DNA of 64,000 bases, taken from the NCBI GenBank assembly GCA_009829735.1, contig CM020620.1, positions 2,421,447 to 2,485,446 of the forward strand, read 5' to 3'. This DNA is from Pyropia yezoensis (Eukaryota > Rhodophyta > Bangiophyceae > Bangiales > Bangiaceae). The notes beneath the pieces are model-generated. The model saw only the letters and a program-made list of their open reading frames with translations. It ran no database searches and was not told where the DNA came from. Below are positions 1 to 64,000 of the stretch, piece by piece; positions within the stretch are counted from its first letter, which is position 1; each line of letters opens with the position of its first letter. A program made the translations under genes and the position numbers.

Positions 1-2
1 CG

Positions 3-2459
3 GATATTCCGCCGAATGACCAAGAAGCATTGAAGGCACTGGCCGAGGCTGACCTCGACCACCTTCCCCCTTCGGTAGCCGAAGGGGTACGACGGATGTT
101 AAGAAAGCATGACGTCATGTGGACAGGCGGAGCCTTGGGTACCATTGGGGCAACCCAACATCGTATTGACCTGGTACCAGGCGCACGCCCCGCCCGGTCA
201 CAACCGCACCGAGCGGGACCTATGCAACGAGAGATCGTTGATGGAGAAGTGAAGAGGATGAGTGAAGCGAAGGTGATACGACCTTCGATGTCGGAGTGGG
301 GTGCCCCAGTCGTTATCGTACCGAAGAAGGGTCAAACCCCTCGGTTTTGCATCGATTACCGACGCCTCAACTTGGTTACCAAGAAGGACTCCTACCCTTT
401 ACCAAGGATGGATGAATGCATCGACTCCCTGGGGGAAGCTACGGTGTTTACCACCATCGACTGCAATGCCGGATACTGGCAGATCCCGGTGGCGGACGAG
501 GATATCCCCAAGACGGCTTTCGTCTGTCACAGTGGAGTGTACGAGTTCCTAAGGATGCCCTTCGGATTGTCCAACGCCCCCGCTGCATTCCAGCGGGCTA
601 TCGACATTATACTGTCGGGGGTGAAGTGGCGTAACTGCCTAGTGTACCTCGATGACGTCATCGTCTTCTCGCGTAACATGGATGCCCATGTGCAACATGT
701 TGACGAGGTACGCACCCTCTTGAGGAACGCCGGGGTAACCCTGCGTCTGAAGAAGTGCGCCTTCTTCCAACAGACGGTCGAGTATCTGGGCCACCAGATA
801 ACCCCTGGTAAACTAGGGGTACTCGAAGCCAATACCCGGGCACTCCGGGATGCCCGGTTCCCTAACACCCAGACACAGCTCAAGAGCTTCCTGGGAATGT
901 GCAATGTATACCGACGGTTCGTCAAGGACTTCGCTCGGATAGCTAAACCTTTAACGGTTCTTACGAGCAGTACCCTGCCCAAGGTACTCCAACCCCCTTC
1001 GCCTAGCGAAGAGGAGGCATTCGAGGCGCTGAAGCGAGCCCTACTATCCCCACCCGTCCTTGCGTTACCGCACCGACGGGGTACCATCGTCATCGATGTC
1101 GATGCATGCGATACACAAGTGGGATGCACCCTGTTACAGGGAGAGACGTTGATCGGTACCGATAACGTTATCCCGGACCTTCGTCCGGTAGGATACTTCA
1201 GCCGGACACTCAACCCGGCTGAGCGTAACTATAGTGCCACCGAGCGTGAGTGCCTCGGAGTTATATGGGCAGTGAAACTGCTCCGTCCATACCTGGAGGG
1301 CTCCAGGTTCATCGTGAGGTCCGACCACGAACCCCTACGATGGCTCCTCAACCTTGGTGACAAGGATTCCGATAGCCATGGGAGGCGAGCCCGATGGAGG
1401 CTAAAAATGGCCGAGCACGACTACCGTACCGTGTATAAGGCTGGGTCAACCCACCATCTCGGAGACGCATTGTCTCGACTCGACACACCGAGCGGGGATA
1501 CCCGCCCGGTGGACGAGGACATCCCGGTGGTGCCGGTCTGCATGGTCGGTAACGCTACCCAAGGTATGGTTGACCATACCATGGCACACCGAGCATGCCC
1601 ACTGACCCTTGCGGAATTCCGCGAGGCACAAGCCAATGACGACGACTGTAGACGCCACCGCGCTAACCTCCTGGCCGGCACGGCCGGCACCTTCTCGGAG
1701 AATGAAGACGGACTCATATACCGGCGGGCACCCGCCGATGGACGACATCAAGTCGTGGTTCCCGTGTCCTTACGGCAAGCCGTCATGGAGCGAGAACACG
1801 AGAACCCTACAGCCGGACACCCGGGGGGTTCACATATGTTCGCAGCAATGCGAAGGTTCTTCTACTGGCCAGCAATGGCAGTCGACGTGGTCGACCACGT
1901 AAGGGGATGCCACCCCTGTGCGCGTAACCGCATGAGTCTACATAGGCAGGCGTCTGCCATGAAGCTATTCCCACCCGATGGGCCCAACGAGCAAGTCGCT
2001 ATCGACATACTCGGGCCACTTCCGGTAACGGAAGAAGGGAACAGGTACATCCTGGTCATGTCTGACCGCTTCACAAAGCTGTCACGAGCGGCAGCCATCC
2101 CGAATGATACGGCATACACCATCATGAACGCAGTGGTTGACCACTGGATCAGTGCATACAGAGTCATGAAGCAACTCCTCTTCGACAACGGAGCAAACCT
2201 TACGTCAGCATTCTGCACTAAGGTCCTGGGCATGTTCGGCATCGAACCACGTCGGGCATCCGACTACCACCCGCAAACCAACGGGCAGGTGGAGCGGTTC
2301 AACCGCACCATCGTCAAGATGCTACAGTGCTACGTGGCCGAGCACACGAACACTTGGGACAGGCTTCTGTCCGTACTCACCCTGGCATACAATGCCAGGC
2401 CACATCGGAGCACAAACATCGCTCCGCTGGAGTGGGTCATGCCACTAGGCGTCGGTAAC
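3..2459 (+). CDS. pol: A1 pol, first part: RT, RNase H, integrase (5' incomplete, cut by D1)
   Basis: The reading frame is open from the left edge. RT motifs include FCIDYRRLN, the LPFG-equivalent MPFGLSNAPAAFQ, and the catalytic YLDD box at 645-656. RNase H follows (NYSATERECL near 1230-1260). Integrase has the HHCC zinc region around 1797-1930 and a D,D35E core with AIDILGP near 2000, DNGAN near 2185 and GQVERFN near 2290. All catalytic residues that I can identify are present. The frame stops being pol at 2459, where the D1 LTR begins. It resumes in the same frame after 11841, so the insertion is the only visible disruption of this pol. It acts in reverse transcription and integration inside the virus-like particle. 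Confidence 0.93.
2455..2459. repeat. Target-site duplication GTAAC of D1
   Basis: GTAAC precedes the left LTR of D1 here and is repeated at 11837-11841 directly after the right LTR. Removing one copy together with D1 restores an uninterrupted integrase reading frame whose junction matches the intact A2 copy. Confidence 0.95.
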
Positions 2460-2928
2460 TGTGGCAAAAACCACAAGCACACACGGCACCCAAGTTGGGG
2501 CGGTGTACTAGGGCTGCCTCCCGTGTCGGGGGAACCGGAAGAAGTGCAAGTCGCACACACTCTGTCCCTGTTGTGGGGCAAACCCCCCACGGACAAACAA
2601 GAGGATGGTGTGTGGTCCAACAGTTTCTTGGTCGGGACGGGGACGCAGGGCCAAGCCCCGCTGTCCCTCCCCTTATCCCCCCAGGGTCCACTCAGAATCT
2701 CGCCACTCAGAATCTCCCACCCCAGCACCTGCCCACCGGGCCACACGAAAATTCAAGACGATAAATGCAGAAAACCCTCAAATCCAAGTTGGATTTACTA
2801 CTAAGCTAACTATCCCAAACTTAGGGAATATGGACCCAAATGCAGGGGGAGGAACGGATCAGGCTAGTGGCCTGCCGCCCCTTGCATGGCACGTGTTGCC
2901 CCCTTACCTGGGGGTCAATACTGCCACA
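2460..2928 (-). repeat. D1 3' LTR (469 bp)
   Basis: It is a direct repeat of 11368-11836 with one mismatch. Its ends are TGTGGC...GCCACA. A short internal tandem repeat (CACTCAGAATCTC twice) lies near 2688-2720. The same LTR type flanks D2 at 47448-47916 in the opposite orientation. Confidence 0.97.
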
Positions 2929-2941
2929 CTCCCCTCTCCTC
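2929..2941 (-). other. D1 polypurine tract
   Basis: Read on the minus strand this is GAGGAGAGGGGAG, immediately upstream of the 3' LTR. This is the usual position of the plus-strand primer for reverse transcription. Confidence 0.8.
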
Positions 2942-3266
2942 AGTTCCGACCGACCCGGTCGGCCCTGTGAGGGGGTGCGTAAACGCACGTCTCGGCGTTG
3001 GGGGCGCGACTTGCTGTCCCCCAGCGAGTACGTAACGCGGATGTGGAGGCGGTCACGTTAACCGCCCCTCTCCTTAAGCTTGCCCACTTGGCAGCTTGCT
3101 CTCTTCAGTTCACACTTCACCATTACCACCACCTCCCTTTCACCTTCCACTGGGCCGCCCCACGCTGGGGAGGCCACCCGTATACCCACGATCCGAGTCC
3201 CCCTCAACTCGAGGCGGGTCTCGTGCCGCGATAGCCAGAGCGTCTCTCCCCAACTTGGGGAGAGCC
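2942..3266 (+). promoter_or_regulatory. Leader and presumed promoter of the D1 antisense ORF
   Basis: This is 325 bp between the polypurine tract and the ATG of the antisense ORF. It includes the palindromic CCGACCCGGTCGG near 2948-2962 and a pyrimidine-rich stretch around 3100-3160. I see no clear TATA box. The LTR read outward could also drive transcription. The regulatory role is inferred only from position. Confidence 0.3.
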
Positions 3267-5210
3267 ATGGCGACTCCGGGAGTGGGGACGGACTCTCTTG
3301 ACGAGCGCATGGAGGACACCTCCTACGGTGCAGCACCCGCCGGGACTTCCGGCGGGGGCTCCGCGATCGCTCCGGGGGACGGGACTCCCGCGTCACCCGG
3401 CTTTGGGTTGACGGCGGGGTCTCCCCCGGAGGCGGGACAAGTTGTCCCGCGTGAGGCCTTGGGGCGGTGGTTTTACCCCGCTTGGCCTCTCTATGAGGAG
3501 GGGCTGACTGTTCTTCGCTGTGGCCGACTTGGCCCTGCGATGGGCCGGGTATGGGACCGCCTACGGGAGAAGTATCCCCGTAGGGTCGGGTTCCCTGCCG
3601 GCTTCAGGACGGACCAGTTTGCCTTCCTGGACGATGAGGAGGTTGAGGACGTTCAGCGGGCCAAGGCCATGGTGGACCGCGGGGGAACTATCCCGGGTCC
3701 CGGCGACTTGCCGACCTTCACGTGGGACGCTGTGGCAACTCGCCCACCGTACCTCCACGAGGCCGATCCGCACATTCATCACTTTGATGTGCGGATGGAG
3801 AAAGACTTCCGGCGAGGTCCCTACTTGGTGACCTCGGCTCAACTTGAGTTTCCTCAACAGTCTGCTGCCAGTAAGGAGCAGTACTATCCGAAGAAGCCCG
3901 AGTGGTGGCCTCAAGTTGAGGTCCCCTACGGGTTCCCGGCGTTGTTGCCACGGTTGATTGACCACTTCGGCTCCGTCATGTTCACGGCTGCCCCTGATCA
4001 CCTGGTGTGGGCCATGTTGGCCACCCAGTGGCTCCTCGAGGTCATGTCGACCTGGGTGTCCTGTGTTCAGCGGCGGGGGATGCTCTGGCATCTCCCCCTC
4101 CGGCTCATCCAAGGTTTGGAACAGCTCACCTCTCAGCTAGTTGCTGAGGGGTGCTCATCAGGACAACTCACTCTACTTGAGGAGATGCTCCGGCTCCATA
4201 AGTTTATCGAGTGGGAAAGCATTGAGCACAAGTTGCGCCGCCCCACTCGTGGGCCCAAGGACGAAGGCGCACTTCGCCAGTTCGTGTGGGTCGCTCGTGA
4301 ACTTCACGACGGCCGTGTGGTCCTACGAGAGGGGTTGGGCATCGGGGACTACCCGTATGCCCCGGGGGTGGATCGCCACACTGCGCCACCCCCGGACAAG
4401 CCCATAGTTATGGCCGTGCCGTCCTATGATGACCATATGACTCAACCCACTGCGGGGGCCCCAAGTCGGGGTCGCAGTTACACCCGGGTACCGCCACCTC
4501 GGCGGGCCCCTCCGCTTCCTCCTGTTCCTTTCCAACCTCACGGGAACATCCCGATCAGCGTGGCCGTGGAGTCTTCCACCCCGGTGTCCCCCGACTTGGG
4601 GGCCACCCTCCTGACGGTATACCCCAAGTTGGTGTTGCCGCCCACGCCTCTAACCTCAGAGATGATGATCACCACGTTGGTGCGCACCATTTCCTGGTTG
4701 GCCGCGTCGACCGCAACCCTACAGAGTTCCGAGACTCCTCAACTTGAGGAGCGCGTTCGTACTGCAGTGGCGACCGCGAGTTGCGAGTCGGTGGCGGAGT
4801 TTATGACAGCCGAGTTGGCTCGCATTGGGGCTATTATGCCCCAGCCAGCCCCATTTGGGAGTGGCAAACGTCGCGCGAGCCGGGCATACTCGCCTCCTCG
4901 CCGTCGTCGCCGACACTCGCGGCGCTCTCCTTCCGTATCGGAAGACGAGTTGTCTTACTCCGTTTCGGAGTCCTCTACCCCGTCGGAGATGGAGTCTGTC
5001 CAGCGTCTGCGTCGCAAACTTGCGCGCAAGACCAGGCAGAAGAGTGGCCACGGTCGGCGCCACTTGCGCGACCGTGAGGGGCGCGACGGTTCCGACTTGG
5101 AGCCGCCGCCCCCTCCAACGAGTGGAGACCGTTATCGGCGTGGGTCTCGCCGCTCGCCTCCACGTGAGGGCGAGGGCCGTGGAGTGGGAGAGTCTAGCAT
5201 GCGTGCCTAG
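3267..5210 (+). CDS. Antisense ORF of D1 (aORF-D), unknown function
   Basis: This is a 647-codon ORF on the strand opposite to gag-pol, between pol and the 3' LTR and convergent with pol. I chose the ATG at 3267 because it lies in a strong context (GCCATGG); the frame is open further upstream without an ATG. The N-terminal 60 residues are Gly/Ser/Pro-rich. The middle has an aromatic region with a YYPK...VEVPYGF segment near residues 200-225, then a predicted helical block (about residues 245-315) with WLLEV, WHLP and LEEMLRLHKF. The C-terminus is strongly basic and Arg/Ser-rich (RRRRRHSRRSP, RRLRRKLARK), which could bind nucleic acid or direct nuclear import. Similar blocks occur in the antisense ORFs of families A and B. 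No enzyme motif was recognised. The D2 copy is also open as far as the window shows. Confidence 0.75.
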   Translation: MATPGVGTDSLDERMEDTSYGAAPAGTSGGGSAIAPGDGTPASPGFGLTAGSPPEAGQVVPREALGRWFYPAWPLYEEGLTVLRCGRLGPAMGRVWDRLREKYPRRVGFPAGFRTDQFAFLDDEEVEDVQRAKAMVDRGGTIPGPGDLPTFTWDAVATRPPYLHEADPHIHHFDVRMEKDFRRGPYLVTSAQLEFPQQSAASKEQYYPKKPEWWPQVEVPYGFPALLPRLIDHFGSVMFTAAPDHLVWAMLATQWLLEVMSTWVSCVQRRGMLWHLPLRLIQGLEQLTSQLVAEGCSSGQLTLLEEMLRLHKFIEWESIEHKLRRPTRGPKDEGALRQFVWVARELHDGRVVLREGLGIGDYPYAPGVDRHTAPPPDKPIVMAVPSYDDHMTQPTAGAPSRGRSYTRVPPPRRAPPLPPVPFQPHGNIPISVAVESSTPVSPDLGATLLTVYPKLVLPPTPLTSEMMITTLVRTISWLAASTATLQSSETPQLEERVRTAVATASCESVAEFMTAELARIGAIMPQPAPFGSGKRRASRAYSPPRRRRRHSRRSPSVSEDELSYSVSESSTPSEMESVQRLRRKLARKTRQKSGHGRRHLRDREGRDGSDLEPPPPPTSGDRYRRGSRRSPPREGEGRGVGESSMRA

Positions 5211-5321
5211 TTGGCAGCTGCCTTTGTTGTGAGAGTGTGAGGGTTAGGGCTGTAGTTAAAAACCACTCTGAGTACCACTTCGACTTGAAGCACTCTCTTG
5301 GCACTGTTGCTCGGCCTTCCC
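5211..5321. other. Convergent junction between pol and antisense ORF
   Basis: This is a 111-bp gap between two stop codons on opposite strands. Next to the pol stop is an inverted repeat, CCCTCA-cgt-TGAGGG (near 5319-5335), which also lies at the pol end of D2 (near 63084-63098). Both transcripts must end here or overlap. No poly(A) signal is obvious. Confidence 0.5.
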
Positions 5322-8300
5322 TCACGTTGAGGGAGGGCTGTTAGGGTCTATCTCATTCCGGGCACAGTACGCCCGGACCTTCTCAGCGGGAAGGTCCTCC
5401 ACATACTCCCACGTATCATCCTTGGCTTTGTAGCCAAACCAACGCACCCTCAACATGAGGCGGTCAGTGTCTTCATCCCATCCGTGGTCGATGAACTTAT
5501 CGAACACGTACTCCTGTGGGCCCTGTTTGGCCGCAGGCAGTGAGGGGAGGCGCCACGATTCCAACGCACGCGCCAAAGCTGGGTCGCCTGCAGGTGGTGG
5601 TGCAACTTTGACCACGTCCTGTCCGTTCACTGTGCGGACCCCATCGTCTCTTTCGATGGTGAAGCGCCGCCCATCAGTACGAAGGACCTGGTACGGTCCC
5701 TTCGTCTGGAATACCAGCTTACCCCCAGTTGGGGTGTGCGAGTGTACCAGCACCCAGTCACCCTGCTCGGGGACGTACTTAGCATTGCGCACCTTTTTGT
5801 CAAAGGTACGCTTGTAGCGCTTTTGCGCTTTGTCCATCTCAGCCCTGACTTTAGGGATGAGGTTTTCAAGCCTAGCAGCGAACTCCGCCTTACTCTCAGT
5901 AGGAGTAGGCGTACTGCCACCATCCTCCCTAGTTGGGAGCGACCGCCGCACGGCAATAGACCGCACACGACGGGGGGTCACAAAAGCGAGGGGTACTTCC
6001 CCTGTAGATGAGTGAACCTGCGAATTGTAGGCAGTAGTAAGGATAGAAATGTATTGGTCCCACGACTTCACGTGCTCACTCACATAGTGGCGTAGCTGCC
6101 TAACAATAGTTTTGTTGAAGCGCTCCACCTGCCCATTAGTTTGTGGGTGGTAGGGGGTGGCATAGTTTGCCTTAACCCCCAACATATCCAGCACTCCCTG
6201 AAACAGTACAGACGCAAATTGCGGTCCATTGTCCGATAGTGTACTATCTGGGATGCCATACGCGGCAACCCAGTGATCTAGGAAGGCTGACACGACCGAC
6301 ATGGCCGTGACCTCTGCCAGTGGGATCGCTCGCGTAAGTTTCGTGAAGCGGTCACAGATGACCAGGATGTACTGGTTGCCCTCCTCGGTCACTGGCAGTG
6401 GCCCAAGGATGTCCATCGCCAACGCGGCAAAGGGCTCCTTGGCCGGGAACAATAGCATAGCCGTAGTAGGCCGCCGTTCCATCAGACGGTTCTGTGCACA
6501 ACTTGTGCAGGCAGCCACCCAACTGTAGATGTCCACCACCATGGACGGCCAGTAGTACCTGGTCCTCAGGGTCTGGTACAGTTTACTAGACCCCAGGTGT
6601 CCACCCGTGGGAGCGTGGTGCTCCCTCTCAAGGACACTGTCCTTGAGGGATGCGGGGACGACAAGTTGTTCGGTCCCCTGGTATACCCCCCTCCTCATGA
6701 GGAGGCCATCGTCTCCCAGAAAGAAACGCGTCTCTACCACTGTATCTAGTATATCCCTCTGGGACTTGCAGAAGGGATCCTCGGCCTGGGCCTTCACCAC
6801 CTCGTCCAGGGACAGGGGCAAGTACTTCTTGTTCCCTGGCGCCTCGGGGTTCAACGCCTGACCCGAGCGCGTGACTACCCCCACGATGGGGATGTCCTCA
6901 TCGACTGGGTTAGTGTCCAGCCCCTCGGTAGGTACCCGAGAGAGGCCGTCGGCAAGGGCATGTTGCCTGCCAGGTCGGTATTCAATGTCAAAGTTGAAGG
7001 GTGCCAGTCGCACCCTCCACCGGTTGAGACGAGTGTTCGTACAGTCCGTCTTAAAGATGAACTGCAACGCGCGGTGGTCACAGCGGATGAGGAACTTCTC
7101 ACCCTCCAGGTAGTGACGAAGTGACGTCACCGCCCACACCACTGCGAGTCCTTCCAACTCGGTGACTCCGTAGTTCTTCTAGGCCGAGTTCAGCCCCTTA
7201 CTAAAGTATCCCACCGGCAAGTACTCCTTGCCCGGCTGCTGCTGAAGCAACACACAACCAAGTTGGTCGTAGCTAGCGTCCACATCCAGGATGTAGGGGC
7301 CTCCCAACCTGGGAATAGCCAAGATGGGGGGCTTCAGCAGAAGGTCCCGAAGAGTCTCAAAGGATTCCTGCTCCACCCGACTTGGGGGAGGCAGGTTCTT
7401 CGGTAGCGTTGAGCTCACTAGCTCATTCAACGGCTTCGCCACCTTGGCGAAGCCCTTGGTGAAACGTCGGTACACGTTACACATCCCGAGGAAGCTCCTC
7501 ATCTGGGTCTGGGTCCGGGGGTACTGAGCCTTACGAATGGCCCTCAAGTTCTTCTCGTTAACACTGAGACGCCCCGGATGGACAACATGTCCCAAGTACT
7601 CCACCTCTTGAGTAAAGAGGTGGCACTTACTCGCCTTCAGTGACACACCGGCGTCAGCAAGTAGCTTGAACACCTGGCCAAGATGGCCAATGTCTTCCTC
7701 CGGACTTCGGGAGAACACAATGATATCGTCTAGGTACACAAGACAGATCTGCCACCGTACTCCGGCCAGAATCATGTCCATAGCGCGCTGGAAAGTTGCC
7801 GGCGCGTTACACAGACCAAACGGTAGACGCTTGCACTGGTAGGTACCACAGTGACAGGTAAAGGTAGTTTTGTGCCTGTCCTCCGGGGCAATGGGAATTT
7901 GCAGGTACCCCGCGTTACAGTCCAGGGTAGAGAACACGTTTGCCTCCCCCAGAGAGTCCAGACAGTCATCCATCCTAGGTAGGGGATAACTGTCCTTCAC
8001 CGTGCTCTCGTTGAGCTTACGGTAGTCGATACAAAACCGGGGGGTCCCATCAACTTTGGGGACGATAACCACCGGACTCGCCCACTCGGCGTTGCTGGCC
8101 TCGATCACATCGAGGGCCTCCATGCGAGCAACTTGCTCCTTAACGAGGGCCCTTGAACGAGGTCCTCCCCTATACGGTTGTTGGCGTATAGGGGGTGCAC
8201 CGGGCTTCAACTCGATCCGGTGTTGGGTGGCTCTCATGAGTCCCAATTGACCATCCCACAACTTGTGATATTGGTCCAAGAGGCGTTCAACTTGAACCCT

Positions 8301-9314
8301 CAACCTGGGGGGGACACCCTCCATGTTCACATGGGGTGGAGGAGAGGCGGCCGACTTGGCTTGATGCTTCTCCTTTCCGGACTTCGGGTCGCTACTTGCG
8401 CCCGCGTTGAGCGTGACCGCTACTACCGGTCCCTCGTGTTGGTCGATATAGCCGAACTTGGCTCCCGACTTGAAGTACTTGGGCGTCGGGCTCAGGTTCA
8501 TCACCTGGATCCTCCACGGGACTCCGGCTTTGGAGTCCATCGTGCCAAGGGCAACATGCACTTGGTGCTTGCGAGCAAGACGGGGGTGAGGGTGCACCAA
8601 CCCGTTCCCCGTAAAATCAGTTACAACATCAACGTGCGCCACCGAGTTGGGAGGCAACGTGACTTTACGGGCTAGACGCAGGGTAGCAGTAAACCCTTCC
8701 CTCACAGAGCAAACAGGCTTCGACTGTGAGACTGTCACAGGAGCCACAGACTTTCCCTTACCAAGGATGGGGATAGTCTCCCCATTCATCAACTTGACCC
8801 AGTACTCAGGGCCACAAATCAACGGCACTTGTGTAACAACATAAGGGGTACCCAGAAGCAGGGGTACCGATATATTCTCAACTACGCCAAAGGTCACGTC
8901 GACCTCATGGGTCCCCAACCTAGTTGGTAGGGTCACGGCACCAACGATGGGAAGTACCCCACCATTGATGTCAATCATATGGTCAGCTTTGGACCTCCAG
9001 CGTTGGAGGTTCACCTCCTTTGGTAATAGCGACTTGCGTATCAAGGAGGCTCCTGACCCGGTATCAAGTACGATGCGGGTACAGCATGCACGGCCGGGGG
9101 CAAGTTGCACCCGTCCAGCCACCTGGAAGTTCTCACCCGTCAGCACCGCGATGACCCGACGTGGGTTTACGTTCTTGGGGAGTCCTACCCGAGGTGGGCG
9201 GACTCCCTTAGGTCGCCGCAGTATCCGGCACGGTTGGTTCGTCCTCCTGGCCCACTTGGCCGAGGCTGCCGTTGTGAGCTTCGGACGGCCAGCTCCAACG
9301 GTCATTCGTTTCCC
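5322..9314 (-). pseudogene. pol: D1 pol: protease, RT, RNase H, integrase, chromodomain; one nonsense codon
   Basis: The frame is open in -1 relative to gag from the heptamer at 9314-9308, and also has an ATG (9305) overlapping the gag TGA as ATGA. The order is aspartic protease (DTGSGA, 9065-9054), RT (YLDD at 7736-7725), RNase H, integrase (HHCC, then AMDILGP, LSDNGPQF, GQVERFN) and a chromodomain-like end (VRWFGYKAKDDTWE) near 5480-5350. The only break is a TAG at 7181-7179 in RNase H, just before the KNYG motif. The D2 copy has GAG (Glu) there. All catalytic motifs are intact, so this copy lost function very recently or depends on readthrough. Confidence 0.93.
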
Positions 9315-11272
9315 GCCGACTTGGCGTCCGACTCTGAGGGCGGGGAGGAAGACGACGAGTCCGAGGACGACGTGTCCGCCTCCTCCGCCGAGGGTGTGGC
9401 GACCGCAACGACCGGTCGAGACCCACCCTCGCGGCGTGAACGTACTTCGTTCGTAGTCGACTTTTTACTCGCATTCCTAACAAGTTCTTGGATGCGTTTA
9501 CTCAACTTGGGGCAATCATATGCCCAGTGACCATCGGAGTTGCAGTTCCAACACCGATGGTCCGTTCCGGGAGGGGTCTTCCCAACTGGGGAAGACGAAG
9601 GGATACCCTGGGAAGTTCCCACGGCAGCTACCACCCTCTCCTTGCGGATTCGGCGTGCCTCTCTCAACTCTCTGGCCTGGCGCGCCTTTTGACGTTCCTT
9701 GGCCAACTCGGCCTGACGCTCCTGGCGTTGTTCCTCCCGCAACTTGCGGTAGGCCTCGCCTCTGCGATAGGCGAACCTGGCCAACTCGGCCAGGGTCGCC
9801 CGGGCAGTGTTATGCTCCCGGGTCTCCATCCGGACTGACCAATGGAGTCCCTCCACAAACCGACTCTTCACCACAGCTTGTGGATGAAGAAACCCACAAA
9901 GATTGTTGAGCTTACGGACTCGCTCCGCAAAGGACAACTCGTCCTCCGCCTCTTCCTTATGGGCTTGCGTAAACTCCTCGACTTGAGAAGCCAACGCTGC
10001 CTCATCAACCATGGCTCTCAACAACCAGTTGACGAGCTCAAAATAGGACGTCACCTCACCAGCGCCTCCACTTGAGGAGCTGGGCATGACGGACATAAGT
10101 TCTGTCCGTAGGTCGCCCTTCGTAAACTCCTGTAGCATGTAAAAAGCCATGCCTTCACTTATGGCATTGTCGTCACAGGCTTTTGTGAAACGACGTAGGG
10201 ACTCAAAGACACGGAGGGGGGGAGTTCCGTCCCACTCCGCTTTGTGCCCAAAAGAATGAAGTGCATTCTTCTTGGCACGGCCCATGGCTCGGGCCTGGTC
10301 AGGACCATACGCCACCGACTTGTTGTGGAGGGCGTAGGTCTCACAGTCAAAGATCCTCTGGTAGACCGGGTTGGCTACCTGGATCTTGGGCGGCACCGCA
10401 CGTTGAGGGAACAGCCGCTGTGGCACTGGGGTAAGTTCACTCTCAGTGCCTGTAGTCCGGCGCGGCGCGCTTGGTGTCGCCACCGGTGTTTCCGGGGGGA
10501 ACTCCCCCGTGAAGGGCGCACGCCCCACCGAGTATGGTGTGGCTCCCTCGTTGGGAGTCACAGGTGTCGCCCCCAGTTCGGGGCGACCAGAGATAGGCGT
10601 AAGGGGGGATTCCCCCTGCGCCTGCGGGCTCGAAAGCCCCAATCCGGTTTGGACATTAAGGCCATCTGGCAAACTCGCCACAATCTGATTCAGAATAGTA
10701 TTCGTCATCGTGACCACCAGGTCCGGCAAAGTCTGCCGCAACACATTGGTCGCCTCCCGACGGACAGTTTCCGCGAGGAGTGGATTGACGACTCCAGTTG
10801 AGTCTCGGTCCGCCTCCGGGAGTCCACCTGAGGGGTAACCACGTTCCTCAGGGGTCTCAACCGGGGGCATGGGCGCGAGCCCATCGCCGACCAACGGAGG
10901 TCTGCCGTCCTCCGAAAGCCTAGTTGGCGACGGCTCCAAGCCAAAGTTGGCTCCAACCCGAGTGGAACCCGCGGGGACAGTCCTCACCCCTTGGGACGTT
11001 CCCGTTGAGTACACCACGCGGTGGCCAGACTTCGGCCCACCCACATCAGAAGTGTCACCCGAGTGAACTCCCGACTGAGTCGAGGTGGCCTGTTGCCCGC
11101 CCACACTTCCAGTCCTGCTGGCTTGAGGGACCTCTAGTCCCTCTGCGACCCCAGGTAAACCCACCTGTGTCTCACCAGTATTCAAAGGCACTGAAGTACG
11201 TGCGTCACCCGTGTACTCCCCGGACGACGGGGGGTCCGAACTAGCCCTGTTGGCTGACGATCCGTATGACAC
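9302..11272 (-). CDS. gag: D1 gag (capsid/nucleocapsid)
   Basis: This is an uninterrupted frame of about 656 codons. The first codon of the open frame used here is GTG; the true start is uncertain. The N-terminal half is Ser/Thr/Pro/Gly-rich. A capsid-like helical region follows (FGHKAEWDG, RRFTKACDDNAISEGMAFY). A Glu/Arg/Lys-rich stretch (EEQRQERQAELAKERQKAR) is probably coiled coil. A CCHC zinc knuckle (CWNCNSDGHWAYDC) lies near residues 571-585. The C-terminal tail is Ser/Asp-rich and ends in AGNE just after the frameshift heptamer. The protein should form the particle that packages the RNA. Confidence 0.92.
   Translation of the reverse strand: MSYGSSANRASSDPPSSGEYTGDARTSVPLNTGETQVGLPGVAEGLEVPQASRTGSVGGQQATSTQSGVHSGDTSDVGGPKSGHRVVYSTGTSQGVRTVPAGSTRVGANFGLEPSPTRLSEDGRPPLVGDGLAPMPPVETPEERGYPSGGLPEADRDSTGVVNPLLAETVRREATNVLRQTLPDLVVTMTNTILNQIVASLPDGLNVQTGLGLSSPQAQGESPLTPISGRPELGATPVTPNEGATPYSVGRAPFTGEFPPETPVATPSAPRRTTGTESELTPVPQRLFPQRAVPPKIQVANPVYQRIFDCETYALHNKSVAYGPDQARAMGRAKKNALHSFGHKAEWDGTPPLRVFESLRRFTKACDDNAISEGMAFYMLQEFTKGDLRTELMSVMPSSSSGGAGEVTSYFELVNWLLRAMVDEAALASQVEEFTQAHKEEAEDELSFAERVRKLNNLCGFLHPQAVVKSRFVEGLHWSVRMETREHNTARATLAELARFAYRRGEAYRKLREEQRQERQAELAKERQKARQARELREARRIRKERVVAAVGTSQGIPSSSPVGKTPPGTDHRCWNCNSDGHWAYDCPKLSKRIQELVRNASKKSTTNEVRSRREGGSRPVVAVATPSAEEADTSSSDSSSSSPPSESDAKSAGNE
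9308..9314 (-). other. Putative -1 frameshift heptamer GGGAAAC (D1)
   Basis: In the gag frame it reads G GGA AAC followed by GAA TGA. Slipping by -1 gives GGG AAA and enters pol without meeting a stop. The same heptamer sits at the same distance from the gag stop in the other visible copies (see findings). Confidence 0.7.
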
Positions 11273-11348
11273 GGTCCAAGTCCACCGTTCCTCTGAGACA
11301 GAGGGCCCCCTACACCCGGGTGCACCCGGAGGTAAAGTTTACCTCTGT

Positions 11349-11365
11349 CCCCTGCTGCTCCACCA
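11349..11365 (-). other. D1 primer-binding site
   Basis: On the minus strand it reads TGGTGGAGCAGCAGGGG, two bases inside the 5' LTR. It is complementary to a tRNA 3' end whose acceptor strand would start GGAGCAG. The tRNA was not identified. The same 17 bases occur in A2, B and C. Confidence 0.88.
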
Positions 11366-11367
11366 AA

Positions 11368-11836
11368 TGTGGCAAAAACCACAAGCACACACGGCACCCA
11401 AGTTGGGGCGGTGTACTAGGGCTGCCTCCCGTGTCGGGGGAGCCGGAAGAAGTGCAAGTCGCACACACTCTGTCCCTGTTGTGGGGCAAACCCCCCACGG
11501 ACAAACAAGAGGATGGTGTGTGGTCCAACAGTTTCTTGGTCGGGACGGGGACGCAGGGCCAAGCCCCGCTGTCCCTCCCCTTATCCCCCCAGGGTCCACT
11601 CAGAATCTCGCCACTCAGAATCTCCCACCCCAGCACCTGCCCACCGGGCCACACGAAAATTCAAGACGATAAATGCAGAAAACCCTCAAATCCAAGTTGG
11701 ATTTACTACTAAGCTAACTATCCCAAACTTAGGGAATATGGACCCAAATGCAGGGGGAGGAACGGATCAGGCTAGTGGCCTGCCGCCCCTTGCATGGCAC
11801 GTGTTGCCCCCTTACCTGGGGGTCAATACTGCCACA
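11368..11836 (-). repeat. D1 5' LTR (469 bp)
   Basis: It is the direct repeat partner of 2460-2928, adjacent to the primer site, which identifies it as the 5' LTR of a minus-strand element. It ends at the GTAAC target duplication (11837-11841). Confidence 0.97.
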
Positions 11837-11841
11837 GTAAC

Positions 11842-12456
11842 CTCACGCTGCCACCCGGCAGGTGCACTCGGTATGATACACCGAAGGGCCGACCGGCCGA
11901 GCGTATACACCTAGCTTGGTTGGCCAAGCTATCGTGGATGATACCGAAGCTCAAGGGTGCCCTTGACAGAACACAACTTCGATACAAGAAGAACTTTGAC
12001 ACCCGGCTACGGGTGCGCAACGCTACCCTGATGACAGGTGACTGGGTCTACATCAGACACCAGAAGTTCCGGGGGAACAAGCTCATGCAACCGGTCAAGG
12101 GACCGTACCAGATTCTCCACATTGATGACCACTCTGTTATCTTACACTCCGATACGGAGATCCAACGCATCAGTGTGAATGATGTCACACCTGCTCCGAA
12201 GCCGGAACAGCCTCAGCCGGTACCGGCTGGGTTGCTACATGAAGCTCTTACAACCCACCGGTCAGATGACCCGGTGGGACCGGATGGGATTCCATACCAA
12301 GTAGAGAGCGTGGTCGGACACACCGACCCGGACCTACCAGGACCCTGGTACGTCAAGGTGATGTGGGTCGGATACGACTCACCCACCTGGAAACAGGCGG
12401 CGTATATACCCCGCCAACTCCTCATGCCGTACATGAGGCGACGACGCCTACTGTAA
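11842..12456 (+). CDS. pol: A1 pol, second part: integrase C-terminus and chromodomain-like end
   Basis: This continues the integrase frame interrupted at 2459. It includes the basic region after the core (RTQLRYKKNFDTRLRVRNA), a GDWVYI / GPYQIL small-barrel segment typical of the integrase C-terminal domain, and a terminal chromodomain-like segment from about 12290 (YQVESVV, VKVMWVGYDSPTW) with a basic tail RRRR. At the usual chromodomain TWE position A1 has TWK, where A2 has TWE. The frame ends in TAA at 12456. In family members, a chromodomain steers integration toward modified chromatin. Confidence 0.88.
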   Translation, partial: LTLPPGRCTRYDTPKGRPAERIHLAWLAKLSWMIPKLKGALDRTQLRYKKNFDTRLRVRNATLMTGDWVYIRHQKFRGNKLMQPVKGPYQILHIDDHSVILHSDTEIQRISVNDVTPAPKPEQPQPVPAGLLHEALTTHRSDDPVGPDGIPYQVESVVGHTDPDLPGPWYVKVMWVGYDSPTWKQAAYIPRQLLMPYMRRRRLL

Positions 12457-12534
12457 CAACCCAACCGACACCGACTTCGGCTGTTGGGGGGTGAGGCTTA
12501 TACCTACTAAGTAGGGTGTGACCTGGTTACGGCA

Positions 12535-12623
12535 GACTTAGGTTTCTAAGTCAAATCAGACTTAGGTTTCTAAGTCGAACCAAGCTTAGGCAACTAAGTA
12601 GCGTCAAGCTTAGATAACTAAGT
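12535..12623. repeat. Four palindromic units with 24-bp period, between A1 pol and antisense ORF
   Basis: Units start at about 12535, 12559, 12582 and 12606. Each has the form CTTAG-n4-CTAAG; the first two are GACTTAGGTTTCTAAGTC. A related 13-bp palindrome CCTACTAAGTAGG lies near 12503, and TAAGTTAACTTA at 12640-12651. The array is conserved in A2 (52461-52549). It could be a protein-binding array or a bidirectional transcription end signal. Confidence 0.8.
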
Positions 12624-12700
12624 AAAGCCTGAACCTTAATAAGTTAACTTAAACGTACAGGCTAACTTTGATAATATCGAAGTAACTAGAGGGCTTACAC

Positions 12701-12756
12701 GGGAGGATGACCTCCCCAAGCCAAGACACAAAGTGAGGGAGGATGACCTCCCCAAG
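12701..12756. repeat. Pair of GGGAGG-atga-CCTCCC hairpins
   Basis: GGGAGGATGACCTCCCCAAG occurs at 12701-12720 and 12737-12756. Each copy holds a perfect 6-bp stem with a 4-base loop. The counterpart in A2 lies near 52333-52386. They stand between two convergent genes, so a 3'-end processing or termination role is possible but unproven. The rest of 12757-12934 holds no feature I recognise. Confidence 0.65.
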
Positions 12757-12934
12757 CATGAACCAACCGGAAGAAGTTGGACGGGAGGCAAGGCACCACT
12801 GAGCCAGAAGGGGTACTCCCCAGGGCAGCAAACAGAGGCAAGCAATGCCCCCAAAGGGGATGAGTTTATACTCACTAATACCCGGCCACCATAAGGGCCA
12901 CCGGGGCCCTCTCCCGTACAAACAATAACACTCC

Positions 12935-15304
12935 TCAGTGGGTAGACCCACTGCCCGAGGGAGGCCACTCACGCGTAAGCGCGTATACCTCCGTGCTCCA
13001 TCGGTCGGCAATCTCACGACGGTCAATCGCCCGAGTTACCTCGGTGCATAGCTGGACGAGGGTGCAGCGGCCAGCCTCCACATCCTCCAGAGCTTTCTGG
13101 AGGCGGTCAAGCACGCCACCGAAGCAACGCGCTGACCCAACCAGCGCAGCACCTGGGGGGATATCCCCCCAGCTAACAGAGAGACCCTCCCGCATTGCGC
13201 GGACAACAAGGGCGTCAACGCCCTCATACCAGAGACGGGGGCTCCCGTCTTGTATGACAGGGGCGGGAGCGGACACTGGCGCAGCCAGAGGAGCCAGAGG
13301 AGCCGACACGGCCACCACCGGAGTCGGTGGCGCCTGATATGAGGCCCGGTAGGACCCCACCGAAGGGGCTCCACCGTAACCCCGGCGGGGCTCCGCCCGA
13401 CGACGGGACACCTCACGCTCCCCACCCGGAGAGCCCCACTCTCGGGGACGACGGCCAACCGCCGCCGGTATCGGGTTACCGAACCACGGGGCAAGGACCT
13501 GAAGAGGGTCATGGATAACCATGGGAATACCCAGGTCAGGAACGGCCTCGGTGGACGCCCACCCATGGCAATTGGGCTCACCCGGCTGAGTACGCCGGAT
13601 ACGCAACGAGTGACGAGGCAAGGGGGAAGCCCCAGCCTGCGGGTCCCGGTACGGGGGAAGGGCCAACACCCCAACCTAGTTCACGGCATCGTGAACAGCC
13701 AGCAGGGCTTCGAACTCCCGGGCCAACCCGGTCTTGGCAGCTATCAGGTCCACGCCCAACTGCGCGATGGGCCGACGGACACCCGTCGGAAGATGAAACA
13801 GGCGCCCCTGCCGGCGGACGGACAGCAAGAAGGAGGACGCCTGCCCGAGGGTAACCTCAAGGGTGAAGGTACCCTGCAACGGGTGGACCGGCCGGGAGGC
13901 CAACACACTCCCGAAGTATCGGAGACAGGAGCCGGTGTCAAACCGGAAAGCAGGGGCGGGTTCCCACCCCTCCTGCCACAGAGGCGGGCGCACGGGAGTG
14001 TATACCGGCGCACGACCGTTGCCGGTCTGCAACGCACACGTTATATCCGTGCGGAACGCATCCGCCATGACACCATGGTTACGTCGCCAACTCGACGCCG
14101 ACTTCAACCCCGCCATAGGCGGGTAGGGGGCCGTCAACGACAGATACGGGGATACCCCCGGGTAGTAATCAAAGTCGGGATACCGACCGGTACTGCCCAC
14201 CGTCTCCCCAAATGCAACCGGCTCCGCCGCCGCCGCAATCCCCCGAGCACTAGCCGGGTAGTCAACCTCCCGCGGCAACGCGGGGGCGATTAGGTCGCAT
14301 ACCCCGAAGGCGGGGTCGAGGTAGACCTCACCCCGTCCCATCCCAGTGCGCCAGAGCTGCGCATGCCGGTCGTCCGGCTGACTCAGGATCCAATGGTGTT
14401 CCACTCGCACCGCGTTCGGCTGGTTGACCAGCTGCACCAACTCCCGCTCCCAACTCGGGTCCACCTTGACGCGCCGGGAGGACTCTCCACGGGGATGAGG
14501 CAGGTGGAAGTCCACCCGCATCCGCCCATCGGACTCCATTGACTCTTGCACAGTCAGGCCTCGAACCCGAGCCACCAAGTCGAACATCGACATGGCGGGT
14601 TGACCCGCCGCCACGGCGACGCCGCCACCCAACGGGGCAACCCGGGCAGGACCAGGAAGAATAGGGGGCGCCGGGGGATGCCCCACCGGAAGAGGGGCCG
14701 GCGCCGGAGTCGCACGCGGCCGAGGAGGAAGAAGAAGGGCGGGCGCCCGCCCGGAGTAACTACCGGAGTCCACTGCCATCGGTGTAGACCCACCTTGACC
14801 ACCAGACGCCCGCGGCACCGCGGGCAGAGCATCGCCGCCACCTGGACCCGACGTGGGTACCACGGGGGCAGCACGGGTAGACCCGCTACCCGCCGCAGCG
14901 GACACACCAACCGGGCGGGCACCCGCGCCGTCTTGACCCGCCGGACTGGACGGGGAGCCAACACCACCATCCGCTACGCCGGCGACACCGTCTTGAGGTA
15001 GAGCCACGCCGGTACCGTCGACAGAAGCCATCCGGGCCGCCGGAGGAGAAGCGGTAGAACCCACCGCTACACGCGGTTGTCCGCCACCCGACGGAGCCGT
15101 CGTGCCGCTACACACGGACGACAACCCGCCCGGCGCGCCTTCCGGGGCTACACAAACGGTCACCCGGTCGTCCTCGTCCTCCGACGAGCTCGCTAGGAAG
15201 CTCTCGGCGGCGGTGGCGGAGACGGGAACGTCGTCCACCATCACCTCTTCCCCCTCCTCAGGCAGGAGGTCGTCCTCGCCCCCGGGTACCTGGGGGTCCG
15301 ACAT
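12935..15304 (-). pseudogene. Antisense ORF of A1 (aORF-A), one nonsense codon
   Basis: This is a 790-codon frame on the strand opposite to A1 pol, starting at ATG 15304 and ending near the pol end. It begins with an acidic Asp/Glu-rich segment (EDDLLPEEGEEVMVDDV, SSSEDEDDR), then 150 residues rich in Ala, Gly, Pro, Ser and Val. A central domain follows, with a YYPG segment, FHLP and FEALLAVHDAV near the helical block also seen in aORF-D. The single interruption is a TAG at 13678-13676, where A2 has TGG (Trp). The C-terminal part (12935-13669) is in the same frame. Its function is unknown. Confidence 0.72.
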
Positions 15305-15881
15305 GGTGCAACCGGGGTGGCAGGGGCGCCCCTTGCGGAAAAGCCGAGGCCGGCTCGACCCGGTACGAGGAACGCTCGCGCGGACGAGCCAGGGAAGCGC
15401 GGGCGCCCGCGCTTATGACCACAAACGGCCACGAGAAGTGCCGCAGGCGCGCGGGTCGACCTGCGCTCCACGAGGCTACGATCGGGCTCCACCCAGGCAC
15501 CTGGGCGGGCCGGGGCCACACCCCCGTACGGGGCAACCAAGAGGGGTTCACCCCGAAACCGCCCCCGCGAAAAGCGGGAGCGGCCGCCCCCATTCACTCG
15601 GTAACACGAGAGGGGCTCCCCTACCACCAGACACCTGGTGGCGGATCCGCTTGCACCACCCCTCGGAAAGGGGGGTCGTGAACAGAACCCGCATCGGGAA
15701 TTTAACGGTCCGGAAAACGGATCGTGTGTGTACCACACAAAGGGGGGCACCCCCCTCAGACAACCTCGAAAAGGGGTGTCTGTCGCGACGGGGCGCAAAG
15801 CCCCACCCGACTGGTAAACGGTCACGCGACCCACTTACATTCGGTAACCCGAATGCAACTCGACCCGAGGACGGGCCGAAT
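15305..15881 (-). promoter_or_regulatory. Leader region of the A1 antisense ORF
   Basis: This is 577 bp between the aORF start and the polypurine tract, with no convincing ORF. It is rich in short inverted repeats such as GGGGGG-cac-CCCCCC near 15744 and GGGGC-gcaaa-GCCCC near 15790. The matching region of A2 (49206-49779) is recognisably similar. A promoter role is inferred from position only. Confidence 0.3.
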
Positions 15882-15895
15882 CTAAGGGGGGGATA
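15882..15895 (+). other. A1 polypurine tract
   Basis: CTAAGGGGGGGATA directly precedes the 3' LTR. It is nearly identical in A2 on the other strand (49192-49205). Confidence 0.82.
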
Positions 15896-16258
15896 TGTAG
15901 CAATATGGTCGTCCGTATTGTAACCCTAATATTAGGGGGGCTACTTCTAACCCTTAACTTTCAAGTTGATAGTCCGTACTGGTCACGGTATCTATAAGTT
16001 ACGTATGACCAGAGGGACTTGCATCTTGGGGTGGAGGGTAGTTAGTAGTGTCTCCGAGGGTTTATAACGTGGGGGCCGGCGGCGAATCCACCGCCGGCCA
16101 AGGTAGAACAACAAACCCCTCCCATTTGGGCTCCCATCTTGGTCCCGTGGCTTGCGCTCCAAGGACAGCAACCTTGGCCTCCCGGTGACGTTGGTGCCGA
16201 TCCCCCTTGGTGAGTGTTCCCTGAGAGTGGACGTGCGACGGATTCCTATTGTGCTACA
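15896..16258 (+). repeat. A1 3' LTR (363 bp)
   Basis: It begins TGTAGCAATA and ends GTGCTACA, matching both A2 LTRs in inverted orientation. It holds the palindrome CCCTAATATTAGGG near 15928, a TATA-like TTTATAA near 16059, and just downstream a 9-bp inverted repeat GGCCGGCGG...CCGCCGGCC around 16075-16100. The TATA position would place transcript start about two thirds through the LTR. Confidence 0.95.
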
Positions 16259-16376
16259 ACTCATCGAGGGGTAGCGTGGTGCCCAATGACTTGTTCTGCA
16301 ACTTCGCCGCGGCCGCCACCTTTGTCAGTTGGGCTTTGGCCGCGCGCGAGAGCGCGAGAACAGGTGGCACAACAGT
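16259..16376. other. Right flank of A1
   Basis: This is a short stretch between the A1 LTR and the stop of the Myb/SANT gene. It could hold that gene's 3' untranslated region. No other feature was seen. Confidence 0.4.
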
Positions 16377-18357
16377 TCAGGGGCTGGAGCGTGGAGCGCC
16401 CTCCGCAGCCGTGGGTACTTGCGCAGGTGTGGCTGCCTCGGGTCGCATAAGCGGCCGCACGGGCCGGTCCAGGGCCGCTTCAACAGTTTCCAATAGCCCA
16501 GCCGCAGAGGCGGGCAGCGGCACCATATGAACAGGGGCGGCGGGGGGGGACGGCGGCGGTCGCAAACTGTCGTCGTCGTCCTCCTCCTCGTCGGCAGGGG
16601 CCGCGGATGGGGGGGGCGACGGTCGCACACTGTCGCCGTCGTCCTCCTCCTCGTCGGCAATCTCATAAACAGCAGGCCCGGTCGTGGCGTCCATTGCCGC
16701 GGCCGGGCTCACCGTCGGGGGGGTCCAGGACTTGGCCGGCTCGGGGCCGAGAGGAACGCCGGCCGCCTTCAGCATCTGGCGCGCCTTGGTGCGCATAAAC
16801 AGCTTCGCCTCCTCCGTATCGCGCATGTTGGGCTGGTTGAAAAGGATAATGGCCGACCGCTCGGCCGCGGCATTTGCCACAGCCTAGAGTGCTTCGGTGC
16901 TGGCCCGCACTTCCCGCGCCGCCGCAATGTCTTCCTTGCGGCCACGCTTAGCCGCTTTGGTGCCAGGTGTGCGAGGGTCAAATTTGCGTGCAGGGCCCCC
17001 GACGTTGCCACTGGTGCTGGGGCCATCCGCCGGGTCGTCCGTCTCAGGGTCGTCATGCTCACTTGTCCCGCTGCCCTCCGTGCCCCTGCGGGTGCCGATT
17101 CCCGCCGCGGCCGATCCAGCGGCGCCGCTCCACTTGTCCGAGTTGCGCAGCACCTTCCAGCACGGGACATATTTCTGCAGCGGGTAGTACTTGCGCTTCC
17201 CAGTCTCGGCCTCCGCCCCGTCCATACGCGCCTGATGCTTTCGGATAGCCTCGTAGATGTCCATGCCCTTGCTGTGGGCCAAAGCGCCCTGGATGACCGC
17301 CTCCTCGGACGGGTTGCCTGTCAGCTTCAGGCGCTGCACAGCTAAAAACGACGATGCGAAAGCGCTGGTCATCTTCTTGACTTTGTCCCAGGTCTTCGTG
17401 ATCGATCCCCCCGTGCGGTCGTTCGTCATTGGCAGCGCCCCGCGGGCGCGCATCAGGTCCAGGTCCTCGTCGCGCCCCCCAGTGTAGAAGTCTGCCCCCC
17501 TCTGGTCCGTCCCCACAATGTTGTCCCGCGTTTTCACAAGCCATGCCTGCGACAAACACGTCAGCTCCACCTCCGACCACCCCAGGCCAGAGCCCATGGC
17601 GTTAGGCACGCGGAGGGCCTTGCCCGCGGTAGCCGCCACGAGCACCGTGGCGCGGCAAAGGCAGTCGAGGAGTCGGCGGGCGGGGGCCGAGGTCGGCGGC
17701 AGGCGGGGGCGCCGGCGGCGGTGGCGGCCGCTTGTCGTAAAGCGCAGGAGGGCGCTCGTTGTAGGGCGGGGGCAGGCGTTCGTTGTAGAGCTGGGGCATG
17801 CGCTCGTCGTTGGGCGGGGGCGGGGCGTCAGGTGAGACCCAGCTTTCGCCGCGGTCCTTCTCCCAGCCGGGACTGGGGGGGCGCCGGCGTTGGTCGTCCT
17901 GATACCGCGGTGCGCGTGTGCGGCTGCGGGGGCGCGGCGGCTCTTCCTGCTCAACGCGGGGGCGGTGGCGGCGTCCAAAGTTGTCGTTGTCGCGACCGCC
18001 GTAGTGGCCGTGATGATCGTTACGCGGAGGCGTAGGTCCGCCACCATAAGTAGTCGGCGGCGGGGTGTAGGTCCAGCCAGGAGGCGGGGGCGCCGCCCAA
18101 GGGCACGGGCAAGTCCAGTGGCAGGCGCCGCGGGGCGCGCTGCTTGCCGCACGCGGCATCCAATCAATCGGCGAGGGCGCGGCCGGCATCCATGCGCCGT
18201 CGCGGGGAGGCAGCATCCAGGCGCCTTCCGCGGAGCGGCCACCAGCACCGCGGCCGTGCATGTCGTAACGGGCGGGGAAGGGAACGGTTGGCGTGGGCGG
18301 GGGCGGGGTAGGACGTGCCGGCCCCAAGGCGGGAGAGGGAAAGGCGGGAGACGGCAT
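16377..18357 (-). pseudogene. Myb/SANT-like protein of PIF/Harbinger type, damaged
   Basis: The ATG at 18357 has a strong context (CCACCATG). The first 250 residues are Pro/Arg-rich with repeats (YNERLPPPYNERPPALYDKRPPP). The frame must then change (frameshift or small intron, about 17600-17700). The next segment resembles the Myb/SANT and NAM-associated proteins carried by PIF/Harbinger transposons: GWSEVELTCLSQAW, NIVGTDQ, TKTWDKVKK, and a later YVPCWKVLRNSDKW. A TAG at 16886-16884 interrupts the frame. Coding-like sequence continues beyond it (NAAAERSAIILF, EEAKLFMRTKARQML) through an acidic/Pro-rich tail to the stop at 16377. In the family this protein binds DNA and helps the transposase enter the nucleus. 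The assignment rests on the pattern of Trp and charged residues, not on a search. Confidence 0.6.
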
Positions 18358-18670
18358 GGTGGGTTCGGTTGGGCGGGGGCAAGCAGAGTGGCGAGCGTCG
18401 TGCGGGGCAGGGCGCGGCTAACGGTGGCGGGTGGGCGGGGTGGCGTCGACCCGGAGAGTGGGGCGACGTCCCCGCCCTCTCCCAAGAAAAACCGTCGACG
18501 GCGGGTGGGAGCGCGCCCTCCGCCAGCGCAACGCCTGCGCCCCCCCCCCCACCATTGCAGAGGAGGTGGGGGGTGCGTGTCCGATCGCTGGGGCTGTTGG
18601 GACGTCAGCCCGGATTCAAGTCGTGGGGGAGGGGGGGGGGCCGGGGGAGGGCATACACGGGGCGGGGGCG

Positions 18671-19012
18671 GTTTCGCGGTGTGCTCCCCCCGATCCACGC
18701 TGTGTGCGGGGATTGAAGGGGGGGGGGGGTCAGGAGGCGGTTTGCACTGCGTCCTCGCTGTCCATGCCGTATGGGGGGGTTGTGACGAGGGAGGGGGGCG
18801 TCGAGGGGCGGGCGGCCTGCACTGCACCCCCCACAGAAGCACGCTGTGGGACGGGGGTCGACCGGGGGGGGGGGATAGGGCGGTCGGAGGGCAGTTTGCA
18901 CTGCGCCCCCGCCGTCCATCGCGAGTGGGGGAGTTGCTGCGGGGGGGGGGAGGGGGCGCCGCGGGGCGCGCGGCGTACACTGCACCCCCGCCAAACTATG
19001 CCAAGGGAGGGG
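18671..19012. repeat. G-rich degenerate tandem repeats, about 70-80 bp period
   Basis: Five imperfect units start at about 18671, 18741, 18817, 18895 and 18975. Each begins with a TTTGCACTGCG-like box, then a C-rich and a GTCCATGC-like segment, then runs of G up to 12 long. The plus strand has many G4-type runs. Long open frames across this region on both strands are explained by the composition. It lies upstream of the Myb/SANT gene, so it could be part of that element's end. Confidence 0.6.
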
Positions 19013-21451
19013 TTAGAAGGGGGAGAGGGGGCTGCTGGGGGGCTGTGGGCCGTGCCGGGGCTGCAGGTTGGGGGAGGGCCGAGAAATGGCTCTCCTGCCC
19101 CGGGTTGCTGGGCATTTCGTGCGGTGGAGGGTGGTGGCTGCCGCGAGAGAGTGGTGTTGGTTGTCACACAGAGCTTGGGGAAGAGGGGCCTGTGGCACAG
19201 AGACCCCCCTTCCCGCCTGCTGCATGACCCGACGCAGCCGCCCCGCCCCGCCGGAAAATATCCAAAGGGCTCGCGCGACCGCCGCGGGAGCACCACGTCG
19301 AGCGCACACTCGACTGTCCAATGACATGTATCGTGGGGAGACTGTGGCAGGGGGGATTTAGGCAATGGGGACTGTTTGTAGGTGGCGACCTGGTGGCACA
19401 ACGCCCGAACACACACCTCCCTTGCAGGCGGATGATAAAGACCACCTCGCGTCGGCGCCATGACGGCCTCACACTTTTCCGTTACGTAATGCCCGCCTCC
19501 GGCGGCGTGACACCATGGCCTGCCGTGAGGGAGCTCCCCCCCTCTGTGTCTCGTCCTGGTGGGAAACGCTCGCCATATCGGCTCGAAAGCCATCAGAACG
19601 GTCCTCCCGCCAATCAGAACCGAGGCTTCCGGGCGAGGGGGGAGGGCGGACGTGCTGAGCGCACAGAGCCCGAGGGAAGGACGATGTGGTGTCTGCAAGA
19701 GAGGCTGACGCGAGAGAGAGAGAAAAGAGAGACGCAGGTGTTGCTGACTGCAAACGGACGGCTGCGGGGTCCACGCTGGTGCCACCCGAAAAATCAGCGG
19801 CTGATCCTTGTACATCGTTGGCGACCCGTGGAGTCACGCGGGAAGGGAACGCAGGTGACATGGTTGCCATAGGAGACACCGCGACACACCCACACTAGCA
19901 CCCCCCCACCAAAACCCCCTGTATACGGGGAGACTACGGCCAATGCGGCGGGTCAAAGCCAGTGTTCCACCCGTTTCTCCCCCCCCACGTCGCGCGGACG
20001 AGCACATAGGGGGAGATCCGAGCCAGATTGCGACGCGTGCGCCGATCGTCGAGAAAATTGTACGGTTTCGGGCCCTTTTGGGGGCCATGATTGCGATCGA
20101 CAGCGTAGTTGCGCTCTACGTGTCACGTTTGATCGCCCAAGAAACGCTTCGGAAGGATACGATCGCAGGCGATCCAGGAGGCTCGGACAGTATCTCCCCC
20201 GCCAAGATACCGCGCTTCGGTGGTCCCTGTGAAATATTCTAATGGGATTGGGCTTTGGTCCGGCACGGTGTTGCAATGGCTCCGAAAATTTACGCCCGAT
20301 TTTGCCGCCCTCTGACATCGTTCTACACAAGTCCTGCCCCCTCGGTTGGGGAAGCACGGTTTTGTTTGGTCGTCCAGTCACAAGCCGCCGCGTGCTCCCA
20401 TTTCAGCCTTAAATGAAATTCGCTTGGTCTTGGCCTCACTGTTGAAGGGTCTGCTCCTAGCACAAAATACTATGCATTTCCTGAGAAAAAAGTTTCAGCA
20501 CAGATTTCTGGGTTGCCGAGAGCGTATCTGACGCTGCAAGATACGCGAAGAAAAATCCTGCCGAGCCAGGGAACTGACTCTAAAATACTTTTTGAATGCA
20601 TGTTTTGCCGTGCTGCAACACTCTTGCAATGCGTTGTGGCGGAACTATTTAACGCACTCATGTCGCCGACACTATCCAGGATATAATCTCGGGATTAGAG
20701 AGTATCAGCAACTCGAATATGGGTCGGTGGCGCGGGTCGGGGACACGTTTCGCCCGGATCACGCCCCCCGGCCCACGATTGGCGTCCAATAAATGGCTAT
20801 CTACCCCTGCATACCCACGTTAAAAGCCGGTATTGCCTGGCCGTCAGAGGCGGTCAAGTGCGCCAAGTGACATGCTGCAGAGCTGTTGGATTCGAATAAG
20901 GACCGTTCTCGTAACCGTCCGACACAGCCTCACGGCACCCGCCGGGGGCTGGAGCGCTCAGGGCGCCACGCCAGCCCTGCATCGCGGTGCCCACCCTGTA
21001 CGCCCGCCCAGCCCCGCCTTGCGATGCCCTGCCTGTCCACCCGCCCCGCTCTGCCTCTCAGTGCCCGCCCCGGGCACCGACCTCACCCCGCCCCATGGTG
21101 CTCGGCCGGCGCACGCCGTCTGTTTCTTTGCTTTGTGAATGTGGACCAAGAGTATGCGTCGCAGCCGCGTGCGACGTTGGCGCAGCGCTCCAAGAGCAAA
21201 GTCCCGAATGGCCACCATTCCTGCAGAGAGAGCTGCTCGGGCGATGACAGGAAGCGCGCACAGCTCCCGGCACCCTCAAGGTCGCGGCCAGCATGGGGAC
21301 GACGAATGGATGTGGCTGAACGGCCGATCCCGCTCCCTCAGAACAGCGATCCATGGCAAAAGTGAAAGAGTGCGGGAAGACCGCAGGAGAAGTTACAGGC
21401 GGGAACTTCTTCGCGAGGCCATTTGCAGTCACACCGTTTTCTCCCGACATG
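19013..21451. other. No gene recognised
   Basis: This is unique-looking DNA that falls from very high GC (to about 19.7 kb) to moderate GC. It has a purine GA-rich run near 19710-19735. Several frames of 60-180 codons are open, but none shows a known domain or a counterpart elsewhere in the window. Confidence 0.4.
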
Positions 21452-21456
21452 CTGAT

Positions 21457-22027
21457 TGTAGCATCCCTGGCCCCGACTTGGCGCCGACCCGGGATTGCGA
21501 CCAGAGGGCACCAGGTGCCAGAACACGACCGCGGTGTGGTGATGGTTTGCGGCCGTGGCCCGTGCCCGGCACTGGGATGCGGTGGACTACGCTACCCACA
21601 CGTGAGAGAGGGATTTCTGATGGGTTTTCGCATATTTGTGAGGGACTTGATTTGAGAGAATTTGAGTGTGAAATGAGTGAGTGGGAATAGAATTAGTAGT
21701 GATCGTGGCCCCCGACCTGAGGAGGTTAGACTCGGGTCGGGGCCACTCGGGGGTATGGGGGGGCTACCTGGCCAACGTGCCGAGGCTCCCCCAGATGCAC
21801 GTTAAGAGGGACAGCGAGGCGCCCTTGGCCCGCGCCCTCAGGAGAAAGACAACTTCGCGTTTGCTTTCCTCTTCCCCGTGTGCACTACCGTGCGTATCTG
21901 TTTGCTCTGCGAGCAGGCACGTGAGGCAACATGCATACCACTCTCGTAGTTCCCCTTTCTGTGTTACCTGTCCCTTCCCCCTGAGGGATATTGACGCGTG
22001 TCTGAGAGGATCGAGTTTTATACCACT
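21457..22027 (+). repeat. Solo LTR of family B (571 bp)
   Basis: It is similar along its length to the B LTRs at 24566 and 33644 but has many substitutions, and its last base is T instead of A. Perfect 5-bp duplications CTGAT flank it (21452-21456 and 22028-22032). No primer site or internal region follows. This is the product of recombination between the LTRs of a full element older than B. Confidence 0.93.
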
Positions 22028-22032
22028 CTGAT

Positions 22033-23624
22033 GCACATAATGGGTACAAAGGTGGGTCGCTGTCCGTGGGTTGACGACCCACATTTTACCCACATTTGGT
22101 ACCCATGTCGCACTTGCTGATACTTTCTCATGTTCTCAGGAAAGTTCTGGCTTCAGTTCTCACGGCTGCTCTAAGAGCAGCTTGTACCCTGTTAGTAGTT
22201 AACGAGTACTTTTCCCCCGTACCGCTCTCGCGACCAACTTGCGTTGTTCGCCCGGATTGTAAGCGTGCAACTGAAAGTTGCTGAGGCACAGGAGTGGACG
22301 TACCAGGCCTGCTGGTTCCACGGCTTCGCCGCCAACTCATCGAGAAATTGTGAACGCGTGTATGGCGAAGTAGCTTGCCACCCATCTCGGGCATTCTCAA
22401 AGAAGAGTTGACTTCCACCGTGGCCCACCATCGCCCGGATATGAGCGGTGGCTGTGGCGACTCCGGCAGCCACCACCCAAGCTGTCTAAAGCCACAAGCT
22501 GCAGCAGCCTGCTAATCCTCCCGCGTCTCTGAAAAGACGAGAGTCGCGTCAGGCAAGACTGTTCCGGCTCAGAACCTGCACGCCAAAACGCGAACAGCGC
22601 ATGATGCAGAGCGAACACCACAATATGCGTCCCAAATCGTTGCGCCTAATACGTGCACTACTGTTTCGCTGTGAGCAACATCTCTCAGAGTTCTACATCG
22701 CCCAGACCAGTCGTTATAGCACCTACTTGTCATCACACCACACATGTCAACCCTAACGCTCCGGTCTCGAACGGGCACACCATACCAAAGCCGCGCGAGT
22801 AACTGTCTGCACGAAAACACACAGCGCAAGCAACCATCCACCCGGCAGCCAACCCGGCCACATCTTCAACAGGTCTTCACCATTCAAGAAACGCTGACCA
22901 TTTGGTCTCGTTCAGATCGTAGATATTGTTTTTCTCAAGAATTTCAGCTTAAGATATACCTCCACGCCTTCAGAAACTGCGAGTCGCAGACTTGCAAGAA
23001 TATCCCGACCAGCTCCCGTCATCACTGTCCCAGGCTCCCCTCGCTTAGAATCTCTGAACGGTTCTCAGAAGGATTCCGAGAAAAAAATAATGTGCGCCGA
23101 TCATTCTTGTCAACACTCTTCCTCGTGACTTTCGAATAGTTCGCAGACCGGTTCAACAACTCTTGGTGAAATGCCAAAAACTTATTTCTGAGAAGAAATA
23201 TCACGGATGTACTTGAGAATGTATTGAATGCAATGTCACCTTTTTGTTGAATGGGTGATCTTGAGTACTCTTCGTATTGTTTGGTTATTAAACCGTTCCG
23301 AAATACTGTTTTTGAAGAGTTTCGCACGCCACTGAGTGGCTAGACAGCGGTATCAGGCCCATTTGCAGTTCCGCTTCGTAGAAACATCACGCCGTTATAA
23401 CGCGCTCTGGGCTTCGAAAGGACGCACGCACGGTCGTTACAGTGGACCGCATCAAATACGTAGTTATCTGATACAATGCTGACAGTTCGCCTGCACAATC
23501 CCACCAAAAAAAGGGGTTCGGCTTGCTCCGTGCTTTGCGGGGTGCGTGGCGGCGCTCGACCACCCGGGCGCACCTGGTGTGATGCAGCTGCTCCCTTGTT
23601 CTTGATGTGCAAATTACCACAGTG
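22033..23624. other. No gene recognised
   Basis: This is moderate-GC DNA between the solo LTR and element C. Open frames (for example 22744-23139) show no known domain. AT-rich stretches near 23080-23320 contain no TIR or tRNA that I can see. Confidence 0.4.
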
Positions 23625-23629
23625 GACCC

Positions 23630-24273
23630 TGTGGCGTTCTGAGCCCCTGGGACCGTTGGAACTCGGGAGACTGACTTGGGACCCGGCTGGCAGCGTTACG
23701 TGGAACCACGCGCTGGCCGAGGATCCCTGCATCGGTGGCCCGGGGCAGTGGCGACACGCCCGGTGCCCTGATTGGTCACCCGGAGCGGTGGACTTTCCGG
23801 GTTGGGGCATACTGACCTTGGGGTTATTTGTTTGATTTTTCGCATTTGTTTTCCTTGCGTGATTTCGTGTCTTTCCCCTTTTTCCCACTGGGTTTTTTTC
23901 GGGGATTGACATTTGTGTGTGGGGAGATTTCGCTTGCTTTTTGTGTGTTAGCCCCGTCAGCGGCCGGTGCCTTGCTGGCACTTGGCCCGCTCGGGGCGCC
24001 CTCTGGGGGCCTCGCTCAGGGCCCCTGGAGGGGCCAGGGGGGGAGGTTCTTGAGGGGTGCTCCGGGGTTCTCCCCGGGGCCATCTTGTAAAATCAACAGT
24101 ACTTTGGGTTCCTTCTCCCTCGGGCTTTTGTCCTGTTTACCTTTGCCTCGTATCGTGGCGGGCGAGTGGATCAGCAAGGGCTCTTACCTGTTCCATCCTG
24201 GGCTTCTGACTGTGGTCTCTGTGTGTGTGGTTGTGGTTTCCGGGTCTGGGAATCTGGGTCCCATTACGCTACA
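23630..24273 (+). repeat. C 5' LTR (644 bp)
   Basis: It begins TGTGGCGTTC and ends GCTACA, and repeats at 41650-42293 with one difference. The primer site follows after four bases. Confidence 0.96.
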
Positions 24274-24277
24274 TTTA

Positions 24278-24294
24278 TGGTGGAGCAGCAGGGG
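24278..24294 (+). other. C primer-binding site
   Basis: TGGTGGAGCAGCAGGGG lies four bases after the 5' LTR and is identical to the site in B, A2 and D1. Confidence 0.9.
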
Positions 24295-24414
24295 AGGGCG
24301 TTACTCTTCTTCCGTATCGGGACAGCCTTCTTGTTTCTTTGTGGCGTTTGGTTCCTTGGTTCCCGTTTCTAGTAACGAGATCGTTTGGTTCAGGTCGAGT
24401 GCCGCACGGCCAAC

Positions 24415-24565
24415 ATGACGGACCCTGTCCCTTCGGGTAGTCGGGGCCGTGGTGCGCCGTCGGACGTTTCGATGGTTACTCCCGCTGGCCGTGGCCGCGG
24501 CGGTCCCTTGGGTCCGTCGAACCGTGGTAGAGGCGGGCCGACAATGATTCCTCGTCGGGGGACAG
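24415..24565 (+). pseudogene. gag: C gag, N-terminal part (cut by B)
   Basis: The ATG at 24415 opens a frame of 50 codons with Arg/Gly repeats (SRGRG, GRGRGG, NRGRGG), a typical RNA-binding RGG composition. The frame runs into element B. Across the insertion it matches the phase of the gag frame at 34221 onward, so this is the true start of C gag. A TGA at 34292-34294 separates it from the capsid part. Confidence 0.65.
24561..24565. repeat. Target-site duplication GACAG of B
   Basis: GACAG before the left B LTR is repeated at 34216-34220 directly after the right B LTR. This proves that B inserted as a unit into C. Confidence 0.96.
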
Positions 24566-25137
24566 TGTAGCATCCCTGGCCCCGACTTGGCGCCGACCCG
24601 GGACTGCAACCAGAGGGCACCAGGTGCCAGAACACGCCCGCCGTGTGGCGATGGTTGGCGGCCGTGGCCCGTGCCCGGCACTGGGATGCGGTGGACTACG
24701 CTATCCACACGCGAGAGAGGGATTTCTGATGTGTTTTTGCATATTTGTGAGGGACTTGATTTGAGAGAATTTGAGTGCGAGATTAGTGAGTGGGAATAGA
24801 ATTAGTAGTGATAGTGGCCCCCGACCTGACGAGGTTAGACTCGGGTCGGGGCCACTCGGGGTTATGGGGGGGCTACCGGGCCAACGTGCCGAGGCTCCCC
24901 CAGATGCACGTTAAGAGGGACAGCGAGGCGCCCTCGGCCCGCGCCCTCAGGGAAAAAGACAACTGCGCGTTTGCTTTCCTCTTCCCCGTGTGCACTACCG
25001 TGCGTATCTGTTTGCCCTGCAAGCAGGCACGTGAGGCAACAGGCATACCATTCTCGTAGTTCCCCTTTCTGCGTTACCTGTCCCTTTCCCCCGAGGGCTA
25101 TTGACACGTGTCTGAGAGGATCGAGTTTTATACCACA
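24566..25137 (+). repeat. B 5' LTR (572 bp)
   Basis: It begins TGTAGCATCC and ends ATACCACA. It contains an imperfect hairpin, GTGGCCCCCGACC...GGTCGGGGCCAC, around 24815-24858, which is also in the 3' LTR and in the solo LTR. Confidence 0.97.
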
Positions 25138-25141
25138 TATT

Positions 25142-25158
25142 TGGTGGAGCAGCAGGGG
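25142..25158 (+). other. B primer-binding site
   Basis: TGGTGGAGCAGCAGGGG lies four bases after the LTR, the same 17-mer as in the other families. Confidence 0.9.
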
Positions 25159-25346
25159 ATTGGAGTGTTTGAGAAGAGACATTTGGGAGCAGCGGTTGCG
25201 TTGTTCCTATTCTGTCTTTTTCTGTGGTTTGGGAATTATTTGCACCCGTTCACGGGAACCCCATTCCTGGCTCTCCAACCCCTCTCTTGTGGTCTTGCGA
25301 TCTTTGGACACGCAGGTAACTGGACTGTGGCTGTCAAGAGACCAAC

Positions 25347-27107
25347 ATGGCTACCCTCCCTGGCACGACGGTGCCCGAAGGGGTAGACCCCGCGTCCCTT
25401 GACGCATCCCTGGTCACCGCGGGGGACGGTGCCCAACCCGGCGTTCTCCCTACGGGTGAAGCAGACCTGGGCGTGACATCCGGTAGTGGACTGGAGTCTA
25501 CAGGCGGCCAAGTACCCCCTGCTTTCGTTCCTCCGGCTGTTCCTCCTGTGGGAGCCACCCCGGGGTCAACGGCGTTTGAGTCCGCTCGCAGCAGACGTCT
25601 CCCTCCTGTCGGTTCTACTCTTCAACCTCCAGGGATAGCCCCTGGTGTGTTTACTCCTGGACCCACACATGGCAGCTGGGTGTATACACCTCTTCCTGTG
25701 GGCACTAGCAGTGCCAGAGGCACCGCTATGACTGGTTCTACGGGTCTTCCTGAGACTTCGACTCCTGGGACCGGCCAAGCTTTTCCTCCCCTTGCGTCCT
25801 ATGGGGCGGGGAGCTCCAAGACCGGTGACCGGAGCAGCCGTAGGCGTCGGCGTCGTCGCCGCCGCTCTAGCACCAGCGAGACCAGTTCCTCCAGCTCTGA
25901 GGAGGGATATGACTGGGATGCATCTCCCGGTCCTACCCGGCGCAGGCTAGTCGAGTTCGACTTCCCTGCCCACCAAGTGGGAGATGCCACCCTGAACAAG
26001 GTCACGTATTGGGGTAACTACCGGCTGGAGAACCAAGACCAAGGTTACACCCGGAAGATGGCCAAGAAGATGGCATCCCTGAACCGGCGAATGCAGCCGA
26101 GCTTTGGGGGGCATCCTAAGTTTTCCGGGAAGAGACCGGCGCTTATCTTTGCCTTCCTGCGCCGGTTTGTCAAGGCATGCAATGACAACGATGTGTCCGA
26201 GGGCAAGGCTCTCTATCTCCTGGTTAACTTCATGACCGGAGAAGCGGAACAGCGGTTTGCACAGGTTCTACCAGACTCTGCCGGGCACATTGTTGGACGT
26301 ACCGTCGCGAGTTATCCGGAGGCGGTCAACTGGCTCCTGTCCAACTACGCAGACGCGGACTCCCTGCGTAAGGCAGTCGGTAGGCTGAACCGGGCAACCA
26401 TGGAGAGACAAGAGACTCCAGAGGCGTTCGCCCGTCGTGTCCGGGAGATGAGCGATGCTTGTGGCAACGTTTACCCTGAGGACAGGCTCAAGATGATCTT
26501 CTCGGAGGGGCTTCCTGAATATCTTCAAGTGGATGCGGAGAACTACAACCAGGAACATCAAGAACATACCTTCCAGCAGTTGATGGCCTATACCCAGGGC
26601 AAGCACCGGCAAGCCAAGGCCCTCCAGGCTCCTATGGTATCAACCCCCAAGCCGTTGTCGCGAGTTCGTCCCGGACCCGACAAGTATAAGGGAGGTGATA
26701 ACCCTGTACCGGTACTCGCAGTTGGCGAGGCCTCACCCATGGAGTCAAGGGACAAGTGGGGCGGCTTCGTTTCTAAGGAGCAACCTTCCCTGGTCGCCCC
26801 CAAGCAGATCAGGAACCAGCGGTTCCGGTCTTGCTGGCTGTGCCAGAAGGAGGATCATATGTCCTACCAGTGCCCGACCATTCCCGAGGATCTCCAGGAG
26901 AAACTCAAGCGTCAAGGACTGGTGTTTACAAAGGCGGTCAACTGGGCTGACCGGCGGGCACCCTCCAAGATGGACAAGGCACAGGTACATGCCATCCGAG
27001 TGGCAACCTTACAGAGCATCACGGAGGCTCTGGCAAGGGAAGCTCCTACGGACTTTGACCTGGAGACCGAAACCTCTAAGGACTCCTCGGAGCCGGGAAA
27101 CGAGTAG
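25347..27107 (+). CDS. gag: B gag (capsid/nucleocapsid)
   Basis: This intact 586-codon frame starts at ATG 25347 (ACCAACATGG context). The N-terminal third is Pro/Gly/Ser/Thr-rich, followed by an Arg cluster (RSSRRRRRRRRRSS) and a Ser-rich acidic patch. The capsid-like region has HPKFSGKRPALIFAFLRRFVKAC and NDNDVSEGKALYL motifs that match C and D. A CCHC zinc knuckle (CWLCQKEDHMSYQC) lies at 26832-26873. The frame ends PGNE-stop, with the frameshift heptamer just before. The protein forms the particle and binds element RNA. Confidence 0.94.
   Translation: MATLPGTTVPEGVDPASLDASLVTAGDGAQPGVLPTGEADLGVTSGSGLESTGGQVPPAFVPPAVPPVGATPGSTAFESARSRRLPPVGSTLQPPGIAPGVFTPGPTHGSWVYTPLPVGTSSARGTAMTGSTGLPETSTPGTGQAFPPLASYGAGSSKTGDRSSRRRRRRRRRSSTSETSSSSSEEGYDWDASPGPTRRRLVEFDFPAHQVGDATLNKVTYWGNYRLENQDQGYTRKMAKKMASLNRRMQPSFGGHPKFSGKRPALIFAFLRRFVKACNDNDVSEGKALYLLVNFMTGEAEQRFAQVLPDSAGHIVGRTVASYPEAVNWLLSNYADADSLRKAVGRLNRATMERQETPEAFARRVREMSDACGNVYPEDRLKMIFSEGLPEYLQVDAENYNQEHQEHTFQQLMAYTQGKHRQAKALQAPMVSTPKPLSRVRPGPDKYKGGDNPVPVLAVGEASPMESRDKWGGFVSKEQPSLVAPKQIRNQRFRSCWLCQKEDHMSYQCPTIPEDLQEKLKRQGLVFTKAVNWADRRAPSKMDKAQVHAIRVATLQSITEALAREAPTDFDLETETSKDSSEPGNE
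27095..27101 (+). other. Putative -1 frameshift heptamer GGGAAAC (B)
   Basis: It reads CCG GGA AAC GAG TAG in the gag frame. The -1 frame (GGG AAA CGA GTA) is open from here into protease, and no ATG precedes the protease region in that frame. Confidence 0.75.
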
Positions 27108-30100
27108 GGCAGGCGCTCTCCCCAAGTGTCTTCCCGAATCTCCAACGGCAGGGTACTTCTACCTGTTCTCCCCTTGCGTGCCGGGAGAAAGGACGGCAGT
27201 TACCTGCTCAACCGGTAGCCGCCTGGACACCCTGTTTGTTCAAGGGGACCTTGCTCGTCCTGCGCAAGGAAAACCTCAAGATTAATGCTCGTATGCGTGT
27301 GGGGGATAGCCTCCCCCAAGCTGTTACGCCGGTGGTTGACACGGGAGCCGGACCAAGCGTCATCACTGAGAACCTGTTACCTCCGGGCTGGCGTCGACAT
27401 GCCTGGAGAGCGCCTACCAAGACCCGGATTGTAGACGCATCAGGTCAAACCCTACGACCGCTTGGCCGTCTTCCCGTCGCCATCTATGTCAACAATGAAC
27501 CAATGCTTTTTCCCTTTCTAGTAGTCAAGACCTTATCAGTCCCCCTCATCCTAGGCTGGGACTTCCAGAAGCAGCATGTCAAGAGCATCCTACCCGGAGA
27601 AGGAAAGGTGCAGTTCAACCATGGGTTTGTGTCACCAGTGCTGGAGCACCTGGACACCAAGGTTCGTGTGGCCAAGAACCAGAAGGAACGCATCCCACCC
27701 TCTACCTTGACCCTCATCAAACCGGTGCTCCTACCTCCTCGCTCGGAGACCAAGGTTCAAGTCACGACCCGGACTGCAGGTCAATGCCTGATCTACGGAC
27801 GCAAGGAATTTCTGGCGAAACACCGATTATACCTAGCCCACGGACACCACAAGAAGGTGGAGAGGCACACCCCGTTCTCGGTGCTGATCGTCAACGTGAG
27901 CCGGAAGCCAATAACCCTCGCCAAGGGCACTCGAGTTGGTACAGCAGAGCCTTACCGGGGGTCCGCCCGCGCTATGAGCAAGGAAGACCTCTTCAACCTG
28001 CAACAAGAGCTGGCATCCAACTTGACGGCCTTAGACGTATCTCCGGAACAAGAGCAGGCTGGCCGTACTACTCCGAAGCCCGAACAAGCACCACCCGGGA
28101 TGCCGAAGGTCAACCAAGAAAACGTCCCTCTCGACTTGAAGGAGGCACTGGAGAAGCTTCTCCAGGAATATCGGCACCTGTGGTCCGGAGAGCTGGGCAA
28201 GATGGACGCCACCCTACACCGGATTCAACTCAAGCCAGATGCCAAACCAGTGCACATGCACCCATACCGGGCTGGACCTCATCGCCGGGATGAGATTGAG
28301 AAGCAGGTTAACAAGATGCTCAAGATGGATGTTATCGAGCCGTCTGATGGCGAGTGGGCTTTCCCGGTGGTAGTCGTCCCGAAACCTGGCGGTCACTTCC
28401 GTTTCTGCGTTGACTACAGACGCCTGAACGAGATGACAGTCAAGGATGTATACCCGATACCCCGGATGGATGATTGCCTCGACTTTCTTGGTGATGCCAC
28501 CCTCTTCTCGACGCTGGATTGTAATGCCGGTTACTAGCAGATCCCTCTGGCTGATGAGGACAAGGACAAGACTACCTTCACATGCCACATGGGACTATTC
28601 CGGTGCAAGCGTCTCCCTTTTGGTCCCACTAATGCTCCGGCAACCTTCCAGAGAGCCATCGACATCATCCTGTCGGGGCTAAGGTGGAGAACATGTTTGG
28701 TCTACCTGGACGACATCATTGTTTTCTCCAAGACCCCAGCGGAACACCTGGAGCACCTTCGAGAGGTCCTGGCCCTCCTGTCCAAGGCTGGAGTTACCCT
28801 CAAGGCCGAGAAGTGCCACCTGTTTGAGACTGAGGTGGAGTACCTGGGGCACGTGCTGAGTCCGGGGGAGCTCCGAGTCAATGAGAAGAACATCAAGGCC
28901 CTCCGGCATGCACGGCAACCTAAAACCCAGACGGAACTCAAGAGCTTCCTGGGTATGTGCAACGTCTACCGCCGGTTCGTACGAGACTACGCTCTGATTG
29001 CCCGGCCCTTGACCAAGCTTACTAGCAAGAAGCTTCCAGCACAACTCCCGGTGTTCGACGAGAAGCAGACAGCAGCCTTCGAAGAGCTCAAGAAGCGCCT
29101 GACCACCACTCCAGTACTGGCGTTACCCAAGCGGGAGGGTCAGTTTGTTCTGGAGACTGATGCCTGTGGCGTCCAGGTGGGGTGCTCACTACTCCAGCAG
29201 CAACCTGATGGGCACTTCCTCCCGATAGGCTACTACAGTCGCGTCTTGACTCCAGCCGAGAAGAACTATTCGACGACCGAGCGCGAGTGCTTGGCGGTCG
29301 TCTGGGCTTGCTTCCTGTTACGTCCATATCTTGAAGGACAAGAGTTCCTCATCCGGACGGACCACGCCAGTCTAAGGTGGCTGCTATGCATGGACAGCAG
29401 TCAAGGAAGGGTCGCCCGGTGGCGCCTACGCCTTTCGGAGTTCAAGTACAAGGTGTGCACCAGAGCAGGGAGGGAGCACCACTGCGCCGACACCATGTCC
29501 CGGCTGGAGACTCCTGCAGCCGATACCGGTCCTATCCCGGAGGATATACCTTGCTTCATCCTCCCGAATGTCGGACGTGGCTGGCACGCTCCCCTGTACG
29601 AGACACCTGACGCTCATCAACCGGTAACCATTCACCGGATGCTGGAGGCACAATTGACGGACCCTCAATGCTTGGAGCTTCGCCACCAAATGGACCTGAA
29701 CCGGAACAGTTGCTTCTCCGAGTCTACAGACGGACTCCTGGTACGGGTGTCACCCTTCGATGGGGCAACTCAAGTCTACGTACCCCGGAGCCTACGGACT
29801 GACATCCTACGCCTGGAGCACTCGTCTCCCCAGGCCGGGCATCCTGGTATCAATCGGATGTATGCTTCCATGAGACGACATTATTACTGGGAAACCATGG
29901 CCAGTGACGTCCATAAGTGCCTGGAGGCTTGTATTTCTTGTGCAAGGAACCGGTTGTCCCAGAGAAAGAAGACTTCTAAGCTACGCCTATTCCCTGCGGC
30001 GGAGCCCTTTGCAAGCTTAAGCATGGACATCCTGGGGCCCCTACCTGAGACCTCCAGTGGCAACATATACCTGCTCATCATTTGTGACCGGTTCTCCAAG

Positions 30101-31195
30101 TTCACTCGAGCAATCCCGTTGAGAACCATCACGGCTCTGGATGTCACGTCGGCCTTCTGCGAGTACTGGATAGCTGCCTACGGCCCTCCAGACTCCGTCT
30201 TAACCGACAACGGTCCCCAGTTTGCATCCCTGTTCTTCCAAGGAGTCTGTGACCTGATGGGCATCAAGAACTTGTACACCACGACGTACGACCCTCAAAC
30301 GAACGGCCAGGTGGAACGATTCAACCGGACCCTAGTGGACATGCTACGGCACTACGTGGAGGAGCACCAAGAAGACTGGGACGAGCTCCTGGCTGTCCTC
30401 ACTCTAGCCTACAACTCCCGAGTTCACCGGACAACGGGAGTCGCTCCACTCGACTTTGTCACCCCAAGGCGGCTGACCAACTTCTCCCTGGAAAGAATAC
30501 CGGATGGTCTCCAGCCTGCACTGAAGTCAGGTCCCAAGGCAAAGGATGAGTTCCTGGAACAACTAAAGCTCCTGCTCCCAAGAGTCAAGGAGTCAATCTC
30601 AAAGACCCAGGAGCGATACAAGCGGGACTATGACAAGGGTGTCCGGGAAAAGAACAAGGAACTGGGTGGTGGCGACTGGGTTTTTGTGGACAACCATAGC
30701 AAGACCCGGGGGAAGCTGGACTCTAGGACGGATGGACCTTATGAGATTCTCAATACGGATGGCTGGACCTTCCTTCTAGACGTGGATGGTTCCCCGTACC
30801 GGGTGAGCAGCGACCATGTCACCCGAGCTCCACCGCCAAGCCAACGGGACTTGACCCGGCGTAAGCGGACTGCGATACCCTGGCTATCCCAAGAAGAAGG
30901 TCGGGAATTTGTCTACGTCAAGTTTGTCGACCATGCCTGGAGAGATGGACGCCTGTACCTGCGAGTACGCTGGTTCGGTTTCAACCCGGCAGATGATACA
31001 TGGGAACCCTCAAATCGGCTACCCATCGCGGACGTCTGTGCCTACACGCGACGGAACGGGATTGAGGGCACTCCCGTGGCCAGAGCCGGCAAGATTCTGG
31101 AGTCGGACACGGAGGAGGACCAAGAGGACGGGGTCACCCAAGACCCTCGGGACGAGACGAGCTCACCCGCAACGGATGCGGAACAAGAGGATTGA
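27095..31195 (+). pseudogene. pol: B pol: protease, RT, RNase H, integrase, chromodomain; one nonsense codon
   Basis: The frame is read in -1 from gag. Protease has VVDTGAGPS (Asp codon at 27338). RT has FCVDYRRLN, a TAG at 28535-28537 inside the NAGY-x-QIP motif where the other families have Trp, then LPFG and YLDD at 28703-28714. RNase H (NYSTTERECLAVVWA) follows. Integrase has its HHCC region, SMDILGP, LTDNGPQF and GQVERFN. The C-terminal chromodomain (VRWFGFNPADDTWEP) lies near 30900-31060, with an acidic tail. That single TAG is the only lesion seen; all catalytic residues are present. Confidence 0.94.
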
Positions 31196-31340
31196 GAAGA
31201 AGGGAACGGGTATATCAAGGAGAACACGCAATGCAAGCATGGAACAATCAAGGAAAACAAGCACCCGCTCGAGCAACCCTTCTCTCCGCCTCTTCCCTCC
31301 TCGCTTCTCCCAAGACCCTCACCCTCCTTGCCTCCAACTA
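31196..31340. other. Convergent junction of B pol and antisense ORF
   Basis: This is 145 bp between opposing stop codons, purine-rich on the left and pyrimidine-rich on the right. No palindromic array like that of family A was seen. Confidence 0.4.
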
Positions 31341-33458
31341 CTACTCCCGGCGCGGACGCTGAGCCGCGGGAGTGTCCTCCGGCGTTGCCTCCGCGGTACG
31401 ACGGGAACCGGAGGAAGACGGGATGACGTAGTGCGGTGGACGCGGCGCATCCCGGTATGACGCCATCGGAGTAGTACCAGTAGTTGCCGGTGGCTCCCGC
31501 TCATCCAGATATGTCCGTCGGCGCCGCTGGAAGCCCGTGAAGGTCTCTGACCACTGCTGGGCCAGGCCATGCCGCGTCAAAGTCGCCAGAAGTTCGCCAA
31601 CCACCGGGTTGTTCGACATCTGGCCGCTGTCCGCGCAAGCAAACACCCGGTCGACCACGTCGTTCAAGACGCTGGCGTAAGTACCCAGCACCAGAGAGGA
31701 CCCGACGCCTTCAACCTGCACCGGAAGACGACCCAGCTGGTCTTCAATCATGCCGACGTCGTACTGGTCGCATGTTGGACCACCTTGGTTCAGGTACCAG
31801 TCAGGCACCCGGAAGCGGGTAAGGCGCAGAGTTGGCGCCGGAATCTCGAACCGGCCTGAGGATGACACTACCGGACGGTCCACAACGGCCCCCGAGACCG
31901 GAGTGCCCAACTCCAGCGGAGGCACAGCGCCGCCGGTGTTGGAAGAAGGCGTCCGGGGTAGAGCGACCGGAGTAGTCGGCGACCGCACGGCCACTCCCAG
32001 ACTCGCCGCAGACAAGCGCGGTGCCGGAGGAGCTTGAAGTACTGGCACAGCCGGAACAGGGCGCGGACGTGCCGGTGACGGTTCAGGCGAGGCGACCGGG
32101 GCGACAGGGGCAACCGGAGGAAGCGGAGCCGCCGCAGACGCCCGACCGACCGCCGCGGCCCATCCCGACTCCTGCACCGGCGGCCCAACTGGCAGAAGAT
32201 CAAGGGCGGCCGGAGCAGGAAAGCTACCTAGCTGCGGCCACGCCGGAAGCGGCGTCGCCAGCTGCACCTTGGCCGGAGAAGACTGGTAGACCACCTGCGC
32301 CCAACCGAAGCCATCCCGACGCGGGCGGTTCTGGTCGGCAATCGCGTTCAAGAAGTTCCGGTCATGCACCGGTACCAGACGCCGGAAGTCGATCATCGCC
32401 TGGAAGAGCTCCTTGTACTCCTCGTCCTGGCTGCACAGGAAGTCGACGGTCAACTTGTCGACAATCCAGACCATCAGGAGGTCAGGGAGAAACCAAAGCC
32501 GGTTGGACACCAAGACCTCATGAAGCCAGTGGTTGGCCGCCAAGACTGTCATCTCGGACGTGTACATCATGTACGGGATTGAGTGGAAGAAGCCCTTGAT
32601 CGACGCCTGAGTCAAGGCGTCCAAGAAGTACCAGGTGCAAGGGATGCTGGAAGGAGCAAACCCGACCGGGATCTCGACTTCCTGCTGCTGCGGGATGACC
32701 TTGGGGTAGTATGCCGCCCGGTTAGCCTTGTCCAGCTTCCAGAACTCCTGGTAGTTGCAGCTTACAAGGAAGTCACGCTGACGCCCGCGTCGCTCACCCT
32801 GCTCCCGTGCCGGCGACAACTTGGAGTATTTCCGGGTCAAGAAAGGCGGCTCCAGAGCGACCATGCTCGGACGGGGGTCGCAGTTCAAGCTTCCCGACCC
32901 CTTGAGCGCCTCGTCCCAGACCTTGAGCGCCCGGTGGACGTACCCTTCCTCCTCCGGCCACCGGAGAACGGACGCGGACACGCGACGCTCGGTCAAGGGT
33001 AGATCCAGTACCAGCGCGAAGGGGAGATCCTCCAGACGAGCAACCCAAGAGGAACCCGAGAAGCTCTGGGAGCGGTCTTGTGCCAGGCGCATCTGGTCCG
33101 CCGTATGAAGACGTGCCTTGTCCATCTCGGTCAAGACCCCGCGCTGGAGTTCCTTGCGCCAGAGGTCCATGCAATCCTGCTGGCACTGGGCCGCGCCGGC
33201 GTTGCCGACCACCGTGGAGTAACGCCGGGCCGCCAGAGGGTCCTGCCCAAGAAGCATCTCCGGGAGACCCACCGGGGGGGTCTCGACCGGGTGCATCGCG
33301 GAAGCCGGGGGAACTCGATCCGTCCCCGCCGTGGCGACCGGCGCCGGCACCGACATCCGAGGAACCGGAGGCAGGAGAGGGGCACGACGACCCGAGTTCT
33401 CCTCCGCAACACTCGCCGCCGGAACCACGGGCCCAGCTTGGATCTCGGAACTGGACAT
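31341..33458 (-). CDS. Antisense ORF of B (aORF-B), unknown function
   Basis: This intact frame of 705 residues is opposite to pol, between pol and the 3' LTR. I chose ATG 33458, the first ATG of the frame inside the internal region; the frame stays open into the LTR. After a Pro/Ser-rich start there is a mixed globular region with FLVSCNYQEFW, AAYYPKVIP and VEIPVGF segments that parallel aORF-D. A helical block follows (LAANHWLHEV, LWFLP, FQAMIDFRRLV, about residues 300-365). Next is an Ala/Pro/Val-rich linker and a second helical stretch ending RRRRTYLDERE. No known domain was recognised. The matching position, orientation and central motifs make homology with aORF-D and aORF-A likely. Confidence 0.75.
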   Translation of the reverse strand: MSSSEIQAGPVVPAASVAEENSGRRAPLLPPVPRMSVPAPVATAGTDRVPPASAMHPVETPPVGLPEMLLGQDPLAARRYSTVVGNAGAAQCQQDCMDLWRKELQRGVLTEMDKARLHTADQMRLAQDRSQSFSGSSWVARLEDLPFALVLDLPLTERRVSASVLRWPEEEGYVHRALKVWDEALKGSGSLNCDPRPSMVALEPPFLTRKYSKLSPAREQGERRGRQRDFLVSCNYQEFWKLDKANRAAYYPKVIPQQQEVEIPVGFAPSSIPCTWYFLDALTQASIKGFFHSIPYMMYTSEMTVLAANHWLHEVLVSNRLWFLPDLLMVWIVDKLTVDFLCSQDEEYKELFQAMIDFRRLVPVHDRNFLNAIADQNRPRRDGFGWAQVVYQSSPAKVQLATPLPAWPQLGSFPAPAALDLLPVGPPVQESGWAAAVGRASAAAPLPPVAPVAPVASPEPSPARPRPVPAVPVLQAPPAPRLSAASLGVAVRSPTTPVALPRTPSSNTGGAVPPLELGTPVSGAVVDRPVVSSSGRFEIPAPTLRLTRFRVPDWYLNQGGPTCDQYDVGMIEDQLGRLPVQVEGVGSSLVLGTYASVLNDVVDRVFACADSGQMSNNPVVGELLATLTRHGLAQQWSETFTGFQRRRRTYLDEREPPATTGTTPMASYRDAPRPPHYVIPSSSGSRRTAEATPEDTPAAQRPRRE

Positions 33459-33630
33459 ACCGTCCGGACTCCGGGGAACGAGAGGGCCAAGGTGAAGGAG
33501 CGGAGGGGGGGGGGCAGAATCGGGGCAGGTGATCGTGACCGGGGTGAAGACGCTCGACCTCGGCACCGGTGTGGACGTGCTCGAGGCTATGCACGGTGGC
33601 ACCTGGTTCGGCCCGAGGACGTGCCGGACT
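33459..33630 (-). promoter_or_regulatory. Leader of the B antisense ORF
   Basis: This short region lies between the aORF start and the polypurine tract. Nothing specific was recognised. It is too short for an extended promoter, so the antisense transcript may start in the LTR. Confidence 0.25.
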
Positions 33631-33643
33631 AGGGAGGGAGCTA
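33631..33643 (+). other. B polypurine tract
   Basis: AGGGAGGGAGCTA immediately precedes the 3' LTR. Confidence 0.82.
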
Positions 33644-34215
33644 TGTAGCATCCCTGGCCCCGACTTGGCGCCGACCCGGGACTGCAACCAGAGGGCACCA
33701 GGTGCCAGAACACGCCCGCCGTGTGGCGATGGTTGGCGGCCGTGGCCCGTGCCCGGCACTGGGATGCGGTGGACTACGCTATCCACACGCGAGAGAGGGA
33801 TTTCTGATGTGTTTTTGCATATTTGTGAGGGACTTGATTTGAGAGAATTTGAGTGCGAGATTAGTGAGTGGGAATAGAATTAGTAGTGATAGTGGCCCCC
33901 GACCTGACGAGGTTAGACTCGGGTCGGGGCCACTCGGGGTTATGGGGGGGCTACCGGGCCAACGTGCCGGGGTTCCCCCAGATGCACGTTAAGAGGGACA
34001 GCGAGGCGCCCTCGGCCCGCGCCCTCAGGGAAAAAGACAACTGCGCGTTTGCTTTCCTCTTCCCCGTGTGCACTACCGTGCGTATCTGTTTGCCCTGCAA
34101 GCAGGCACGTGAGGCAACAGGCATACCATTCTCGTAGTTCCCCTTTCTGCGTTACCTGTCCCTTTCCCCCGAGGGCTATTGACACGTGTCTGAGAGGATC
34201 GAGTTTTATACCACA
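33644..34215 (+). repeat. B 3' LTR (572 bp)
   Basis: It is the direct repeat partner of 24566-25137 with two differences, and is followed by the GACAG duplication at 34216-34220. Confidence 0.97.
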
Positions 34216-34220
34216 GACAG

Positions 34221-35776
34221 CGCTCCCGGGTGGGATCCGGGCTACAACGGGTCAGGATTTACGTGGGAACACGGGTTCCGAGTCAGGGACCTGAGTTCCA
34301 CCTTCGGCTACTGTTGCTGGATCCCCGGACATTGTGTCCACACTGGAAACGTTTCGAGATGAGATTATGGCTACTGGTTCCCAGGCCCTGAGCCAGAGTC
34401 CTGCTGGCCAGTGTGGGTCCCGTGATACCAGTCGTTCCGATCGTTCTCGTTCCCGCCAGCGCCGGCGTCGTCATCATTCGAGTGGCTCCTCTTCCTCTTC
34501 TTCCTCTGATACCACATGTTCATCCGTCTTTGACGAGGAGGACCTGAAACCCATTCGGAACCCACGAACCGAGCCCCAGGTAATCAAGTGTTCCGATGAT
34601 CGTTTTGCTCGGGTCTTGGACTATCGTACGTACCGCCTACGGAACAAGAAATGGACCTATGGAACGCGAGAAGCACGCAAGATGGGACGGGTTGCTCGTA
34701 ACATGAAACACTCTTTTGCTGGGTACCCTAATTTCTCTGGGAAGGAGGCCCTCAAGGTGTTCACGTGGCTCCGCAAACTGGTTAAGGCATGTAACGATAA
34801 TGGGGTTTCTGAGGGCATGGCCCTGTACGCGATCCCTCATTTCCTGTCTGGGGACGCGGAACTGCGGTACACTCGGGCCCTTCCGGACTCCTCAAGCGCG
34901 TCAGGTGGCATTTCGATCACGAGTTACCCCGAGGCTGTTAACTGGTTCCTTGAAACATACGCTGAACCCCATGCGTTGGCACTGGCACAGGACAACTTCA
35001 GTCGGGCCGCTAAGGAACCAGATGAGGGGATCGAGGCCTTTGCGGTAGGCTAGCGGGGTCTGACGGAACTATGCGGAAACATCCACACCGAAGGTACTAT
35101 GAAACAGCAGCTTATTCAAGGGCTCCCTGAGTACCTACGTACGGACGCATTTGTTTACAATATCCCTGACCGTACGTACCAGCAGCTGGTAGCGTTTACT
35201 GCGGGCAAGAACAAGGCGGCTACCGAGGTTATCAAGATGGCCCGAGGGTCCTCTGTGACCAAGGCTGGCCCCTCTGGAACCGTCCGCAGACCCACTGAAC
35301 CGAGGCCCAATCGTTCGTTGGACTCGTCCCCGTTGATGGCTGTTTATCCTATGGGCCCCTCTACGATCCTTAAGGGCCCCCTCGAGGTGGAAACTGAGAA
35401 AAACGGGTCGGGTCAAGTGTTTGGGTTCAAGGGACCCACGCACCAGTTCGTGGGAGTACGTACCATGGAGAGTCGACGCCCATACCGTTGTTACCTTTGT
35501 TGGGAACCGGGTCACATGGCCCGTCAATGTTCCATGTTGTCTGAGGTCCAACGGGAAGCGGTTCTCCAGGCCCGGGACTCGTTCCTTGCGGCCACTCGTG
35601 GACGGAGTCAGAGTACCGATGTAAAGCCGAACGCGGACCGCCAGTTTCATCGTCAGATCCGGGTTGCTATGGTTCAGGCCCTTTGTAAAGGGATAAACCT
35701 CTCGGATGACGAGACGGACCAAGCGTACCAAGTGAACGACGGTCCCCAGGAGCCGGGACTCTCGGGAAAAGAGTAA
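34221..35776 (+). pseudogene. gag: C gag, capsid and zinc-knuckle part
   Basis: The same frame as the N-terminal part resumes here. It has stops at 34292-34294 (TGA) and 35051-35053 (TAG). An Arg/Ser-rich segment (RSRSRQRRRRHHSSGSSS) precedes capsid motifs that align with B gag (YPNFSGKEALKVFTWLRKLVKACNDNGVSEGMALY). The zinc knuckle is CYLCWEPGHMARQC near 35490-35531. The end is LSGKE-stop after the heptamer GGGAAAA. No functional Gag is expected without suppression of both stops. Confidence 0.88.
35764..35770 (+). other. Putative -1 frameshift heptamer GGGAAAA (C)
   Basis: It reads TCG GGA AAA GAG TAA in gag. The -1 frame is open without a stop from here to the protease region, although the rest of this element is damaged. 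Confidence 0.72.
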
Positions 35777-38700
35777 CGGGGGGCGGATCGAAACGGTCCC
35801 CTCCCCATCGTCGGGATAGTACATGCTCGTTTGCAACTGCGTTGGGGTTCTCCAAGATTTTTATGGGCCCCGTTATACCTGTACGGTCTGAGTCTCCTAT
35901 TACTTTGAAAACCCCTTGTTCCTGTTTGCCCTCTCTGGCACGACGATCCAAGTCTGGGCTCCGACGTCGGATGGGGATGAAGAAACCCTATGGGTTCAAG
36001 GGTACCTTGCTTGTACTGCGTAAGAGAAACTTTGCGTTGAATGCTTTGGTTCGATTGGACAGGGAGGAACCGAAGGACACTACGGCAATCCTGGACACTG
36101 GTGCTGGGCCAAGCGTGGTACGCGAGGACATCCTCCCTGACGGGTGGCGACGACTGGCGTCAAGGGCCCCCAAGTCGACGCATGTGTGTGACGCCTCGCG
36201 TCAGTTGTTACGGGCCCGTGGGATCGTGAAACTATCGGTTATTGTGAACGGGAAGCCGATGGAGTTCGAGTTCCTCGTGGTCAGGGCCCTCTCGGTACCG
36301 TTGATCCTCGAGATGGACATTCAGAAGGAACACGTTAAGACGATCTACCCTGGAACAGAGTCTGTGCTTTGGAACCTGGGTTTCCTGACCTACGCCAAGA
36401 GAACGTGGGACGGAAAGACCCAGAACGCTTTTCCTGTGAAGGGTAACCCCGTACGCCAACATCCTTCTGCCCTGTACCTCTCCAAGGGTGTAACTTTGGC
36501 ACCCCGATCCCTCTAGGCGGTCTACGTCAAGTGCGGAACGAATGGACGTTGTTTACTTTATGAACGACCGCACAAGATGGCTAAGAAAGGGCTCCGTCTG
36601 CATAACGCCCTGGCTAACGTACGGACCCGGCGGGACTTCCGAATCCACATCATGAACATCTCGAACCGGGCGGTCAACTTGCCCAAGAACTTCGCCGTTG
36701 GCCTCGCTATCCCGTACGACGGACCCGTGCTCGAGGTCCCCACTGGCTAATTGCCGGCCCCGTGTGAGGGGGCCGACCCTATTGTTTGGCTGGGAACCGA
36801 GCAAGGGAGCACGTCGGGTCAAGCGTCGTCACCGGGGGGCGAAACCCCGGAAAGATCCGATAGAACCACGGTACCCGAGCCGGATACAAACGGGAAGACG
36901 ACTGACGGAACCCCTGTCAAGATGCCTATGGTGGCGTACGAGCTGATCCCGCCTGAACTGCACCAGGCTGTACGTGAACTTTTGGAACGCTACAAGGGTC
37001 TGTGGGACGGACAACTGGGACGTATTGACGTAACACCCCACCGGATCACTTTGAAGGACGGGGCCAAGCCTATTCGTTCCCAACCTTACCGTACCTGGCT
37101 CCATCATCGGGACCTGATCAAGGAACAAGTGGAAAAGCAGACCAAGCTCGGGGTCATTGAACCGTCTCAGGCTGAGTGGTCGTTCCCGGTCGTCTTGGTC
37201 CCCAAGCCCGATGGTACCCCGCGGTTCTGTGTTGACTACCGCAGACTGAACGATGTGATGGTTAAGGACACGTACCCGTTACCGAGGATGGACGACTGTA
37301 TCGACCTTCTGGGAGAAGCAACCGTGTTTTCGATGTTGGACGCGAACTGTGGTTACTGGCAGATCCCTGTTGCTGCCGAGGACCAGGATAAGACGACGTT
37401 CACGTGTCACGAAGGAACCTTCCGGTACATCAGGCTCCCCTTTGGTCTCACGAACGCTCCGGCTACGTTTCAACGGGCCATTGACATGATCCTGTCCGGG
37501 GTTAAGTGGAAGACGTGCCTCGTGTACCTGCACGACATTATTGTCTTCTCTAAGAACCCTATAGAACACGTGGAACACCTGGAAGAGATCTTTGGGCTAC
37601 TCGCTGAGGCCGGTGTTTCCCTTCAGGCCAGCGAGTGCTTTTTGTTTCATGACGAGCTTGAGTACCTTGGCCATATCGTCGGCAAGGGCCAGCTCCGCGT
37701 GAACGAGAAGAACCTAGTCGGGCTACGGGAAGCCAAGACACCAAGAACCAAGAAGGACCTACGCAGTTTCCTGGGAATGTGTAACGTTTACCGTCGCTTT
37801 GTTAAGGACTATGCTCAGGTGGCCCGCCCTCTGTTGGCTATGACGAGTACAAAGGTACCCGACCCTCTGCCTACTTTTACTCCGGCTCAGACGGACGCGT
37901 TCGAGGAACTCAAGCACCGTCTGACCCACACGCCGATCCTGGCGCTTCCGCGACGCTCGGGCCAGTTCATTGTGAATACCGATGCGAGCGCTGCCCAGAT
38001 TGGGTGTGTTTTGCTACAGGAACAAGAGGACGGGGCCTACAAGCCCGTGGGTTACTGGAGCAGGGTCTTGACACAAGCGGAACGGAACTATAGTACCACA
38101 GAACGCGAGTGCCTTGCCATTGTCTGGGTTCTCTTTTTGTTACGACCGTACCTAGAGGGGACACGCTTCGTTGTACGCACGGACCACACCGCTTTAAAGT
38201 GGATGTTACACATGGACGGAGCCCATGGACGTTTGGCTCGTTGGCGACTCCGGTTAGCCGAGTACAATTATACCGTTGAGTCCCGTCCTGGTCAACACCA
38301 CCATGCTGCAGACTTTATGTCAAGGCTAGAAAGTACCGGACACGACCGAGGACCTATACCTGAGGAGATACCTTCCCTGTTAACTATGGCCAATTTTTTT
38401 ACCGGATGGGTCCGCCCGAACTTCGAGACACAAAAGAGGTACCCACCGTTGTCGCTTGACAGGATCCTCAAGGCTCAGGGAAATGACAAGCGTTGAAAGG
38501 AACTTCAGGAAGAGATGAACCGGAACGCTAACTCGCGGTACGGGAAAACACCCGAAGGGTTACTTGTACGACTGGCTCCTCTGGACCGAGCCGTTCAGAT
38601 TGTGGTCCCCAAGGAACTACAGCATGAGGTACTGACTTTGGAACTTGAACCAGGCCACGCTGGACACCCAGGGATCAATAAGATGTATACCTCTATGAGA

Positions 38701-40025
38701 CGAACGTTCTACTGGGAAACTATGGTGGCCGACGTGCACGCTTTTGTTACCAACTGTACCGCTTGTTCCAAGGGCAAGGTTCAAGGACGGCGACGTACCA
38801 ATCCGTTGAAGTTGTTCCCCGCCACGGATCCCTTCAAGGACGTATGCCTTTGACCTGTTGGGACCCTTGCCTGAGACAGTGGACGGGAACAAGTACCTTT
38901 TGGTTATCGTGGACAGGTTTACCAAGCTTTCCAGAGGGCACCCATTAGCAGTCAGGACGCGGAAGTGGTGGCCTCGGCCTTTTTGGATACATGGGTCGCT
39001 TCTTACGGGCCCCAGGAAACGTTACTGGCAGACAACGGGCCCCAGCTGGTGTCCACGCACTTCCGTGGCGTCTGCAGTATGCTTGGGATCAAACACGTAA
39101 CGTCTACCACGTACCATCCGCAGACCCAGGGACAAGTGCAACGCTTTAACTGTACTATTGTGGCCCAGTTACGTACGTACATCGAGGACCATCAGGACCA
39201 GTGGGACAAATTATTTTCCGTGCTTACCGTGGCGTACAACACAAGGCCACAACAGAGTACCGGTGTGGCCCCGTTTGAGTTCGTTATCCCTGAACGCGTG
39301 CGTACCTTTGCACTGGACCGGCTCCCAGGGTCCCCGTATCCCAAGGAGTTCAGTGGCAACGCACGCCAGGTACGCGAGATGAGACGGGCCCACCTCAGGA
39401 ACCTAGCCTTCACGGTACGCAAAAACCTTGACCTGGCCCAGCGTCGGTACAAGAGGGGTTAAGATAAGCGGGTTACGCCTGTGAACGAGACCCTTCGCGT
39501 GGGAGACTGGGTGCACGTGGATACCAACGACGACAGTCGGAAGAAACTGGACCAAATGGTCAAGGGTCCCTATCGGATCGTGGACCGGGTTGGGCACACG
39601 TTCACGGTACTGGTTGAAGGGATCCGTGACCGGGTTAGTAGTGACCATGTGGCCCGTGCACCCACACCCTCTGGCCAGACGGACTCCACGTCCATGTTGC
39701 ATGGTCCGCAAGAACCGGTTGTACCCTTGGACCATGAGGACTCTGGTACCCCTTTTGTTTGGGAACGTTTCTTGGTGCACGACAGGGACCAGGAAGGAAC
39801 CTTTGGCTCTTGGTACGCTGGTGGCGTTACGCGCAGTCCGAGGATACCTGGGAACCTTACCACAAGTTCGACAGGGCCAACGTTACCCAGTACTGTGAAC
39901 GCGTTGGTACCGAACCTCCACTGCAGGAGGAGGAGGCCATCGTACTCCTGGAACCGTTCAAAACCGTCTATGCTGTGTGGCCCTGGAACCTTGAACCGGG
40001 TGCGGATATGTGGCCCCGTTGCTAA
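35764..40025 (+). pseudogene. pol: C pol, multiply disabled
   Basis: Protease (ILDTGAGPS) is followed by a TAG (36514-36516) and a TAA (36748-36750). RT and RNase H are open from 36751 to 38496, but the YLDD box reads YLHD (His codon 37531-37533). TGA at 38494-38496 precedes integrase. Integrase is frameshifted near 38846 and again near 38935. Its first two Asp residues remain (38852, 39031), but the third acidic residue is Gln (39139-39141) in GQVQRFN, 36 codons after the second Asp. TAA at 39460-39462 and a further frameshift near 39810 precede a chromodomain-like end (SEDTWEP). This polymerase and integrase should be inactive even apart from the stops. Confidence 0.92.
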
Positions 40026-41635
40026 CCCTGGGGCACGCACCTTTGACCTGGTCAGCCGGTTCCCCGAGGCCAAGTGCTGCTTGAAACACCCGAGTGGGTG
40101 GGCAGGTAGGTGGTTCGACTCGGGACACCAAGGGCAACATTCGGTTCCTGCAAAGATTTCTTGATGGGGGGCTACTTTATTGTCCCCGTCGTGGCGACCA
40201 TCGTGTTCCACGGCATCGAAATCGGCTAAGTCGCATCTTCCTCCCCGGGCGCGGGAGCGGATTAGAGGCGTTGCAAGAATGTGGGATCAAAGATTTATCA
40301 CTATTTGGCGTTGCAACGCGGAGGTTGCTTACACCAAGTCCCACTCATGTCTCTCCCCCCCACGACCCCCCGCGACCTTGGACGCCCTCCTCCGTGGTGC
40401 TGGGCACGCTGGCAAACCTCTGTGTCCCTGACGTGGGTCCGTGTGAACCTTGACGGGACCCTCTTGACTGTGCTTGACCCTTCCACGTTGGTGCCCTTGG
40501 TGCCTTGCCTCGCGGCGGGTGCCTCGTCCCACGCGGTGGCGTACTCGGTCCTCGTCTCCCTTGCTTCCTTGGGTTCCTCGTACCTTGTCCTGTTATACCG
40601 GTTGACATCTTGGTTCCACGTTTCGTCGTTACCCGGCTTGTTGAACGCTTCCTTGACGGTCCCCTACGTCCCGTGAACCCGTTGGTACTGGGACATGTTG
40701 CCGCTTGGTACGGGATGCCTGGACGGTTGCACGTCGGTATCAGCACTTGGTTACGGGAGCCCATCGGTGCCACGTCCGTCGTCCGTCTTGTTCCCGTCGG
40801 TCCTCTCGGAGCCCATATGGTTGCCGGGCCCCACACGACCTGGGTTCCTTTCGGGAGCGTGACGACCGCGTACAATTGGCCCACCCCGGTCTTCTCTTGG
40901 TTCGTGGGTAAAACGTCTGGCCCAGTAGCGGCACCACCTTGGGTAACACGTACGCCTTGACCACTTGGTACGCCTGACCCAGAAGCGGGGCCACCTTGAA
41001 GAGCGCGGTCACCCCGAAGGATGGGGGCCCCAGGGCCCGCCAGCAGGCGAACCCGCCGCGGCGCTGCCGGTATCCATGGGGGCCCGGGTGGAGGGGAACG
41101 TGGTGGTGCGTGTGGTGGGGTACGTGGGCACAGAGACGGAGAAGGGGAATGGGGTAACGAAGAAGAACGAGGTGGCCACGGGAAGCGCCGCGGGGACGAT
41201 GGTGCAATGGGACCCGGGTGCTGGGGACGAGGGAACCCGTGAGGGTGCTCTTATCCACTGGCCCCCTGCGTTCCCACTGGTACCTGCGCTGCGCCCACGT
41301 TCCGCTGGCCCCCGCATGTGCCACTACACCGCGTCACCCCCCCCTGGCGTGCGGCGCCACATGGGGAGGGCGACGGGGAGGAGGAATGCAGGTGGGCGGC
41401 CGGCGCGGGCTGCGCCACAACCCCCTTTGGTTTCCCCTACGCGTGGCCCACACCTCTCCTGTACCCGCCCCTGGCCAGTCTGAACGGGTTCCCCTGCCAC
41501 GAGACACTTGTCGGGCGGCCCCTGTTGACAGACACTGGCCCCACAGCCCGTCCGTTGTTGCCCTGTTGTAACCCTGTCAGACGTTCCCCAGTCCCTTTCC
41601 TCGGTTTCCTTGTTGGCCGTCAGGACGCTCGGCCC
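40026..41635. other. C 3' internal region, no antisense ORF recognised
   Basis: In A, B and D this position holds the antisense ORF. Here the longest minus-strand frames (near 40345-40884 and 40740-41324) lack the YYP, FHLP/WHLP and helical motifs. A short imperfect duplication (KVAPLLGQ and KVVPLLGQ when read on the minus strand) lies near 40915-41000. It is either a decayed antisense ORF or unrelated spacer. Confidence 0.45.
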
Positions 41636-41636
41636 T

Positions 41637-41649
41637 AGGGAGGGGGCCA
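41637..41649 (+). other. C polypurine tract
   Basis: GGGAGGGGGCCA (within TAGGGAGGGGGCCA) immediately precedes the 3' LTR. Confidence 0.8.
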
Positions 41650-42293
41650 TGTGGCGTTCTGAGCCCCTGGGACCGTTGGAACTCGGGAGACTGACTTGGG
41701 ACCCGGCTGGCAGCGTTACGTGGAACCACGCGCTGGCCGAGGATCCCTGCATCGGTGGCCCGGGGCAGTGGCGACACGCCCGGTGCCCTGATTGGTCACC
41801 CGGAGCGGTGGACTTTCCGGGTTGGGGCATACTGACCTTGGGGTTATTTGTTTGATTTTTCGCATTTGTTTTCCTTGCGTGATTTCGTGTCTTTCCCCTT
41901 TTTCCCACTGGGTTTTTTTCGGGGATTGACATTTGTGTGTGGGGAGATTTCGCTTGCTTTTTGTGTGTTAGCCCCGTCAGCGGCCGGTGCCTTGCTGGCA
42001 CTTGGCCCGCTCGGGGCGCCCTCTGGGGGCCTCGCTCAGGGCCCCTGGAGGGGCCAGGGGGGGAGGTTCTTGAGGGGTGCTCCGGGGTTCTCCCCGGGGC
42101 CATCTTGTAAAATCAACAGTACTTTGGGTTCCTTCTCCCTCGGGCTTTTGTCCTGTTTACCTTTGCCTCGTATCGTGGCGGGCGAGTGGATCAGCAAGGG
42201 CTCTTACCTGTTCCTTCCTGGGCTTCTGACTGTGGTCTCTGTGTGTGTGGTTGTGGTTTCCGGGTCTGGGAATCTGGGTCCCATTACGCTACA
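41650..42293 (+). repeat. C 3' LTR (644 bp)
   Basis: It is the direct repeat partner of 23630-24273 with one difference seen. The following pentamer is GACCG, compared with GACCC at the left end of the element. Confidence 0.96.
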
Positions 42294-42398
42294 GACCGCC
42301 CATCCTTTCTTCACGTTCGTCACCTTGCTGCCTCTGTCGCGGGCGCGGTCTACTGCCTGAGAGATGTCCCGTCTACACCGTTGCACCCCAACCTCGGG

Positions 42399-42660
42399 TG
42401 TCGTTTGACGACGTAGAGGCAACGCATGGCCAGCAGTTTGCTCGTGCTATGCGCATGCCGGCACCCGCCTTCCGTGAGCTTTCCAAAGTCCTGAAGCCCT
42501 GCCTCCCCGTTCCGATATTCCTCCTGAGGTGCGCACCGCCATTGCCCGTCGATACTACGAAGTCCGTGGCCTCGGCGTTATGACCCGCGACAGGATCGTG
42601 ACTCCCCGGTTTCACCGCACAACGCTTATCCAAGTACGTTTTTACTACCGAGATTGATGA
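42399..42660 (+). pseudogene. Possible PIF/Harbinger transposase fragment
   Basis: A frame reading SFDDVEATHGQQFARAMRM and PAFRELSKVLKP resembles the N-terminal part of Harbinger transposases. A frameshift near 42515 leads to IPPEVRTAIARRYYEVRG, which resembles the next conserved block. The DDE nuclease core is absent. The fragment starts soon after element C, which may have split the original gene. The Myb/SANT gene of the same transposon class lies on the other side of C. The assignment is tentative. Confidence 0.35.
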
Positions 42661-42698
42661 AACATACTCGAGATAACTCGGGAATGTGCATGGCGTCT

Positions 42699-42743
42699 TA
42701 ACGTTATGACATACGCGAGCCGGCCGCGTATGTCATAACGTTA
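42699..42743. repeat. Perfect 19-bp inverted repeat with 7-bp loop
   Basis: Arms TAACGTTATGACATACGCG (42699-42717) and its exact complement (42725-42743) flank the loop AGCCGGC. No similar sequence was seen elsewhere in the window. It could be a foldback end, a cruciform site or a small hairpin RNA. Confidence 0.9.
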
Positions 42744-42818
42744 TATTGCAGTAGTCCTAATTTTGGCGGTTGTGCAGGTGTACAACTGCACATCAACAGG
42801 TGGCTGACAGCACTTCAG

Positions 42819-43616
42819 CCAATGACGTTCGAGAAGGGCATGAGAACGGCGCAGTAATGCCGAAGCTCTCGGATCCCGGAAATACGCGATTGGCCCCAGG
42901 TCCTGAGGCTTCTCCATCAGAGAGCTCATTGGTCAGAATACTGTTGTTCTTTCCAACGATCTTCCCTCTTCTTCCTCGATCTCAGGCGAGTCTTGGGCAG
43001 GTACAGTTGGGAAGCATCAGTCGTTCTCGATTCTATGGTTGATCGGCTCAGAAATTGGTCGGCGATATCCGACCGCTCTGTTTGCACAACAACGGATCCT
43101 ACTCCGAGGCTGCCATTGGTCGCGACAGCAAGATCTGATGCACGCCATTGGTCGGCCACTGTTGTACTTTTGTCCTTGAGCAGACAGCCAAAATTGCGAC
43201 GACTGCAATAACGCCCGTAGAACGCGTTCGACCAACCAGAGCGACGTTATCTTTATACGGAGTGGAACTGCGAACGGGCCTCAGCTGCTTGACAGCCCGA
43301 TCCTGTGATCGTATGCTGGGGCAGAAAAGGCCGCGGCTGTTTCTCACTGTTTCTTCTCAGAAGCTTATGGTTTTCTACTGTCAGGAGCACTTTGCCGGGA
43401 GATCTTGGCAGAACCACTTGTTTCCCCAGAGATGGGAAGAAAAGTGTAGGCGATTCTATCCTGTAGGGTCGCATCCGCCTGGGAGTCGGCCCCAGCGGCG
43501 TATCTGATTGTCTGAGAGCCCATCCGAAAGAGGCAGTGGCGGTCCACCAGGACAGCGTTCAGAAACCAGCAATACTTGCGCACTACTCTACAATCCCTGC
43601 CTTGTGTCACTATTGG
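42819..43616. promoter_or_regulatory. Cluster of seven CCAAT/ATTGG boxes
   Basis: Boxes lie at about 42819, 42889, 42928, 43054, 43115, 43147 and 43612, mostly as ATTGG with neighbours such as CATTGGTC and CGATTGGCC. No convincing ORF lies beside them. They could be CAAT-box promoter elements or binding motifs inside a transposon end. Confidence 0.4.
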
Positions 43617-46600
43617 CCCGGACGACCTGGCTTTGTGCCCGCGCTTTCCCATGGAAGGCACAATGCGTGAGCGATCGTTGCTCTTCGATCGCTGGCACTT
43701 GACCGCGAACAAAGCGAGTCCCTCACCCAGACCTCAGGAAGGCGTGGGACAGCGGGGGGGCTCGGGGGGCTTGGAGCGAAGAGGCGGGCACTGTCGTGCC
43801 AGGTTGGCTAGTGCAAACAGCCGCAATCACCCAACACTGTTCCAAGGTACACAATAAAAGCGCTCCAGAGGACAGAGAGCCGCGGGAGGATGGGAGGACA
43901 GAGGGACGAAGGGGATGAAGACGGGGGCAGTGACGAATGAGAAGCTGCTGGCTGCGGAACATACCGCGACGCAGGTGAGCGCTGACTGAAGCGACACAAC
44001 TGTTCAATAGAGCACGCCTGGAAGAGAACGAGGGCAGGGAGGACCGAGCTTTAGACGGGAGGAACAGTTGAGGCCCGATCTTGACGGCAGCCGTGAGAGT
44101 GCACCTATTTTCCGAGACACAAGGTTAACGCCGTGTTTCCGTGTCCGTGCACGGGGCCGTCTTGAACGACAGGCACAAAGCACACGCACGCGTTCGTGCC
44201 TGGTGCTCTCCTGGGAGATTCTACCACCCATGGTTGGGTACATCCAATGGAAGGGCCCGCAGTCAGTTGGCGTGATATATTTGGTGACATCTTCGCTGAA
44301 AGCTGTGAGCCACTCATTTGCTCTCTCGGGTGGAGATCGGGTGCTCAAGGCATGCTTCAGAGTTGTCGGAGAAGCACAGTGCTTTCCCGACCACTCGCCG
44401 AGCGTGTCGGGCGTGTCTGGAACTCTATTTTAATTTTTGCGTGACTGAAGAATGTTGCTGTGCCCCACAACGTGCTTCCGAGGTGTGCTCGCGGCACGCC
44501 TGTGGGTTCGGCCAATGGGATGGCTTCCTGCCTGTGCTTTGTGTCTGAGGCACTTCTGTGCGCTGCCGTCAAGATAGGGCCTGAGAGACAAGTTGTCAAT
44601 CGTCGTCTCGAGTGATCACATCCTCTGATCAGTCATCGAGTTCTATTTTGTCCGCTGTTGTGGCACTGTGATGAACCACCCACACTTGGGCAGCCCTCAA
44701 CGTACTCATGATGGTGTCAGCGACCCGTGCCAGCCAATAGGGCGACAGGGTGCGGGGAAGAGGGTGGAGGTCGTGACGGTGGTGGGTCTGGGGAAGAGGA
44801 CGGCGCGACGTCGGTGGTGATCGAGGCGGGTTCAACGGGTTGAGGTCGTCTTTGGTCTGTGTCTTTGGTTGCCCGTCCGGTCCTTCTCGGTGGCGCCGAC
44901 ACCCACGCACTATATACTCATGTCGGGGCACCCAAGGTGCGCGAAAGCATGCGTTTCCCCGCCGCGCCGCCGGTAGGCACAAAACGGCACAGAAACCAAG
45001 CATGGCTCTGAAAACGAAGCATGGGCGGGCGTGCGCACTTAAAGAGTGCAGCCCCAGTTTGCCCCCAATGAAGAGGTTCGGCGTGCTGCGCCTAGTGCGC
45101 CACCCCGGCCGGCACCAGATGCCAGTCGGTTTGACTGCGAAAGAGCCGTGTAAGCCCGGCTCGATCGTGTCGAACGAATCGGCCAGCCGGCTAGCCAGTC
45201 ACATCACTGCAATGCTGCAGCGATGACCTTCTAACGGACTCGCCAGCTGTGGCAGGTGTGGCTCGTCATTGGTGCTGACGGTGGCGCCCTTGACAGGCCA
45301 TGATGGGCTGTCGATGGCTGCTGTCGTGCGGCCGGCAGACACCGTGAGACAGCGGCTGACTCATCTTGAGTCTGGAAGGTACACCGCGTCATGCTCCTCA
45401 ATACGAGGAGTTGATCCATGTTGCCAGTAGCTGGTTCGGCAGGATTTGTAAGGAGAGGTCCCAGGTATTATCCCGTAGTTATGAGGCATGGGATAAAGGG
45501 GGAAATCTTTACAGGCATGAATACCCCAGTGATCGTCCTTGTCCATCCATTGCTCCACAGCCGCCTCGCTGTCCAACTTTCCGGTGCTAGCGAACGCCGC
45601 GGCGTGGAACCGTCACTGGCGCAATAGGACCACGAATGCTTCAACTGAAGTGCGTATCGAGTTGCATGACGCGCAGTACTCCCCATGCAGCGCCGTCACC
45701 TCTGCTGCCGTTGCAGCAGACAGAATAGTGGACTTGACTAAGCAGTGGGTGCTTGTGGCCGGCTCGGTATGGTTGCAGACCGAATTTACACTCTCCGAAG
45801 TGTCCTCTAGGCGAGCGTGCCCTGCATCTCAGACACCACGAATGAGGCGCGGCCGTGCTCGACGACGGGCACCCGCGCCACGCCCGCCTACAGGGCCCGG
45901 ACGAGTTGCTTATGGGGTCCCCACCATTAAATCCGCAGCCCTAGGGAGCACCAATGCGGTGCCCCCTCTATCCGCCGTCCTTCGCCCTGAAGCGGACATT
46001 GTGAGTCTTGGCCATGCATTCGGCAGAACGATTAATGTCAGCACTTGTGGCGTTTTTTTTTTATTTACGACTTCTAATTAGTTAAGGCTCTTGAAATTTG
46101 TCAGTTGGGGGCAGTAGTCGATGCAGCTCGTCAAGAAATCTCTTCTCGTGCTGTTCATTTTTTCCCTTATCCGCTCGTCCATGTGTTCTACGCCACTTTC
46201 ACTCTCTGAGAATGTCACGTATTCTCCAACGGGCGGTCGGAGAATGACAAGTTCTGAGGAACTAGGCGGGCTACCTTCTCCAAACTGTCTCGATTCGCGT
46301 CGGTTTGACGCCTCCGAGCCAAAGGGGAGGCGTTTCAGAAGGCAGATGGTTCAACGAGCGCGCGTGGAGAGCTGCTGTGCGCCGCTACCTTGCGCGTCGA
46401 GTACTTTTTCAGACGAAGTATTCTGGCGCCTGTATCTCCGGTCGACAGAACTCAAGTAGAATGAGAGGTCTGCAGTAAGCCGCCGCTCTTTCTCACTTCT
46501 CGAGCACGTGTCATTGTACAATGTACCGATCGTAGCGCATTTTGTGACTTGTCTTACGCATAGAGCCTTCCAGCCCGTCCGTGACAGGTCGTCTCCAAAC

Positions 46601-46889
46601 GTGTTGTGACGGAATCTTGAGCATTGGGAAACCCTCTCTTTCAAAGTACTTGAGCTCGATTGCCCCAGTCCATAGAAGCTAAAATCTGAAAGGCCGGCCG
46701 CTGTGCAGTGTAGAGATGACAACAAGCGAAGGCATGAAAAGCGTGTGAAGACAGCAACTACTGTGCAGGTCAAGCACCTGGCAGTGATGCACTCGTGCGT
46801 GTCGGTCCAAGACGTCACGTTCTGTGCAATTAATGCAGTTCTCTCAATTTTGGCCGATCCGGACAAGAGCAAGAACAAAAGTCCACTGA
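43617..46889. other. No gene recognised
   Basis: Open frames of 60-180 codons exist (for example 44840-45226 and 45539-46081), but none shows a domain I recognise or an obvious start context. No LTR, TIR or tRNA was seen. A spliced host gene with short exons cannot be excluded. Confidence 0.4.
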
Positions 46890-47231
46890 CCAATGACATG
46901 CCTCACAGGATGCCTCTCTGACCAATGAGAGCTCCGAATCCGCCTCCATTGTTGGGCAAACAGTAAGATCTGCAAATTTCCCGGGACTCCGAGCACTTGG
47001 AGGGGAGAACCCGAGTGGAACAGACACCAAGACAATCTGGACAACTGTTCCGGCGAGGACCGAGCCGACGTGGGGGAAATCTTTGGCGATCTCAGCCTAG
47101 AGAACAACAGTGATTCGACTAATCAGCGATTGGTAAGAGGCCCACTGTTGCTGCAGCCAATCATCTGCTTAGGGCGATCGCGTCCCTAGAGTACGCGATT
47201 GGCTCGCCCCCACCTGCCAGCACGCGATTGG
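46890..47231. promoter_or_regulatory. Second cluster of six CCAAT/ATTGG boxes
   Basis: Boxes lie at about 46890, 46922, 47129, 47157, 47198 and 47227. Three are in the extended form GCGATTGG, which also occurs at 42886. Element D2 begins 217 bp further on, so the downstream target of any promoter here may have been displaced. Confidence 0.4.
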
Positions 47232-47447
47232 CTCACATAGTTGTTCATGCAGTGTCGTTCTTTTCCGGGTCAGCCAAAATTGGTAGAACAGCAATACTTG
47301 ATGAATATCGTTTCCATGCGTAAACACTCCAAAGCCAGCCGACACACAATGCCGATCGGCGGTGGTGGGTCGGGTGAAACAACGCGGTTCCCCCGACTAC
47401 TGCGCATCTACAATGGACCACCATTCGTGTGGCGACACAAGCGGAAG

Positions 47448-47916
47448 TGTGGCAGTATTGACCCCCAGGTAGGGGGGCAACACGTGCCATGCGAGGGGCG
47501 GCAGGCCACTAGCCTGACCCGTTCCTCCCCCTGCATTTGGGTCCATATTCCCTAAGTTTGGGATAGTTAGCTTAGTAGTAAATCCAACTTGGATTTGAGG
47601 GTTTTCTGCATTTATCGTCTTGAATTTTCGTGTGGCCCGGTGGGCAGGTGCTGGGGTGGGAGATTCTGAGTGGCGAGATTCTGAGGGGACCCTGGGGGGA
47701 TAAGGGGAGGGACAGCGGGGCTTGGCCCTGCGTCCCCGTCCCGACCAAGAAACTGTTGGACCACACACCATCCTCTTGTTTGTCAGTGGGGGGTTTGCCC
47801 CACAACAGGGATAGAGTGTGTGCGACTTGCACTTCTTCCGGTTCCCCCGACGCGGGAGGCAGCCCTTGTATACCGCCCCAACTTGGGTGTCGTGTGTGCA
47901 AGTGGTTTTTGCCACG
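47448..47916 (+). repeat. D2 5' LTR (469 bp)
   Basis: It begins TGTGGCAGTA and ends GCCACG, with a change in the last base relative to the D1 LTRs. It has the same length as the D1 LTRs, with scattered substitutions. Confidence 0.95.
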
Positions 47917-47918
47917 TT

Positions 47919-47935
47919 TGGTGAAGCAGCAGGGG
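47919..47935 (+). other. D2 primer-binding site, one mismatch
   Basis: TGGTGAAGCAGCAGGGG differs by one base (G to A at the sixth position) from the 17-mer shared by the other elements. Confidence 0.82.
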
Positions 47936-47997
47936 ACAGAGGTAAACTTTACCTCCGGGTGCACCCGGGTGTAGGTTGCCCTCTGTCTCAGAGGAAC

Positions 47998-48828
47998 GGT
48001 GGACTCCCGGAGGCAGACCGAGACTCAGCTGGAGTCGTCAATCCACTCCTCGCGGAAACTGTCCGTCGGGGGGCGACCAATGTGTTGCGGCAGACTTTCG
48101 CGGAACGGGTGGTCACGATGACGAATACAATTCTGAATCAGAGTGTGGCGAGTTTGCCAGATGGCCTTAATGTCCAGACCGGGTTGGGGCTTTGGAGCCC
48201 GCAGGCGCCGGGGGAATCCCTCCTCACAACTACCTCTGGTCGCCCCGAACAGGGGGCGACACCTGTGACTCCCAACGAGGGAGCCACACCATACTCGGTG
48301 GGGCGTACGCCCTTCATGGGGGAGTTCCCCCCGGAAACGCCGGCGGCTACACCAAGCGCGCCGCGCCGGACTACAGGCACTGAGGATGAACTTACCCCAG
48401 TGCCACAGCGGCTGTTCCCTCAACGTGAGGTGCCGCCCAAGATCCAGGTAGCCAACCCGGTCTACCAGAGGATTTTTGACTGTGAGACCTACGCCCTCCA
48501 CAACAAGTCGGTGGCGTATAATCCTGACCAGGCACGAGCCATGGGCCGTGCCAAGAAGAATGCACGTCACTCTTTCGGGCACAAAGCGGAGTGGGATGGA
48601 ACGCCCACCCTCCGTGTCTTCGAGTTCCTACGTCGTTTCACAAAAGCCTGTGACGATAATGCCATATACGAAGGCATGGCTTTCTACATGCTACAGGAGT
48701 TTACGAAGGGAGACTTGCGGACAGAACTTATGTCCGTCATGCTCAGCTTCTCAAGTGGAGGCGCTGGGGAGCTGACGTCCTATTTGGAGCTCGTCAACTG
48801 GTTGATGAGAGCCATGGTTGATGAAGCG
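47998..48828 (+). pseudogene. gag: D2 gag, 5' part, with N-terminal deletion
   Basis: The sequence corresponds to D1 gag from about residue 146 (GGLPEADRDS). The leader joins directly to it because 458 bp present in D1 are missing, including the presumed start. The D1 deletion end points (10821-10828 and 11279-11286) share the octamer AGTCCACC. The frame runs through the capsid region (RRFTKACDDNA) and stops being gag at the A2 insertion. It rejoins in phase at 58422. Confidence 0.88.
48824..48828. repeat. Target-site duplication AAGCG of A2
   Basis: AAGCG precedes the left A2 LTR and is repeated at 58417-58421 after the right A2 LTR, inside D2 gag. Confidence 0.95.
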
Positions 48829-49191
48829 TGTAGCACTATAGGAATCCGTCGCACGTCCACTCTCAGGGAGCACTCACCAAGGGGGATCGGCACCAACGTC
48901 ACCGGGGGGCCAAGGTTGCTGTCCTTGGAGCGCAAGCCACGGGACCAGGATGGGAGCCCAAATGGGAGGGGTTTGTTGTTCTACCTTGGCCGGCGGTGGA
49001 TTCGCCGCCGGCCCCCGCGTTATAAACCCTCGGAGACACTACTAACTACCCTCCACCCCAAGATGCAAGTCCCTCTGGTCATACGTAGCTTATAGATACC
49101 GTGACCAGTACGGACTATCAACTTGAAAGAAAAGGATTAGAAGTAGCCCCCCTAATATTAGGGTCACAATACGGACAACCATACTGCTACA
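48829..49191 (-). repeat. A2 3' LTR (363 bp)
   Basis: It is the direct repeat partner of 58054-58416 and the inverted partner of the A1 LTR. It keeps the CCCTAATATTAGGG palindrome and a perfect GGCCGGCGG...CCGCCGGCC inverted repeat. Confidence 0.95.
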
Positions 49192-49205
49192 TATCCCCCC
49201 CTTAG
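49192..49205 (-). other. A2 polypurine tract
   Basis: On the minus strand it is a G-rich run (CTAAGGGGGGATA) abutting the 3' LTR, matching the A1 tract. Confidence 0.82.
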
Positions 49206-49842
49206 ATTCGGCCCGTCCTCGGGTCGAGTTGCATTCGGGTTACCGAATGTAAGTGGGTCGCGTGACCGTTTACCCGTCGGGTGGGGCTTTGCGCCCCGTC
49301 GCGACAGACACCCCTTTTCGAGGTTGTCTGAGGGGGGTGCCCCCCTTTGTGTGGTACACACACGATCCGTTTTCCGGACCGTTAAATTCCGGATGCGGGT
49401 TCTGTTCACGACCCCCCTTTCCGAGGGGTGGTGCAAGCGGATCCGCCACCAGGTGCCTGGTGGTAGGGGGGCTCCTCTCGTGTGGACGATTGAGTGGGGG
49501 CGGGAACTGCCCGCGTTGCGCGGGGGCGGTTAGGGGTGACCCCCCTTGCTTACCCCGTGTGGGGGGGGCGTGGCTCCGGTCCAGGTGCCTGGGTGGAGCG
49601 CCCCCGTAGCTCGGCTGGCGCGGGTCGTCCCGCGTTGCCGTATCGCTCGTGCTGAGCTGTGTGGTTATAAGCGCGGGTGCCCGCGCTTCCCTAGCTCGTC
49701 CTGCGCGAGCGTTCCTTGTACCGGGTCGAGCCGGCCTCGGCTTTTCTGCACGGGGCGCCCCTGCTACCCCGGTTGCACCATTTCGGACCCCCAGGTACCC
49801 GGGGGCGAGGACGACCTCCTGCCTGAGGAGGGGGAAGAGGTG
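49206..49842 (+). promoter_or_regulatory. Leader of the A2 antisense ORF, with lost start codon
   Basis: It is equivalent to 15305-15881 of A1. The codon aligned to the A1 start ATG is ATT (49780-49782), although the frame is open across it. Translation would need the in-frame ATG at 49843, 21 codons later, or a near-cognate start. Confidence 0.45.
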
Positions 49843-52149
49843 ATGGTGGACGACGTTCCCGTCTCCGCCACCGCCGCCGAGTGCTTCCTAGCGAGCTCGT
49901 CGGAGGACGAGGACGACCGGGTGACCGTTCGTGTAGCCCCGGAAGGCGCGCCGGGCGGGTTGTCGTCCGTGTGTAGCGGCACAACGGCTCCGTCGGGTGG
50001 CGGACAACCGCGTGTAGCGGTGGCTTCTACCGCTTCTCCTCCGGCGGCCCGGATGGCTTCTGTCGCCGGTACCGGCGTGGCTCTACCTCAAGACGGTGTT
50101 GCCGGCGTGGCGGATGGTGGTGGCGGCACCCCGGCCAGCCCGGCGGGTCAAGACGGCGCGGGTGCCCGCCCGGTTGGTGTGTCCGCTGCGGCGGGTAGCG
50201 GGTCTACCCGTGCTGCCCCCGTGGTACCCACGTCGGGTCCAGGTGGCGGCGATGCTCTGCCCGCGGTGCCGCGGGCGTCTGGTGGTCAAGGTGGGTCTAC
50301 ACCGATGGCAGTGGACTCCGGTAGTTACTCCGGGCGGGCGCCCGCCCTTCTTCTTCCTCCTCGGCCGCGTGCGACTCCGGCGCCGGCCCCTCTTCCGGTG
50401 GGGCATCCCCCGGCGCCCCCTATTCTTCCTGGTCCTGCCCGGGTTGCCCCGTTGGGTGGCGGCGTCGCCGTGGCGGCGGGTCAACCCGCCATGTTGATGT
50501 TCGACTTGGTGGCTCGGGTTCGAGGCCTGACTGTGCAAGAGTCAATGGAGTCCGATGGGCGGATGCGGGTGGACTTCCACCTGCCCCATCCCCGTGGAGA
50601 GTCCTCCCGGCGCGTCAAGGTGGACCCGAGTTGGGAGCGGGAGTTGGTGCAGCTGGTCAACCAGCCGAACGCGGTGCGAGTGGAACACCATTGGATCCTG
50701 AGTCAGCCGGACGACCGGTATGCGCAGCTCTGGCGTACTCGGGGGGGACGGGGTGAGGTCTACCTCGACCCCGCCTTCGGGGTATGCGACCTGATTGCTC
50801 CCGCGTTGCCGCGGGAGATTGACTTCCCGGCTTGTGCTCGGGGGATTGCGGCGGCGGCGGAGCCGGCTGCGTTTGGGGAGACGGTGGGCAGTACTGGTCG
50901 GTATCCCGACTTTGATTACTACCCGGGGGTATCCCCGTTTCTGTCGTTGACGGCTCCCTACTCGCCTATGGCGGGGTTGAAGTCGGCGTCGAGCAGGCGA
51001 CGTAACCATGGTGTCATGGCGGATGCGTTTCGCACGGATATAACGTGTGCGTTGCAGACCGGCAACGGTCGTGCGCCGGTATACACTCCCGTGCGCCCGC
51101 CGCTATGGCAGGAGGGGTGGGAACCCGCCCCTGCTTTCCGGTTTGACACCGGCTCCTGCCTCCGATACTTCGGGAGTGTGTTGGCCTCCCGGCCGGTCCA
51201 CCCGTTGCAGGGTACCTTCACCCTTGAGGTTACCCTCGGGCAGGCGTCCTCCTTCTTGCTGTCCGTCCGCCGGCAGGGGCGCCTGTTTCATCTTCCGACG
51301 GGTGTCCGTCGGCCCATCGCGCAGTTGGGCGTGGACCTGATAGCTGCCAAGACCGGGTTGGCCCGGGAGTTCGAGGCCCTGCTGGCTGTTCACGATGCCG
51401 TGAACTGGGCTGGGGTGTTGGCCCTTCCCCCGTACCGGGTCCCGCAGGCTGGGGCTACCCCCTTGCCTCGTCACTCGTTGCGTATCCGGCGTACTCAGCC
51501 GGGTGAGCCTAGTTGCCATGGGTGGGCGTCCACCGAGGCCGTTCCTGACCTGGGTATTCCCATGGTTATCCATGACCCTCTTCAGGTCCTTGCCCCGTGG
51601 TTCGGTAACCCGATACCGGCGGCGGTTGGCCGTCGTCCCCGAGAGTGGGGCTCTGTGGGTGGGGAGCGTGAGGTGTCCCGTCGTCGGGCGGAGCCCCGCC
51701 GGGGTTACGGTAGAGCCCCTTCGGTAGGGTCCTACCGAGCCTCGTATCAGGTGCCACCGGCTCCGGTGGTAGCCGTGTCGGCTCCTCTGGCTCCTCTGGC
51801 TGCGCCAGTGTCCGCTCCCGCCCCTGTCATACAAGACGGGGGTCCCCGTCTCTGGTATGAGGGCGTTGACGCCCTTGTTGCCCGCGCAATGCGGGAGGGT
51901 CTCTCTGTTAGCTGGGGGGATATCCCCCCAGGTGCTGCGCTGGTTGGGTCAGCGCGTTGCTTCGGTGGCGTGCTTGACCGCCTCCAGAAAGCTCTGGAGG
52001 ATGTGGAGGCTGGCCTCAGCACCCTCGTCCAGCTATGCACCGAGGTAACTCGGGTGATTGACCGTCGTGAGATTGCCGACCGGTGGAGCACGGAGGTATA
52101 CGCGCTTACGCGTGAGTGGCCTCCCTCGGGCAGTGGGTCTACCCACTGA
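49843..52149 (+). CDS. Antisense ORF of A2 (aORF-A), full frame from a downstream ATG
   Basis: This is a 768-residue frame without internal stops, the same protein as 12935-15304 of A1. It has an acidic start (VDDV, SSSEDEDDR) and a long Ala/Gly/Pro/Ser/Val-rich region. The globular part has FDLVARVRGL, DYYPGVSP and FRTDITCALQTGNGRAPVYTP, then the helical block with FHLP and FEALLAVHDAV (about residues 465-520). A C-terminal helical region (GGVLDRLQKALEDVEAG, REIADRWSTEVYALTREW) ends the protein. Keeping 770 codons open while the same element lost RT suggests either recent activity or low tolerance to stops. The function is unknown; the composition suggests a disordered N-terminus and a helical interaction domain. 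Confidence 0.72.
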   Translation: MVDDVPVSATAAECFLASSSEDEDDRVTVRVAPEGAPGGLSSVCSGTTAPSGGGQPRVAVASTASPPAARMASVAGTGVALPQDGVAGVADGGGGTPASPAGQDGAGARPVGVSAAAGSGSTRAAPVVPTSGPGGGDALPAVPRASGGQGGSTPMAVDSGSYSGRAPALLLPPRPRATPAPAPLPVGHPPAPPILPGPARVAPLGGGVAVAAGQPAMLMFDLVARVRGLTVQESMESDGRMRVDFHLPHPRGESSRRVKVDPSWERELVQLVNQPNAVRVEHHWILSQPDDRYAQLWRTRGGRGEVYLDPAFGVCDLIAPALPREIDFPACARGIAAAAEPAAFGETVGSTGRYPDFDYYPGVSPFLSLTAPYSPMAGLKSASSRRRNHGVMADAFRTDITCALQTGNGRAPVYTPVRPPLWQEGWEPAPAFRFDTGSCLRYFGSVLASRPVHPLQGTFTLEVTLGQASSFLLSVRRQGRLFHLPTGVRRPIAQLGVDLIAAKTGLAREFEALLAVHDAVNWAGVLALPPYRVPQAGATPLPRHSLRIRRTQPGEPSCHGWASTEAVPDLGIPMVIHDPLQVLAPWFGNPIPAAVGRRPREWGSVGGEREVSRRRAEPRRGYGRAPSVGSYRASYQVPPAPVVAVSAPLAPLAAPVSAPAPVIQDGGPRLWYEGVDALVARAMREGLSVSWGDIPPGAALVGSARCFGGVLDRLQKALEDVEAGLSTLVQLCTEVTRVIDRREIADRWSTEVYALTREWPPSGSGSTH

Positions 52150-52460
52150 GGAGCGCTATTGTTAGTGCGGGAGAGGGCCCCGGTGACCCTTATGGTGGCC
52201 GGGTATTAGTGAGTATAAACTAATCCCCTTTGGGGGCATTGCTTGCCTCTGTTTGCTGCCCTGGGGAGTACCCCTTCTGGCTCAGTGGTGCCTTGCCTCC
52301 CGCCCAACTTCTTCCGGTTGGTTCATGCTTGGGGAGGTCATCCTCCCTCACTTTGTGTCTTGGCTTTGGGAGGTCATCCTCCCGTGTAAGCCCTCTAGTT
52401 ACTTCGATATTATCAAAGTTAGCCTGTACGTTTAAGTTAACTTATTAAGGTTCAGGCTTT

Positions 52461-52549
52461 ACTTAGTTATCTAAGCTTGACTCTACTTAGTTGCCTAAGC
52501 TTGGTTCGACTTAGAAACCTAAGTCTGATTTGACTTAGAAACCTAAGTC
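52461..52549. repeat. Palindromic 24-bp repeats, A2 copy
   Basis: Four units lie at about 52461, 52485, 52508 and 52532, the inverted counterpart of 12535-12623, with the same CTTAG-n4-CTAAG form. Conservation in two copies supports a role at the convergent gene ends. Confidence 0.8.
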
Positions 52550-52625
52550 TGCCGTAACCAGGTCACACCCTACTTAGTAGGTATAAGCCTCACCCCCCAA
52601 CAGCCGAAGTCGGTGTCGGTTGGGT

Positions 52626-53355
52626 TGTTACAGTAGGCGTCGTCGCCTCATGTAAGGCATGAGGAGTTGGCGGGGTATATTCGCCGCCTGTTCCCAGGTG
52701 GGTGAGTCGTATCCGACCCACATCACCTTGACGTACCAGGGTCCTGGTAGGTCCGGGTCGGTGTGTCCGACCACGCTCTCTACTTGGTAAGGAATCCCAT
52801 CCGGTCCCACCGGGTCATCTGACCGGTGGGTTGTAAGAGCTTCATGTAGCAACCCAGCCGGTACCGGCTGAGGCTGTTCCGGCTTCGGAGCAGGTGTGAC
52901 ATCATTCACACTGATGCGTTGGATCTCCGTATCGGAGTGTAAGATAACAGAGTGGTCATCAATGTGGAGAATCTGGTACGGTCCCTTGACTGTTACAGTA
53001 GGCGTCGTCGCCTCATGTATGGCATGAGGAGTTTGCGGGGTATATTCGCCGCCTGTTCCCAGGTGGGTGAGTCGTATCCGACCCACATCACCTTGACGTA
53101 CCAGGGTCCTGGTAGGTCCGGGTCGGTGTGTCCGACCACGCTCTCTACTTGGTAAGGAATCCCATCCGGTCCCACCGGGTCATCTGACCGGTGGGTTGTA
53201 AGAGCTTCATGTAGCAACCCAGCCGGTACCGGCTGAGGCTGTTCCGGCTTCGGAGCAGGTGTGACATCATTCACACTGATGCGTTGGATCTCCGTATCGG
53301 AGTGTAAGATAACAGAGTGGTCATCTCTGTGGAGAATCTGGTACGGTCCCTTGAC
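52626..53355. repeat. 365-bp tandem duplication over the chromodomain end of A2 pol
   Basis: 52626-52990 and 52991-53355 are nearly identical (a few differences, for example near 52655/53020 and 52962/53327). Each holds the end of pol with the chromodomain and stop. Pol read from upstream ends in the inner copy at 52993, so the outer copy is untranslated or is an ORF without an upstream domain. A1 has a single copy. Confidence 0.93.
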
Positions 53356-55925
53356 CGGTTGCATGAGCTTGTTCCCCCGGAACTTCTGGTGTCTGATGTA
53401 GACCCAGTCACCTGTCATCAGGGTAGCGTTGCGCACCCGTAGCCGGGTGTCAAAGTTCTTCTTGTATCGAAGTTGTGTTCTGTCAAGGGCACCCTTGAGC
53501 TTCGGTATCATCCACGATAGCTTGGCCAACCAAGCTAGGTGTATACGCTCGGCCGGTCGGCCCTTCGGTGTATCATACCGAGTGCACCTGCCGGGTGGCA
53601 GCGTCAGGTTACCGACGCCTAGTGGCATGACCCACTCCAGCGGAGCGATGTTTGTGCTCCGATGTGGCCTGGCATTGTATGCCAGGGTGAGTACGGACAG
53701 AAGCCTGTCCCAAGTGTTCGTGTGCTCGGCCACGTAGCACTGTAGCATCTTGACGATGGTGCGGTTGAACCGCTCCACCTGCCCGTTGGACTGCGGGTGG
53801 TAGTCGGATGCCCGACGTGGTTCGATGCCGAACATGCCCAGGACCTTAGTGCAGAATGCTGACGTAAGGTTTGCTCCGTTGTCGGAGAGGAGTTGCTTCA
53901 TGACTCCGTATGCACTGATCCAGTGGTCAACCACTGCGCTCATGATGGTGTATGCCTTATCATTCGGGATGGCTGCCGCTCGTGACAGCTTAGTGAAGCG
54001 GTCAGACATGACCAGGATGTACCTGTTCCCTTCTTCCGTTACCGGAAGTGGCCCGAGTATGTCGATAGCGACTTGCTCGTTGGGCCCATCGGGTGGGAAT
54101 AGCTTCATGGCAGAAGCCTGCCTATGTAGACTCATGCGGTTACGCGCACAGGGGTGGCATCCCCTTACGTGGTCGACCACGTCGACGGCCATTGCTGGCC
54201 AGTAGAGGAACCTTCGCATTGCTGCAAACATATGTGAACCCCCCGGGTGTCCGGCTGTAGGGTTCTCGTGTTCTCGCTCCATGACGGCTTGCCGTAAGGA
54301 CACGGGAACCACGACTTGATGTCGTCCATTGGCGGGTGCCCGCCGGTATATGAGTCCGTCTTCGTTCTCGGAGAAGATGCCGGCCGTACCGGCCAGGTGG
54401 TTAGCGCGATGACGTCTACAGTCGTCGTCATTGCCTTGTGCCTCGCGGAAGTCCGCGAGGGTCAATGGGCACGCAAGATGTGCCATGGTATGGTCAACCA
54501 TACCCTGGGTAGCGTTCCCCACCATGCAGACCGGTACCACCGGGATGTCCTCGTCCACCGGGCGGGTATCCCCGCTCGGGGTGTCGAGTCGAGACAATGC
54601 GTCTCCGAGATGGTGGGTTGACCCAGCCTTATACACGGTACGATAGTCGTGCTCGGCCATCTTCAGCCTCCATCGGGCTAGCCTCCCATGGCTATCGGAA
54701 TCCTTCTCACCAAGGTTGAGGAGCCATCGTAGGGGTTCGTGGTCGGACCTCACGATGAACCTGGAGCCCTCCAGGTATGGACGGAGGAGTTGCACTGCCC
54801 ATGTAACTCCGAGGCACTCACGCTCGGTGGCACTATAGTTACGCTCAGCCGGGTTGAGTGTCCGGCTGAAGTACCCTACCGAACGTAGGTCCGGGATAAC
54901 GTTATCGGACCCGATCAACGTCTCCCCCTGTAACAGGGTGCATCCCACCTGGGTATCGCACGCATCGACATCGATGACGAAGGTACCCCGTCTGTGCGGT
55001 AACGCAAGGACGGGTGGGGATAGTAGGGCTCGCTTCAGCGACTCGAATGCCTCCTCTTCAACCCATGGCGCTTGTACGTCCGCAAGTTGGACTTGACTCT
55101 GCAGATGCCTGCGCGGTCACAGTTAACCGAGAGGACTGTCTCCGACATCGGCTCAAAGCGAGTTCGCTTGGCCAACCGAAGTGTCTTCGGCTCGACGCTT
55201 GCGTACACCTCAGCCACGTTAACGTGGCTCCCTTGTAGCGTCAGGTCCCTGACGATGGCCGTATGTCCTCGCTTCGTCCCGTCGGCTTCTTGAAGCTCGA
55301 CGGTCCTCCGGCCCGGCCGGATTGCATCAACGTGAACGTTGATGAAGGTGCATCCCAATATGCAGGGCACCGATAGGGTCTCACACACCAGGAAGTCGAC
55401 TTCCGTGGTGAGTTCCCCGATGGTAACCCGCAGCGACATCGCTGCGGTCGTACGAATGAGGCTACCATTCGCGTCCTTGATGGTGGGTCCCCGAGTCACT
55501 CTGACACGCGGAAGCCACTTGTCTGGGAGGGTATCCTTCCGGATAAGGTTGGGTCCAGCCCCTGTATCCAGTACAGGGTAGTACGATCGTGTCGACTGGG
55601 GGTCAACCCCCAGTGTAGCTGATACCTTGAAGTTCTCCAAGGTGAACAGTACGTGGCCTACACCGATATCCGGTGTAGCTCGGGCATCCTGAACAGGGCC
55701 CGTGTCTGGTTCCATGTGACGGGGCTTCCCGTCCTCTCCTCCCAACCTTGGAGGTTGGTCATCAATCCCCTGACGCCGGGTCGTCGGGGCCGGAAGGTGT
55801 ACCCGGGGGTTGATGCGGCGTCGGCTCAACCGCACTCTCCGTGGGGCTTTCCCCGCGGTACTCCGGTGTGGCTCGCTTGGGTTACCCCAGCGCCCCCCGG
55901 TCATCCTTCCTCTTACTCGTTTCCC
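52993..55925 (-). pseudogene. pol: A2 pol with RT deleted
   Basis: From the -1 heptamer the frame gives an N-terminal Arg-rich stretch and protease (VLDTGAGPN near 55570). The sequence then jumps near 55065 from the region after protease to the segment that in A1 begins at about 1010, just before RNase H. The whole RT, including its YLDD box, is missing, and the frame changes. RNase H and integrase (AIDILGP, LSDNGAN, GQVERFN) and the chromodomain are open from 54948 to 52993. This copy cannot encode a reverse transcriptase. Confidence 0.9.
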
Positions 55926-57828
55926 GCCCTTGGTGGGGTGCTGTCCGCCGGGACCTCCGGCTGAGGAGGTGCCTCCTCGACGGCCAGTACTTCACCTGGA
56001 GCTGGCTGCCTACCCGGTGCGGGTACGGGTGCTCGGGCGGGATACCCCCCGGTGGATGCCTTGCGTTGCGCCGCTGCCCGTTGAGACTCCTCGGGGATGA
56101 GTGGGCAGGAAGACACCCAGTGTTGGGGATCCCCACACAACATACATCCGGACGTGCCGGTCCCCCCTTGAGTTCGCATTGGGGTAGCCCCATAGCTGCG
56201 GTTGCCTCCCTCGGGCGCCCGAGTGCCTGGTCCCTGGTAGGCCTTGGGTCCTTGGGTCAACCAGAACATGGATTCCCCCAACCGGTTGGGTCGGCCCGCA
56301 ATCTGCGGAGGTGCCTCCGTGCGCACCGCCCATGTTGGCAAGGGTTGGTGAGGGTTACCCGTCACCGGGGAGTACCCCGTAGTCCGTACGTACGGAACGC
56401 GACGTCCCGTGCTCTCGTTGACCTGGAACTGGGTCCCCGCCGGGGCGATGTACGCTACCGTACCGCCGTATTGGCTCCCCGTGCGGATATCCGCACGTAG
56501 TTGGGTACTCCTGCGAACAGGATGGCCCGTAGTTCCCCTTCACCGAGGAGCTTCCCCAGCTCGTAGTCGAGTTCTTGGATCCGGCGTCCAAACATCTCCT
56601 CATCCTCCCAGCTCTGGGCGGTGGCAGTGCGCAGGGCCCGGTAGTGGTCCTCGCACTTGTCCTCGCTGAGGTAACTGCTCAGCAGCTCCCTGAGGATCCC
56701 ACGGTAATCCATGGGGGTGGCCGCGACCGTCATTCCCGGCATCGGGGATGCCTGGCGAAGAATTCCTCGCACCCGTTCATCAACAAAGAAAGGGAGGATC
56801 TCCAGGGCCAGCCCCTCGTTGACGAGCGCCTTGTCCGCGGCTGCCTTGAAGCTAGTCAAGAAGCCGATGACTGCCAACGGGCGTCCGTTCGGCCCCCCGA
56901 ACATAGGGACTCCCTTCAGAAGGGTCTGCATAGAGCGGATCGCCCGATGCGACGTATTACGCATCGATTCCGATACGATGGTAGAGCGGTCCTCCAAACG
57001 ATAAGGTTCGGGAGTCAGTACCGACCGGAAGACCTCGTTGACGATCTCCGTGTCAGCGTCCTGGATATCCAGTCGCTTAGCCAGTTGATGAGTAAACTCA
57101 TCGGACTCCATCCGCTTCAGTAGGCTCGCAGTTACCTGCGCGGTCATAGCTTCCACCACTGAAGATGGTACTTCAGGCGTCGGCACCTCGGGAACCCGAG
57201 TTGCCTGGCCTCCTTAGTCGTGGGGGTACTGTGAGAGGGTACCCCCTCCGCCAATAACCGACTCTCCACCGGCGTAAGTATCCGCCGGGTCGTGTCCGCG
57301 GAGTCCGCTTCGGGTGCTCCGAGCGCATCGCTCCGCGTGGCTCCGTTCCAACTCTGCCGACGAGTCGGATCCATACCCCATTGTGTCCGGGGGTTGTCCA
57401 GGAGTAGCAACACCGGGGTTGACCCTGGTGGACTCCGAAAGTAGTCCGGCCGGTTCGAACCGTACTGGTGTGGGAGGAACACGACGGGGTCCCGTCGTGT
57501 GGCGTGTTGACATCAACACTGCCATAGCGTCCTCCGTCCGCTCCTGGCGAGCGTCGAGTCCGGAAAACCGGGCCACGATGCGGGCCAATGATGCCATCAG
57601 GGAATCCCCTGGTGAAGGAGGCGGCGGAGTGAGGTCGGTCGACGACAGTTGAGGCGGGCCCCCGCCTCCTGCCGTCCGAGCCGTGCCAAACGTCGATCCG
57701 GCACCGGAAAGCATTGGCGTCTCAATGTTGTCGATCGGGTTCCCGATCCCAGTTCCCGTAGTCATCTCCGGGGTCGGCGTCGACGCCAATCCGTCATCTT
57801 GAACGTTCCCCGTCTCTTGGGTAGACAT
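55913..57828 (-). pseudogene. gag: A2 gag, one stop and one frameshift
   Basis: The ATG at 57828 begins a Thr/Pro/Gly-rich N-terminus. A TAA at 57216-57214 interrupts the same frame. A helical capsid-like region (GVPMFGGPNGRPLAVIGFLTSFK, DKALVNEGLALEIL) continues to about 56460, where the frame changes. The last part holds a zinc knuckle CMLCGDPQHWVSSC near 56150 and a Pro-rich tail ending AGNE-stop. It is diverged from B, C and D gag but has the same order of parts. Confidence 0.85.
55919..55925 (-). other. Putative -1 frameshift heptamer GGGAAAC (A2)
   Basis: It reads GCG GGA AAC GAG TAA in gag. The -1 frame is open through an ATG at 55904 into protease. Confidence 0.72.
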
Positions 57829-58035
57829 CGTCACAGTCAGTCGACCGACGTAACAATCACCACGAATAAGAGAGCGAGGGGGTAGATTGGGGAGAGTAAC
57901 AGTAGATCACCGTCACAGGTAAAAACTCAACACAATCGACCAGGTCGCAACACCACGAGTACAAGAAAAGGACCGGATCCCTATCCGTGTGCCAGGGCCG
58001 AAGACGGCGTCACCACAAGGGTGACGGAAACCCGT

Positions 58036-58052
58036 CCCCTGCTGCTCCACCA
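58036..58052 (-). other. A2 primer-binding site
   Basis: The minus strand reads TGGTGGAGCAGCAGGGG one base from the 5' LTR, the same 17-mer as in B, C and D1. Confidence 0.9.
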
Positions 58053-58053
58053 A

Positions 58054-58416
58054 TGTAGCACGATAGGAATCCGTCGCACGTCCACTCTCAGGGAACACTC
58101 ACCAAGGGGGATCGGCACCAACGTCACCGGGAGGCCAAGGTTGCTGTCCTTGGAGCGCAAGCCACGGGACCAAGATGGGAGCCCAAATGGGAGGGGTTTG
58201 TTGTTCTACCTCGGCCCGCGGTGGATTCGCCGCCGGCCCCCACGTTATAAACCCTCGGAGACACTACTAACTACCCTCCACCCCAAGATGCAAGTCCCTC
58301 TGGTCATACGTAGCTTATAGATACCGTGACCAGTACGGACTATCAACTTGAAAGCCAAGGATTAGAAGTAGCCCCCCTAATATTAGGGTCGCAATACGGC
58401 CAACCATATTGCTACA
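58054..58416 (-). repeat. A2 5' LTR (363 bp)
   Basis: It adjoins the primer site and the AAGCG duplication. The GGCCGGCGG arm of the inverted repeat is altered here (GGCCCGCGG). Confidence 0.95.
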
Positions 58417-58421
58417 AAGCG

Positions 58422-59116
58422 GCGCTGGCTTCTCAAGTCGAGGAGTTTACGCAAGCCCATCAGGAAGAGGCGGAGGACGAGTTGTCTTTTGCGGAGCGAG
58501 TCCGTAAGCTCAACAATCTTTGTGGGTTTCTTCATCCTCAAGCTGTGGTGAAGAGTCGGTTTGTGGAGGGGCTCCATTGGTCAGTCCGGATGGAGACCCG
58601 GGAGCATAACACTGCCCGGGAGACCCTGGCCGAGTTGGCTAGGTTCGCCTACCGCAGAGGCGAGGCCTACCGCAAGTTGCGGGAGGAACAACGCCAGGAG
58701 CGTCAGTCCGAGTTAGCCGAGGAACGGGAGGAGGCGCGCCAGGCTAGAGGGTTGCGAGAGGCACGCCGCTTCCGCAAGGAGAGAGTGGTAGCTGCCGTGG
58801 AAACTTCCAGGGTATCTTTTTGTCTTCCCCAGTTGGGAAGACCCCTCCGGGAACTGATAATCGGTGTTGGAACTGCAACTCCGATGGACACTGGGCATAT
58901 GATTGCCCCAAGTTGAGTAAACGCATCCAATAACTTGTTAGGAATGCGAGTAAGAAGTCGGTTACGAACGAAGTACGTTCACGTTGCGAGGGTGGACCTC
59001 AACCGGTTGTCGCGCTCGCCACACCCTCGACGAAGGGGGCAGACACGTCGTCCTCGGATTCGTCGTCTTCCCCTTCGTCCTCAGATTCGGACGCCAAGTC
59101 GGCGGGAAACGAATGA
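58422..59116 (+). pseudogene. gag: D2 gag, 3' part
   Basis: It resumes after A2 with the segment ALASQVEEFTQAHQEE, in phase with 48828. A frameshift near 58850 puts the zinc knuckle (CWNCNSDGHWAYDC) into another frame. A TAA (near 58931) replaces a Glu codon of D1. The end is AGNE-stop with the heptamer just before. Confidence 0.88.
59104..59110 (+). other. Putative -1 frameshift heptamer GGGAAAC (D2)
   Basis: It reads GCG GGA AAC GAA TGA, identical to D1, with the overlapping ATGA at 59113-59116. Confidence 0.7.
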
Positions 59117-62100
59117 CCGTTGGAGCTATTCGTCCGAAGCTCACAACGGCAGCCTCGTCCAAGTGGGTCAAGAGGACGAATCAACCGTGCCGGATACTGC
59201 GGCGACCTCTGGGAGTCCGCCCACCTCGGGTAGGACTCCCCAAGAACGTAAACCCACGTCGGGTCATCGCGGTGCTGACGGGTGAGAACTTCCAGGTGGC
59301 TGGACGGGTGCAACTTGCCCCCGGCCGTGCATGCTGTACCCGCATCGTACTTGATACCGGGTCAGGAGCCTCCTTGATACGCAAGTCGCTATTACCAAAG
59401 GAGATGAAGATCCAACGCTGGAAGTCTAAAGCTGACCATATGATTGACATCAATGGTGGGGTACTTCCCATCGTTGGTGCCGTGACCCTACCAACTAGGT
59501 AGGGGACCCATGAGGTCGACGTGACCTATGGTGTAGTTGAGAATACATCGGTACCCCGGCTTCTGGGTACCCCTCATGTCGTAACACAAGTGCCTTTGAT
59601 TTGTGGCCCTGAGTACTGGGTCAAGTTGATGAATGGGGAGACTATCCCCATCCTTGGTAAGGGAGAGTCTGTGGCTCCTGTGACAGTCTCACAGTCGAAA
59701 CCTGTTTGTTCTGTGAGGGAAGGGTTTACTGCTACCCTGCGTCTAGCCCGTAAAGTCACGTTGCCCCCCCACTCGGTGGCGCACGTTCATGTTGTAACTG
59801 ATTATATGGGGAACAGTTTGGAGCACCCTTGCCCCCGTCTTGCTCGCAAGCACCAAATGCATGTTGCCCTTGGCACGATGGACTCCAAAGCCGGATTCCC
59901 GTGGAGGATCCAGGTGATGAACCTGAGCTCGTCGCCCAAGTACTTCAAGTCGGGAGCCAAGTTCGGCTATATCGACCAACACAAGGGGCCGGTAGTAGCG
60001 GTCACGCTCAACGCGGGCGCAAGGAGCGACCCGAAGTCCGGAAAGGAGAAGCATCAAGCCAAGTCGGCCGCCTCTCCTCGGCCCCATGTGAACATGGAGG
60101 GTGTTCCACCCAGGTTGAGGGTTCAAGTTGAACGCCTCTTGGACCAATATCACAAGTTGTGGGATGGTCAATTGGGACTCATGAGAGCTACCCAACACCG
60201 GATCGAGTTGAAGCCCGGTGCACCCCCTATAGGCCAACAACCGTATAGGGGAGGACCCCGTTCAAGGGCCCTCGTTAAGGAGCAAGTTGCTCGCTTGGAG
60301 GCCCTCGATGTGATCGAGGCCAGTAACTCCGAGTGGGCGAGTCCGGTGGTTATCGTCCACAAAGTTGATGGGACCCCCCGGTTCTGTATCGACTACCGTG
60401 AGCTCAACGAGAGCACGGTGAAGGACAGTTATCCCCTACCTAAGATTGACGACTGTCTGGACTCTCTGGGGGAGGCGAACGTGTTCTCTACCCTGGACTG
60501 TAACGCGGAGTACTGGCAAATTCCCATTGCCCCGGAGGACAGGCATAAAACTACCTTTACCTGTCACTGTGGTACCTACCAGTGCAAGCGTCTACCGTTT
60601 GGTCTGTGTAACGCGCCGGCAACTTTCCAGCGCGCTATGGACATGATTCTGGCCGGAGTACGGTGGCAGATCTATCTCGTGCACCTAGACGATATCATTG
60701 TGTTCTCCCGAAGTCCGGAGGAACACATTGGCCATCTTGGCCAGGTGTTCAAGCTACTTGCTGACGCCGGTGTGTCACTGAAGGCGAGTAAGTGCCACCT
60801 CTTCACTCAAGAGGTGGAGTTTTTGGGACATGTTGTCCGTCCGGGGCGTCTCAGTGTCAAAAAGAAAAACTTGAGGGCCATCCGTAAGGCTCAGTACCCC
60901 CGGACCCAGACCCAGATGAGGAGCTTCCTCGGGATGTGTAACGTGTACCGACGTTTCACCAAAAGCTTCACCAAGGTGGCGAAGCCGTTGAATGAGCTAG
61001 TGAGCTCAATGCTACCGAAGAACCTACCTCCCCCAAGTCGGGAGGAGCAGGAATCCTTTGAGGCTCTTCGGGACCTTCTGCTGAAGCCCCCTATCCTGGC
61101 TATTCCCAGGTTGGGAGGCCACTGCATCCTGGATGTGAATGCTAGCAACGACCAACTTGGTTGTGTGTTGCTTCAGCAGCAGCCGGACAAGGAGTACTTG
61201 CCGGTGGGATACTTCAGCAAGGGGCTGAACTCGGCCGAGAAGAACTACGGAGTCGCCGAGTTGGAAGGACTCGCAGTGGTATAGGCGGTGACGTCACTTC
61301 GTCACTACCTAGAAGGTGAGAAGTTCCTCATCCGCTGTGACCACCGCGCGTTGCAGTTCATCTTTAAGACGGACTGTACGAACACCCGTCTCAATCGGTG
61401 GAGGGTGCGACTGGCACCCTTCAACTTTGATATTGAGTACCGGCCTGGCAGGCAACATGCCCTTGCCGACGGCCTTTCTCGGGTACCTACCGAGGGGCTG
61501 GACACTACCCCAGTCGATGAGGACATCCCCATCGTGGGGGTAGTCACGCGCTCGGGTCAAGTGTCGAACCCCGAGGCACCAGGGAACAAGAAGTACTTGC
61601 CCCTGTCCCTGGACGAGGTGGTGAGGGCCCAGGCCGCGGATCCCTTCTGCAAGTCGCAGAGGGATACACTGGATACAGTTGCGGAGACGCGGTTCTTTCT
61701 GGGAGACGATGGCCTCCTCATGAGGAGTGGGGTGCTCCAGGGGACCGAACAACTTGTCGTCCCCGCATCCCTCATGGACAGTATCCTTTAGAGGGAGCAC
61801 AACGCTCCCACGGATGGACACCTGGGGTCTAGTAAACTGCACCAGACCCTGAGGATTAGGTATTACTGGCCGTCCATGGTGGTGGACATCTACAGTTGGG
61901 TGGCTGCCGGCACAAGTTGTACACAGAACCGTCTGATGGAACGGCGGCCTACTACGGCTATGCTATTGTTCCCGGCCAAGGAGCCTTTTGCCGCGTTGGC
62001 GATGGACATCCTTGGGCCACTGCCAGTGACCGAGGAGGGCAACCAGTACCTCCTGGTCATCTGTGACCGCTTCAAGAAACTTAACCGAGCGATCCCACTG

Positions 62101-63096
62101 GCAGAGATCACGGCCATGTCGGTCGTGTCAGCCTTCCTAGATCACTGGGTTGCCGCGTATGGCATCCCGGATAGTACACTATCTGACAATGGACCGCAAT
62201 TTGCGTCTGTACTGTTTCAGGGAGTGCTGGATATGTTGGGGGTTAAGGCACACTATGCTACCCCCTACCACCCGCAAACCAACGGGCACGTGGAGCGCTT
62301 CAACAAATCTATTGTCCGGCAGCTGCGCCACTATGTGAGTGAGCATGTGAAAACGTGGGACCAATACATTTTTATTCTTACCACTGCCTACAATTCGCAG
62401 GTTCACTCATCCACCGGGGAAGTATTCCTCGCTTTTGTGACCCCCCGTCGCGTGCGGTCTATTGCCGTGCGGCGGCCGCTCCCAACTAGGGAGGATGGTG
62501 GCAGTACGCCTACGCCTACTGAGAGTAAGGCGGAGTTCGCTGCTAGGCTTGAAAACCTCATCCCTAAAGTCAGGGCTGAGATAGACAAAGCACAAAAGCG
62601 CTACAAGCGTACCTTTGACAAAAAGGTGCGCAAAGCTAAGCATGTCTATGAGCAGGGTGACTGGGTGCTGGTACACTCACACACCCCAACTGGTGGTAAG
62701 TTGGTATTCCAGACCAAGGGGCCGTACCAGGTCCTTCGTACTGATGGGCGGCGCTTCACCATCGAAAGTGACGATGGGGTCCGCACAGTGAACGGACAGG
62801 ACGTGGTCAAAGTTGCACCACCGCCTGCAGGCGACCCAGCTTTGGCGCGTGCGATGGAATCGTGGCGCCTCCCCTCACTGCCTGCGGCCAAACAGGGCCC
62901 GCAAGAGTACGAATTCGATAAGTTCATCGACCACAGCTGGGATGAGGACACTGACCGCCTCATGTTGAGGGTGCGTTGGTTTGGCTACAAAGCCAAGGAT
63001 GATACGTGGGAGTATGCGGAGGACCTTCCCGCTGAGAGGGTCCGGGCATACTGTGCCCGGAATGAGATAGACCCTAGCAGCCCTCCCTCAACGTGA
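59113..63096 (+). pseudogene. pol: D2 pol with several nonsense codons
   Basis: The frame is the same as D1 pol throughout, with TAG stops near 59502 (in protease, Leu in D1), 61284 (Trp in D1) and 61791 (Glu in D1). The RT box is HLDD, with His for the Tyr of YLDD at 60682-60684, and the NAGY motif reads NAEY. Integrase keeps AMDILGP, LSDNGPQF and GHVERFN. The chromodomain end (VRWFGYKAKDDTWEY) is intact. All lesions are substitutions, as expected of an old copy decaying in place. Confidence 0.92.
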
Positions 63097-63207
63097 GGGA
63101 AGGCCGAGTAACAGTGCCAAGAGAGTGCTTCAAGTCGAAGTTGTACGCAGAGTGGCTTTTAACTACAGCCCTAACCCTCACACTCTCACAACAATGGCAG
63201 CTGCCAA

Positions 63208-64000
63208 CTAGGCATGCATGCAAGACTCTCCAACCCCACGGCCCTCGCCCTCACGAGAAGGCGAGCGGCGAGACCCACGGCGACAACGCTCCCCACCAGT
63301 CGGCGGGGCCGGCGGCTCCAAGTCGAAACCGCCGCACCCCTCACGGTCGCGCAAGTGGCGACGACCGCGGCTGCACTTCTGTTTAGTCTTGCGCGCAAGT
63401 TGGCGACGCAGACGCCGGACCGACTCCGCCTCTGACGGAGTCGAGGACTCCGAGACGGAGTAGGACAACTCGTCTTTCGACACGGAAGGAGAGCGCCGCG
63501 AGTGTCGGCGACGACGGCGAGGAGGCGAGTATGCCTGGCTCGCGCGACGTTTGCCACGCCCAAGTGGGGCTGGCTGGGACATAATAGCCCCAATGCGAGC
63601 CAACTCGGCCGTCATGAACTCCGCCACCGACTCGCAACTCGCGGTCGCCACTGCAGTACGAGCGCGTTCCTCAAGTTGAGGAGTCTCGGGACTTTGAAGG
63701 GTTGCGGTCGACGCGGCCAACCAGCAAATGGTGCGCACTAACGTGGTGATGATCATCTCTGAGGTTAGAGGCGTGGGCAGTAACACCAACTTGGGGTATA
63801 CCGTCAGGAGGGTGGCCCCCAAGTTGGGGGACACCGGGGTGGACGACTCAATGGCCACGCTAATCGGGATGTCCCCGTGCGGCTGGTAGGGGACAGGAGA
63901 AAGCGGAGGGGCACGCCGAGGTGGCGGGACCCGGGTGTAACTGCGACCCCGACTTGGGGCCCCCGCAGTGGTTTGAGTCATATGGTCATCATATGAGGGC
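63208..64000 (-). CDS. Antisense ORF of D2, C-terminal part (continues past window)
   Basis: It is the homologue of the last 264 codons of 3267-5210, open to the window edge. It keeps the hydrophobic helix TTLVRTICWLAAST, the Arg/Ser-rich tail (RRRRRHSRRSPSVS) and the SVSESSTPSE segment. Differences from D1 are scattered amino acid changes without a stop. The pol of the same element has at least three stops over 4 kb. Confidence 0.72.
   Translation of the reverse strand, partial: PSYDDHMTQTTAGAPSRGRSYTRVPPPRRAPPLSPVPYQPHGDIPISVAIESSTPVSPNLGATLLTVYPKLVLLPTPLTSEMIITTLVRTICWLAASTATLQSPETPQLEERARTAVATASCESVAEFMTAELARIGAIMSQPAPLGRGKRRASQAYSPPRRRRRHSRRSPSVSKDELSYSVSESSTPSEAESVRRLRRQLARKTKQKCSRGRRHLRDREGCGGFDLEPPAPPTGGERCRRGSRRSPSREGEGRGVGESCMHA

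Follow-up and report, generated by a model that had tools for sequence, protein, structure and literature searches.

A long open reading frame (ORF) lies opposite gag-pol in an LTR retrotransposon of the red alga Pyropia yezoensis, and the question that it raises is whether it is a gene that the element maintains and, if so, what its protein might do. We addressed this question in the window, by which we mean the whole stretch of 64,000 nucleotides that was analyzed, from a genome whose repeats are reported to consist mostly of LTR elements (PMC7423979).

Nested elements and the place of the antisense ORFs

The window contains four families of LTR elements (A, B, C, and D) that are nested in one another. 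The D1 element, on the minus strand, is delimited by a 3′ LTR at 2457 to 2928 (TG...CA ends at ~2460 and 2928) and a 5′ LTR at 11365 to 11836, which are 99.6% identical, and its gag-pol region occupies 5322 to 11338, with the gag frame at 9305 to 11338 and the pol frame, interrupted by a single in-frame stop at 7179 to 7181, at 5325 to 9464. D1 is inserted in pol of the A1 element, with a target duplication of 5 bp. Similarly, the B element (24566 to 34215, plus strand; LTRs at 24566 to 25137 and 33644 to 34215) is inserted in a C element (23621 to 42293 with B nested inside; LTRs at 23621 to 24273 and 41641 to 42293), and the A2 element (48829 to 58416, minus strand; LTRs at 48829 to 49191 and 58054 to 58416) is inserted in D2. 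Since the primer binding site TGGTGGAGCAGCAGGGGA after the 5′ LTR is common to D1, A2, B, and C, these elements likely use the same tRNA primer. Other features of the window include a B-type LTR (21457 to 22026, ~95% identical) that had no partner nearby and is probably a solo LTR, a tandem duplication of 365 bp where A2 pol ends (52626 to 53355, 98.9% identical), and a 703-codon minus-strand frame at 16887 to 18995, the C-terminal half of which we take to resemble a SANT/Myb-like or NAM-associated transposon protein.

Searches against Pfam identified RVT_1, RT_RNaseH, H2C2, and rve in the pol of D and B, RNase H and integrase in that of A2, and integrase in that of C, while the reverse transcriptases of A and C were located by tblastn. 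A zinc knuckle was found in D gag above the Pfam cut-off and in B gag below it. At the end of the integrase, a chromodomain scored 26.4 bits in D2 against a cut-off of 25.1, whereas the domain was in place but below the cut-off in D1 (20.5 bits), B (21.3 bits), and the C copy L074 (23.5 bits), and Pfam detected none in A2. The chromovirus (Ty3/gypsy) label, which a first-pass annotation had given to families A, B, and D, thus applies to D, is weak for B and C, and is not demonstrated for A.

The complete antisense ORFs (aORFs) of D, B, and A each lie between pol and the 3′ LTR and run opposite to gag-pol, as that annotation had described. In D1 the aORF (3267 to 5210, plus strand) has 647 codons, from an ATG at 3267 to a stop at 5208 to 5210, and its frame is open from 3078 onward, upstream of the ATG. 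A leader of 338 bp, defined by its position only (2929 to 3266, plus strand), separates it from the 3′ LTR, and a spacer of 111 bp (5211 to 5321) separates its stop codon from the facing stop of pol; the facing stops of aORF and pol in B are 145 bp apart. The B aORF (31341 to 33458, minus strand) has 705 codons and that of A2 (49843 to 52149, plus strand) 768, in a frame open from 49540, while the A1 aORF (12935 to 15304, minus strand) is broken by one in-frame TAG at 13676 to 13678 and only the last 263 codons of the D2 aORF (63208 to 64000, minus strand) precede the end of the window. The ORFs of D, B, and A2 thus have the place, the orientation, and the length (a minimum of 250 codons) of the antisense accessory class named aORF-3R or eORF-3′R.

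A core shared by the proteins of families A, B, and D

The proposal, made initially from motifs compared by eye, that the three antisense proteins descend from one ancestor was borne out by several comparisons. BLASTP aligned the D protein with that of A (E value of 7e-8 over 115 columns) and with that of B (9e-9 over 166 columns), while A and B reached an E value of only 0.005. Smith-Waterman z scores of the core were 15.0 for D-A, 11.9 for D-B, and 4.9 for A-B, and the core score was reached by 0, 0, and 1 of 1,000 shuffles, respectively. Profile searches, which the first-pass annotation had named as a check, gave a similar result: leave-one-out hidden Markov models (HMMs) found the omitted family at E values of 6e-4, 2e-7, and 2e-7, compared to 0.23, 0.17, and 0.09 for the best of 200 shuffles each, and when the 582 six-frame ORFs of the window were searched with an HMM built from any two families, the third ranked above all unrelated ones. 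Given that A and B were not significantly similar when whole proteins were compared against local shuffles (z of 0.8; 48 of 200 shuffles reached the score), the A-B link runs mainly through D, and single-sequence hhalign probabilities were 80% for D-B, 61% for D-A, and 3% for A-B. As judged by these sequence comparisons, the proteins of A, B, and D share a core of roughly 115 to 165 residues, and the core alone is demonstrably shared. It spans residues 156 to 320 in D (3732 to 4226, plus strand; BLASTP and Smith-Waterman matches to A and B), about residues 156 to 362 in B (32373 to 32993, minus strand), and about residues 405 to 525 in A2 (51055 to 51417, plus strand). The accompanying claim that most of gag differs between families was not supported, as the gag proteins of D and B are clearly homologous (Smith-Waterman z of 32; 127 of 424 aligned residues identical).

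The N-terminal part of the antisense proteins is Pro/Ala rich, the core probably helical, and the tail family specific. In D the tail is Arg/Ser rich, and the most basic 30-mer of the protein carries a net charge of +11; since A (+6) and B (+5) lack an equally basic stretch, this tail is not shared. Its composition suggests a nuclear, nucleic acid-binding protein in D. A structure model of the core (pLDDT of 54) indicates that it may be a small helical bundle, for which there was no convincing fold match and no capsid among the matches listed, although a model this weak excludes nothing. Searches of Pfam and PDB sequences returned no known domain, in agreement with the initial impression from the sequence.

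Family C offers a comparison. Its spacer corresponding to the aORF slot (40162 to 41640, ~1.5 kb) is without the gene: it had no significant similarity to the antisense proteins of the other three families, and no clearly constrained open frame was seen in the three copies examined, so not all chromovirus-type elements here need an aORF. A DNA search returned C-like copies at 82 to 84% identity. Identity of pol between families is 34 to 48% over the aligned whole (46% for D-B) and 50 to 66% in the RT-RNase H region, and in an unrooted pol tree A groups with D, and B with C. Either the gene was gained once before the split of A, B, and D, with C outside, or an older gene was lost in C. Identity between aORF proteins is lower (75 of 280 aligned residues for D-B and 56 of 213 for D-A), from which it follows that the aORF evolves faster between families than pol does, even though it is constrained within them.

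Purifying selection on the antisense strand

We asked whether copies of the aORF across the genome have diverged as a coding gene would. The genome searches were limited to scoring the top candidates, and intact copies came first in the ranking. Ranked by the aORF itself, 7 copies with a stop were present among the best 63 of 14,591 candidates for D, none among the best 63 of 22,890 for B, and 13 among the best 58 of 29,998 for A. Since picking copies in this way pulls the omega of the aORF downward, D was also sampled by pol. The best 150 of 3,884 candidates for the D pol C terminus included many in a 1380-codon open frame, which marks D as a young, high-copy family. All 11 D copies picked by pol contained the aORF. 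Over the 1377 nt of it that were examined, stops were absent from all 11 and indels present in 2, whereas within 1200 nt of pol a stop occurred in 4 of them.

The selection test considered variants shared by at least two copies, which are mostly older than the newest insertions and had therefore passed through working elements. In the main D sample, comprising the 11 copies picked by pol and D1, shared variants over the last 1377 nt of the aORF numbered 39 synonymous and 12 nonsynonymous (omega of 0.13, P value of 8e-12), and those in pol of the same 12 copies numbered 35 and 9 (omega of 0.106). Singletons were relaxed in both genes (omega of 0.57 for the aORF and 0.62 for pol), as expected of dead copies. 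In samples picked by the aORF, with the bias described above, 21 D copies had 35 synonymous and 5 nonsynonymous shared variants (omega of 0.062) and 30 B copies had 38 and 11 (omega of 0.135), while B pol had 23 and 5 (omega of 0.10). We excluded the copies of the window itself (L001, L029, L059, L067, and L073), duplicates (L009 to L015, equivalent to L002 to L008), and L069, which occupies the same place as L061; coverage filters removed 1 of 7 D loci and 1 of 29 B loci from the pol counts of shared variants. Variants found only in the window were counted apart (2 synonymous and 12 nonsynonymous, and 0 and 6, in the D aORF; 1 and 4 in B).

In a pairwise comparison of L071, a copy of the main D subfamily, with D1, the aORF had an omega of 0.133 and pol one of 0.111 (P value of 2e-10), and between L071 and D2 these values were 0.33 and 0.21, respectively. 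Evidence pointing the other way came from the seven D copies nearest D1 by pol DNA, which had 4 synonymous and 7 nonsynonymous shared variants in the aORF (omega of 0.76), with an omega of 0.52 to 0.88 and stops in pol; we read them as a cluster that consists of recent insertions or dead copies. Because these seven copies are relaxed, the selection signal in D comes from older differences between subfamilies. The dN/dS comparisons suggested in the first-pass annotation also fell well below 1 between D1 and D2 (omega of 0.365, P value of 5e-5), as did the shared-variant values for D and B, while A1 and A2 gave a weaker value of only 0.53 (P value of 0.015). Neither an absence of profile matches nor a dN/dS near 1, two outcomes that would have spoken against that annotation, was obtained.

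A scan of all six frames in 300-bp windows, with the window copy as the reference and window-only variants removed, located the constraint along the elements. For D, the scan used 15 of the 18 distinct nonwindow loci with flanks (L061, L063, and L071 were left out). Omega was 0.11 to 0.28 in the aORF frame in six windows over 3229 to 5028, no frame was low at 5029 to 5328 (lowest omega of 0.66), and beyond the spacer omega was 0.07 to 0.42 in the pol frame, on the opposite strand. Similarly, in B omega was 0.03 to 0.40 in the aORF frame in seven windows over 31400 to 33499, no frame was low at 31100 to 31399 (lowest omega of 0.66), and pol had an omega of 0 to 0.21. The frame antiparallel to the aORF was also low in omega but contained stops in 6 of 6 D windows and 6 of 7 B windows. 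These scans constitute our clearest single result: in D and B the antisense strand contains a coding gene, ending where pol ends, and constraint on it is about as strong as on pol. We consider it nearly certain that the antisense ORF is a coding gene under selection. Two blocks of the B ORF, 31400 to 31699 (10 synonymous and 1 nonsynonymous) and 32600 to 32899 (14 and 1), are extremely constrained, and the first of these corresponds to the C-terminal part, where no homology across families was found.

Possible roles and relation to known antisense genes

Antisense ORFs in the slot between pol and the 3′ LTR are already known from plants and a fungus (PMC7264820, PMC11963269, PMC6317226). Those of the Retand lineage (Transposase_28/TRP28, PF04195; maize Grande gene23; rice RIRE2 aORF-3R, eORF-3′R) share the slot and orientation described here and occur in many copies of several families, and a nuclear regulator has been proposed (PMC11963269, PMC7264820). 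However, they belong to nonchromovirus elements of flowering plants, whereas the elements here are red algal and have chromodomains, and for these elements constraint has been measured. None of 10 aORF sequences matched Transposase_28 at E values up to 10, nor did a genome search find it, in which the control was weak since control genomes gave a sub-cut-off match only. Such ORFs are not confined to the Tat lineage, from which the first-pass annotation cited them: the element Boty of the fungus Botrytis cinerea also carries one in the same slot and orientation (PMC7264820), a likeness of position in a fungal host. Other extra ORFs of plant Ty3/gypsy elements encode lineage-specific domains, namely, the plant mobile domain of Ogre (PMD, PF10536) and ORF-1 of Athila (PF03078) (PMC6317226). 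Neither domain was among the Pfam matches of the 10 aORF sequences, and a genome search for PMD found none, with no match in the controls either.

HBZ is a bZIP protein and a model for a trans-acting regulator. In HTLV-1 it is encoded by an antisense gene at the 3′ end with a promoter in the 3′ LTR (PMC7264820); the likeness is an analogy only, given that no bZIP or other Pfam domain was matched in the aORF proteins. A literature search found nothing on antisense ORFs in red algal or chromovirus elements, with most subscription journals outside its coverage. The present case differs from the known ones in its hosts, in the type of element (chromovirus for D), in a protein family that has no known relatives, and in that selection on it was measured.

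We favor, with a probability of roughly 45%, the explanation that the aORF is a genuine accessory gene of a group of red algal Ty3/gypsy (chromovirus-type) elements, inherited from the ancestor of A, B, and D, whose product is a trans-acting regulator of its own family, probably nuclear. The RNA of gag-pol cannot encode the antisense protein, so an antisense mRNA is needed. This mRNA would be driven by the 3′ LTR or by the 338-bp leader behind it, the leader being, from its position only, the presumed start of the transcript. The protein would then act in trans, probably in the nucleus, to regulate how its own family is expressed or how the RNA of that family is handled. The D copy L071, in which a stretch of pol is open and the aORF is frame broken, fits action in trans. 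By analogy with Grande gene23, an antisense gene that is described as having a promoter of its own and as encoding a nuclear protein (PMC7264820), the antisense protein may be a nuclear regulator, a role that we assign to it tentatively. The roles that the first-pass annotation offered likewise remain conjecture. We are similarly guarded about a wider statement, that this is a red algal antisense family predating the divergence of at least three element families, with pol-like selection and a fold not yet described, which would act as a trans regulator or anti-silencing factor and would have originated independently of the antisense genes of plant Tat elements and retroviruses.

The same coding and selection evidence would also be expected of an accessory gene with another job, for instance in association with the Gag particle or, as a Rev-like or CERV-like factor, in the export of genomic RNA. 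Export has a precedent in the worm element Cer1, the genomic RNA export of which needs the nuclear accessory protein CERV (PMC10309623). However, the antisense proteins resembled neither D nor B gag in sequence and had no Pfam match, and nothing here favors export over transcription; we regard such a role as possible but rather unlikely. It is more doubtful still that the elements acquired the aORF from a host or a virus and carry it as cargo, to the benefit of the host or of cell-to-cell spread and not of element regulation. An outside source is conceivable, since no relative was found in other elements and change between families is faster than in pol (75 of 280 residues identical for D-B, compared to 46% in pol), but the gene is common to three families and constrained like pol, and no donor was found in Pfam, PHROGs, or PDB sequences or in protein searches, where the one relative was P0002 (95% identical; source label "lgn"). 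Were the antisense RNA itself what matters, as double-stranded or small RNA, with the open frame incidental, there would be a parallel in antisense RNAs of such kind discussed for other elements (PMC7264820). Yet this explanation predicts no excess of synonymous variants in one frame (39/12, 35/5, and 38/11) ending at a stop codon, so that it is largely refuted and very improbable. A chance long frame, for which the GC content of the window (~60%) and the existence of long chance frames such as one of 326 codons in the C spacer might speak, is refuted by HMM homology across three families, the omega of shared variants, and the confinement of constraint to one frame in D and B.

Antisense ORFs recur among plant LTR elements, and whether extra ORFs function is a question still raised in a survey of elements from green plants published in 2019 (PMC6317226). 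For one antisense ORF, shared by three red algal families, evolution answers yes, with constraint like that on pol in D and B, the two families with enough copies to compare. These findings extend the phenomenon of antisense ORFs to red algal elements and suggest repeated use of the slot between pol and the 3′ LTR for antisense genes. Since many near-identical copies are present, expression of the gene and its action in trans are directly testable.
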